In this document: in pieces, positions 1 through 64,000 of the stretch
Layout of the letters: every line of letters begins with the position of its first letter
Position numbering within the stretch: the first letter of the stretch is position 1
Assembly: GCF_964355755.1 (NCBI RefSeq)
Contig: NC_092678.1
Coordinates: 12,620,922 to 12,684,921, forward strand
Direction: 5' to 3'
Source: Antedon mediterranea
Lineage: Eukaryota > Echinodermata > Crinoidea > Comatulida > Antedonidae
Length of the DNA stretch: 64,000 bases
Made by a program: the position numbers and the translations under genes
The notes under the pieces: generated by a model
Databases searched by the model: none
Told to the model about the DNA's origin: nothing
What the model saw: the letters and a program-made list of their open reading frames with translations, nothing else

Positions 1-989
1 AAATCAGGTTGCATTACGTCGTTATGTTGCGTCTCTCTATTAAGATTGATGTGTACGTGTGTCTTTGCATACTAATAATTGGAATTTACCACGTATAGAA
101 AATAGAAACCTTGTTGTTTCTATGATGTACATTAACAGAAGGTATACTTTTGTTAAATTTCATCAAAGAATGTAATTTATGATAAAAATTAGAATGTTGT
201 AAATGTAAGTTGTAGACAAATAAGTTTCTCAGTGATTGGCGGTACAAATTTGCCACACAAAGAAATACATAGCGAAATAATGTTCATTATTATATTTATT
301 TTTAAAGTTCATAGCATTCTTTACAGTAATGAGATTTTAAACGTGATACTTGCGAAATGTAATTTCTGTATAATAATCGTTATATCCCACTACATAAATC
401 CGAATACAAATACATTATTTAAATAATACTGTATATCTAAAATCCAAAGTTAAATTTCAAACAAAGAGACCAAAAATAATTCCAAAAAAACATTTTAAAG
501 TCACATATTGTTCACTTTGACCAACAGTTGGATCGAAAAAAAAAATATTACTTGAAAACTTAAATTTAACAGTTTATTTTGTCTCCTTTTGTAGTGAAAT
601 AATTTTGTTTGGGATTTTTTATTCTACGGAAGTGAATGTCTTCATTTTTTTATGATTTTGGGTGATAATGCATTTTTAAGCTTTGCGTACACGATGATTT
701 CTTAAGAGTATACACTCTTTCATTGTTACAGTACTTTATGATATTCAAAATGTACGCATTTACAGAGGAAAGGTTAGAATTGTCCCAAATTCTTTTTTAT
801 ATAGTTCACCAGTCGGCATTTCGATGTTACGAGCTCAAATAGGATACGTATAAAAAGCCATATGTGCCAAAATATTTATCTTTTTACTAATAATAAGTCA
901 AAACCCTTTCTAGAACCCAGACTAAGGAAAGATAACATACTGTAGTAAAACTAGTGCATTGAACTTATAAACAGTAGGCCTACAAGTAG
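1..989. other. AT-rich flank, no gene seen
   Basis: No open frame here shows recognisable protein similarity. Positions about 800-930 resemble segments near 25090-25225 and 43795-43865, sharing words such as CCATATGTG and GAACCCAGA. This marks an unclassified dispersed repeat. The rest looks like ordinary AT-rich intergenic sequence. Confidence 0.5.
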
Positions 990-1700
990 TTGCTGGTCTC
1001 CAGCAATTGGTACATGTTTGTGAAGAGTTTTCGCAAGAGAATGATGTTTTATTTAATGATAAGAAATCTTTTTGTATGTGCTTCTGTCCTCGTACTTGCA
1101 AACTTGAAGGTAATTCTATTACTAAACTTGTTGGTAAAAAACTTGCTTATGTTGAGAAAGGTACCTTGGTCATATTCTTATGTGTGATTGCAGTGATGAG
1201 GCTGACATTCAAAGTCAGTACAGATCTTTGTGTATTAGAAGCAACTCACTCAATCGCAAATTTATGAAATGCTATACCAATGTTAAATGTTGTCTCTTTA
1301 GATCTTACTGTATTAATATGTATTGTGCTGCCCTTTGGTGTACGGTAACTATCGTATGAAAAATATTAGATCTCTTAATGTATGTTACAATAATGCTCTG
1401 TGCCGTAGACTTAATGTCTCTAGAAGTAGTAGTGCCAGTGCAATGTTTATTGAACATGGTGACCCTTCCTTTAATGAGTACATGCGAAAATCTACCTATG
1501 GAAGTTTCATGCAACGTATTTTGAATAGTGGTAACATCCTTGTTGCTTGTGTTTGAAAAATATGCTCCATAACTTCAAAATGTATTGTAGATGGAGAAGC
1601 ATTCTATATACTTAAGTTTAGAGTTTACGATTTTTTTTCTGTTTATACGTTTATTAACATGGATGATATTTCCGAAATAAAAAGAAATTGAATTGAATAA
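990..1700 (+). pseudogene. LINE reverse transcriptase 3' fragment
   Basis: Reading across three plus-strand frames gives the C-terminal half of a non-LTR retrotransposon reverse transcriptase. Recognisable pieces are VHVCEEFSQENDVLFNDKKS, a KCYTNVKCCLFRSYC-like segment, NVCYNNALCRRLNV and SASAMFIEHGDPSF. The frame shifts near 1160 and 1345, so it is dead. The catalytic YADD region would lie upstream and is missing, a typical 5'-truncated insertion. AATAAAAAG and a short TTGAA-repeat tail near 1675-1697 look like the LINE 3' end. The family was recognised by recall; the clade is not assigned. Confidence 0.75.
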
Positions 1701-2199
1701 CTGCTGATGACTTTCACGTTTTTGTTGGTCAATGCTATTAAATTATATCATATTTAAATAATGTTAAACCATTAATGTTTATTAATGTAACAGTAAGAAT
1801 ATCATGAGTGCGTATTGCATTGGACTGTATTATGCACTTTCAGATGCAAACAATAAAAAGACGTTTATACGAATAAATACGGTATTTAAATGTACTGTGA
1901 AAAGGGTGATTAAGTAATGCATTCAACTGTTATGTCCATAACAATTTTATAGACACATCGTTTATTTATTTATTTTCAATCTTTCTACATAGCAAAAAAA
2001 CAAACATATAAGTATAACAGGGGAGTAGCGGAAAAGCAAAAAGTATAAACTGTCATCTTGTGATGTGCTTGACCAGCCCCTGTCAACTTGAACGATACAA
2101 TAAAACTGACATTTAACAAATTTAGAAAAATACATAGAAAATATGGTATAATAAAATGTTAACAAAAGTGTAATAAAAATGCAATTGCTATCTGAACAA
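1701..2199. other. AT-rich intergenic, nothing recognised
   Basis: No coding potential, repeat or RNA gene could be supported here. The open frames are short and of biased composition. Confidence 0.4.
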
Positions 2200-2376
2200 T
2201 CTGATTGTGTAAAAGTTAAAAATTCTGATTGTATAAAAGTTAAAAATTCTGATTGTATAAAAGTTAAAAATTATGATTGTATTAAAGTTAAAAATTCTGA
2301 TTGTATAAAAGTTAAAAATTCTGATTGTATAAAAGTTAAAAATGCTGATTGTATAAAAGTTAAAAAGTTAAAAATT
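2200..2376. repeat. 24-bp minisatellite, about 7 copies
   Basis: Tandem units of about 24 bp read TCTGATTGTATAAAAGTTAA plus four bases. Because 24 is divisible by three, one frame stays open and would give a repeating DCIKVKNS peptide. That open frame is a by-product of the period and not evidence of a gene. Confidence 0.9.
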
Positions 2377-2719
2377 CAAAGTAGGTACAAGCATGTTAAT
2401 AATAATATGAACAGTTAAAAATCTATAAAATGTTGCTCTAAACTGTGTTTAAACTTAAAAAACGACTCTTCATTTACATTAAATTTACATTTTAACATTA
2501 AAATTTGCCAAAAATACACAAATTAGAGACTGCTCATTGCTTTGCTCAACCCAAGCAAATAAGTAACAGTTATTTGGTGACAATTTCGTGCTGCAAATGA
2601 TACTGTTTTTATCTTTTTTTTTATTGTACTTTTTGTCGACATTTTGTTTGAATCACATAAACCTAAATAGTAAACAAATGAATAGTGATCTAGTTAATAC
2701 ATGTGACCTGAATATATAA

Positions 2720-3290
2720 ACAAGATATCGCTAGTCACTACGTGTCACCAAATATCGCTGCGGCTGCGGCTAGTCAATACATGTGAAAAATATCGCTATT
2801 CACTACATGTGACCAAATATCGCTAGTCACTACGTGTGACCAAATATCGCTAGTCACTACACGTGACTAAATATCGCTAGTCACTACGTGTGACCAAAAA
2901 TCGCTAGACACTACGTGTGACCAAATATCGCTAGTCACTATGTGTGACCAAATATTGCTAGTCACTACATGTGACCAAATATCACTAGTCACTACATGTG
3001 ACTAAATATCGCTAGTAACTACGTATGATCAAATATCGATAGTAACTACGTGTGGCCAAATATCGCTAGTCACTACGGGTGAGCAAATATCGCTAGTCGC
3101 TACGTTTGACCAAATATCGCTAGTCACTACACGTGACTAAAAATCGCTAGTCACTACCTGTGACAAAAAATCGCTAGACACTACGTGTGACCAAATATCG
3201 CTAGTCACTACATGTGACCAAATATCACTAGTCACTACCGGGGTCACTACATGTGACTAAATATCGCTAGTCACTAATTGATCTAGTTAT
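2720..3290. repeat. 27-bp satellite-like tandem array
   Basis: About 20 diverged copies of a 27-bp unit built around AAATATCGCTAGTCACTACG followed by TGTGACC. Copies differ by point changes (for example ACGTGACT or ATGTGACC) and one is truncated near 3240. The unit holds the near-palindrome AGTCACTACGTGTGACC. The array lies 3' of both the plexin gene and the seryl-tRNA synthetase exon pair. Confidence 0.92.
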
Positions 3291-3643
3291 TATATATGTG
3301 ACAAAATATCAACAATCTAGTTACGATTTGCGATTGAATATAAATGACCTAGTCATCATATGAAACCAATTACCAACAATCTAAACCAAGTACACAGCCT
3401 ACAACTGCTGCGATTTTCGGCCAACATTTTCTGTTCCACTTTTTGGTTGTGATCTAGTTTTTGACAGAAAGCAACATAATAACATTTAGGAAAGTGGGTT
3501 ATAAAAAAAGGAATGTTGCTGTATTCTTTTTTAATGTGATTGATTGACTTGAACATTTGTTATTTGTTGTACTTCACAATGGTCATGCGTTAGTGCAGTA
3601 TCTTAATGAAGTATTTGGCCAATAAACATCTTTTTTAATATTG
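3291..3643. other. AT-rich sequence, nothing recognised
   Basis: This would be the 3' flank of the seryl-tRNA synthetase-like terminal exon, which is on the minus strand. No clear polyadenylation hexamer was found close to its stop codon. Confidence 0.35.
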
Positions 3644-4071
3644 TTATTCTAGTTTTATGTCTTCAATCTTGGCAGAGACATCTTCTGTTTTTCCTTTTTT
3701 CTTTCCTCCTTTTTGTTTCTTCTGTTTCTTTCCTTGTTGTTCTTCAATTGGTGCTATTTTAGTGAATTTAATTAATTCTTTCAAGCCTGCAATGAACACA
3801 ACATATACATGAGCTACATATACAGTATTTATATACAAAAAACAAATTATCTTAGTTTCAACTCTTGAAGAATAAAAATCGGTACACTCTACAAAGTGCT
3901 GAAATCAAACTATAATGAAACCATACATGGCTACAACGACTCAACGTATGCAAACAAAATATCTTTAGAGGGTTTGTTTTTCTTTTACTTAAACAAAATT
4001 AATTTTTACCTCAGGCATAAATGGTCGTAGAACTTCAGGAACAACAATGCCCTCTTCAGTTTGATTATTTT
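3644..4071 (-). pseudogene. SARS1: Seryl-tRNA synthetase last two exons (fragment)
   Basis: Two minus-strand blocks encode the C-terminus of cytosolic seryl-tRNA synthetase, the enzyme that charges tRNA-Ser. The block at 4071-4010 reads NNQTEEGIVVPEVLRPFMPE. The block at 3786-3644 reads GLKELIKFTKIAPIEEQQ, then a lysine-rich GKKQKKQKGGKKKGK tail and a stop. Both match the animal enzyme's end, including its basic tail. Splice signals flank both (CTAG acceptor, GAG/GTAAAA donor, TTGCAG acceptor). Joined by GT...AG, however, the reading frame does not close: the 62-nt exon ends in phase 0 and the last exon needs one carried base. No upstream exons are present; the plexin gene occupies that side. 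A duplicated, decayed 3' fragment is most likely; an assembly artefact is possible. Confidence 0.75.
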
Positions 4072-4222
4072 CTAGTATACAGCAGATGATTTTGTAAAAT
4101 ATGAATAATATTAAAATACCTAAGCGCATACAATATTTAATGATACTTTAATGTTAATATATGTTTAACTGCACTGTACTTCTCATCCGATATTATAACA
4201 ATTTCATTAAATCTTTAAGTGT

Positions 4223-4228
4223 TTTATT
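4223..4228 (-). promoter_or_regulatory. Putative plexin polyadenylation signal
   Basis: An AATAAA hexamer on the minus strand lies about 255 nt after the plexin stop codon and before the seryl-tRNA synthetase-like exons. It is a plausible 3' end for the plexin transcript. No transcript data are available. Confidence 0.4.
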
Positions 4229-4483
4229 TACCTGGGTTTTTCAATTTGGGAAACAAACTGATTTTATGCAACTTTACTACAATTTAATAATTTAGTTGCT
4301 TGTATTGTATAGAATTTATGAGTATGAAATGTCTAAGAAATGCACATACAGAATAGTACATAAATGTAAAGTTGACTGTTTATATTTGACTGCAATGTTG
4401 TACAAATTATGAGCATGGCACAAAGTAAGGACGTAAAACATTGAGTACAGTCCTAAAGTGACTTGCGACATAATTACTGTTGC

Positions 4484-7309
4484 TTAATGAACATCTTCAT
4501 ATGGATTTTTAGAATTTTGACTGGTAGATGATTCTTCGTTAGGTTCTGCAAAGACGCTCCGCAACTGACGTAAATTGCGTTGTGTTTCATATCCCTCATC
4601 TTGCTGGAGAAGACTTGTAAGCTGTATTAAAACAAACACAACATTATGTGAGGTTCAGGACAAACTTTTTTATTGCACCGAATTATGAGGAATTCTGAAC
4701 GCAAAAGGCCTTCATTTACAGCTGGTAAATTATCATAGAACCTGATCAAAATTGTATAACAAAAGAGTGTCAGTATCAACTTTGGTGTGTGACCACGTTA
4801 TGATGAATATAAAGAAAGAACAGGCTTATGAAAGATATCATTCAGGGAAGTACTGTATACAAAGACCTGTTAAAATAATTAAGATGTTAGAATTTGGAAA
4901 AGTCACAGAACTGATAGGAAGAGAATATCAAAACACGGATTGGTTTTCAATGGATTGCAAAGAAAATAAAAAATACATAAAAAAAATATGTGGTTGTTAC
5001 ATTAGAATATTGAAACTTACCTTATCTGTGTGGTCTTTTAGATAGCTGAAAAGGTGCTCAAGTGTACTGGTTCGGCTAAAAATATCTCTGAAATTCTATT
5101 TAAAAAATATAAATTCATTAAATTAAACTCACAAAACTTTTATTTTAAATATTCTGGAAATGTTTGAACAACATATAAAAAAAACTATCATTCTTACTTT
5201 GCCAGAATTGTGTAGTTCTTGGACAAAGCTTGCACGCTGGAACTCGGCTGTCTGAACCTTCTTATAGAAATTGTCAACAAGACTTCTGTAGTGTGGCATT
5301 TCTTTTGTATACAGCAAACGGTTTACTTCAGATTCCTTTGAAATAAAATAAATACATCGAATAAAATCCTAATTTTGAAAATTTGGTTGCTCTTGATATA
5401 AAGTAATTAATTAAAAAACAATGAACATATAATATAGTTATTGAAATAAAGTAATGAGTATTAATTTATTTATAAAACACATTGCCTTGACATTTGTGGC
5501 GATAGTTTGAAGGTAAAATGAACAAAACAAATGTATACAATTAAAAACAAAACCATAATAAAACGATAAAAGCATTGCATTGACATTTATGGCAATAGTT
5601 TGAAGGTTAAAATTAACAAAAAAACAATTTATAAATTTAATAACAAAAAATAAACCATAAAATAAACCATAAAACATTGCCTTGACATTTTTGGCAAGAA
5701 AAAAAACCAATAATATATGAAATAAAACTATAAAATCATCTATAATTATGTTTGGCAATTGTTTGAAGGTAAAAAAAATGTATGATTTATTGTTTGTATC
5801 AGTAACCACTGCTGCTATTTACTACGGGTGCTTAAGTACAATATTTCCTGACCATAACTAGTGGCAGATGTATATAGATTTTAATCAGATCAATAAAGGA
5901 TATGTATCGTTGGCTCATTTTCAACACCATGTTGGACGATACTGGTCCCTGGCAGTGAACCTACTAGGCCTACAACACCATGTAGGACGATACTGGTCCC
6001 TGGCAGTGAACCTACTAGGCCTACAACACCATGTTGGACGATACTGATCCCTGGCAGTGAACCTACTAGGCCTACAACACCATGTTGGACGATACTGGTC
6101 CCTGGCAGTGAAACTACTAGGCCTACAACACCATGTTGGACAATACTGGTCCCTGGCAGTGAACCTACTAGGCCTACAACACAATGTTGGACGATACTGG
6201 TCCCTGGCAGTGAACCTACTAGGCCTACAACACCATGTTGGACGATACTGGTCCCTGGCAGTGAACCTACTAGGCCTACAACACCATGTTGGACGATACT
6301 GGTCCCTGGCAGTGAACCTACTTACTTTTGTGAGTTGTATTTTCTTTGGTGAGCAAGATTCTATAAATGTTCTTGATATAATGCTCAAAGTACCCATTAT
6401 GGGTCCTGTCTGCTTGATGTCAAATATATATTCAGGGTGTTTAATAACCTGTACCCAGAATTTAGAGGGTACGCTAAGAGGAAAAGAAAAAAAAAACATT
6501 CTATAAAGTGTTCTGTGTCAAAATAGAAACAATACCAATATAAAAAACAAAATACAAAACTCACTGAAATGATGGATTGGACAAAAAAAAATCAATTTGG
6601 AACACACCTGTTATTTTTCCAGGTGGTCAACGTGAGGTCATCAACACCTTGTTTCTTTGCTTCTTGATCAAATAGATCAAACAGATACTTAACAGATGGA
6701 GGAATTGGAGGTTGAGAGCTGGATGCCCAAAATATTGTATTAAACATCTCATCCACATATTCTTTAATAGCTTCCTATATAACAAAAATTAAAATCTTTC
6801 AATTAAAAAGTTTTGTGTTGCAGTCATCAGTGAATTAGGTTTTGACTGGTTACTTATAAGCTCTTCAAACTGAATAAATAAACAAATATATAAAATAAAT
6901 GATAAACTACCTTTGTTGCCATTGCTCTGAGAAACTTGATTTCTTTGATGTCTCTTTTGGCATTTCTATGCATATTGAAGAGACTTTTTCTTTTAGGATC
7001 ACTTCTGCCGACGTTATCTAGTGTCTAAAATAAAATAAAATTTATTGTAATTAACTTATCTTTACATACTACTGTTTTACTAGTTGATAAAAATAGTTAA
7101 AATAAAGTTTCATATTTCAATGAAGTGTACATGTTCCATGTATTTGAAATGAGATGACCACCATGTCAAGTTTAAAAAGGTCTAATGCAAAGATATCACC
7201 AAAGATAAAACATATATTGATACCAGATGATAATGCTTCATTCCAGATTCTTCTAAAGACTTCATTGAAATCGCACCATTATCTGGTTCCAATGCTGCAT
7301 TGTCAAACG
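4484..7309 (-). CDS. Plexin exons 30-36: GAP second half, C-terminus
   Basis: Exons 7309-7224, 7024-6911, 6774-6608, 6473-6326, 5335-5198, 5095-5021 and 4621-4484 encode residues about 1603-1890. Landmarks are [74 protein letters not shown] and [15 protein letters not shown]. The usual L-R-F-W motif reads S-K-F-W. Exon 35 must start at 5095 (AAATAG/AATTTC), because the nearer CAG acceptor gives a stop. The protein ends NPYEDVH, without the V-T-D-L-type PDZ ligand of vertebrate B plexins. Confidence 0.93.
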
Positions 7310-10300
7310 CTAGAAATAACAAAAAAAACCAGTGCGATAATATACAAATAATGAATGTTTATGAGTGTAATGGTACAAATAATGGCATGAGGTGAATGAT
7401 GAAAGGTTGTTATATATCAATGAGGCAACAGACGAGTTGATATATAACCTTTCATATAAAACATTCATTATTTCTTTTATATAACATCTAAATAGATTCC
7501 TGTCATTTGAATAAAATAAGGTAGGCCTAGCCTTATCAAGGCCTACATTTAATTCACATTGATTAAAACAGTAACATTTGGTTATTATATTATTATTTAT
7601 ATGGATTTTATAAATGCACCTACTGTTAGTGTTAATTATGTCAACAAACGACCAAAGATCCTAGGCCTAACAAGGCTAAAACGCTTAGGCATTGCCTAAT
7701 CTTAACAGGCCTGGGCCTAGTATGCTGAAGACCGCAATACGACAGGCAACTGGAACTCATCTAGGCTAATTATGATTCCACGTCTTTTAGAGATATTCCC
7801 ATTACTTCATCAAAATCCTAAAAACTTACAGACAAATACTGTACTAACCAAACTTAGAAGCTGCACCAGCTGCAGGTGTTGCTGTTGCTGGACTGACAAC
7901 ATCTAAATCAATGTCAGCATTTGCAACCGTCTGCTTCTTGACAAGAGCTACAGTGCATCCATTGTCTGCAACCTACAGTGTTGATAACCAACATGATTAA
8001 TATGCAAAGAAGCATAATATAATAAAGGTAGCAAGTCATAATAAAAATAATAATGCTAAATGAGTAAAAGAATAAATAAGGGCAGAGTGTGTTGGACATT
8101 GGATTACTGATTGTGAATAAGGGCACAGTGTTGGATATTGGATTACTGATTGTGAATAAGGGCACAGTGTGTTGGACATTGGATTACTGATTGGGAATAA
8201 GGGCACAGTGTGTTGGACATTGGATTACTGATTGTGAATAAGGGCACAGTGTGTTGGACATTGGATTACTGATTGTGAATAAGGGCACAGTGTGTTGGAC
8301 ATTGGATTACTGATTGTGAATAAGGGCACAGTGTGTTGGACATTGGATTACTGATTGTGAATAAGGGCACAGTGTGTTGGACATTGGATTACTGATTGTG
8401 AATAAGGGCACAGTGTGTTGGACATTGGATTACTGATTGTGAATAAGGGCACAGTGTGTTGGACATTGGATTACTGATTGTGAATAAGGGCACAGTGTGT
8501 TGGATATTGGATTACTGATTGTGAATAAGGGCACAGTGTGTTGGACATTGGATTACTGATTGTGAATAAGGGCACAGTGTGTTGGACATTGGATTACTGA
8601 TTGTGAATAAGGGCACAGTGTGTTGGACATTGGATTACTGATTGTGAATAAGGGCACAGTGTGTTGGACATTGGATTACTGATTGTGAATAAGGGCACAG
8701 TGTGTTGGACATTGGATTACTGATTGTGAATAAGGGCACAGTGTGTTGGACATTGGATTACTGATTGTGAATAAGGGCACAGTGTGTTGGACATTGGATT
8801 ACTGATTGTGAATAAGGGCACAGTGTGCTGGACATTGGATTACTGATTGTGAATAAGGGCACAGTGTGCTGGACATTGGATTACTGATTGTGAATAAGGG
8901 CACAGTGTGTTGGAAATTGGATTACTGATTGTGAATAAGGGCACAGTGTGCTGGACATTGGATTACTGATTGTAAATTTGAATCCAACTCTTGCCGCATT
9001 GCTTGTATCCTTTAGGCAGGACACAACTTGTCTCTCTCCATCCAGGTGTATAAAATGGGTGCCCGGTTAGATCAAGACAGAAAGCTAATTACTAGCCGCA
9101 TTATGGGAGAATGTTTCAATAAGTGTTTGAAAAAAAATGAACGGCGTAATAATGTTAAGCGCTTAGAAGAATATCATTATAATAGCAAATAAGAAGAATA
9201 CATCATTAATTTTCTAATACATTTTTTGGGGTTGTACTACTTTATTTTAGCTTCATAAACTTAAATAGTGATTTGGGATTAATGATTGGATCACTTTCGG
9301 TACTGATTTTATTTTATTAATTTTGGCAAACATTAACAGACATCCACAAATAGCTTGAGTGTGCCAAAGGAATGGCAAAAGAGGCAATCATCTTCTGTTG
9401 GCAATCTGCGACACCGATTAGGAACACAATTCTTAGATTCTATTATTATATACTTCTAGAAATGTTAATGCAATTCTACAATTTATTCATGTTGCAAAAT
9501 AGAATTACTTTTTCAAAAGTTCGTTAATTCTAAATTAAAAAAAATAAGCAGTAAGATTAATTATCATTCAGATATGATTGACTGTATGTGTAAATAATCT
9601 ACTAACAGCTTTAGGTATGAGGTCACCAATGGTATTGAGTTTTATCAGTTGACCATTTCGTTGTGATGTTGCATCGATGTCAGAAAGAATCAGGTGTCCA
9701 CCGCGCCCATGGCGCCAGCCTATAAAAAAAGTAGAGCATATCAAAGGGTAGGAAACATGAAAACTGAATTTACTGTACTTTTATCTATCCTCACACATAG
9801 ATGTTCCATAACATTTTTCTTTGTATGGTATCGAAATAAATCAAATATAATAATAATTAATCGAAACATATCCCAAAGGCCTCTATAATTCTTAAAAACA
9901 AAGTACTGTAGGAAAAGTTGGTAATATCTCAGGCCCGTATGCAGCATTTATAATGGGGGGGTGCGAGCGAAGCGAGCAACAATGGCTGGGGGCCAGGGGG
10001 CCGGCAAGGGCCCCCGGTCAGGGTCCAGGGGCCGAAGGCCCTGGAAAAATTTGCGTTATTTGACGTTCTAAAGACTGATGTAAGACTCTCTGTTGTGGCT
10101 TGGGCTAGTTGAACGATGGACACCAGAACTTAACGCTTTCATGATGAGGCCAACTCAGCAGGGGTGGCGCCAGGATCTTCCCGACGCGGGGGCTACATTC
10201 CCCGACGAGGGGGCTATGCGAGCGAAGCGCGCATCACTAGGCTGAGGGCCAGGGGCCGCCAAGAGCCCCCGGTGGGGTCCAGGGGGCGAAGCCCCCGGAA

Positions 10301-13300
10301 GCAACGCGTTCTAGCGTCATTTGAGGTCTTTTTAATCAGATTTAGGGTAGCCATTTTTTTCATTTTTTATAATGCATAAATAAAATACTGCGTGCAAAAA
10401 AACGATGCGCGATGACTGTTTCAATCCATATTTTTCAATTTAAAAAATAAAAGTTCAAAGAAAATTTAGAAAAATAGAGTTGGAGGTCCCGGAAATTGGA
10501 CTTATTATACTTCAAAACATGAAAAAAAATATATAAGTCCCTATCATAGGTTGTGACTGAGCTAAGAAATGTTTGAAAAATAGAGATGTTAGGTCCCGGA
10601 AAATGTACTTCTTGTTCTTCGAAATATGACCAGCTTTATTGTTGGGGCTGAGCTAAGAAAATGTTTAAAACTAGAGCTGCAGGTCTTCAAAAAATTGCAT
10701 TTTATCGTTTGGAAACATCAGGCCTAGAGGCTTAAAAAACGCAAGCGTAGACCTTTTTCAGTCGGGGAAAAAAGTTTATTCCTCCCAGGTGTATGCATGC
10801 GTACCATCTGGACTTCCGAGTGGTGAGAAATTCATGACATACAGGATATTGAAAATGTAATAACTATAGCTATAATGTTGGCTAAGCAAAATGGCATGTT
10901 TTTTTGTTTAGTAATAGATGAAAAATTTATTTTAGGTGCCCCACGGTACAGAAGGTTACTTGTAAATTAAAAAATTGGTGAACAAACGAACAATTAACAT
11001 AATTCGTTTTTGCTGTAGTGTAGCGTACGTCGACGCAGTACACGACGTAACCGTCGGTAAACTTCGCCTGGAAAATAACACATTACACATTTTGGTCCCT
11101 GGATGAAACTTGATATCACGCGTCTCGACCCAACGTTGAACGATTCGTACAAAGGGATACCGCCAGACAAGTGCGTACCTAGCTATTGTTTAGTAGTAAG
11201 TTAGATCGCTGGCAATAATGAATGCATATAAAGTGCATAATATCACTCTGACGTACTCTCACGGTCAATGAAACGTCGCGGTTTTCTAGGCGCTGAAGCT
11301 AGCTACGGAGTGAACGCGAACGCTTTTTACTGTATATTATATTCCCCGACAAAAAGTACACGTGTTCCCTTCGGTAACCGTCGGTAAACTTCGCCTGGAA
11401 AATAACTACATTACACATTTTGGTCCCTGGATGAAACTTGATATCACGCGTCTCGACCCAACGTTGAACGATTCGTACAAAGGGATACCGCCAGACAAGT
11501 GCGTACCTAGCTAATGTTTATTAGTAAGTTAGATCGCTGGCAATAATGAATGCATAAAAGTGCATATTAGCCCTCTGACGTACTCTCACGGTCAATGGAA
11601 CGTCGTGGTTTTCTAGGCGCTGAAGCTATATGAAGTGAACGCGAACGTTTTTTACTGTATATTATATTCCCCGACAAAAAGTACCCGTGTTCCCCGACGT
11701 TAAGTTGTCTGTATTTCTCCAGCAAACACTTTACCGCAAACACTTTACCGCATGAAGCGCTAAGCTATTGCTTGTCGTCACATGATCGACTGCGCATCGC
11801 CATGTTTTACATCGAGTTTGTAGTCAGTTCAGATTCCGTAATTTAATTACCGGTATTTTTTCATTTTTTATTAGCATATTTTTGTTTGTATACCATTGAT
11901 AATGTAAATTTTGTATATATATAATGATATTGTCTTTAGTTAAACAAGACAAGAAAAAATACCAACCGAGGAAATAGTGGACCTTTTGGGACTTGGGGGG
12001 GTGCGTCTGCACCCAACGCACCCCCCCTGGATACGGGCCTGTATCTGGATGTATTTCAAGAGCTGAAGATGATCTTTGACTGACTAAACAATAGACTGTT
12101 AAAAATAGCAGGTTTGCATGTTCATAGTAGGAAACTGCTAGGAGGCAATAGAGAGTGAACATTAAATTAAGATAAAAGAGATCTTTCTGTAGTTTAGCCA
12201 TAATAATGTGTTGTTTTGTAAACTATAGTAATCAATAATATAATAATGTCTACAGTCTACATCCAATAAATCCCAAAACATAATCCACATGTATTTTAAG
12301 AGGCACTATATGTCAACAAATAATTATTAGTCCTCTCTCCATGACGGTTGTCACATAATGTTTGTATTATTTTTTATTGTATTTATATGTTTCATATGGA
12401 GAGTTTGTCTGAAATAAAGTTGAATTGAATTGAATTGAATTAACACCTTTCAGTACATCTATGAATGAATAAGTAGTTGAGAGCAGAAATGCTAGTAAAC
12501 TAAACACAGTACTATTTTGATTTGACAAGAAATTATCTCTCTCTCTTTTGAAAATTTCTTTAACACATTATTCAGGTATTCTGTAGGTATGCTGTTAGTA
12601 TAGTTTTTTGGTGTGTAGAAGTTTATTAATAATTGTCTTTGTTACATGTTTAGAAGAGAATTTTTATCTGATCGTAGTTGTACTATACTGTTTGGTAAGC
12701 TGTGTGTTGTTATTCAAATGAGTTTTTATTTTGAAATTTTTTTGTTAATTTTGTATATTAGAAGTTGCCTAGTATTGTTCACTTTTTCCTGCCATACAAC
12801 TTTATGCTGTACTGTTGCTTACATCGGTAGGGAGATATCTGGTTCATGCCAGATATTTTATTGTAATATGTTATGCATTAATATTAATCGCTCTTGACCT
12901 TGGAACTTTAAATATTGTGTGGTCGCCACTGGAGGCTGGATGAAAATTTTTTAGAGATTTTTCCCCGATTCGGTTATCAGGGGTTTTATTCTTTGCCTAT
13001 CGCAAGGTTAAGAGTGTTTTAGTAGAACATTACAGGTTAGCATCTGTTTGCCTTCAGTTCATTTAATTGAAAACAGAACAGAAAAGTAAAAAACACACGA
13101 CTATTTAATTTTCGTCATTTTATCTAGAAACGAATATTGCATTTATTTTGTTTGTTTGTTATTTATACGGGGTTATGGAAGTTGGCGTGTGTGACCGCAC
13201 TTTCCCAGAATAAACATGTTTTAAACAGATATTTTGTCTCCATTGGTTCATGTATGGGGTTAACAGGGGCTGAGATGAGATCCAAATTTAACTGTGCTGT

Positions 13301-16300
13301 ATTAGGGCATTAGGTTAGATCAATCACACTCCCACACCTCAAAAGACAAGGCCTGCTATTGGTTAATAAAGGACTTAAAGCAACTTACTGAGATCTAAAT
13401 GTTGAACTTTTGGGCGATCTGTGTATGGATCATTTTTGTACAATGTATCCAGTATCTTCTCCTTTACTTGACTGATGCTGTCACAGCTAAGAACTTTCAC
13501 TTTTTGAAATTCACCACTGTCAGAATTTTGTATTGCATTCAGTGTCTGTAAATTAAAAAAAAAATATATTTTTAGAATATTAAGTTGTAATTAAAGTAAT
13601 TAATATAGTACACACACAAGACAAAGTAAATACAGAGATTAACTCTCACTGTTTACTGTTGTTTTAATAGAAATCCATTGTGGCCATGAAATTTCATCTA
13701 ATAATGAAAACGGAATGAATGTATACAGGGAAATAGAATACATACAATGACTTGAGGACGTTCATCTGACTGAAGGCAATCATCAAGGTTCAATGAGTAT
13801 GTAGCATGTCCAGTAATGGCATCTACTGGACCCATCTCAATCCTTAACTTCAGTGCATGGTACAGAACATACAGTGGGTGCCCGGCATAGTCCTGCAAAA
13901 CACATGAATGTTTAAATGAGCAAATGGCCAAAAAGTTAAGACATTGGAACTGTAATCCATAGCCTTATGCCAAGGGTTTGAGGCTCACTTGCTCCATGGT
14001 TCTGGTGGTAGAACGAGTCTTCTTGGATAGTTAATTGTTTTTAACTGTGTGCTAGTTTATTTGTTATTCTTTTATTTTATTTCATACACATCCAACAGCG
14101 AGCACAAAGTCGCCAATTACAGGATGGATGAAATATTTTATCGTGCTTATAAACTAAGTCTCATTTGAGGGTTAGAGAGTGGAGTTAAAAGAGTCTTGAG
14201 TTACAACCCTGCCACGGGGTCAGGATTGAACCCTGGACCTTCGGATTGGAAGGCAAGCATGTTTTAACCACCAAGCTACAGCTCCACTACAATGCGATAA
14301 GCTATGCTTTTCTGTTCAATGTGCAGTATGAAGACATACTACACTCAGGGAGTGGAAAGAAAAAATTAAAATATAATAGTTTTCACGATAGAACCACACT
14401 CCTACACACAGACTAAGAATTGAACTTATTGGCATACAATTGCATCACAACGCATACGCATTAATAGATGAAAGTCGAACCAATAAATATGATAAAAATG
14501 TGCAATATTTCTGGGTTAATTTCAATGTTTAGTTAATATAAAACTAATAAACATTATAAGTAAATCTTCCAAATGATTATTTTTATTATATGAATGTAAG
14601 AAAAGCAATATAAACATACCTTAAGGCAATTATACATCGATAAAGCTATCCAATTGGACAACAGCTTTGCAGTCACAGAGTCTGTTCTATAAATGTTAAA
14701 CAATAATTCAGTTTGAATATGTTGTAAACATATTTTCACATTTACTGTAACTAACAATAAATAAATTGACTTTCATTGCACCAACATTAACAATGTACAG
14801 TAACATGGTAGTAAAATATTTTCTATTTGGTAGAAAGAATGTGCCCTCTAATTTGCATAGAACACAAGATAATATACACAAGATGACCTGAAGTAGTTAT
14901 GACAGTGAACAACTTTAACAATTTGGTTTGATACTCAATGAAGAAACTAATGCCATGTCTGATCACCTCAGCAACTCCATTTTGCAAAGACAATGATTTT
15001 AACATAGAATACATCTGACTCAAAATAATGAGACAGAAGCTATGATTGAGCCACCGTTTTGATCTTTATTGGATCAATAAAGATTGAAACGTTGAAAACT
15101 GACTTCCCTCTCATTATTATATTTGGATTTAGTTTATTCCATGCTATCTAATATTGGATTAGGTTTGTAGATCATCTTGTGTTTTTGTTGTCTTGCTTTA
15201 GTATAATATCGGATATTATTATATGCTGTTGACAAAGAATAAATAAAAACAAACTGACCTGGCTAGGACCTGCTTGGCTTTATGCGATGACACACAATAA
15301 TCAATGTTGTCTATTAACAAATCCTCAAGTACCCTATAACACAACACAAATTATTGTCAGTTTCATTTATTTACACAATTAATTGTAACCAATAAATGTC
15401 TACATTTGCTGGATTGTTGTGGTGAAACAAGACTTAAAGACACTTAAGGTTGGCTTTCTTCCAGACTATGTATTTTATTGTTTTACTGATAATCTGTATT
15501 AATGTTTGATGAAGTGTGAAATAAAAACGAAAAAAAAAAAAAAAAAAAAAACACGGTTTGTTCAATTTGATTAAGACAAAATGGAAGTAAAATTATTTCC
15601 ATCAAATGTATTATAATATAAAAAAAAGTAATTTACTCAGTAAAATAATCCATTTTATCTTCGATGAGAAATTCCACCACAAGTAACGATGCAATGTTAC
15701 ACCTAAAACATGACAAAATAATACACTTTAAATCATTGTTGAATTACAACTTTTTTTGGAAAAAACTATTAAAAAACTATTGTAAGGACAAAATAATATA
15801 AGAACAAATTAATATTTTTCTTATATATAAATGTTAGATGTAAAATTATGGGAAAAGTGGCAATTTACAATAAAAAATAATCAACATTAGCATATCTTGC
15901 AATCAATTTGGACTACAAGTAGATCACAACTTTATAAGAAAAAAAATGTTTTTTAGAGGAGTTAACATGCAAATATTGAATCCAACAAAAACATGCTAGG
16001 TTATAGAATGTAAGGCTTCATACAATCAAATAGGTTAAGGAGTCTAGCAATAAATAGTGGTGTTATTCACCCTATCCTGTATTGTAATAATTATGGGTCA
16101 AAAAACAATACATCTTACACATTTTAAATTGCTTTCATTTTGCTTAGTCAGTAAAAATAAGTTTGATGTCAGATGTCAAAATAAAATGCATACGTTGTAA
16201 CTATCATCATTAGGCTTAAAACAACAATGTCATAATTAATATGTGATTGTGATTTTTAAAAATTCCATTAAATGGCCTTATTATTAAAATTTAATAAATG

Positions 16301-19300
16301 TTTTTGAATAAACAAACAAATTTATGTGAACATCACTAAATTGTTGTTATATGTTATGTACTGTATATTGATTGAAATTAAAGTTTATTGTAAATTGTTA
16401 TGTTGTATCTTGAAATAAAAGAATGTTCAACATATGACATTGGTCAACAAGAAAAAAAATATGTTGCCTAACAATGCATTAAATTTAATTAAATGAATTT
16501 GAGCTAATTTTGCAATTTAAATTTGGTTAAAAAACTGTAGACTGTAAATTGTAGACCTCACAGGCTTTTTCATCATTTTGTGTTAATGATATTCAGGTTT
16601 TGAATTTATAAAGCGCAAATAACAAAAAAAATCTTTAAGCGCTGTGAACAACATTCAAGTGAAAGTTAATCAAGAAAAAGGCTGAAAGCGGAATTCCATG
16701 AAAACATGTTACCTAATTATTATGCACTAAAATGTGTCCCTTCACTATAGAGTACAGTACTTATTAACAAGGCCAACAGCCATTAAGTCGCGTGCTACAA
16801 TGCATAGTGATACCGACAGACAGACAGACCGACAGACAGACGGACCGACCGACATAGTGAACTATACTGACCGAAATTACTGAACATGTTTAAAAATGTT
16901 GAAATGTTTAAAAACATTTATATTTTTTTAATTTACACGTGCGTAGCCTGTCACTTTTGACGTGCTCGTATAACGTAATTTCGAGTTGAAAAGTAAGTCA
17001 AGAAAACAGAAATCGGGCAAAATGAGTGCGTAATAACATTTAACGCGCAGTGCGCGCGCAAAAATCTGCGCACTCATGGCAATTTTGTAAACGCTTAAAA
17101 TTGCCTGAAACGTACTCTTATTTCATCGAAAATAAATTTTGAAAATTTTAAGCGCGCGTACGCATGCGTTACATGCGCTACGCACGTAATTGTATTGCCA
17201 TATGATGATTTATGCCCTGAAATTTATGAGTACCAAATTTTATTTAATTGTGATTCATGGTTGTTAAGATATGATTACAAACGTGATTTCGTTAAATCGT
17301 GCGTAGACCGCGTAATTTTTTATTGCGCACCGTGAAAACATAACCACATCGATTCCTGGCAATAAGGAATATTCTGTGAAAAATTGACTTAGCTAGATTA
17401 AACTGATATCAAGATAAGGTCATAAAGCGATAAAACGCATAGTGATACCGGACCGACAGACAGACAGACAGACCGACAGACAGACCGACCGACCGACATA
17501 GTGAACTATAGAGTCGCTTCCACGCGACTAAAAACTAAAAAAGTTAACACAACTTGGTTAAACTGTAAAGGTTATCTTTAAAGTTGGTTTAAAAAAACAA
17601 ATCATATTCAGTTTAAATGAAAAACAAAAACCACAATATTAAAGTAAAAATAATTTGATTTAAAATGTTACACCACAAATATTTTCCCCATTTGTTATTC
17701 AAACATGCAGCAAGTTTTCAATAAATGGAATGAACAACAATATGTAAGGGAGGTAAACATAAAATGTGGTACAAACAATGTAACCATATCAACAACAAAA
17801 AGAATAAAACAATTTGAATGCAAACAAATTAACTGAAATAAAAAAAAAATGTTGAGTGCAAAAGGTAAAAAACCCCAAACTTTACCACAATGAACAGAAA
17901 ACTGTAAAAGCTGTGGAGAAATGGTATGATATTAACTTGAGGCAAATTAAAAAAAAACATGTTGTGATACACACTACAGTGAAACACCTTCTTTGAGACC
18001 TCACTATTAAGGGAATACACACCTCTATTAAAACACTACTGTCATTTGAAATGAACAAGGGCAATATTGTTTCAACATTATGGCCAATTACCTTGTTTAG
18101 TGGACACTTTCTTGTGAAACAGACAAAGGGTAATGTGTTTTAACACTACGCTAACCACTATTCAGGAGACATCTTAATTAAGGCAAAGTTTTTTTTTGAG
18201 TTGATGTATACTTTAAAATGCCAAAAAATTATACAACTCTTATAATTTCGGTTTGTAAATTCAATTTGAGACAATATTTTCTAGTACTGGCTAGATTGTG
18301 TGGAATTTGAAACAGTATATAAAACATACGTAAAGATGGCTCACTAATAATAATAATTGAAATGTGCAGTATTAAGGGTAAAAAACTTACTTCTCTTTAA
18401 CAGTAACTTTTGAATTGCTGTCCAACATTTTGATGAAAGTTAACAAGAAACTCTTGTTAAGAAGAAGCTCTGAAAGTTGTTGTAAACGTTTTGTAATGTT
18501 CTCACTATCCTAAGTAAAGTAAATGATTAGAAAATAAATAATTAATACACAAATATTTATTTCATATAATTAATTTTATTGATCAGAGTGTTTAAACGCA
18601 AGAAATTGGAATGTTGATCGTTGTCTAAGAACACCGGGACTTTTAAGGCCAAAGATTACCGTACACCTTGCGTTAGATAATTAACCTAACGCTGTGAGTC
18701 TGAACACACCCTTAGATTCTAGGACAACAAACAGAAATGTTTGCTGCTTAACTGTTACTTTGACCACTATCACTCATCCATATTTATTGCATATGACCAT
18801 GGAGTACAACTCGGGTTGTAATACAACTGAATAGGAAATAGTTGAATGTTAAGTATTTTCGTTCATAGTTGTTTTAACTCTTTCTAATTATCACTTCATA
18901 ATATCAGGCGTGGGAGTGCCTCCCCAATACACTCCAAAAAATGACCTGAAGTCGTGCCATTTACCGCACGTTTGGTAAACTTTTACACATGAAAAACAGC
19001 AAACCTAGATCACACTATGTGCTGAGGAGTACAATGTGTAGCACACTAGCAATTTTAAAGAGACAAAGCCTGTGATATGGTATAATATGAGTGGAGAAAA
19101 TAAAGAAACTTACTTTGTTTTGTGAATCTGGAATATGTTCAAAGCCATTGAACATCATGTTACAGACATATTGTTTGTGAGTAACAAAAGGCATTACAAT
19201 CCCTTGAAAATCATCTGCCGTCAAATCAGTCAAGTAAACAGTTAAATCAGCGAATGCTATTACAAAAATAAATAAAAATGATAAGTTTGTGTTTACTAAG

Positions 19301-22300
19301 TATTTAACCAAATATTCTACACTATGTTATAATGTTCTTTACAAAATATTCACATTTCTATACTTCATTCAATATGATTGTGTTTGTATTTTCTCTATGA
19401 TATTTAATTAATATGTGAAGGGAAATTTATTAATATCAACAAGGTAAGTACAACATTTTAAGTATACATAAAATAGTGAGATTAATAATGTATGAACAGT
19501 TGAATGATACTAATTACAATCCTTTATCTAAATTAAAATAGAAAAAACATTGAAAAAAATGTTATCTATATATAAATTTACGTAAGGGCAAAATTCGGTA
19601 AATCGCGCCTTACTTCTAGAATTTTCACTCGATGGTATGTAAAGTTGGTTCGTACTTTCGGTACTTATTTTAACCGCCTGATGTAACCCTGTTTACTAAT
19701 TAAATTGAGTTAGATAATTAGTTATTGACGATTAAAACGAATTTAGGTTCAAAGATTTGCCCCAAATAGGGGTGTTTTCCGATCGTGGTATACACTGTCT
19801 AATGGATGTCCATCTTGAAAAATACCCGCCAAAAAAATGCGAGGAGGCTTCGCATTTTTCTATCTCCTCCTACGATAATTGTTTTTAATAGCTGAAAACC
19901 GGTTGAACAGCTAGAGTACACCATCATAATGTTGAAGACAGGCCGATTTTCTTTAAAAAATACTATTTTGATAGATTTAATATACGATTATAAAAATGTA
20001 TTGATTTGCGATGAATGGAACATCCCAATCTCTCAGTCTGCCAGAGTTGGTTTAACACAAGTACTGTAGGTAAATTTATGAGCCCTTGGTTTAACACATA
20101 CGGTAGGTAAATATATGGGCCCTTTGAGAATAAACTTGCAATACTTTGACAATACTGTAAATACCTATTAACTATTTTTCATTTGAATCGAACATTTCTT
20201 ACTGTGAATGTTCGTACTGTTAGATGTAATATAAAAATATATACAAATAAACTTTATTACTGAGACTGTGGATAGGCTCTACTGTTAGATATACAAATAA
20301 ACTTTATACTGACAGTTCCTTCTCAACGTTTGTATAATTAATAATTACCAAAAATATAAACGTCGTAGTGGTGTATCGTGACATGTACTTTAATATTTCA
20401 ATCGATTATGACAGTGACAATTTTAACAAAGTATTAAATCGCAAATGTTTTAGGCCTACTGTATTTAGAGGTATATTATTTATAGGCCTATAAAACATGA
20501 ACAAAATATTTCGTTACTCAGTGGATAAAGAATATATTTAAAAATTGTTCCTCTTTGTACCTATCCGCTTTCCCATCCCTCAACCCTAATGTTACATAGC
20601 GAGGAGGCTTCGCATTTTCCTATCTCCTCCTACGATAATTGTTTTTAATAGCTGAAAACCGGTTGAACAGCTAGAGTACACCATCATAATGTTGAAGACA
20701 GGCCGATTTTCTTTAAAAAAATACTATTTTGATAGATTGCTAGAGTACACCATCATAATGTTGAAGACAGGCCGATTTTCTTTAAAAAATACTATTTTGA
20801 TAGATTTAATATACGATTATACAAATGTATTGATTTGCGATGAATGGAACATCCAGTAGTTTGGTTTAACACAAGTACTGTAGGTAAATTTATGAGCCCT
20901 TGGTTTAACACATACGGTAGGTAAATATATGGGCCCTTTGAGAATAAACTTGCAATAGGTTCGGAAAATGTTAAAAACCAATTTCTATTATTTGAATCGG
21001 TAAACAGTTTCCATTTATTATACATTGATAATGAAACATGAAATATTCCTATTTATGTCCCTCGAGGTTCATTACAATTTATATTTAGTAGTCCCACGGA
21101 CTTCATCTTAGCCACTCCCCCGAGTGCTAAGGCCAAATTTATGATACCCTACTTTCTATGTAGTTACAGTTAGTTCTTGACGATAATAATAATACCACGA
21201 ATTTAGGTTACACCCTTCGGCCGCGAAAACGTTTCTGTACAAATATGATACCGATTGGCTTTATTTCATTCAACAGCGACCATAATCTCGGCAATTACAG
21301 GATAGATAAACTATTTTATTATTGATGTGCTTATAAATTAAGACTCATGTAAACAGCTTGATTACATCATTTTACAGACAAACGAAACTTTTTTAAACCT
21401 ACTGTTTCAAAAACTGAGTATAATACTGTATACGTTTTCATAAGTAAGTGCATATACATTTTCGTGTTTTCATTGACGAGATTGTAATAGTAACTTCAGT
21501 AACTATTACAGTACTTATTTATTATACGACACAAGACAATTGTATCTGACAGGTACGTACATTATTCTAAAAAATAAGTCTAGATAGATCCCTTAGGCGT
21601 CATAAATCACAGGCCAACAAATCAGTACTCATGACAGAAATTCGACCCAGTTTGGTTCACACAAATGTTTACAGGAAGTTCAACACCACAACCGATGATT
21701 TGCCCTAAATATTTAGGTAGACTACAGTTTAATTTTTCACTGAATAGGAGCTTGAATTTCCGATTTCCATTTCACAGAATGTCTAGGTCTATTTATTTAG
21801 TTTGGTTCTTATAATATATAAATACAATCAACTTTATTACTGCGGTTCCATCACCACCACCACGTGCTGCCGCCCAATTCCCGTACATACATTTCCATTT
21901 CTCCCTAATTTCTTTAATCCACATAAATTAATTGTCCTTTATGGAATCCAGTATTGGTTTTGTTGTCTCTATTTCTGAATACCCCAATTAGGGGGACACT
22001 TCCGTTTTTGTTTAGTGTCCCAAAAAAGTCCCCGTCCGTGGATTCTACTGTATTCGAGAACCATCTGTGAGCACCCCTAGATGGTACGCGAGCGAAGCGA
22101 GCGTGCCATCTAGTTTTTATAATTATACAAAATATGAGAAAAATACTTTTTTTTTAATTAAGGTTGTATGACAAATCTATACTGGAAGTCATTATTGCCT
22201 ACAATCTGCAACTGTTGAGTTGGTCAGGGTTGGGTTTGGGAGTAGTATCATGGCACAAATGGAATTGTTCACCTAAGGAATGTACAGTACAGCCAGGTAT

Positions 22301-25300
22301 ACATGTATTAAGAGGCAGTTGTAAAAATTGTATATTCTGGCCAGTAAGTTTCATCCACTAAGACACACAACAGAATGCTGAGTACTTTGGCAATAAAACA
22401 AATATGAGAATTCTGTGTACATAATTGAAATATTGGGACATACTTATGAGAATTAATGACATTTTACCAGTTTAAAAGTACAAATTTATTGTATTATAAT
22501 TATAATGGTTATCCTGCAATTTGGTCAGTGTTATGCCCAAATAAGGTCATGTTATGCCTAAATAAGGTCATGTTATGCTTGATTTTAATGATTCACCTGA
22601 TTGAGCTTCTTCCTGTACTTCTTCTTGAATTCTTTCCATTTCAACATAAACTTTTTTGTTTTCTTTGTCATATTGTTTAATTCTTCGTCTATGGATCAGA
22701 AGAATGATTAAGAAGAGAAGTATTGCAACACCTATTACTGAACAAACTACAATAATTATTTCTACTTGAATTTTGGAAGAATATTCGATGGGCCCAAACG
22801 TCACATTAATGTTACCATGCTGAATCTGAAAAGAAAAAAATTGAATTATAATACTATACACCATTATTTTGTTTTTTGTAAAATAATATTTTGAACTTTT
22901 ATATTTTGCAGTAGTTTAAAAAAATTCTAAAAAGCATTTAAAAACATAAATTCTTGGTTGTTGTGGAAAAAGAACAATCATTAATTTGGATATTATACAC
23001 ATAATGAATGTTTATGAGTTGATGGTTAGAATATTTAATAATTTGAAAGATTGACTGCTCCCATTTAACGGGTACCAAGAGTACAATCATAGAGGTGTTA
23101 TAAAAGCCATTATTTGTGATAAAAGATATGTCAATTGCAGAAGATTTGGCAAAATCAGGAGCAGAGTATTTTATTTTTAAATGAGAGGTTACCTCACTTG
23201 GCTTTTAATTGAACTAAAAATTCTATATAATAATATTATAAAATGTCCTTTTCTGTACCATGCTGTCTAAGAGGTTACTTTTAAAAGGAGGAATAATTAG
23301 ATTATTATTCTTGTGATCTGGTGACCACAAACATTTGCTTACCTTAACTATAGGATGATCTTCACCATCTACTGGATTAGGTTCCTTGTCTGGTACTTCA
23401 ACAATAACTACTGTACGTGTTATTGAATTTACAGTGCATTTAACACTTCCTATGAAGACTTCAACATCCTCAATGTCACTAGCAAGGTTGATGTCAGAAC
23501 CCTAATAATAATAAATCACAATCGGTAAATAACTGATTCAATAAGTTCTTTTTCAAATTTTAAAATAAATGTAGCTCAATAATACACTTTACACTGAACA
23601 AAAACTAACTAACTAAATAATTATAAAAATTATGAGATTTGTGTAAACATTTTGTGCAGCAGTAGAAACTAAGTTTGGTTGCTCCTAGCACGCATTGCAT
23701 GATGTAATCACAACACAAGTAACTTGACTATTCATGACACGACTGATGGATCAACCATTGCATCATGATAATAGTCAAATTACTTGCGTTGTCAATTACA
23801 TCTTTCCATTGTGTTAAGTAGAGTTGATTTAATGCTTTTACGCAATACACTGCTGAAGAAATAAAACTATATATTTACAATCAACTTTATAAATTCATCA
23901 ATATCTTTGTCATATCTGTATATTCCATCTACTACAGTCTCTCCATAATAAGACATATTATCAAAGGGATAATATATTGGATTAGGGTAAACTGAGAATC
24001 CAAAATCACCACTCAATGTAAGAACGAAACCATCAAATGAAAAGGTCAAAGGTAAAACTGTCCGGTCTGTCTGTCGTCTGCTACGACAACCTGATGTGGA
24101 GAGATCAGCTGGTGGACTTTCACAATCCATCTCCTCATTTGACAGAATTATACAGATCTGAAAAAACAACACATCATTTCTTTATTTATTATGTACATTA
24201 AAGAACAATTTACAAGGAATTTTCAAAATAATTAATTAATTTTCATAAAGTCATATACTTTGCTTAAATCTGACAAAACAATTCTACTTAGTAACAATTA
24301 TAATCAAAATAAATACACAAAAGGCCTATATTGTGTAAATAAGACAGAAGAGAAATCAGAGTGTTAATGTTGGAAAACAAAAACATGATCTTAAAATTAT
24401 CTTTACTTGATAATCAGATGCTTTTGGAGATGATTTAATGTACAATTACATCAGAGAAGGACCTATGCTTGGTTACTACTAGAGATGCAACACAAGCACG
24501 CATGTAACATAAGTGATTTGACCAATCACTAGCGATTGATTATTCCAACCTTTACTTTTCATTGGTCAACTCGCTTGCGTTGGGTTTACATCCTTGAGTT
24601 GCGTCTCTAGTGGCAACCAAGCTTTAAAGCACTCAGATTTTATGGATGGATTATGGATATATTCATATGGATGAATGATATGGATGTAAACATTGTTGAC
24701 ATTTAAGGAAAACCTTTCTTTCTGTTGAAATTTATTATATTAGAAATGTAAATGTATCTAAAGCTTACATTTTCCGCTGATACGCTATTTAACAACATCG
24801 TTGCTTTCTGTACATATTGGAAATTTGTTCCGGTCACTCTGATGTTTTGACCACCTCTGCAAAAATAAGCATTTTAAACATTATCATTACATGGAATATG
24901 GTGCTTTAAGTATGAAGGAGTTTATTGATTTTACTTCCAATTCTTAAAGCCCAACATTGTCACATTGTTTTGTATAATAATTTGATACACTGACCTTTTG
25001 TCAAGGTCAGTACAGTTTGTATCTTACTATAGTAAACAACTCTGCAGGTCTGAACTAGACTAATTGCCCCAACTTTATATTATTGTCTTTTATTATTCTA
25101 GTCTACCAGCCGGTGTTATTTTTGTCCTGAAAGCTCAAGCAGTGTACGTATGAAAGGCCATATGTGTCAAAATATTTTTGTTTTTACTAATATTAAGTCA
25201 AAACTCCGTCAGGAACCCAGATTAGGTCTGAACATTCCTTAAGACTATAATTCTCAAGTATTTTTTTAGATAATAAAATGTTTCTGTCCATTTACAAAAT

Positions 25301-28300
25301 TAAGTATATTAATCTCTCTTCTTCGAGGGCTTGCAGCTAAGGCTATCGCTTAGGTCTAGCATTTTAAGAACATAACATAACACCAGTATTGGAACAGCTA
25401 CATTTGGTGGCCAGTTGAGAAGAGAGTAATGTACAAGATACTTCATCACATTTAAATCACTCCAAAACATGGCTCCAACATTTCTATCTAAAACATTTTC
25501 AAGCCAAAACGGACACTGAGGTCATCACTCAGGCCTATACCTAGACTGCCTTCAAAAAAATATTATGGACAACGCGCCTGTTTCTGGTCAGCTGCTCTTT
25601 GGAACGCCCTTCCAAACTCAATCAGGAATGCCGAATCACTCGACACATTCAAACAACTTCTCAAATCTCACCTTTTTATTTTGCATTTTCATTATTAAGC
25701 TTTTGCTCTTTTATAACATTTTCTGTTGATTGTTCAACGCTTTGAGATGCCCTGTATTTTGCGGTATATTAAATTGAACATTATTATTATATAATTAAGA
25801 AAATTTTTCTTACGCTTGAATGCCTTTATTAGGTTGGAAGTCAGTCACTGTGGGATTTGTAGTGTAATTAAATGTAAGACCATCTCTAACAGCATTTCCA
25901 AATGTAACTGTTACTGCAACTTCAGCTCCAGATGTTGTATAGTTTGATGTTGTACAAATCATCTGGTTTTCATTGATACTGTAAAATAAATCAACAGTGG
26001 TTAGAATTTTGTAAAGATACATCCTTTTGAAGTACGCTCTAAAATTAGTAAAATAATGGTCCAGAATTAGGATCCTGGTGTGGATTGCTATCAAAAAGTA
26101 ATAAAGTATTCCGTGACCATTACATCTATCTGTGGTTTAAAATCGGTAAAGATCTGTCTAATAAATAATGCAAAATATAACCTCCTTGGCAGTCCTAATA
26201 ATCTACATGTCAATCTATATACAAATAAGATTTATTTTGTAACATAACCTGCACCTACGTTAGACTAGACGATAATGTAAAGAATGTTATTTCGTACCTT
26301 GTAACATAACATTCACTTCCATCAATAGATACCATTACATCATTCCCAGTGTTCAGATTGGATCCACTGAATGTTAGTGTAGTTCCACCAGCTTGAATGC
26401 CAAACCTTGGACTCAACTCAGATATAAGTGGATTCTAAAATGAAATAAAAAAATGTTTAATTTAATAAATATACTAATAAAACACAGGTATTACAATCTG
26501 TATGATTAATAATTGTTTTTAATATTTAAAAAAAAAACAAATGTTTTTATACAAACATAACCACAAGTTTAAAAGTTAATATATTTATAGTATAAAAATT
26601 GGTCAGCGGAAACTATTTCATAAAATTGTTAATATCCTTCTCTTTTACTAGTAGGAATGAAAGTAGAGGAGAAGAGTGAAATTGCATTAGTTTCACTCTT
26701 ATCTTGTTCTATCAGGAGTGAAAGTAGAAGAAAAGAGTGAAATTGCATTAATTTCACTCTTATCTTGTTCTAGCAGGAATGAAAGTAGAAGAAATAAGTG
26801 AATGTATCTTCCCTCTTGGCTGGTTCTAGTGTTCATTTTAATATCATGAATACCACAAGTTTACAACAAATATACATGATTACTGTAGAATAAACATTTT
26901 AAAATAACTTTAGTAATTATATAAAAATATTTATTAAGGTTGACTCTTCTACATCAAAGCAAGATTGTGAAATTTGAGTGAAAAAATATACCTGATAGAG
27001 TATGACTACAGGTGCACTTGTCTTTCCTTGAACAGTTATGATGACGTCACGTTGAGAGACACTATCAAACACAGGAGCTTTACATTTCACACTGTGTATA
27101 GTAAATAATACAATTTCCTTTTCACTGATATACACCACAACAATAATTATAATAAAAAAAATAACATGCAATGTTACCCCCAATTGTGAGGATGGATCGG
27201 AATAATGCATGGCACATGATGCTTAATAAACGAACCAATCAAATAGTTTATGGATTCTGTGTGATAAGTTACAGAAGTGCTTTGTACTTCATCTTATGTT
27301 AGAATGGTGGTTTTCCATAAAAGTGTTTTTAGAAAATGTTTGTATAAGATCAGACAAATCTGAGACATCTTAACATGGTAGCAGAGTTGTCAAAGATACC
27401 CGTCTGTAGGATGGGTATCAACTACTTATATTATGATCTGTTTTGCATTACATCAGTGAAAGCTGAATACATACAGTAGCAATCATAATATATTTACTTC
27501 TTGTCCATACACACATTATCACAATACACACAGAGAGAGGCATAGTTGGTTAAACTGAGGGTATTACCTGTGTTGTGCACTGAACCATGAAATAGGTTTG
27601 GTTCACGGTTCAATCTCGTGAATAAGTTAGAACACAGAGAGTGTTCTAACTTATGGGTTGGATTACATGCATATAGTGCACTATCTTCTGGATGAGATGT
27701 TAATCCGTTGGTCCTGTGTGCAACTTGGCTTATGTACAGCCATAAGGATTTTACCAGAAACAAGTACAGACTTAGTGCTGCATAATTAATGTAAAATTAA
27801 ATATTAAAATACCTTTGTAAAGCTATGTTAAATCCATCAGCAACTGTTACACATTCTTTGTTATCTATCATAATGTTGTCAATATCTGACATCATCTGTC
27901 CAAAATCAGTTCCGAACAGTTCAATGACCTCTGTGAAATCAGGTTCAGGTTGAGTAGTTACCGTAGCAACAGAAATGGGATGAGTCTGAAAATAATATTA
28001 GTAAAACATAAAAGCATGATGGATATTTAAAAAAAACAAACATGATTGGTGTAATCATAAAAAAACACCATTGGATATTTTGGAGTAAAACCAATTGCTC
28101 AAATATCATCATTCAGTACCCTTTTCTTCTAATTTTCAGACTAATTGTTATTCTGCCACAAATATATACTGTAATGTAAATTTCACACTATAAACTAGTA
28201 ATAGAGGGCGACTAGTAAACATCATTTCAAACAAATTTAAGTTAGGCTAGGATGCTGGATTTTGAAGGAAGATAAAATGATTCCAATTACCTGAATAATA

Positions 28301-31300
28301 ACAGGTGATGGACATTCATTCACTATTGATGAACAGAATGGACTGTAGGAACATTGGTCTCCAGTACACCAGACACAATCAAGTCCAGACCTAGTGGTGT
28401 TCATTGAATAACATCGACTGCAGTCTGGACGTTGAACACTACACTTGTACAATGTAACTGGTAAAGAAAAATAGAGAAATTAATGTAAAAATGAAGCATT
28501 AACTGATAAAATGTCATAATCATTAGCATATTACGAAGGTGTCACTATGAGTCATGACTTTGTGACTTTGTCTTTGAATATCAAAATGCCGAAAACAACA
28601 TAATGAAAGAATGATATATATTTTTATCATATTTTGACATTGTTTGTATGCATAACATGGATGTATGCTAACTGAAAAATGATGTTTATTCAATTGGTTT
28701 TATTCACTAGGTTTTGAAAACACGTCTCAAAGCCTGGTTGGATGAGAGTAGATAACATTAATATTATTTATGATAACATTTAAGGATAAACTAAAAACTG
28801 TAATTCCTATAGGAACAATAATATATGTGCAAACAAATACTCATTATCTACAGGTTTAACACCATAAAATAAGATATAATATTATTTGCACAGAATGACA
28901 CCAGAAAGATCAGGGAATGAAGTAGGGATTTATAGTATACAAACAAATTGACTGTAATTTAAAGATTATATCATGCTGTTGTTTGAACAATGTGGTGTTG
29001 AGTCAATACTTAGTAAAGTAAATTGTTGTTAAACTTCCTGTTTAAAAGCTAAACAACCATTTTATGTTCATTAAAGAACAATGTACTATGCTAAAAACAG
29101 ATAATTGTCTGTCAGCTGAAACCACAGTCTCTGAACTGGGAACCTATCATAAAAAAAGTTTTCTGACAAAAAACTGGCAATATTAAAACGTTTTTTTTTT
29201 ATTCTCAATAATCTTTTTTTATTGATTAATTATTTATTTTATTTTATTTTATGTCTTTAGGCAATGTGGCCAAGGATTACCAATAGTGAATTAATCACTG
29301 TCCTATCAGATAGGTGGTAATCCCCCTGATACAGGGGCTATTGTGTGAACCAGTTCACCGGGGTAACCCCCTACTCTTTTTCAAATAATGAACTGGGTTC
29401 TTTAAAGTACACACATGTTATAACTGTGTACACTGGACCTACGGTTTATAGTCCTTATCCGAGAAGACTTGTTCCACCACCAGAACTAGGAGCGAGTCGG
29501 CCTCGAACCCTTGCCGATGTTGTTGGCTCTTTAGGTACGGTAAACGGCGCCCCTGCCTTAACCGCTCGGCCATATGACTCTTAATAACTCTTTGAATAAA
29601 TTATCCCCAATTTGTAACATAAATGAGACAGATTTGTGGTTGTTAAATGGCATTCTTAAAATAAATAAATGTTTGTGCACAATTTGATTGATTGCAGTTG
29701 ACCTTGGGTGAACTACAGTAGCATTCCAAAGCTTGAGCGGTTCTCAGCATTTTGGGTAATCTTACCGGTTTTTTTGTCCACTATACACCGCACACTGATT
29801 TACTGGTTTTTTGGGAGCACAAAATAAGCAGAAACAGTCAATATAAAAATAGGGTTGTTAAAGAGGTACTAGGAATACTGTATTTGTTTCAGGAGTTACA
29901 TTTTTTTTAATAGAAAATTGAACAGGGGTATGTGGATATGATAACAAAATGTATGATGTTATGTTTACCAAGTAAATAATTGATTTAATGATATTTATCA
30001 ATGTAAACAATCAGGTGAAACCAACCTTGATAAGCATTGTCAATTTCATTGTCGTTCCAAAATACTTTAATATATGCGTTTACTTCCTGCTTGTCCTTAG
30101 CTGTGTAGTCATACTAAAAAGAAATGTTTCCAAAAAGCAATTAAAAGTACACTTGAATTTCACATAACATTTGGCATAATGCCAAGATGAAATGTGACAT
30201 TTACAGCAAAATTATACCACAAAAACTTCCTGAAACAACAAGTTTTTGGAAGTGGAGTTGTTATCGAGAATTCTAGTGGATATGAATCAACTAACATGGA
30301 ATTGGTAGCAAATCTTTATTAAGTAACAAGCTAGATACATCCATTCATTTTAAAATAATATCTCTATTAATTTTTGTTGTGGTTTTTAAAAATAGATTTA
30401 GGTCTAAGTTTAATAAATAATTATTACAGAGTAAATTTATGAATAGAAAATTAATGAAAAAACTTTATAACCACTACTGTATCAGCAAACATAAATTTAT
30501 TTACATATACAGTAGTTATAATAACTCTTTGTATATCTCTTGCTATTGAGATTAATTATCAAGCACTCTATAACAAGAGGTTTTGTAACATGTGTATGTA
30601 CATGGTTAAGTTGTACCATGGACAATAGGTCCATGGTACAACTACAATGTGTCAATATTAATGTAATATATTTGTTTCATTATTCATTTGAATGTCACTA
30701 AATGCTATTTGATATGTGTACATTTAATCCATCTGTTCAAATGTCTTGGTTGCTACTATACTTACAGTGTATTGTGAACATGTGATATTTGCGTTTGATT
30801 CATCAACTGATGCTGGAATTCTGACGGTTTGTGCTTCAATTTCCAACTCACATTCATAGCTGTTTACCTACAATAAACAGCTCAGACAAATAAATGAACA
30901 TGTATAATCTAGGTAGGTGTATATTGGTGTTTTTCTACATTATGAAGTAAACTTTTCTACATTATTAAACTTAAACAATTCTAAATTAATACCCTACTGT
31001 ATCTCTTGCGGGAATTGTTTCCTGAAACCTTAAAGTGGACGGAAATCTCACACACATCTCACTACTACGCTTCAAGTTCCTTTAATTATTTTATAATTAA
31101 GTTATTTATATAATATTGTGAACCATGGCTAATTAGCATATTGCATGGTACTCATGTGATTAAGTAACAACTCTGTATTTAATGAACAGTGTGCTATTGT
31201 TCGCTCTCTGTTCGCTCACGGCTGGCATTGAGCTTATATGTATATGTTAACGCCAATATATGGTTTTCTGAGATTTAGTTGTCTGGCCATCTTACTCTAA

Positions 31301-34300
31301 AAATATTCATTGCAAACTAAAAGTATCAAAACTTCATTAATATAGTACTTAATCTACAAATTCATTGAAGTTTTTAGTAGTGCACTTTTACCAGCTGATA
31401 AGTTTTATAAAAAGAATTTATGTGCAAATTGCCTGCTATAAAACAGGAAGAAAGTTTAAATAACTTAGTCTGTCAATGGGTAAAACTTCTTTTCCATTCA
31501 CATCTTGAATGGAATATAAACATTGAATGGAATAACATTATTGGTCAGTTGAAATCAGTATTATCATGACTGTACAGCAGTACAACTCAAGAGTTGAAAA
31601 AAAGTTTATTTGTGGAAAGTGAAAAGTTTTAATTCTCAATAAATGAATGAATTAAAGTTCAGTTTATTTCAGTGTAAATTATCATGGAGGAAATAAATTA
31701 TGAATTCTTTCATATAATTATCAACTTTAAATCATGTTTACCTTTGTAGCATTTGGTAAATTCATAATTGGTATTCTGACTTCTTTCTGTATATTTGCAT
31801 GAATAAGTTCCTCATTTGGTTGATAAATTTGTGGACATGACCCTTGACCTTGAAAATCATTTGGTGGTGATGCTGCCTACATATTTAAACAATAGCTTAT
31901 AAGTGATATTATAACAATAATTATAACATTTTGGATGCAATAATTACATAGATAATTTATCTGTTTGTTCTTCACACCGATAACTGTAGAGGATCTAATG
32001 GAAACTGTTAATACGAACCGTGGTAACTACTGTAAATTACCGACAAATATCACTACAATATAAAGAATACTCCATTATTCTTACTAGTTCTATATCTGGC
32101 ACCTAATGTTCCATCTGCATAGATTAAAGTATCTTGCCTCAGGACACAAGGCATGTATCAGCCACCTCCTAATATAATTCCCATCAGCGTCATACTGTAA
32201 ACTGAGCAACTCATTCGCACCTTAACAACCCCTTCCAAAAACAATTAGCCAACCATGTTGTCTCAAAAAGTGCTTAATTGAGCAATAGAAGTAGTGGCGT
32301 ATCCAGGATTTTGAAGTTGGGGGGGCCAGGAATTGCCAATTTGCCGACAAAATTGGTGTCATTATCTGTACATACACGACGTCTCTGATATGTTCTAGGA
32401 TTACATAGTCATATTGTCTTATATGGGATAACGATGCAAAATTAAAACCAAACCAACATTATCTGTTAGTATGTTGTATTCATATTACAATAAAGAAAGA
32501 ATTAGGAAAATCTGATTTGTAGTTTTCGAAATATAGGGTCTAAAACATCGCCGAAAATGATCGTTTTTAGCCATGAAAGAAGTAAAACAATTTGCGGCCT
32601 CAGTCGATAATTCTATTAACTACGCCATTTTTGGTTAAAATAATTACATATAACTAGATGGCACGCTCGCTTCGCTCGCGTACCATCTAGGTCGTGCCAA
32701 CAGATGGTTCTCGAATACACAGTATTTCCAGCGAGAAAAAAATGGAGATTTCAAATGTACGTACTGCAGGACTATAATACATTGTCGTTTACAGAAACGA
32801 ATAAATATACACAATGATTTATGTAGTCAACCAAAATTAGCACCCTGGGAATTACTTCCGAGAGAGAAACAAAATGAGTCAAATTTTTTTATTTGGACTA
32901 ATTTAAACAAACCCAATTTGTGTTTTGTATGTAACATAAGGGTTGAGGGATGGGGGAAGAAGATAGGTACAAAGAGGAAACATTTTAAAATATATTCTTA
33001 TCCACTCAGTAACGAAATATTGTTTTTAATGTTTTATAGGCCTATAAATAATATACCACTAAATACAGTAAAACATTTACGATTTAATACGGTACTTTGT
33101 TAAAACTCTCACTGTCATAGTCGATTGAAATAGTAAAGTACATGTAACGATACACCACTACGACGTTTATATATTTTTAAATTATTAATTAATACAAACG
33201 TTGAGAAGCAACTGTCAGTAATAACGTTTATTTATTTGTATATTATATGTTTATAATCTAACAGTAGGGCCTATCCACACTCACAGTAATAAAGTTTATT
33301 TGTATATATTTTTATATTACATCTAACAGTACCAACACTCACAGTAAGAAATTTGCGATTCAAATTGCGATCAAAAGTGGTTATACCTTAACAGTATTGT
33401 ACAGCATTGCAATACTATTTATGTTTATTCTCCAAGGGGGCCCATAAATCTAAATCTATACCTCTATAATGGTTAAACCAAATAATTTGGAATGTTTATT
33501 TGTATATTATATGTTTATAATCTAACAGTAGGGCCTACCCACACTCACAGTAATAAAGTTTATTTGTATATTTTTATATTACATCTAACAGTACCAACAC
33601 TCACAGTAAGAAATTTGCGATTCAAATTGCGATCAAAAGTGGTTAATACCTTAACAGTATTGTACAGCATTGCAATACTATTTATGTTTATTCTCCAAGG
33701 GGGCCCATAAATCTAAATCTATACCTCCATGGTTAAACCAAATAATTTGGAATGTTCCATTCATCACAAATCAATACATTTGTAAAAACGTATATTAAAT
33801 CTATCAAAATAGTATTTTTAAAAGAAAATCGGCCTGTCTTCAACATTATGATGCTGTACTCTAGCTGTTCAACCGATTTTCAGCTATTAAAAACAATTAT
33901 CGTAGGAGGAGATAGGAAAATGCGAAGCCTCCTCGCATTTTTTTGGCGGGTATTTTTCAAGATGGACATCCATTAGACAGTGTATACCACGATCGGAAAA
34001 CACCCCTATTTGGGGCAAATCGTTGAACCTAAATTCGTTTTAATCGTCAATAACTAATTATCTAACTCAATTTAATTAGTAAACAGGGTTACATCAGGCG
34101 GTTAAAATCAGTACCGAAAGTACGAACCAACTTTACATACCATCGAGTGAAAATTCTAGAAGTAAGGCGCGATTTACCGAATTTTGCCCTTACGTAAATT
34201 TATATATAGATTACGTTTTTTAGTAATTTATTTTATATATCACCATTGGAAATATCAATAAAACATGTTATTAAATGCTTATAAAATATATAAAGTTGTT

Positions 34301-37300
34301 TACTTAACGGAATTCGGACAAATTCATTGCTCTAACTTTGTGTAGTAACGATCAGAGAGATTCATGGTACACGCGCGAGACAAAACATTCCGCTGCGGGT
34401 GATTCGCATCCACCAATCAAATCAGCTAGAATCCTAAATCATTCAACCGTGAGCAATGCCTATTGCGAGAAAGCTCAGCTTTGATTGGCTTACGATGACA
34501 TCATATCACAAAATGGTGGTTTTGTAGTTGAGCCTCACGGAATATTCTGTTCCAAAAATGAAATACATGGATATTTTTTATGGTATATGTGCTTTTTCTT
34601 TAAAAATTTTGAATAATAAAGGCCTCATATCGAGAAAAAAAACCGGGTTTTTGGCACTTATAATAAATATATCTTAGACAAAAAAGCACATGGCATGTGG
34701 AACTATATAATCTCTTAGCGTAGGAAGACATACAAATCCCAGGTCATGAGAGGCTCAACTGCATGCAAAAACAAGGTTTTAGGGTAAGGTCAATTAAAGA
34801 CTTTTGAGTAAACAATCTACCGCGTACGGCCGTACGTACGTGCTACACATTTTTTACGTGTTTCGTTAGATGTAATGAAAATAAAAAATAGTTGATCTGA
34901 AGGGATCAATGATGATATGATATGTAAATAAACAAACACTCAAAAGAATTATGTTTACAGTTAAATTATTGTCAGAATAAATAGTTTATTTTTTTCCCCG
35001 GCACCTTTGTTTGCCGACGGCCGCGATGATGTGCCGACGGAAACGAAATCAGGGAGGCCCCGGGCCCCCCGGCCCCCCTACTGGATACGCCACTGAATAG
35101 AAGTTCAGCTTCCATTTGATTATACAGAACAAAAACGGAAAAAAAGTCATAATTACTTACGTTTCCATTAAAAATAATTTTGTCGTTTGCTGTGCACAAT
35201 GTTGATGCATTATGGGTACATTTGTTGTCGTAGACACACCAATCACAAGTAAAGCTTGTAACACATTCAGAACAACTGCAGTATTGAGAATAAAAACAAA
35301 ACAATATTGTTATCTTATAACCTTTGACACGCATGCTACCGATATAAAGATGTTGTTATTCTAATAAAGATAATTATTAAATCATATACTTCATCATTTT
35401 TTTATGCAAAAATGAGGGCCACTATGTTTTAACACTGCAGCCAACTCCTATCACTGAATTAACATAAGTTGATCTATTTCATTGTATTTGACAATTCTAA
35501 GCACAAATGCATACAGTAGTAATGTGTTGTGAAATGGTTTCCCGATTAATCGTACGATCAAAACGGTACTGGGTATGATCAACTAGCGTTCGTGTTCCCA
35601 CCTAATCATCCATTCATAGAAGTACTGATGAAGATATCAATCTGTGGCGACAATAGAATGGACCCGAGACCTGGCTATCTTCGACTTTTAAATAATAGAA
35701 AGTTGAGAAAAATGCTTTTGTTAGACTAGAAATGTACGTTGCATGTATATAGAAAAATGGTTGTAGTTTTCAAAATTACGTTGTATAAGTTGCGATGTGA
35801 AAAACTGTTATTTGATCGTTAGTTGTCGTGTACATAAAGCAAAAATATAAATAGCCTATTATAATAAAATAAAAATCGTTAGTAAAACTTTTAAAAAGAG
35901 TAAAGATATAAGGAAGAAAAGGTAATGGTCTGACCATTGCAAACGCATCATGGATTGCTAAAGTTTAAATTCTTCTCAATTTCATGAATCCAATTCATTC
36001 ATTTTTGCATATTTGTTTGTTTTTTGTAAGGAGACCTTTTTTAGGTCCTGATAGTGTCCCAGGGGGTCTACTGTATACTATTTAGATTATATTGTTAATT
36101 GGAAATTAACCACTGGAATCAGTTGATACATTTAGGACCAGGTTATAATACTTGTTAAAATCAAAATACAGTAACTCACTGAGTTCAGAGTTGATAGAGC
36201 ACTATGACTCTGTGAGTTTGTTATATTGAATAAAAGTACAGTTTTTGGTAAAAATGTAAGAACACAATTGTCCCACACCAACTTCCCTTTGATTCAAAAG
36301 AACCTTTTGTTATATACAAATAATAGGCTAAATTTAGGTAAACTTATTGTTGAAATAAAATTCAATAAACAATACAGAAAACTTTAACAACAGAATCAAA
36401 TCCTTGATGACATAATAGAGAGGTTTACAGTTCTGGTTTCAGTGACAGCAAGTCAGAGGCTGACAAGTTAATACCAAGAAACAGTAAAAGCAAACATTGT
36501 TGTATTTCGTATGCTTGATTAAATAACCTGATTAATAAAGTATGTGAATGAATGGCATTAAAGCATACTTGACTGCACAGGCAAGTCAAGCAAATGCTGT
36601 CAAATGGTTGATTAAGATTGCATATAATTATACCATGGAACTGCCTGGTCACTAATAATTAGCCTAGGTATGTCCATATGCCTGTTCGACATCATGTTAC
36701 ATTTTCTGTGAGGGTTGTAAAGATCATTCAGGAAAGCAATCATCCTTACAAACCTATACATTTACCAGGCTTAATACTATCTACTCCAAATAACACAAAT
36801 AATAACTTAACTTAATTCAACAATAATAATCAAATGAATCTTTTGAATCAAGTTCAATTATCAAAACCCTAACACTGAACAAACTCTCAGTCTCAGTAAC
36901 TGTTTTTTTTTAAACACAGATAAGAGTACCACTCTCAACAGTTATGTTTTAAATTATACAGTTTTCTCTTACACTCTAAACTAAATTCCTTCAAGTAGTT
37001 TATGATTTATGACATGCAAATACAGTCAACTTTCCTGTCAGTAAAAATTAGAAACTAAGCTGTCAAAATAATAATATTCTGGATAATTGTGGGAAAACCT
37101 TAGTGTGCTCTAAGACATTTCCATGCTTTTAAAAAGCCACCAGATATTTACTTTCTTCTGATCTCTGAAGACTTTGGACCAACCCAAGACAAGAGTCTCA
37201 TTGATAATATTTGAATTTTCAAAAAATACTTAAATAACAAAGATAAATAAAAAAAAAAGTGTTATCTAATCTATAATAAACATGTAACTGATGAGTTGAT

Positions 37301-40300
37301 TGTCTTGAAAGGAAGATATATTGGTTAATTTGGCTGAACTATCTATCTGATTACAAATAAGGAAGTATTAAACAACAATGATGATTCAGTGTTGACACAT
37401 TATGGTTTTAAATATTTGACAGTGTTTATTCATTCCCCCACAGCTATCAATATTTGCTATCATGGTCCCAATATAAAATCAATTTGAAGGAATCAATCTT
37501 GTATGCTTTGCAAATGTTTGTACAGTAACGTATTACACAATTACAACTGTCCCATTACAACAATATTATCAATATTGTATTTGATTTCCTTATGTACTTA
37601 CAGATGACAGTGAGATTATAACAAATTATGTACATTGCAACCTGGTACAGTATAAACTAAATAAACAATATGTTCATTTCCTTAAAATAATATGTCACTT
37701 GAATTTCAGATCCTTTTATTTTGTTATTATCTTTAGAAAATGTGTGTTTACAATAACAATTTGATAGTTAAAGTAGTGAATTTGAAATATTTTAAATGTT
37801 TATTTTTTACACATGCTTATAAAAAAATTCAGTCAGTACTTACGAAGTAATGGCACTGCAGTCAAAGAATGTGAAGTCAGTGGAAACAAAATCAACATCA
37901 GTTACAGATGAGTGAACTGATAAAATAACATCTACAGAAGCTGTAAACAAATTATTTAAAGGTTAGCTACTGTGTAGGCCTAGGCCTTAATTTCAAATGC
38001 ATTTTATAGGTAAATACAATAATTAAATATTAAATACAAAAATCACTACAAAAAAACTAAATGTAATATTTAATTACTTTTTTTCCAGAGGTAGATAGGT
38101 TTAAATAGTTGGTGCAAATGACTCCCAAAAAATGTGATGTGCCCATATATGGAGACGATGATGTGATATCATTACCATATTTAGGTATATCACTACCATA
38201 TTTGTTTTTTAATTTAGTTTGATAGTGTAGACAGAGCTTAAGATATCACTAGGTTGAAACAAGGGTCACTTTGGGGGAATCCCCTTTTTTGCCAATGTAG
38301 AGTAGTGAGTGCATAATTTCTGTACTCCATGGTGTGTACTAAAACCTATTTCCTCATGAGCTATTAATAGTATTACACCTCCTACTGGTGAGAATGCATA
38401 CCATGTGTGAAATACTAGTACAGCCACTGCTACAGTTACATTAAATAAAGAAAAATAAAACAGAAATTAAAGCATATTAGCTAATGTTTAACTCACATTG
38501 GCTGGTTGGTATTTGTGGCACATGTGATAAAGGCGGTGAATTACAAGTCAATGTTTCTGCATCTTTTATTGCAGATGATTGAAAGTCACCAAATTTACAA
38601 TTATAATTTTGGTTGATGTTTAAGGGAGGAAGTTGCTCAACAGTTAGAGAAATCTATGGAGAAACACATTTAAGCTATTGGAGTTGCATACATATTCAAA
38701 CTTGTTATTAAATAATTGTATAATTCCCTTTGTGAACAAGCATCACAAGCCAGATGTACACTGGATCTCCAGCCAGTTTTGAGTCCAGAATTATTATGGC
38801 CGAGGAGTGGCTTGAATCCTAATATAGATGTGCCGATAATATAGATATAGTTGGTACTAGTACCCCTGCCTTAGTAGTGCTTAAATTATCCAGATAATGG
38901 CAACATTAGTTATTTAAAAAAATATTACAAGCCTAGAAAACAAATTTAATAAATTGTTTTCACAACTCACGCTGATATTTTCAAAATTTTTAGGAATAAA
39001 AGGTGGTTCAACATTTGTAATCTCAATGCATTGTGCACTGTTTCTTGGCAACCAGGGAGACTGTTGGCATTCTTTAAATCTGGTACATCTAAAATAAAAA
39101 AAGACAAATGTAAGTGCTATCTGCACTAAAGAACATTTAAATTTTTTATTTGTATTAGGGTTTGTTTTAAACTGTTTGTATTTAAAAAAAAATATTGAAG
39201 AAATAATTAAGCCTGAAATAATTTAGTCTTTAGACAGTAAACTAATTTCTAACATTTATTTTCATAGTTTATTATTTTGCAAAAATATCTGAAAAAGTTA
39301 AAAAACAAAAAAATCTCCTAATAATTTGTCAAATGCATCAGGAAAAGACAAAATAATAATTTGGGATTGAAAAAAAAGAAAAAGAACTCTTACTTTTTGT
39401 GTAGTGTACACCATCCACAATAAGGATCTGCATCTAGTTGACCTGGTCTGATACACTCATCACATGTGATAAACTGACTGCAGTTTGCAACTTGTAGTTT
39501 GACCAACTAATTTGATAATTGTATTAAAAAAAAAAACATTAAGACAGAATATACAAATTAAAAACCTATCACAAATTTACCATTAACATTTTCTTAGGAT
39601 ACAATTGAATGGTATTTGTAAAAGTTAGTAAGAAATATTTATAAAACTAATTTGAAATCAGAGGCGGATTGCTATAAGATAATAAGAATAATAAGGAGAA
39701 GGGCTATTGTCGGTTTATCCAGGTAAGCTAGGCACGAAATAGATTTATAAAGCGCACATATCTACAAAGTGCTCAAGGCGGTCTATAAACGCTTAGACGG
39801 CTATAATTCGTGACGTTGCAAGCAGTCTTTATTATAGACATTGCTATACTGCAGTCTAACCTCTAAGCGGTCTTTAAAATTAAAGCCTACTCGAAGGAAT
39901 CTTTACAGCCTTAAAACCTTTCTTTTTGTTGCTTTTACATATTATTTATCATTAAAGACAACAAATTGAACGAGTTTTAAATGTTAAATCAAATAATAAC
40001 GGTAATTTTGTTATTATATAGGCCTAGAATAGATTTTCTCATGTAGAAATGTACTTACTGTTGTGATTACGATTTGAACAAGCGTGACGAACATTACCTT
40101 ATTTGGTGTTCTACACGTAAAGTACACCTTCAATTTGTTACTTTACGCGGCCTTAGCTAAGACTGTTTTATAGCAATGGTCTAACAGGGGTGGCTTTAGT
40201 AAGACCGTCTATCTGATAAAGCCGGCTTTAATTGGGGAGTTAAGACCATCAGTTAAGACTGAAGGGATTTACATTAAATTACAAAAACCTAGTCCTTATT

Positions 40301-42654
40301 TGTGTGAACAATTTCATCTGGTTTCTATGTGGAATAAATTAAAGTTCGTAGATAGTAGTAAACCAGTGTAGCTGTTAGCTGGATGAATCTATCTTCAAAC
40401 TTTACTTATAGTCCTTCTTATAGGGTTAAAGACATCAGACAAGTATTAAAATAAAAAAATGGAGATGGACCGTGTACATCTCGCCAGAACCAACAACAAT
40501 GAATGGACTCCAAAAAGGCACACAAGGTCAAGAAAAAACAAAAACAAGATGGAGGGTTAATATGCAGCATTTGCTTGCATCCTGAATGAGTACTGCACAT
40601 GACAGGAACAAAATAGCTGGGAGAGGCATTTGCCCTGCAGTGGGCAGACAATGGCTGAAATGATGATTTCTGTTCTTGTAACAAAGGAAATATATTATAA
40701 GAATAAACTAACCTTTTTTGCTGTGAGTGCTATTATATAATCAGATGTTTCATTTATAAATGTGTCTGACCTGACCTCTTGACCTGTATCTATGGTGACA
40801 GTCTCATACACTCCAGATGAGGTTTTGTTGGTTAACTCAACCTTAAAAACATTAACAATTTAATCAATTTAAGACATAGTTCATTCAAACATATTTCTAC
40901 ATTTAAGCATGGTTAAAACTAGTCAAAATTAGTGACAGAATGCTAGTTTAGTAGAACAACCTGTGAATAAATGCTGCTGACAAATATGCATGTCTTTGTA
41001 CCTTATCTTAGGTCTTAATATCACCAGTCTTTCAGGTTCTTTTAAATTGATAATTCATAGTATTTTTATATAAACCATTGTCATGTACAGTACTAATTTC
41101 ATACTAACCTTAATAAGTTGTCCATTATCTGTGCCTATAAATGCTATTGTATGGTTCTCTTCAATTGCTGTAGTAACTGATGTTAGTATTTGATCATTAA
41201 CTGTTAGCAATGCCTCTGATACTGCTGCTTCTGTGTAGGTACCTTGTGAAAAACGTCTGTATAGTTGCCTACCATCATTTGGTGGACACATCAATGACTG
41301 AACATCAGCAGCAGTAAAACTGAAAGACTTCATTATCAAAACCAAATTATAGTATACAGGTATTAATAACTTGAACTTGTACAATTTCAGAATTATAATA
41401 AATCCACTTTTTATTAAAAACAAATCAGAATGAGTGGTTAGACTGATTTCCTAGCATTGCCATACAATTTTAGTAAATGCATGCATGTAAATCTACATGT
41501 TTGAAATGAGATTGAACAAGTATTGGTCAAACAAGCATAAGCCACATCAAATACTGTTTGAAATAAGTTTGAAAATAAATATACAGTAAATATCATACTT
41601 GTGAACAATCTGCATCATCAGCATAGTCTAGAGTATAAACATTACTATCAACGTTTAGACATCCATTGAGTGCTTTGAAGAATGCATTTTCAGTATCATT
41701 CCACTTGTAAATACACAATGCAGATTGTCCAGTTGCAACTCCACTTCCATCACCTTTAGCAAACACTCCATACAATACATTATCTCCAGCTTGTAGGCCT
41801 AGTGAGATAGCTAACTCAGATCCTACAGGGCCGATAGACATGGCTTGTACCAAGTTGTAATCAACATTATTATATACACAGCTGAGGTATATCTCAGATA
41901 ATGTATGAAGTGAGTTTTTTTGACAAACACGACTCAGTCGTGAAGTTTTGTTGTTATTCTCACCGGGTCTAAATGCAGCAAAGTAAGTATATCCTTCATA
42001 ATCAAATGCTGTTTTAAAACGTATAGGTTTATTGTAAGATGGTGTCACTGTGATAGCATTGAAATCAGGGTTTGGAAGTTGAAATATTTTCTCAGTATCA
42101 ACACGTCTTCTGGCATTAACATACTTGTAAGAGTACTCTACTGGATCCAATGATGTATGTCCAGATGACACATATAAAACATTTCTTTTGATAACATCAT
42201 CTTTATCATTTGTACCATCATCCAACACACCAGGTGCAATGATTCCAACTGCTGACAGTTCACTCACTATTCCATCTTCAACATTACTTCCATCTAAAGT
42301 TAAATCCAAAACAGATCTTCCTTCACATCTTCCATTGTTTCCTCCTCCACACGTGATCAATCTATCATGATCATAATCAATTTCTAATATTTTATTAACG
42401 TTAGCACAATCATCTGCTGAACATGTTGAAATATTAGCAATGATGTTAAAATCCTCTGACAGTCTGTACAGTGAGTTGTAAGCTCCTATGTAGATATCTC
42501 CTGTTGTACTATGGATTTTGACATGGTACAGATCTTCATTTTCATGAGGTTTAAATTCGAGTAACATATCATTGTCAGATGCTTGTATGCTTATCAGAAA
42601 TGTTGAAGAATATAGCAGAAATACAGAAATGTTTAACAATGTTGGCAAACTCAT
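4484..42654 (-). CDS. Plexin receptor, complete 36-exon gene
   Basis: Single-pass receptor for semaphorins, acting at the plasma membrane; its cytoplasmic domain is a Rap-type GTPase-activating protein with a Rho-GTPase-binding insert. Coding exons: 42654-41599, 41297-41109, 40841-40713, 39506-39394, 39088-38971, 38653-38497, 37940-37844, 35275-35161, 31876-31742, 30867-30766, 30113-30026, 28457-28291, 27985-27813, 27091-26992, 26434-26298, 25978-25814, 24856-24769, 24157-23879, 23501-23343, 22825-22597, 19256-19114, 18509-18391, 15702-15637, 15333-15259, 14686-14620, 13892-13746, 13545-13389, 9719-9607, 7972-7849, 7309-7224, 7024-6911, 6774-6608, 6473-6326, 5335-5198, 5095-5021, 4621-4484. 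Phases agree at every junction and the sum is 5,673 nt, giving 1,890 residues, the usual plexin length. No in-frame stop remains. The ATG opens a hydrophobic signal peptide. The RSRR site recalls B-type plexins, but A versus B type is not settled. A 5' UTR intron may exist: the sequence just before the ATG ends a pyrimidine-rich tract with ATAAG. Confidence 0.93.
5478..5770. repeat. About 105-bp tandem repeat, three copies, intron 33
   Basis: Three imperfect units each hold a CATTGCCTTGACATTT-like core, then TTTGAAGGT and an A-rich stretch. They lie in plexin intron 33. A long minus-strand open frame (5438-5809) is a by-product of AT-rich repetition. Confidence 0.7.
5921..6320. repeat. 51-bp minisatellite beside splice donor, intron 33
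   Basis: About eight near-identical 51-bp units (core CCATGTTGGACGATACTGG, then TCCCTGGCAGTGAACC and ACTAGGCCTACAACA). As 51 is divisible by three, both strands show long open frames (plus 6057-6506, minus 5921-6499) of repeated peptide. On the minus strand the array starts right at the exon 33 donor (CAAAA/GTAAGTAGG at 6326/6325); the GTAGG of the donor region belongs to the repeat edge. Confidence 0.95.
7849..13545 (-). CDS. Plexin exons 27-29: Rho-GTPase-binding domain
   Basis: Exons 13545-13389, 9719-9607 and 7972-7849 encode about residues 1472-1602, the ubiquitin-like Rho-GTPase-binding insert that splits the GAP domain. Landmarks are [40 protein letters not shown] and [13 protein letters not shown]. 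Splice sites are canonical. Introns 27 and 28 are swollen by a TIR-transposon composite and by the 41-bp minisatellite. Confidence 0.92.
8079..8973. repeat. 41-bp minisatellite, about 22 copies, intron 28
   Basis: Highly homogeneous tandem units of 41 bp (GGGCACAGTGTGTTGGACAT, then TGGATTACTGATTGTGAATAA). Scattered variants (TGCTGG, GATATT, GAAATT) allow copy tracking. One early unit is shortened. There are no spacers, so this is not a CRISPR. It lies in plexin intron 28. Confidence 0.96.
8974..9130. repeat. Possible SINE/dispersed repeat remnant
   Basis: The words TTTAGGCAGGACAC and CATCCAGGTGTATAAAATGG resemble a dispersed repeat common in marine invertebrate genomes, recognised from recall only. 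It abuts the 41-bp array. No tRNA-like head is visible. Confidence 0.35.
9930..12041. mobile_element. TIR DNA transposon (hAT5-like), intron 27
   Basis: The left end CAGGCCCGTATGCAG and right end CTGGATACGGGCCTG are inverted repeats. The flanks carry TATCT on both sides, a 5-bp target duplication. A related TIR pair with a 5-bp duplication bounds 46985-51842. A GC-rich segment with CGAGCGAAGCGAGC follows the left end. The element contains a second, hAT-like element from 10159. No transposase frame survives, so this is a non-autonomous composite. Superfamily by TIR and duplication length only. Confidence 0.6.
10159..11720. mobile_element. hAT-like element, right end missing (copy A)
   Basis: It starts CAGGGGTGGCGCCAGGAT, a hAT-type terminus. 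The interior (10165-11700) is near-identical to 48177-51180 (copy B), apart from insertions in B. Inside is a roughly 320-bp direct duplication (about 11046-11340 and 11366-11665), with GTAAACTTCGCCTGG and CAACGTTGAACGATTCG in each half. Here the right end stops at TTCCCCGACG, whereas copy B continues to an inverted terminus. Non-coding. Confidence 0.65.
12300..12445 (+). mobile_element. LINE-type 3' tail
   Basis: The sequence ends with AAATAAAGTTGAATTGAATTG, a TTGAA-repeat tail like that at 1675-1697. This suggests the 3' end of a non-LTR element in plexin intron 27. Coding sequence is not recognisable upstream. Confidence 0.45.
12446..13388. other. Plexin intron 27 remainder
   Basis: No gene, RNA or clear transposon was recognised. 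The plus-strand open frame at 12646-12897 has no recognisable similarity and AT-rich composition. Confidence 0.4.
13746..19256 (-). CDS. Plexin exons 21-26: GAP domain, first half
   Basis: Exons 19256-19114, 18509-18391, 15702-15637, 15333-15259, 14686-14620 and 13892-13746 encode residues about 1266-1471. Matches to the plexin GAP C1 half are clear: [58 protein letters not shown], and [18 protein letters not shown]. The conserved arginine pair before T-(E/D)-S-V reads Ala-Arg here, across the exon 24/25 junction. Confidence 0.93.
14060..14290 (-). mobile_element. tRNA-derived SINE (tRNA-Gly-like head)
   Basis: On the minus strand from about 14288, GCTGTAGCTTGGTGGTTAA matches a Pol III A box, GCCTTCCAATCC resembles a tRNA-Gly(TCC) anticodon arm, and CAGGGTTCAATCCTG matches a B box. 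The body to about 14080 (CGCCAATTACAGGATGGATG in plus sense) recurs without the head at 21255-21345. A functional tRNA is unlikely, because the stems are incomplete and the body is attached. Plexin intron 25. Confidence 0.65.
15420..15552 (+). mobile_element. Poly(A)-tailed retroinsertion end
   Basis: GAAATAAAAACG followed by an uninterrupted run of about 21 A looks like the 3' tail of a retrotransposed sequence in plexin intron 23. The body upstream was not identified. Confidence 0.45.
15760..16760. other. Plexin intron 22, AT-rich, nothing recognised
   Basis: There is no coding potential and no recognised repeat between exon 23 and the inverted-repeat element beginning near 16786. Confidence 0.4.
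16786..17532. mobile_element. Inverted-repeat element with GACC/GACAG arrays
   Basis: It starts AGTCGCGTGCTACAATGC and ends TTCCACGCGACT, giving inverted ends AGTCGCGTG / CACGCGACT. Internally there are two arrays of CCGACAGACAGA words, each followed by CATAGTGAACTATA. A shorter relative with the same ends lies at 60133-60332. Non-coding, MITE-like. Plexin intron 22. Confidence 0.6.
17533..18390. other. Plexin intron 22 right part
   Basis: AT-rich, with overlapping short open frames on the minus strand (17829-18064) that show no recognisable similarity. Nothing else was seen. Confidence 0.4.
19565..22113 (+). mobile_element. Helitron-like element, intron 20
   Basis: It begins TCTATATATAAATTTACG after an A and ends in CTAG before a T, as expected for Helitron insertion between A and T without target duplication. 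The 3' end is a GC-rich hairpin (arms CTAGATGG.ACGC / GCG.ACCATCTAG, one mismatch here). Copies in the opposite orientation lie at 32654-34210, 48679-49954 and 53789-59995. This copy is longer because an interior segment is repeated (19840-20120 and about 20600-20945) and other sequence, including a SINE body at 21255-21345, was added. No helicase frame, so non-autonomous. Confidence 0.75.
21255..21345 (-). mobile_element. SINE body fragment
   Basis: CAACAGCGACCATAATCTCG, then GCAATTACAGGATAG and GTGCTTATAAATTAAGACTC match the body of the SINE at 14060-14290 without its tRNA-like head. It sits inside the Helitron-like element and was probably captured by it or inserted into it. Confidence 0.5.
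22597..28457 (-). CDS. Plexin exons 12-20: PSI3, IPT repeats, TM helix
   Basis: Exon 12 (28457-28291) carries PSI3 (CSRCYSMNT...[10 protein letters not shown]). Exons 13-19 encode IPT folds, including [18 protein letters not shown] and [19 protein letters not shown], the repeated start of an IPT. Exon 18 has R-S-R-R at about residues 1068-1071, a furin-type consensus. Exon 20 (22825-22597) holds the membrane helix (about residues 1212-1234, [20 protein letters not shown]...), then HRRR and a charged coiled coil ([14 protein letters not shown]) typical of the plexin juxtamembrane segment. Confidence 0.92.
22826..23342. other. Plexin intron 19
   Basis: Nothing recognised beyond splice signals. 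AT-rich. Confidence 0.4.
24160..24768. other. Plexin intron 17
   Basis: AT-rich. Around 24460-24620 is an imperfect inverted repeat (TGGTTACTACTAGAGATGCA against TTGCGTCTCTAGTGGCAACC), probably a MITE remnant. A looser pair occurs at 23680-23800 in intron 18. Confidence 0.4.
25340..25795 (+). pseudogene. LINE reverse transcriptase C-terminal fragment
   Basis: Plus-strand frames read [20 protein letters not shown], then [19 protein letters not shown] and [27 protein letters not shown], the standard C-terminal end of L2/CR1-type non-LTR reverse transcriptases. Small frame breaks are present. The 3' end approaches ATTATTATTAT, a microsatellite tail. It lies in plexin intron 16, antisense to the gene, and ends close to the exon 16 donor. 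Confidence 0.8.
26640..26830. repeat. About 65-bp tandem repeat, three copies, intron 14
   Basis: Units contain GAATGAAAGTAGA, GAGTGAAATTGCATTA, TTTCACTCTTATC and TTGTTCTA. GAGTGAAA and TTTCACTC are inverted, so each unit can fold back. Non-coding. Confidence 0.8.
27619..27652. repeat. Perfect inverted repeat (hairpin), intron 13
   Basis: Arms ATAAGTTAGAACAC and GTGTTCTAACTTAT, 14 bp each, flank the 5-bp spacer AGAGA. GAACACagagaGTGTTC resembles a loosely spaced steroid-receptor palindrome; function unknown. Confidence 0.7.
28458..29215. other. Plexin intron 11, AT-rich, nothing recognised
   Basis: No genes or repeats were identified before the SINE that begins near 29260. Confidence 0.4.
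29260..29582 (-). mobile_element. tRNA-derived SINE (Leu/Ser-like head)
   Basis: On the minus strand from about 29582, ATGGCCGAGCGGTTAAGGC is a strong A box of the class II tRNA (Leu/Ser) type, and AGGGTTCGAGGCC is a B box. The spacing allows a long variable arm. An unrelated body extends to about 29260. Acceptor-stem pairing is poor, so this is a SINE and not a tRNA gene. Plexin intron 11. Confidence 0.7.
30026..35275 (-). CDS. Plexin exons 8-11: PSI2 and second IPT domain
   Basis: Exon 8 (35275-35161) encodes [19 protein letters not shown], a second PSI domain. Exons 9-11 (31876-31742, 30867-30766, 30113-30026) encode an IPT-like fold with paired cysteines (YECELEIEA ... ANITCSQYT) ending [11 protein letters not shown]. 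Together they span residues about 620-766. Intron 8 is enlarged by a nested transposon pair. Confidence 0.88.
30870..31740. other. Plexin intron 9
   Basis: AT-rich, no recognised elements. Confidence 0.4.
32292..35095. mobile_element. hAT-like transposon with 8-bp duplication, intron 8
   Basis: The ends TAGTGGCGTATCCAG and CTGGATACGCCACTG are inverted. AATAGAAG flanks both sides (32284-32291 and 35096-35103), the 8-bp target duplication of hAT elements. About 1.25 kb of its own sequence remains around a nested Helitron-like insertion (32654-34210). No transposase frame survives. The right end lies 65 bp from the exon 8 donor. Confidence 0.85.
32654..34210 (-). mobile_element. Helitron-like element nested in hAT, intron 8
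   Basis: In plus sense it starts CTAGATGGCACGC (the 3' hairpin end) after an A and ends TTTATATATAGA before a T. It is therefore a minus-oriented copy of the family at 19565-22113, inserted between A and T. An internal segment of about 240 bp is duplicated (33226-33470 and 33490-33730). The open frames inside have no recognisable similarity. Confidence 0.78.
35342..37843. other. Plexin intron 7, nothing recognised
   Basis: About 2.5 kb of AT-rich sequence. No conserved coding segment, SINE or TIR was recognised. Confidence 0.4.
37844..39506 (-). CDS. Plexin exons 4-7: PSI1 and first IPT domain
   Basis: Exons at 39506-39394, 39088-38971, 38653-38497 and 37940-37844 encode about residues 459-620. 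The cysteine-rich start ([14 protein letters not shown] ... [11 protein letters not shown]) is a PSI knot. A first IPT/immunoglobulin-like fold follows and reaches FFDCSAITS. Splice sites are canonical and phases run 0-2-0-1-2. Confidence 0.88.
39700..40270. repeat. Unclassified dispersed repeat, intron 3
   Basis: The segment has a different texture from its surroundings, with words such as GCGGTCTATAAACGCTTAGA and GGGGTGGCTTTAGTAAGACC. It probably derives from a transposon, but no ends or coding relic were found. Confidence 0.35.
40430..40680 (+). pseudogene. LINE C-terminal fragment (RTE/R1-like)
   Basis: Plus-strand frames give [17 protein letters not shown] shifting to [16 protein letters not shown], a KTRWR-like segment, [10 protein letters not shown] and SGQTMAEMM. 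This resembles the end of non-LTR retrotransposon proteins (W.GHIAR..D..W...). Frame-broken. The antisense open frame at 40418-40684 is a shadow. Plexin intron 3. Confidence 0.6.
40713..41297 (-). CDS. Plexin exons 2-3: end of sema domain
   Basis: Exon 2 (41297-41109) and exon 3 (40841-40713) encode residues 353-458 and finish the propeller. They include [12 protein letters not shown], the usual last-blade GT..G..K motif. The exon 2 acceptor is GTTCAG/TCATTG at 41298/41297. An earlier AG at about 41311 would put a stop in frame, so the chosen site is the one that preserves the reading frame. Confidence 0.9.
41599..42654 (-). CDS. Plexin exon 1: signal peptide and sema domain
   Basis: Encodes residues 1-352. 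Residues 1 to about 25 form a hydrophobic signal peptide ending in SIQA. The rest is most of the sema beta-propeller, the semaphorin-binding module, with the family-typical segment [16 protein letters not shown], then [11 protein letters not shown] and [19 protein letters not shown]. The donor is TCACAA/GTATGA at 41599/41598. One large first coding exon holding most of the sema domain is common in plexin genes. This exon has two further copies and a relic on the plus strand at 60.5-64 kb. Confidence 0.95.
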
Positions 42655-43340
42655 ATTTAAAGATGAGAGAACGTCATTACCTTATGAAAGAAAATAAAAA
42701 AAACACTACTTTAAAATAAGAAATACAATGAATCATTAATGATTAATTTTTATATGCCTTTACTGAATAGCAATCTACTATCTATAATCATTAATTAAAA
42801 AGCTAAAACTGGATTGTACTAAGATTGATTTTCTGATATGACCAACAAGCATGGAAAAATATCCCACTCAGATAATATTGCTCCTTTCAGGATTACATGC
42901 TGCACAGGATAGTTTAGTACAGTACCGGTATGTATAGTATCAGAGTATCAGTTTTGTCTAATACCTATTTTATGTCTGCATACAAAATTTGTATAACTTG
43001 TAACCAGTGTTTAATCTTCTGATTTATTGCACATTTTCACACACGCATATGCTGAGAAATATCGGGAGAAAAGCGTAGTTGCACGCTATTTGATTACTAT
43101 GATTGGTCAGTTTAATACCAGGGCAATACACGCGCGCACAGAACAAAAACAGGCCTCTCTCTGTGTTTTTCTCCCGAGATCCTGTTCATACTATGCAAAC
43201 CTGGTTACAACTTCTTACATTATAAAGTTGTTACATTAAATTTTGCAATATGAAAAGGATATAACTCTATGTTTTGAACAGTCAAACAATTTGAAGATTT
43301 ATTTTGGGTTCTCCACTTAAAACTGGTTTATTTTTATATA
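42655..43340. promoter_or_regulatory. Plexin upstream region, minus strand
   Basis: The roughly 25 nt before the minus-strand ATG (AAGGTAATGACG, TCATCTTTAA) recur before the plus-strand copy at 60986 (AAGGTAATGATG, TCATCTTTAA). The duplication therefore reached into the 5' UTR. A pyrimidine-rich tract then ATAAG suggests a 5' UTR splice acceptor at about 42681. No TATA box or initiator could be supported. Confidence 0.4.
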
Positions 43341-44249
43341 ATTAGTAGAGAGGCCAAATACACAAAAGTCCTCTATAAAAAGTTTGGGAGGCATTTTTTG
43401 TTAATAGCAGGCAACCATGTTGAATGTATCCTTTGTGGGGTGACAAAAACGATAGGGGTGGATGCCATCTTCAGTTTTGGGTTTTAAGGTTAGTTTATGT
43501 GGTCAAGAGGTCAAACAAGGTCAAAATATAGGATTTTTTTTTATTCATGGAAAATCATCTACATCATCAGATCTATCCAAAAAGGTATATCTGAAGATCA
43601 ACTGATGCTTCATATTATAGTAATTATGAGATAAACATTTAATTTTACACATAAAAACATAGGAAATTAAATATAAAAGTGTCATTTTCTCAAAATGTTG
43701 TTTTCACATATTTCTGTAAAGTACACACAGTTTTTTAATAGGCTTTTCCCAGTCTGTTGTAAATTTGTCTTTTTCATGTTGTCCACCAGTCATCGTTTTG
43801 ATTTTTGTCGGAAAAAATAGGTCAAGTGTTATATGTATGAAACGCCATATGTGCCAAAAGATTGGTCTTTTACTATAATATTAATATTACCTATAATAAT
43901 GTAATACAGTAATATTTAGAAATTTGTTTTTAGAAAAATTATTAATATTACCTATAATAATGTAATAATATTTAGAAATTTGTTTTTAGAAAAATTTAGA
44001 AAACAGAGACCCCCCTATATGATATAATGTCGAGATGTTTTTGTTTGGGTCAGAGACCCCCTATAATGTAATTATTTAAACATTTTTTTCATTATTTCAA
44101 TGATACAAGTTTTTATTGAAGTTTGTTGTTTCAAGAAATCTCGAAAGAAAAACCTGGGTATCGAGTCTTTGTTTTCAAAAACTCAAACTATTGGACTTTA
44201 TCAAGGTTGGAAGGAGTGGTAAATGGGGACTTCTTCTTGAGGCCTTCGC

Positions 44250-44790
44250 ATCTATGCTATCATGGCTGACGCTGATAACAAATATAAACTTCTTAAGTAA
44301 TTAAGAAGTCCTTTATACACATGGATAAAGACGGTTTTAACGTTATTTACAAACATTACGTTACGTACTGTGTCCAGGTATGAAATCCATTTCTCCCAAA
44401 AAGTAAACGCACTTGAAGAGGACAACGTCATGCGACAAATCAAATTCCAGCTATCCATTCTTATTCATATGAAGATCGTTTAAAGTTTCTTGGCCTAACA
44501 ACCCTGTATGACAGACGAATTCATGGTGACTTGATTGAAAATTTTCAAAAAATTTCGAGGGTGTAGCCAAGGAAGACTTCCTTCAAATAAGATGCAATCT
44601 AAGCAGAAATACACGAGGACATCAGCTTAGACTTTTTAAACCTAAATTTCACAAAGGACTGATAGATCCATTTTTTCACAATTAGTAATTATATATTTTA
44701 ATAGTTTGCCAACCAAAGTCATCATTTCTGAAACCACCAACACATTTAAAAACCGATTGGATTCGTTGTAGAAATGAGGTTAAAAGGGTA
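44250..44790 (+). pseudogene. LINE reverse transcriptase 3' fragment
   Basis: Plus-strand frames read HYVTYCVQV, NQIPAIHSYSYEDRLKFLGL TTLYDRRIHGDLIENFQKI, then RLFKPKFHKGL and FNSLPTKVIISETTNTFKNR LDSL. This is the standard C-terminal region of jockey/CR1-type reverse transcriptases. Several stops and frameshifts occur. Nested in the 3.6-kb element. Confidence 0.8.
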
Positions 44791-44999
44791 AACAAATTTA
44801 CCTATCTAAACTATCAGAACCAATATTCTAAACACTGAGTGGATGATTGATCAATTCAAAATAGAATCATTGGTATAACAAGAAACGCTGTAATTCATTG
44901 ATAGGTTCTGCATGACATGGTCAGACTGATCACGAATCACACATAATACACAATATTCTTTCGAACTGACAGATAATAAGGAAGATCTTATATTCAAAG

Positions 45000-45800
45000 T
45001 AACAACTTATTGAAAGAAAAAAAAACAGTAGAACTTAGAACTTTATGAGCCACTGAGAAAGCATCGCTCTAAACCTTTGCGGATTTCTATAAGGCAACTG
45101 TTTCGATAAAGTATATAAAAACTGACAGAAAATCTGCTGATCAACCATTGGAGTATGATCATAGCCCAATTTTAATATCTTTAACCAAATATGACTTCAC
45201 ATATCTTGATGGATGGCGTTGAAATACCCACAGATGTTCCAGAAGAAAACTTACAGTAAAAACATGATGGTCATGCACTATAGGATGCAGTAAACATGGC
45301 TGTAAACATTTGGTGACTATGCAAGTATTTATGCAAGTTACCTAGATATTTCGTCATTTTGTTGTATTTGATCATTACATTGGAAAGGGGTGGATAAAAG
45401 CAGTGACACGATTGAAAGGATAGTCCCAATGTACTAATCTGTACTTCCGTATGTGTTTTGGGCCACACTCATCGGTTTGGAGGAGAACAAATATCACACA
45501 GTTTTTAGACATTCTTTATGTCAATAACAAAGAGCTTGCAATTATACATGAAAGTTGATGTTAATAATGATATGCACTTTGTAACAGTAGCCTTCAAAAG
45601 TATGGACGATGTCTGGTATAGTGAACAATAAAGTGGTTGAAAACCTATTAAGAATAATCTAACCAGCTTCCATGCCATTACAGGTTGCAGCACGTCATTA
45701 TTTGCTGGTTATGGGAAGAGGTCATACTGGAAATCATTTGTAACGCATCCACTCCTTGTAAATGGAATTGATTAAGATTAAGACTTTCCACGTACAGTGT
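45000..45800 (+). pseudogene. Decayed frame of an uncharacterised TE-linked family
   Basis: About 45655-45775 reads LTSFHAITGCSTSLFAGYGK RSYWKSF. I recall FHA.TGCDT...GKGK...W as a motif of uncharacterised, often repetitive, invertebrate proteins. A cysteine-rich stretch (CTIGCSKHGCKHL) occurs at about 45265-45305, although the order looks unusual. Many stops. Possibly the dead gene of the surrounding long-TIR element; the function of the family is unknown to me. Confidence 0.45.
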
Positions 45801-47449
45801 ACACTAAAGTTTAGTATGGCCAAATATATGGTACTCTTGAGCAGATAACTGTATAATAACAGACTACTCTTTGGTGCTACCTCCATCTAGACTCAGTGAC
45901 CATATACCATTAACACTAGTGATATATATTTCCCTTAAATATTAAGTATTTCACTTCACTCAATAAATATTTAAGTACCTGTATTTCTACTTCGGGAAAC
46001 ACTTAAAGTTAAAAAAACTCACCTATGGTGACGTGAATACAGATATCATAGAACCTAAACATACGAGCCAACTATCAGGCAGAGATCAGTATGTGGCCTA
46101 AATGAATCGGGTCGTTTGGAAGCACCTAACCCAGTTGTCAGTTTGGAACTTGTTACATGTGTATGTAAACTAAAGAGCCAGATGAAGTTGTTACAGAAAG
46201 CATGCATATGTGGTTGTGATTCAATCGTTTGCCGTTACCTAGATGGCCAGTAGGCATTATATATCAGTGCTTGAAGAAATACACACCTCAGAGCGTTACC
46301 TCCTTCCATCCCAGAAAAATTTTGAATATTGGCATGTGCCCATGCCGCCCATTACTCCCAACCCACAAATCCTCTGTGACCGTTTTTAAATGAAATTTAA
46401 GACATTCCAGTAGGCCTCCAATTTCGGTTATTTTGATACTCTAGGACTCATCCTCTCCATTCCTTGAACACCTTCCAGGAGTGAGTCAAAAAGTTTAAAA
46501 TCTTCCCAGTACAATTCTGGTCTTTTTGACACCACACTATAACCATCAGCCCAAGACTATCATGAACATTATATTTATTTCAATTATTAATACCGATAAT
46601 GAACAGGTCTGTGCTCTATTTGACCTTATGACCTTGAAAATGACCTTTAAACTTGTACAGTAAGTTAAAAAATTGATGAACTTCACCATCTGCAGCAATA
46701 TGTCAATAATGATCCAATAATGGTTACATTTCTTTTAATTAGCTTATATGTTGTTGAAAACAGCTTAAACCTCTATTTTACCATATTTGACCTTACAACC
46801 TTGAAAATGACCTTTGACCTGAAATTTGAGAGCGGCATCCACCCCTATCTTTGTTGTCATCCCATAAGGGATATATTCCACATGGTTGCCTGCTATTAAC
46901 AGAAAATGCCCCCCATGATGAAAAAGCACACATTGGCCGCCCTACTATATTTATTGATAAGTATCTTTGATGGATGTACAGTTACAGGTCCGTAGCCAGG
47001 GGGGGTTTTTATGGTTCGGGCGAACCCCCCCTTTACAGCGAACCCCCTTAACCAACTGCGAACCCCCATCCCCGACTGCGAACCCCCATCCCCGACATGC
47101 CCAATACCTCACCCTCATCTCCAAAAATCCTCCAAATACGTGCCCCACAGTACAAAAAGTTGTTTGTAAATTGAAAAATTCGTAAACTTGTTCGTGAACC
47201 TTCTTCTCTGTATGAGCGTCAACTAGTGATACGTGTCTGTAAATTTCTAAAAGCTGCAAATGAATTGCCGATTTTAACCTGAAAAATAAATGTTTGGTCC
47301 CTGCATGTAACATGATATTGACGCGTCTCATAGCGAGCTGGCGCACGAACGATTCGTACAAAGGACACCGCCAGACAACTGCGTACCTATTGTTTAGATC
47401 ACTGGCAGTCAGGCAGCATGCATAAAGTATAGCCTTCCGACGTACATCA

Positions 47450-48176
47450 GTATTTATGTGCGACTATGAAGTATAATGTATCACTTACGATATCATTAAC
47501 TCTCACATTTCTCCTATCAGTATTCCATTTTTTCCGAGGTACTAATAACGGGAACACATCTCTTATCCAACATTTCCAGAAACTATCAACGATGCGTTGC
47601 ATAAACTCGAATCGGTGTCTTGGATTCTTCGTATCCCGAAATGGTCCATTTGATATTCCACTTGATGCTCGTCCTAACAAAATATCATTTGGACATAAAT
47701 AGCTACCGTCGTCCGGGTCATTCGGAATTCTTCCTATTGGTCGTTGATTCACTAAGTTACTAACTTCCATGAAACAAGTTTGCAACTCAAACGGCGTCAT
47801 GGTTTGTTGCCCAATGGCTTTTCTTAAAGCAAGTTTACAGCTTTTGACTAGTGACTCGGCACATCCGTTTTGGTGCGGTGCCAATGGCGTTGTAAATTTC
47901 CATTGTACTCTTTTCTCGGCTCAAAACTCCTTTAACTCCTTTTGATCAACAATCGATGTATTTACAGGCCAATCCTCCTCAGGCAAGTATAAGAACTCTG
48001 GTCCAATTCGCCATCTTCCGTTAAGCTGTTTAACTGGTATGCCACGTGATACATCGTCTGCTACATTATGCTCACCGGGGACGTGTCTCCATTGCGACGG
48101 CTCTGACATGCTCTGTATTTCTCCAATTCTATTTGATACAAATGACTTAAAGCCTCTCGCTTGGCTTCTTATCCAT
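47450..48176 (-). pseudogene. BEL/Pao retrotransposon pol fragment
   Basis: Minus strand. At 48170-47921 it reads FKSFVSNRIGEIQSMSEPSQ, WRHVPGEHNVADDVSRG and PEFLYLPEEDWP, the linker after RNase H. At 47910-47450 it reads QWKFTTPLAPHQNGCAESLV, LVNQRPIG, LCPNDILLGR, FWKCWIRDVFPLL and NVRVNDIV, the integrase C-terminal part. The two parts are almost adjacent, so the integrase zinc finger and the first catalytic acidic residues are deleted. No LTRs seen. Dead fragment. Confidence 0.85.
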
Positions 48177-48678
48177 GCCAGGATCTTCCCGACGCGTGGG
48201 CTACATTCCCCGACGAGGGGGCTATGCGAGCATCACTAGGCTGGGGGCCAGGGTGCCGCCAAGGGCCCCCGGAAGCAACGCGTTCTAGCGTCATTTGAGG
48301 TCATTTTAATCAGATTTAGGGTAGCCATTTTTTCCATTTTTTATAATGCATAAATAAAATACTGCGTGCAAAAAAAACGATGCGCGATGACTGTTTCAAT
48401 CCATATTTTTCAATTTAAAAAATAAAAGTTCAAAGAAAATTTAGAAAAATAGAGTTGGAGGTCCCGGAAATTGGACTTAATATACTTCAAAACATGAAAC
48501 AAAATATATAAGTCCCTATCATGGTTGTGACTGAGCTAAGAAATGTTTGAAAAATAGAGATGTTAGGTCCCGGAAAATGCACTTCTTGTACTTCGAAATA
48601 TGACCAGCTTTATTGTTGGGGCTGAGCTAAGAAACTGTTTAAAACTAGAGCTGCAGGTCTTCAAAAAATTACATTTTA

Positions 48679-49954
48679 CTAGATGGTACGCTCGCTTCGC
48701 TCGCGTACCATCTAGGTCGTGCCCACAGATGGTTCTCGAATACACAGTAATTTCAGCGTAACAAAACTGGCCATTTCAAATGTACGTACCGCAGGACTAT
48801 ATACATTGTCGTTTACAGAAACAAATAAATAGACACGATGATTTATGTAGTCAACTAAAATTAGCACCCTGAGTTTTTGATTTGGACTCATTTAAAGAAA
48901 CCCAATTTGTGTTTTGTATGTAACATTAGGGTTGAGGGATGGGAAAGCGGATAGGTACAAAGAGGAACAATTTTTAAATATTATTATTCTTTATCCACTC
49001 AGTAACGAAATATTTTTTTCATGTTTTATAGGCCTATAAATAATATACCTTTAAATACAGTAAAACATTTGCGATTTAATACTTTTTTTATTTTATTTAT
49101 TTATTTATTTCTTTTAAATATTCATTGTACACTAATTTTCCCCGTGTATGGCAAGAGATTCCTAATTATATTAGAGAACATTCTTTAATTAGTTTAGTTA
49201 ACACTGTCACTGTCATAATCGATTGAAATATTAAGTACCATGTCACGATACACAACTACGACGTTTATATTTGGTAATCATTAATTAATACAAACGTTGA
49301 GAAAGAACTGTCAGTATAAAGTTTATTTGTATATAATAATGTGTTTATATATCTAACAGTAGAGCCTATCCACAATCTCGCAAGTTTATTCTCAAAGGGC
49401 CCATATATTTACCTACCGTATGTGTTAAACCAAGGGCTCATAAATTTACCTACAGTACTTGTGTTAAACCAAACTCTGGCAGACTGAGAGATTGGGATGT
49501 TCCATTCATCGCAAATCAATAGATTTGTATATCGTATATTAAATCTATCAAAATAGTATTTTTTAAAGAAAATCGGCCTGTCTTCAACATTATGATGGTG
49601 TACTCTAGCTGTTCAACCGGTTTTCAGCCATTAAAAACAATTATCGTAGGAGGAGATAGGAAAATGCGAAGCCTCCTCGCATTTTTGTGGCGGGTATTTT
49701 TCAAGACGGACATCCATTAGACAGTGTATACCACGATTGGAAAACACCCCTATTTGGGGCAAATCGTTGAACCTAAATTCGTTTTAATCGTCAATAACTA
49801 ATTATCTAACTTAATTTAATTAGTAAACAGGGTTACATCAGGTGGTTAAAATCAGTACCGAAAGTACGAACCAACTTTATATACCATCGAGTACAAATTC
49901 GAAAAGTAAGGCGCGATTTACCGAATTTTGCCCTTACGTAAATTTATATATAGA
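48679..49954 (-). mobile_element. Helitron-like element with paired empty site
   Basis: In plus sense it starts CTAGATGGTACGC and ends TTTATATATAGA. The flanks ACATTTTA and TACTTTGGAAACATC join into the uninterrupted sequence seen in copy A at about 10692-10715 (GCATTTTATCGTTTGGAAAC). This shows insertion between A and T without target duplication. The terminal hairpin has perfect 13-bp arms around TCGCTTCGCTC. No coding capacity. Confidence 0.85.
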
Positions 49955-50596
49955 TACTTTGGAAACATCAGGCCTAGAGGCTTAAAAAACGCAAGCGTAG
50001 ACCTTTTTCAGTCGGGAAAATAAGTTTATTCCTCCCAAGTGTATGCGTGCGTACTATCTGGACTTCCGAGTGGTGAGAAATTCATGACATACAGGACATT
50101 GAAAATGTAATTAACTTAGCTATAATAAGATGTTGGCTAAGCGAAAATGGCATGTTTTTTTGTTTAATAATGGATGAAAAATTTATTTTAGGCGCCCCAC
50201 GGTACAGAAGGTTACTTGTAAATTAAAAAATTGGTGAACATACGAACAATTAACATAATTGGTTTTTGCTGTAGTGTAGCGTACGTCGACGCAGTACACG
50301 ACGTAACCGTCAGAAAACTTCGCCTGGAAAATAACTACAGTACACATTTTGGTCCCTGGATGGAACATGATATCACGCGTCTCGACCCAACGTTGAACGA
50401 TTCGTACAAAGGGATACCGCCAGACAAGTGCGAACCTAGCTATTGTTTAGTAGTAAGTTAGGTCGCTGGCAATAATGAATGCATATAAAGTGCATAATAT
50501 CACTCTGACGTACTCTCACGGTCAATGAAACGTCACGGTTTTCTAGGCGCTGAAGGTAGCTACGAAGTGAACGCGAACGCTTTTTACTGTATATTA

Positions 50597-50831
50597 AGCC
50601 TGGTTTCCATAAAATCGCTACACGACAGAGCGTAGCGATTCTATGGAAACGCTAGAATTTGTACGTACGCGTATACGATTCATCGCCGACAAAATCGGCA
50701 AAGTTGAACATGGTTGAACTTTGCCGATTTGACTGCGATGAATCGGGTAGCCTTCCCGATTGCGTCGGCGACATCTGCGCGTGTAGCGATTTTAATGGAA
50801 ACGCTGTAGCGATTTTAATGGAAACAAGGCT
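50597..50831. mobile_element. 235-bp MITE with TTA duplication
   Basis: The ends AGCCTGGTTTCCATAAAATC and GATTTTAATGGAAACAAGGCT (last base of the element T) are inverted with one gap. TTA lies on both sides (50594-50596, 50832-50834). The paralogous site in copy A reads TGTATATTATATTCC without the insert. TTA duplication suggests a PIF/Harbinger-type MITE. The interior carries further inverted words (CGATTCATCGCCGAC and others). Confidence 0.8.
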
Positions 50832-52079
50832 TTATATTCCCCGACAAAAAGTACCCGTGTTCCCTTCGGTAACCGGCGGTAAACTTCGCCTGGAAAATAA
50901 CTACATTACATATTTTGGTCCCTGTATGGAACTTGATATCACGCGTCTCGACCCAACGTTGAACGATTCGTACAAAGGGATACCGCCAGACAAGTGCGTA
51001 CCTAGCTAATGTTTAGTAGTAAGTTAGATCGCTGGCAATAAATGAATGCATAAAAGTGCATAATAGCCCTCTGACGTACTCTCACGGTCAATGGAACGTC
51101 GTGATTTTCTAGGCGCTGAAGCATGAAGTGAACGCAAACGTTTTTTACTGTATATTATATTCCCTGACAAAAAGTACCCGTGTTCCCCGACGGGGGGGCT
51201 AGGCTCCCCGACGAGGGGGCTAGAGCCCCTGTAGCCCCCCCGCTGGCGCCACCACTGATGTATCATAGAGGATAGTGAATATTAATATTTTACACTATAA
51301 TATCTATGGTATCAAGTACTGTAGTTCACATTATGGCATCCGATTTTTTTCTAGACCACCAGCCGATACGTACTAAAATGTATCAATATCACCTATTTAC
51401 ATATTTATATTCCTCAACAAATTGCTGTAAATAAATATTATAGATAGAGCTAGCAAATAGCATTTGCCTTCACCCAGTGTGCTTTTTTCGGGGCTGCTCC
51501 TAGATATACGTTCGCATTGAACTTGAACGCAAAACAAAATACGGAGTAAATGATCAAACAATCGGTGGTTCCGCACAGAGCACGCGCATCTAACATACGG
51601 CAACAAATAGTTATTGTCATTTAAATTATCGACGTGTTTGAGGAGGAGGAAAAAAGTACGATCTTTTTGCTCATTGGTTATATAGCATGCTGCACGAGAG
51701 TGTCTTTTCCGGCCATCTAGGGGTGTCATTTAACAAAATTCGCTTCGCATCAGGCTGGGGGAGGGGAGGGGAAGGGGGGGGGGGGTTGACCCAAATATTT
51801 AGTGTCCGAACCCCCCCTTGACAGATCCTGGCTACGGCCCTGAGTTACCATCAGCCAACCTATGTAAAAAATGGAATAAATTCAATTTCTTTTTCTTCAA
51901 TTTATTACTGTACAATTAGACTTAGTACATTGCACTGTTGCAATATTATCTAGACGATTATACAAAAACCAAACAATGTTATAGCGAGACCAGAAGCTTC
52001 CAACGAGAAAAAAGTTTGATTATTAACAATTTAATTACTTATAAAATTGTATAGGCCTACTACACAGTAATTCGGAAAG

Positions 52080-52345
52080 TCAGTTAGCTAGTTAGGCCAG
52101 AGGATTAGCTAGGCTAAGCCAAGAAGGCCTTATAGCTAGGCTAGTTGTAGTAGGTCTAGGCTAGGCCCCTTCTTAGGCCTATGGCTAGGCCTAGTCAGGC
52201 CTAGCCTAGGGCCAGGCCTAGCTAGCTAGGCCTAGCTAGTACTACTAGCTAGGCCTAGCTAGTAGGTAGGCCTAGGCTAGGCCTAGGCCTAGGCTAGTAA
52301 AGTAGAAGTAAGTAGGCCTAGGCCTAGCCTAGGGTGGAATACGAT
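52080..52345. repeat. TAGGCCTA/CCTAGG palindrome-rich block
   Basis: About 260 bp built almost only from overlapping palindromes AGGCCT, CCTAGG, GCTAGC and CTAG in irregular order, with no fixed period. It can fold in many ways. The word TAGGCCTA is also scattered through the window. Confidence 0.85.
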
Positions 52346-53788
52346 TCTTAGAGTTTGAAAAAAAAAATAGAATTTACTTTTAGCCCAGTTTTGTTAACCA
52401 ACACTCAAGAGTATTCACACGAAAATCCAAATTATTCATCAAACAACAAATTTATTTATCACCACATTATAAATAGTTTGTTTGATATATTATATTCTTT
52501 GGTTTTGGTTATAATAGAGAGGGCAGCATCATAAGTTTACCGATCTTCATATTAAAACCAATCAAACGCAATTCAGCTTGATCCAATTTTGTGCTTATCA
52601 AAGTTATTCAGTTGCTTTAGACAGTTTTTAAAATCACATAAGCAAATATTTACTTATTTGTTTTAAATACCTTTTTAAAAATATATTTTATAATTTTTTT
52701 ATTATTAAATCTTAGATGACGAAGTTTATTTTATAAGTCAAAAAGAATTGATTTGGAATAGGCCACGCCTAAACTTTAATAAGCACTTATAGGTATTGTT
52801 GACTAAGCAAACTTATTGATGCAAGCCATGATCCCTATTTTAGTTAAAAAGGCCATTTTAAACTCAAACTCTGTCTACACTATAACACTTTATGTGACAA
52901 AAACAATGTGATATTAACATATACGGTATATAGGCCTACAAAAGTGTTTATTTTAGTGTGTCATGGCATTCAAGCATAGCCTATATATTCTTTTTCTTTC
53001 GCATCTTTCTTCAAAATTATTAGAAAATATTTTTATTTTCTTCTCATTTTAACACTATAGCTTTATAAAACTCCACAAAGTTGTTCATTACTCAATCTTT
53101 GGAAGTGTTAGAAATTAAATAGTGCAGCCTGTTTTGCTTTTAGTGTTGGAAAACGGAACTTTTAGAATGAAAATGTTGATCCGTCAACACATTTAATGAT
53201 GTTTTATAGCGAATCCACACATAATTGCTACATAATAATATGTTTGTTATAAGGAAGTAATCTATTTTGGTTTATAATATTCAAATGGTAAATTCGGTTG
53301 ATCAGATCTTGCTCCAATGAGTTTATAAAAAAGGATTTGTAATAAACAACAAAGCGCGTATTGACATTTTATTTCAATCGCCATGAACTGCAGCTAACGT
53401 GTTTGTTTACATTTGAAGTAAATACAGCTCGTTTTCTGTCTCAATTGTGAGTATGCTACCTTCATTTTGTATTATATTGTCTATTATCTTTGTAATATCA
53501 CTACCATATTTCTAGTTTGATAGTGTAGACATAGCTTATGGGCAATAATATCGTGACAATACAACGATGTTATGTTCTTGATCATGACGTCGTTTTATTT
53601 GATTTCAATAAATAATGGTTATAGTTCTAGAATGAAATCAATTTCGCTTGTTTTATTCATCAAGAAAATGTATGTTTATGTATTTGAGATCGTTACCATC
53701 CTATGCCTTACAGTATTTCAACATATGCTCATCAGATGAACAGGGAATTACTTCAAACTAGTAACATATTCATAAGCAAATTAGTAAA
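52346..53788. other. AT-rich intergenic with an inverted-repeat pair
   Basis: CTCTGTCTACACTATAACAC near 52868 and GATAGTGTAGACATAGC near 53519 are inverted and could bound a small element of about 0.7 kb. Related words (GATAGTGTAGACAGAGC) occur in plexin intron 6 near 38220. No coding sequence recognised. Confidence 0.4.
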
Positions 53789-54679
53789 CTAGATGGTACG
53801 CTCGCTTCGCTCGCGTACCATCTAGGTCGTGCCCACACATGGTTCTCGAATACATAGTAATGTCAGCGTTAAAAAAATGGCGATTTCAAATGTACGTACG
53901 TACCGCAGGACAATGATACATGTCGTTTACAGGAACGAATAAATAGACACAGTGATTTATGTAGTCAACTAAAATTAGAACCCTGGGAATTACTTCCGAT
54001 ATAGAAACTTGTCACAAAATGAGACCAATTGTTTGAGTCAAATTTAGACAAATATGACGGTGACAATTTCAACAAAGTATTACATCGCAATGTTTTACTG
54101 TGTTTAGTGGTTAATTATTAGTAAAACAATTAATATTTCGTTACTAAATGGATATAGAATATATATAAAAATTGTTCTTCTTTGCACCCATCCTCTTCCC
54201 ATCCCTCAACCCTAATGTTACATACAAATCACAAATTAAGTTTTAGTCCAGTCAATCTGATGATATACCCACCACAAATTGCAATAGTAACAAAAGTATT
54301 TTTGAATTCCATATAAAGTGTAGAACGACATACTAAAAGTCACCAAAAATCCAAGCATTGGGTCAAGGGGTCAGAGGTCAATAAAGGTCATTTTAAGTCA
54401 AAATTAATATGCCCCATTAATTACATATATTTAACCATTTGAAATACATTATATACAAATGTGATTTATGTCATCCGAAAGCTTATTAAATTTCCTATTC
54501 AGTGATATCAAACTTATAGTCATAACATTTTATTTAGTATGTCATTTTTGCGGAAAAACACAACATAATGTGTCAATTTTGGCTAAAAATGTTGTTTTCG
54601 CTGTAAACAACAATGGTATACACACAGGGATACCCTGGGGTGAACATTTCAGTCCAAAGCGATACACATGACCAGCTCA

Positions 54680-56300
54680 AGATGCAGATGAGTTCCTGTT
54701 CCTTTTGCTTCTGGATGATCTACATTCCATTTTTTCCAGATGGCATTTGTGTTGCCATGGTTACAGTATTTATATTGGGATGTGTAAGTATTTTAACGAT
54801 TTTTTAACCAGTAGAAATACAAAGATGTTCAACAGCAGTTTGACAATGACCTCCATGTTGTATGACGTTCGGACCATCTGGGCAGGATTGTCAACAGACC
54901 TGGTGATTGAAAAGGTTTTTATGAGAAGCCTCAAAGAAACCAGAGGTTTGACAAGAGATTTAGGAATGAGTACATCCAGACCAAATCTGCGCTGAATGTA
55001 ATGCCTCGCAATAGTATCAGGGCGTTACTCCAGCAGCGGCCAACATAAGAACTTATGGCCACACGTCAGGAACACAATAGCAATTGAAAAATCCATTTGG
55101 TTACGACTCAGAGACTTCATACCATTGACACGGGAGTTACTGCAGGTGACTCGGAATATTGGCGATGTGGTATTAAGCATTGAATATTTTGGACGGATGT
55201 TAGGCCAGAAAGTCTTGCAATGTATTCAAGATCCTGGCAATAAAGTACATACAGGCAAATATGTGTGCATCGATCCTACAGTTCCAGAGGAGACTCGAGG
55301 TGACAACAAGGAAGTTTTTGAACATGAACTTATCCACCAGCACTTTTTGAAACAACCAACTTACAATACTTTCAGCTAATAAACCAACATGATGCAATGT
55401 GGAAACAATGAATAGTCTAACACATCCAACTCACTGAATCATGTCCAGTAGGCCTACATTCTAGATCGTAGTGCTCTATTGCACAGCATTCCATGGAATA
55501 TTGTAGAGACTTATGATGCGATCTGTAAAAAATATTGCTCTGCCATCAGTCTTTGATGATTATGAAAGCGGCTCATCCACCAAAGACGGCGCACATGGTA
55601 AGGCGGGTCAGGTGGTAGTATCCCTGTACATTTTACCAGTGACATGTTCCACAAAATAGGATCACTTTCTGTAACAAACAACAATTTATAAATCTTCGTA
55701 ATTAGTATTTGAACAAAATGGCAATGAGTGAATGCAGCTGCTGATGCAGATTTCGGATAGTACAAAAAACCATTGAATCAGCAAACAGGAAAACATCTGT
55801 CATTATCCGATGACACGGATCTTATCTAGTGCTACTCTCTGCAGTCAAGCATTTAAAACATCTTGTGATATTCTTTAGACTGGAACTGAGATGCTGGACT
55901 ATCAAACTGGTTCAAACAGTACTTTTGAGAGACATCTGTGATAACCTTCTGTTTGCTCCTGCGATACTGGTGACAAAACATCCAGAGTTCGGAATTGGAA
56001 AACAAGTGGCTCTAAAAAAAGCTTGTCATTGCACTTATTTATGACATTATGCTGTAGTCTTCAGATGCAAACAAGCTACAAAGGATGACATTGTGGTTGC
56101 TAGAGAAAATGATTTAGTATGTCTGTACAAGGGACGACCTGGACAACGTGGAATGCCTTTGACTCCATCCCATCTACAAGTACAACTTCGCATATATAAC
56201 TTCATAATCGTACCACAACCAAGGTACAAAACATCATGTTCAAGTTAAAGTTCAAGTTATCTTTTAGCAATGGAGTGGGGTTGATATGTGTACCGAGGAT
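54680..56300 (+). pseudogene. Decayed frames of an unknown TE-linked protein
   Basis: Plus-strand frames include LSTDLVIEKVFMRSLKETRG LTRDLGMS (about 54885-54972) and LTRELLQVTRNIGDVV with EYFGRMLGQKVLQCIQDPGN (about 55125-55240). The MRS.K...GLTRG.GM pattern is one I recall from uncharacterised multicopy invertebrate proteins. Stops and shifts break it into pieces of up to about 100 residues. It may be the dead main gene of the surrounding element and may belong with the relic at 45000-45800. Confidence 0.4.
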
Positions 56301-56639
56301 TGAAGATGGAAGATCAGATGATGGAAACATGGTTCCTCTACACACAGACTTAAAGCCAGCACCTGAGTATCTCCTTGAAGCCTTCAGGGGTAACTATAAC
56401 TACATGTGGTGAATGCAACGGCATTGCACTGTACTGATACCCGAACAAGAAAGTGATACTGATGACATAGTTGTGAGTCCTTTTCTATTTGGAGGATTAA
56501 ACAATATCATCCCACACGGGGCAATTCAAATAAAAAGGTCTGGATTAAAATGATCTTACAAGATATACAAAAATATCACAATACACAGTACAATATAACA
56601 AGAGTCAAAGTTCAAGAATTTAAGAGTCGGGTGGCAACT

Positions 56640-57335
56640 GGCAAAAAAGAATTTCTTTTACGGTGTGTTCTACATGCCGGGCATCGAAAGCGACGCCCAT
56701 GAGGCATGAGCTCGAAATCACTGAACAAGGCATGGTTAACATTTTTTAGAATAGCTCTACTGCATCTCACAGAAGGAAGATACGCTATGAAGTTGAGAAC
56801 CTATTAATTTAGAACTTAAATTAACAATTCTTTGTAGTGAGTTTCTCTCCTTGACCCTAAGACTAAAAAAACAGCATATAAAGTAAAGCAGTTAAAACGT
56901 TCTCAATAAAGGAATTATAAAAACCCTGAGAATTACTTCGACATTAAAATGGTTCAGCTTCCTTAACAGATAAAGTCTTTGACTTTGCCCTTTCTTTACT
57001 ATTGCCTCTGTATTTAATTCCCAGCTGAGATTGTCCTAGATATTTAAAGGAATGGACAATTTTGCTGGTTCGTCATTTATGAGGGATACCAGAGGGCTGC
57101 GTCCTTTCTCCTTCCTAAAATCTACAATCATCTCCTTGGTTTTGGTCACATTGAGTTCTATCTAATGCGGAACCATGACCGTCCTGTGAATTTTTAAGGA
57201 GAGACAGCAAGACAGTGCCGTCAGCAAATTTAACAAGATGACTATTGTCCTGTTTGCTGCGACAGTCATCCGTGTATATAATATACAGGAGAGGAGAAAG
57301 GACGTTCGTTGATACTAAAATCATAAAAAATCTAT
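56640..57335 (-). pseudogene. LINE reverse transcriptase fragment
   Basis: Minus strand from about 57315: VLSPLLYIIYTDDC, HLVKFADGTVLLSLL (an F-A-D-G version of the catalytic Y/F-A-D-D box), then ELNVTKTKEMIVDFRKEKG and, after stops, ERNSLQRIVN. This is the palm/thumb region of a non-LTR reverse transcriptase. The catalytic Asp-to-Gly change and stops show it is inactive. Confidence 0.82.
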
Positions 57336-57466
57336 CTATAGTAAATCATGAGTTGATTCCAAATTATCAAGACTCATTAATTAATCAGCAATAGTACATA
57401 CCGCTAATGAATTTCAATGTTCTTCTAGCTAGCATCATTTTTCCTATTTCATGACGATACAATAGG

Positions 57467-59519
57467 TACAGGAAAAACATTATTTGCACCAAATACTTCC
57501 AATATATAAATAAACATAATTTAGGTTTACGCTATTTTAAGAAAATTTTCGTAAAAGGTCACTGACCTCTATAGTTACATAACAACTGTTGTATCAATTA
57601 GTTTTTAGAGTAAGAAATACATATTATACACATTTGTAGTTATTTAGATGTTATTGGCAGGCATAAATGTTACCTCTAAACACAAGTTTCATCAAATGCA
57701 TCGGCAATTATGGAATAAGACATTGCAGTTAATAATTTTGTTAGGAAAAATTTGAGTTTTTGTAAAAGGTCAATGACCTTTTGACCTCTAGTTACGTATA
57801 ACTGTTGTATTAATTGTTTTTTAATGTATATTAGTAGGATATATATACTATACACATTGGTACTAAAGCTATTTAGATATGATTATAAAACAATGGATTA
57901 TAGGCATAAACGCTACCCCCTACCACAAAATTGTTTACATTACATTTGATCAAGAATCAATTTTAATAAGAATAGTACATCATTACTTTTAAAATTCTTC
58001 TAGTTAACATCATGTTTCCTATTTTATATATCGATAGGTACACAAAAAATACAATTTTGATTAAATGCATCCACAATTATGGCATTACAGTTAATCATTT
58101 TTTTATGGAAAAAAATGAGTTTTTGTAAAAGGTCAATAACCTTTTGACCTCTAGTTATATAAATAGATGTTGTATTTTGTTTTTTTAAATTGCATATTAG
58201 AAAGAAATATATATTCTACACATTGATATCAAGATTATTGAGATTGGATTATAAAACCACAAGTTATGGGCATAAATGTTACCCCCTACCCCAAAAATAT
58301 TTACGGAATAAAATCGCTATATAGTTGTTGAGATTACGTAAAAAAAAATGTGTTCAAATGCTTCAATTTTCGGTGACTTTTAATATGTCATTCTAAAGTA
58401 CATTTGGAATGAAAAAATCAATGTTTCGTTACTATTGCAATTTGTGGTGGGTTTACCTCTAAATATCACTAGATTGACTGGACTATAGGTACAGGAAAAA
58501 CATTATTTGCACCAAATACTTCCAATATATAAATAAACATAATTTAGGTTTACGCTATTTTAAGAAAATTTTCGTAAAAGGTGACTGACCTCTATAGTTA
58601 CATAACAACTGTTGTATCAATTAGTTTTTAGAGTAAGAAATACATATTATACACATTTGTAGTTATTTAGATGTTATTGGCAGGCATAAATGTTACCTCT
58701 AAACACAAGTTTCATCAAATGCATCGGCAATTATGGAATAAGACATTGCAGTTAATAATTTTGTTAGGAAAAATTTGAGTTTTTGTAAAAGGTCAATGAC
58801 CTTTTGACCTCTAGTTACGTATAACTGTTGTATTAATTGTTTTTTTAATGTATATTAGTAGGATATATATACTATACACATTGGTACTAAAGCTATTTAG
58901 ATATGATTATAAAACAATGGATTATAGGCATAAACGCTACCCCCTACCACAAAATTGTTTACATTACATTTGATCAAGAATCAATTTTAATAAGAATAGT
59001 ACATCATTACTTTTAAAATTCTTCTAGTTAACATCATGTTTCCTATTTTATATATCGATAGGTACAGAAAAAACACAATTTTGATTAAATGCATCCACAA
59101 TTATGGCATTACAGTTAATCATTTTTTTATGGAAAAAAAGAGTTTTTGTAAAAGGTCAATAACCTTTTGACCTCTAGTTATATAAATAGGTGTTGTATTT
59201 TGTTTTTTTAAATTGCATATTAGAAAGAAATATATATTCTACACTATTCTACATTGATATCAAGATTAGTATTGAGATTGGATTATAAAACCACAAGTTA
59301 TGGGCATAAATGTTACCCCCTACCCCAAAAATATTTACGGAATAAAATCGCTATATAGTTGTTGAGATTACGTAAAAAAAAATGTGTTCCAATGCTTCAA
59401 TTTTCGGTGACTTTTAATATGTCATTCTAAAGTACATTTGGAATGAAAAAATCAATGTTTCGTTACTATTGCAATTTGTGGTGGGTTTACCTCTAAATAT
59501 CACTAGATTGACTGGACTA
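57467..59519. repeat. Tandem duplication of about 1.02 kb
   Basis: 57467-58484 and 58489-59519 are near-identical direct repeats starting GGTACAGGAAAAACATTATT. Differences are few: single bases, short A/T-run changes, and a small insertion near 59240. The duplication is therefore recent. It includes the right terminus of the surrounding TIR element. Confidence 0.92.
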
Positions 59520-60132
59520 ATAGTCGATTGAAATAGTACAGTACATGTAACGATACATCACTAGGACGTTTATATTTTTGTTTGTAATTATAGTATTAAT
59601 TAATACAAACGTTAAGAAGCAACTGTCAGTAATAACGTTTATTTGTATATGTTTATATAATGTAAAACAATTTGTGAAAACTACCTCTATTCGGGGCAAA
59701 TCAATGCGAAGCATCCTGGTATTATTGTGTGCGGGTATGTTTCAAGATGGACATCCATTAGACGGTGTATACTACGATCGGAAAACACCCCTATTTGGGG
59801 CAAATCGTTGAACCTCAATTCGTTTTAATTTTCAATAACTAATTATCTAACTCAATTTAATTAGTAAACAGGGTTACATCAGGTGGTTAAAATCAGTACC
59901 GAAAGTACGAATCAACTTTACATACCATCGAGTAAACATTCTAGAAATAACGCGCGATTTACCGACTTTTGTCCTTACGTAAATTTATATTTAGATTATG
60001 ACCTTATTGAAGTTTTACAATAGCCAATGCAAATACAATGTTTGATATGTCAAACGTGGTAGCCGGCGTCGTCATCCTGCCTAGTGATGAAAAGTTTTAC
60101 CACCAGTAAGCCTACTACAAACAAGGCCAACA

Positions 60133-60332
60133 TCCATAAGTCGCGTGCTCTCAGAAAAAAATGAACTTTCAAAAAGTAATGTACTTTAAAACTTTTCTGT
60201 ACATCAAAACAGTTCAAAAAGAACAGAAAAGCGATAAAACGCATAGTGATACCGGACCGACAGAAAGACCGACAGACCGACAGACCGACCGACCGACCAA
60301 CATAGTGAACTATTGAGTCGCGTCCACGCGAC
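60133..60332. mobile_element. Small MITE-like element with CGACAG arrays
   Basis: The ends AGTCGCGTGCTC and GTCCACGCGACT are inverted. The interior has ACCGACAGACCGACAG-type repeats and CATAGTGAACTAT, as in 16786-17532. Non-coding. Confidence 0.6.
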
Positions 60333-60530
60333 TAAAAACAACATGATACAATGACAAGTTAATAAAACCATACATTTTGTCACTTGAGTATCATTCTCGA
60401 CGCTACACAGGACAAGCGAACACAAGTTTAAGGCAGTTATTATTACTAGTAAACAATGACAGTACAATGATTATATTTTGCTACTTTCATGTCGGTTTAA
60501 ATTCAAGATATGCAAATTCTAGTAGTACCA

Positions 60531-60725
60531 ACATGACTTATTCAACAATGTGTTTGTTATTGTATGTTCTATAATAATGTTAACGAAATGTTCAACATCT
60601 GCCCACAATCTACTTCATCAATTTAAAGTCAGCCAAAATAATAAAAATGTGCACTGTATCACATCAAAATCCATGATAAAACAAGAGACTTCTACATTGT
60701 ATAATCTACACTGTTATTCACTGTT
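60531..60725 (+). pseudogene. Relic of a plexin sema first exon
   Basis: From ATG at 60531 the DNA aligns to the start of the sema exon at 63079 (ATGACTT.TTCAA; then AAATGTCAACA; then CTTCATCAATTTA against CTTCTTCAATTTA). The later part (CAAAATCCATGATAAAACAA then GAGACTTCTAC) aligns to the 60986 exon near 61120-61150. Two stops follow the signal-peptide segment and similarity fades after about 60725. A dead, truncated copy. Confidence 0.65.
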
Positions 60726-60985
60726 AGGTATCTGTACTTCATTGACGAAATAAATAAAATGATAGCCTATAGGCCTACTGTTACGTATAAACTTACAGCA
60801 ACAATTTGGTCATATTGTGCCATACTCTTCGGACTCGACTATATCAAAAAACGAACAGGCTTTTTAATAATATAACATGATTAGCACAATAGCTAAAATA
60901 GGCATAACGATTAATTGTACTTTTTCTCATATTCTGTATTTTACAGTACCGGTAAGGTAATGATGCTCTTTCATCTTTAATAATA

Positions 60986-62035
60986 ATGAGTTTGTCAAAA
61001 ATGTTAAAGATTTTTGCATTTTTGCTATATTCTTCAACATTTCTGTTAAGCACCCAAGCATATGACAATGATGTGTTACTTGAATTTAAATCATATGAAA
61101 ATGAAGATCTGTACCATGTCAAAATCCATAGTACAACAAGAGATATCTACATAGGAGCTTACAACTCATTGTACATACTGTCAGAGGATTTTACTATTAT
61201 TTATAGTATTTCAACATGTTCATCAGGTGATTGCAATAATATTAATAAAATATTAGAAATTGATTATGACCATGAACGATTGATCACGTGCGGAGGAGGA
61301 AACAACGGAAGATGTGAAGGAAGATCTCTTGTGGATTTGACTTTAGATGGAAGTAATGTTGAAGATGGAATAGTGAGTGAACTGTCAGCAGTTGGAATCA
61401 TTGCACCTGGTGTGTTGGGTGATGGTACAAATGATAGAGATGATGTTATTAAAAGAAATGTTTTATACGTGTCTTCAGGACATACGTTATTGGATCCAGT
61501 TGAGTATTCCTATATGTATATTATTGCTAGAAGAAGTATTGACACTGAACAGCTATTTGGACTTTATAGCTCTTATGTCAATGCCATCAGACCGTCTTAC
61601 AATAAACCCATACATTTTAAAACAACATTCTATTATGAAGGATATACTTACTTCGCTGCATTTAGACCCAATGATATTGATTACTTTCATTCTCGACTGA
61701 GTCGTATTTGTCAAGACAACTCATTTGATACATTTTCTGATATCTACATTCGTTGTGTTGTTAATAATGTTGATTACAACTTGGTACAAGCCATGTCTGT
61801 GGGTCCTGCAGCAGCTGATTTAGCTACCTCACTAGGCCTACAAGCTGGAGATAATGTTCTGTATGGAGTGTTTGCTAAAGATGATGGAAGTGGAGTTGCA
61901 ACTGGACAATCTGCAATGTGTATTTACAAGTGGAATGATATTGAAGATGCTTTTTTCAAAGCTTTAAATGGATGTCTTAACGTTGAAAATGATGTCCATA
62001 CTTTAGACTATGCTTATGATGCAGATTGTTCACAA
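60986..62035 (+). CDS. Plexin-like sema first exon, plus-strand copy
   Basis: An open 350-codon exon: signal peptide ([20 protein letters not shown], cut near STQA) and most of a sema domain, collinear with plexin exon 1 and about three quarters identical by eye. It keeps the [22 protein letters not shown] and CIYKWND motifs and the same donor position (TCACAA/GTAAGC at 62035/62036). No exon 2 follows before the next sema copy at 63079. It is either the first exon of a second plexin gene with a long intron, an alternative first exon sharing later exons beyond the window, or an orphan duplicate. A putative 5' UTR acceptor (TATTTTACAG) lies at about 60950. Confidence 0.88.
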
Positions 62036-63078
62036 GTAAGCATGATATTCTTTTTGCCTTTATATATAATTATATAATTGGTCATTAGCCAGTAGATATG
62101 TGCATTATAATACTTCTGTTCCACAAGATCAGTTAATTCTGGTTAGGTTTCCAACCAGTGTGTTAATTGGTAATAAGAACATTTATTTATTGCATGTCAA
62201 ATACCTGACTTCTGCATCAACATTACCTGTTTTTCTGTAATTATAAATTAACTATGAATATAATCGTATGAAGTTGCTATATTGAACGGTACCTTTAAAA
62301 CCTAAATGTTACATTTTAGAACTGTTCAAATAGCAAAACAAACAAATTATTTAGGCCTGTTTTAAAAAAAATCAACAATTAGTCATGTAAATTTTATAAT
62401 AGAGCCAAAATATTTTTTTTTCATATTTCATACAACACAACAAAGTGTAATACCTAAAGAAACTTATTTTTATATAAAGACAACAAATCAATATTTTTTT
62501 AAAACTTTACAAACCAATAATTTTTGAATAAAACCAAAATATTGCCCCAATGAAAACACAAACAAAAACATATTTAGTATCATCAAATGTGATGTAGGCG
62601 ATCAACATTTGTGATATCAGCTTTGGTTTAGATCAACACGACACTGTCCTCAGTTTGTAAATTCATACACTAGAAAGCGTTGTTGATTTAACGAACGTCT
62701 TCAGCACTAAAGAGGCTCAACGAACGAATTTTAAGTTGTTCAATTCATCAGAAATTAAATTGAGTAAAGAAAACAAAACAACAAACATTTTATTGTTATT
62801 CTTATTTGACCAATATTTATTTTGGCTTCCATTTTATACAAAATGAAAATACTAATATTGATTTGGTGGCGTTTGGAATGCAAAAAGCACTATTGTCAAT
62901 ACAGCTTACGTGAATTGATATTATTTCAAAGTTCATAATAACACAAGATGTACGACTGTGGTATAGAGGACATATCAGCGGTAGTTATTTCCGTGTAAAA
63001 TACAAAGGTGAGTTGGTTGCTTGCATTTAGAGTCTGTCTAATTTCAGAGACCGTCAATTTTAGTATTCGAGGTTCAAC
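62036..63078 (+). other. Sequence between the two plus-strand sema exons
   Basis: AT-rich. No sema tail (exon 2/3-like) segment is recognisable. It would be intronic if the 60986 exon is spliced to something beyond the window, and promoter/5' UTR for the 63079 copy. Confidence 0.5.
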
Positions 63079-64000
63079 ATGACTTGTTCAAGAATATTAA
63101 TTGTGTTTCTCGTATGTTCTGTAATATTTCTGACAAAATGTCAACAATCTGTCGACCATGTACTTCTTCAATTTATATCATATAAAAATGAAGATTTGTA
63201 TCACATAAAAATACAGGAGATATCTATATAGGAGCTTTCAACTCACTGTACAGACTGTCAGAGGATTTTACTATTATTTATAGTATTTCATGTTCATCAG
63301 GTGATAATATTAATAAAATATTAGAAATTGATTATGACCATGAACGATTGATCACGTGTGGAGGAGGAAACAACGGAAGATGTGAAGGAAGATCTCTTGT
63401 AGATTTAAATTTAGATGGAAGTGATATATATGATGGAATAGTTAGTGAACTGTCAGCAGTTGAAATCATTGCACTTGGTGTGTTGGGTGATGGTACTAGA
63501 GATAAAGATGATGTTATTAAAAGAAATGTTTTATACGTGTCATCTGGACATACGTCATTAGAATATTCTTACATGTATGTCAATGCTAGAAGACGTCTTG
63601 ATACTGATGTACTATTTGGACTCATCAACCCTGCTTCCAATGCTATCACACCATCTTACAATAAACCTATACAATTTCAAACCGCACTTGATTATGAAGG
63701 ATATACTTACTTTGTTGCATTTAGACCCGATGATACTGATTACTTTCATTCGCGACTGTGTCGTGTTTGTAAAGAAAATTCACTTCATTCATTTTCTGAG
63801 ATCTACATTCGTTGTGTTGTAAATAATGTTGATTACAACTTGGTACAAGACATGTCTGTGGGTCCTGCAGGAGCTGAGTTGGCTACCTTACTAGGTTTAC
63901 AAGCTGGGGATAATGTCTTGTATGGAGTGTTTTCTAAAGGTGATGGAAGTGGAGTTGCAACTGGACAATCTGCATTGTGTATTTACAAGTGGAATGATAT
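63079..64000 (+). pseudogene. Third sema first exon, frameshifted, runs off end
   Basis: ATG at 63079 opens a signal peptide (MTCSRILIVFLVCSVIFLTK) and the sema start (LQFISYKNEDLYHIKIQ). About 10 nt are missing at about 63214 relative to the other copies (ACAGGAGAT versus CATAGTACAACAGGAGAT), so this frame meets a TAG shortly after. In the shifted frame the rest is open to the window end ([20 protein letters not shown] ... LYVSSGHTS ... [12 protein letters not shown]). Loss of one cysteine in SCSSGDNIN is another change. Pseudogene, sequencing error or an upstream small exon spliced at ATACAG/GAGAT are all possible. Partial at the 3' end. Confidence 0.75.

Follow-up and report, generated by a model that had tools for sequence, protein, structure and literature searches.

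As a rule, plexins are conserved guidance receptors that are few in number, and the presence of several related plexin first exons within a short stretch of the genome of the crinoid Antedon mediterranea raises the question of whether these exons multiplied on their own, in front of a shared receptor body, or as parts of complete genes. The stretch analysed here (the window; 64,000 nucleotides, C9:12620922-12684921) contains a complete minus-strand plexin gene, M4, and the 5' end of P4, its head-to-head neighbour on the plus strand. Positions beyond 64000 are given in continued window coordinates, that is, with the numbering of the window carried past its end. An earlier note on this DNA had reported three full-size copies and one decayed copy of the exon, and had suggested exon-level duplication as their origin.

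All three full-size copies are present, although one of them is damaged. Exon 1a of P4 (60986-62035, plus strand) encodes a signal peptide and the first part of the sema propeller, is open over 350 aa and ends in the donor CAA|GTAAGC. Exon 1 of M4 (41599-42654, minus strand) is open over 352 aa and shares about 77% identity with the 60986 copy. The remaining copy, exon 1b of P4, starts at 63079 on the plus strand, runs to the end of the window and, according to the genome search, extends about 94 bases beyond it, to about 64094 (C9:12685015). In tblastn, its first 49 codons (63079-63225) and the sequence from 63204 onward matched in different frames; the DNA alignment of the copies traces this to a frameshifting deletion, a gap of 10 bp near 63212, and the exon is otherwise open. 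Its donor reads CAA|CT as opposed to CAA|GT in most other copies, and a weak GT site that keeps the phase was noticed by eye 6 bases downstream of the lost donor. The decayed copy at 60531-60725 (plus strand) is also genuine: alignment to the other copies identified it as derived from the 5' part of a b-type exon 1. Its local alignment with the start of the 63079 copy scored 165, whereas 200 shuffles gave no more than 77. As previously stated, the two plus-strand copies of P4 have no exon 2 between them. Extension past 64 kb showed that both precede a single exon 2 (C9:12692599; 71678 in continued window coordinates) and a single set of GAP exons.

To place these copies in a genomic context, we searched the whole assembly (354 Mb, 18 contigs) and scored all candidates for exon 1 (30/30), exon 2 (18/18) and GAP exons (86/86). 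The 60986 exon had 26 matches in the genome, with E values down to 9e-236 that exclude chance. Thirteen were full-size (74-100% identity) and located at C9:12.23-12.92 Mb, and the others were partial, decayed or distant. With exon 2 as query, 11 of the 16 matches fell inside the same cluster, as did 11 of the 12 matches to the IPT exon. The plexin cytoplasmic model identified 57 exons, all on C9, which inside the cluster form five minus-strand and six plus-strand sets. Thus, 13 copies of exon 1 are accompanied by 11 copies of exon 2 and 11 GAP sets, and the array is mainly a gene-level one. It consists of 11 plexin genes, M1, M3, M4, M5 and M6 on the minus strand (class M) and P1 to P6 on the plus strand (class P), arranged over 770 kb as five head-to-head pairs plus an additional gene, P2. 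A single exon 1 is present in nine of the genes, and so nine of the 13 copies have a gene of their own, whereas two copies occur in P3 (12575653 and 12581495) and P4 (12681907 and 12684122). A pure array of exons is ruled out by the 11 bodies, and exon-level duplication holds for only two of the six plus genes, in which two sema exons stand before a single exon 2 and a single GAP set.

Several other features were noticed in the course of these searches. P2 has no minus-strand partner, and none of the plexin queries used matched within the roughly 133 kb between P2 and M3 (C9:12364318-12497871). Incomplete or stop-interrupted relatives of exon 1, exon 2, the transmembrane exon and GAP exons lie about 1-2 Mb away, at C9:13.85-14.09 Mb and 15.18 Mb, and the cytoplasmic model located further plexin genes on C9 near 2.46, 3.44, 5.82 and 5.99 Mb. 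A search with the Sema model (20 matches) found inside the cluster only the plexin exon-1 copies and no semaphorin ligand genes, with the proviso that semaphorin exons can escape this search. The search for mitochondrial cox1 gave no match. On contig C1, positions 15552879-15553076 matched the Bindin model PF02084 (E 2.3e-28, 66 of 238 positions, one stop in the matched frame). This match points to an echinoderm genome, bindin not being known outside that group.

Within the window, the structure of M4 could be followed from head to tail, all on the minus strand. Exon 1 is followed about 280 bp downstream by exon 2 (41100-41321), and then by a PSI exon (approximately 39393-39511), an IPT/TIG exon that is common to all 11 cluster genes (25813-25977) and a transmembrane exon specific to class M (22583-22828). 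The cytoplasmic part includes an exon that ends at the GAP arginine pair (15259-15333), the exon after this pair (approximately 14620-14686) and GAP exons at 13773-13907, 6550-6777, 6320-6472 and 5243-5344. Directly after the 6320-6472 exon, positions 5922-6322 form a minisatellite (51-bp unit, 7.9 copies, 97% matches), through which the open frame of that exon continues. Between M4 and P4, open frames at 46951-47920 (minus strand) resemble by eye integrase fragments of an LTR element.

Domain models agreed with this structure. The Sema model scored 27.4 bits for the 60986 copy (cut-off 23.7) and 23.6, just below the cut-off, for the 42654 copy, and Drosophila Plexin A matched exon 1 with an E value of 2.2e-26, the aligned part being residues 50-369 of a 715-residue chain. 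In M4, PSI (26.4 bits) and PSI_PlexinA-B (33.1 bits) were above their cut-offs and PSI_Plexin-B (26.7 bits) was just below its cut-off of 27; the second and third PSI exons of the cluster matched the plexin A/B and B models, the latter just below the cut-off. TIG (61.8 bits), Plexin_RBD (58.3 bits) and Plexin_cytopl (117.2 bits, and 66.6 bits in P4) were also found. The cluster genes are therefore plexins by their domains, with sema, PSI and IPT/TIG parts outside and a RasGAP fold with a Rho-binding insert inside.

The cytoplasmic tails differ from those of other plexins at the arginines of the GAP domain. An intact plexin elsewhere on the contig, at C9:5.82 Mb, has retained LRFW and the two arginines of the LLMRR junction, and solved plexins align across both arginine sites. 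At the junction, which was read in M4 and P4, M4 has QVLA|R, with alanine for the first arginine and the second one retained, and P4 has LALSK. The LRFW site, whose arginine we take to be the second conserved arginine, reads SKFW in all five M genes (in M4, within the 6320-6472 exon) and EMFW in all six P genes. Thus, the arginines of a catalytically competent GAP (RR plus that of LRFW) are incomplete in both classes, M4 keeping the second arginine of the pair. PMC3787391 ascribes functional importance in plexin RapGAP to the arginine finger and to a further conserved arginine; the cluster plexins share with such active plexins the same domains and a GAP fold above the cut-off, but not the essential arginines, which are substituted in both classes. 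Based on these residues, P tails are predicted to lack RapGAP activity and M tails to be weakened; our initial idea that M tails have no GAP function left was toned down in view of the paired arginine retained in M4. Signalling would probably be weakened or proceed by another route, such as binding, decoy or co-receptor functions.

A comparison along the genes revealed a sharp difference between heads and bodies: the sema head, which reaches from exon 1 to about exon 2, has diverged among paralogs far more than stalk and tail. For exon 1, DNA identity averaged 0.858 among M genes, 0.859 among P genes and 0.852 between the classes; the corresponding values were 0.864, 0.900 and 0.886 for exon 2, 0.981, 0.959 and 0.955 for the IPT exon, and 0.997, 0.964 and 0.519 for the FW exon of the GAP domain. 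The tails therefore fall into two classes, 96-99.7% identical inside each and 52% across, and the transmembrane exon is class specific as well (94-99% among the five M genes; one weak P match at 31%). Exon 2 itself is divided in this respect, with an average of 80% in its first part and 94% from YTEAAV onward. In 1-kb windows, M4 and M5 were 91.7% identical in the first, flank-containing window and 84.8-85.8% in the three from 42.3 to 39.3 kb, after which identity was 93.1% in the next window and 93.6-99.7% throughout the rest. Likewise, P3 and P5 were 82.5-89.7% identical in the head and 91.5-94.8% in a transition, followed mostly by 95-99% with dips to 91-95%. Since the divergence of the heads includes introns, it points to an older divergence of this region and not to selection on the protein alone, and it could partly be due to homogenised bodies instead of selection acting on the head.

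Phylogenetic trees gave a similar picture. The FW tree separated the two classes completely (100/100), while the exon-1 tree was star-like, with M5 placed together with P2 and P5 (100/99), and the classes were monophyletic in none of 200 bootstrap exon-1 trees. On the other hand, the class labels required two changes on the exon-1 tree compared with a shuffled mean of 4.2 (11-12 of 500 shuffles were as low), which implies that exchange between the classes has been limited. P4a grouped with the 3' part of P4b (92/93), as expected from conversion within the gene. Beyond exon 1, the P4 ectodomain with its introns (61-89 kb in continued coordinates) aligned better to that of M4 (43300-24000 of the window) than to that of P3, with summed blocks of about 12.0 kb for M4-P4 and about 7.2 kb for P4-P3. 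Matched ectodomains are not a rule of head-to-head pairs: they are absent in M5-P5 (8.3 kb at 84.7%), and the case of P4 therefore looks like a single transfer, in which an M-type ectodomain would have come onto a P-type tail.

Exon 1 is under constraint overall (medians for 78 pairs of copies: dN 0.12, dS 0.33, dN/dS 0.39). The distribution of changes was examined in 12 of the 13 exon-1 copies, P5 being left out as it is near-identical to P2. In these, non-synonymous changes are clustered and culminate around residues 190-205 of the 60986 protein, at a level that was reached in none of 500 permutations; dS is also high there. The segment with the highest dN/dS lies in the signal peptide and was not significant (p 0.068), so that these copies give no evidence of positive selection.

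Judged from sequence comparison, the cluster is probably a plexin family particular to this lineage, in which the ligand-binding heads have diversified, the two tails are altered, and head exons undergo birth and death. The heads would bind ligands and may have diversified through mutation, gene conversion and unequal exchange, whereas the bodies may have become uniform through recent copying or homogenisation. The likely result would be many ligand-binding heads presented on two tails. For P4, we suppose that splicing skips exon 1b together with an LTR element and joins exon 1a directly to exon 2, which would give an intron of 9.6 kb.

How the additional b exons should be understood depends on the history of the doublet. 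Exons 1a and 1b lie 9.6 kb and 7.6 kb upstream of exon 2 in P4, and about 6 kb and 214 bp upstream in P3, whose exon 2 is at C9:12582722 and which lies about 105 kb from P4. The spacer between the two exons of P4 (62036-63030, plus strand) is homologous to that of P3 (85.8% over 697 columns, 90.3% over 279 columns) and partly to that of P6 (70.3% over 448 columns), in which a 200-bp relic of exon 1b remains (C9:12921973-12922164). It follows that the doublet predates the split of P3, P4 and P6 and decayed in two of them.

One explanation is simple birth and death, by which exon 1b and the relics are functionless by-products of unequal crossing-over and each gene has a single head; we judge its prospects to be evenly balanced. 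It accounts for the decay of two of the three b exons, and for the 5' relic corresponding to 60531-60725, which is present in five of the six plus genes (P1, P2, P4, P5 and P6; P3 has its 3' part only). It also agrees with the sequence upstream of P4 exon 2, where a relic of the 3' end of exon 1 (70268-70363 in continued window coordinates) and a 6-kb LTR element (64267-70234) were found. The latter, whose LTRs are 98.0% identical over 448 columns and whose frames appear by eye to be of retroviral type, lies between exon 1b and exon 2. What this explanation does not predict is that P3b is open over 345 codons, nor that P4b, with dN/dS of 0.25-0.42 in comparisons with the other 12 copies, was constrained until the frameshift, which suggests that it was used until recently and that its function was lost late.

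The opposite explanation treats exons 1a and 1b as alternative heads on one receptor body, used under regulation and to the exclusion of each other. Alternative first exons on a shared body had been raised in the earlier note, and in P3 and P4 two first exons do precede a single body. In P4, however, the frameshift and the donor mutation rule out exon 1b as a working head and hence as an ordinary alternative one. With P4b broken and P6b a relic, the doublet is fully open in only one of the three genes that had it. This gene, P3, has the donors CAA|GTAAGC and CAA|GTATGA ahead of one exon 2, and its two exons may be mutually exclusive heads. A neutral P3b would be expected to have gathered 5.0 stops at 0.13 changes per site, and only 0.25% of 400 simulated copies were stop-free, although its dN/dS against the other 12 copies is on the higher side (0.38-0.61). 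Acceptor-like AG sites were noticed by eye ahead of the start codon. The distance from AG to ATG is 31 nt in P4b, so transcripts that joined its exons 1a and 1b would be out of frame; this would speak for exclusive use. On balance, we consider regulated alternative heads unlikely.

An assembly artefact or unmerged haplotypes, which bodies of up to 99% identity might suggest, are very improbable given that the heads differ by about 15%, the spacers carry different mobile elements, the retrieved loci (L001-L015) contain no N and the orientation alternates along one contig. Secreted sema-only products, also proposed previously, would be in keeping with the signal peptide and open frame of the exon but are hardly credible, since exon 1 encodes only part of the propeller, has no stop at its end and on read-through gains 13 codons before the frame stops in the intron.

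A diversified plexin family remains the preferred interpretation, and an expanded plexin set is, in kind, already known in echinoderms. Eight Plexin-B genes (Plexin-B1 to -B8) are described for Acanthaster planci in the accessible part of PMC6374515, which also cites an expansion in sea urchin. The present cluster resembles that expansion in its lineage-specific multiplication and in the sema, PSI, IPT and GAP domains. In that part, the paper deals with counts, classes and domains, and not with an array, head-to-head pairs, exon-1 doublets, divergence between head and body or loss of GAP arginines. No description of this arrangement was found among the titles by which the literature was judged, which is weak evidence as the coverage of subscription papers was thin. 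A variable head on a conserved body is known from clustered protocadherins and paired immune receptors. Similar to these, the cluster has a diverse extracellular first part and near-identical downstream sequences; unlike them, most heads here have a complete gene of their own and a shared body occurs in two genes only.

A more far-reaching possibility, which appears less likely still than alternative heads, is that the cluster is a recognition receptor locus, in which heads would be partly exchangeable between two head-to-head classes, P3a and P3b would be selectable by splicing in at least one gene, and tails without the canonical RapGAP arginines would serve self, gamete or immune recognition and not axon guidance. 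The view of the window itself has changed: most exon copies are parts of whole genes, and the close pair is a decaying doublet. An old and diverse head combined with a near-uniform body and tail and altered GAP arginines would show that plexins have turned into a variable recognition family, and the cluster offers a concrete place to test the purpose of the echinoderm plexin expansion.
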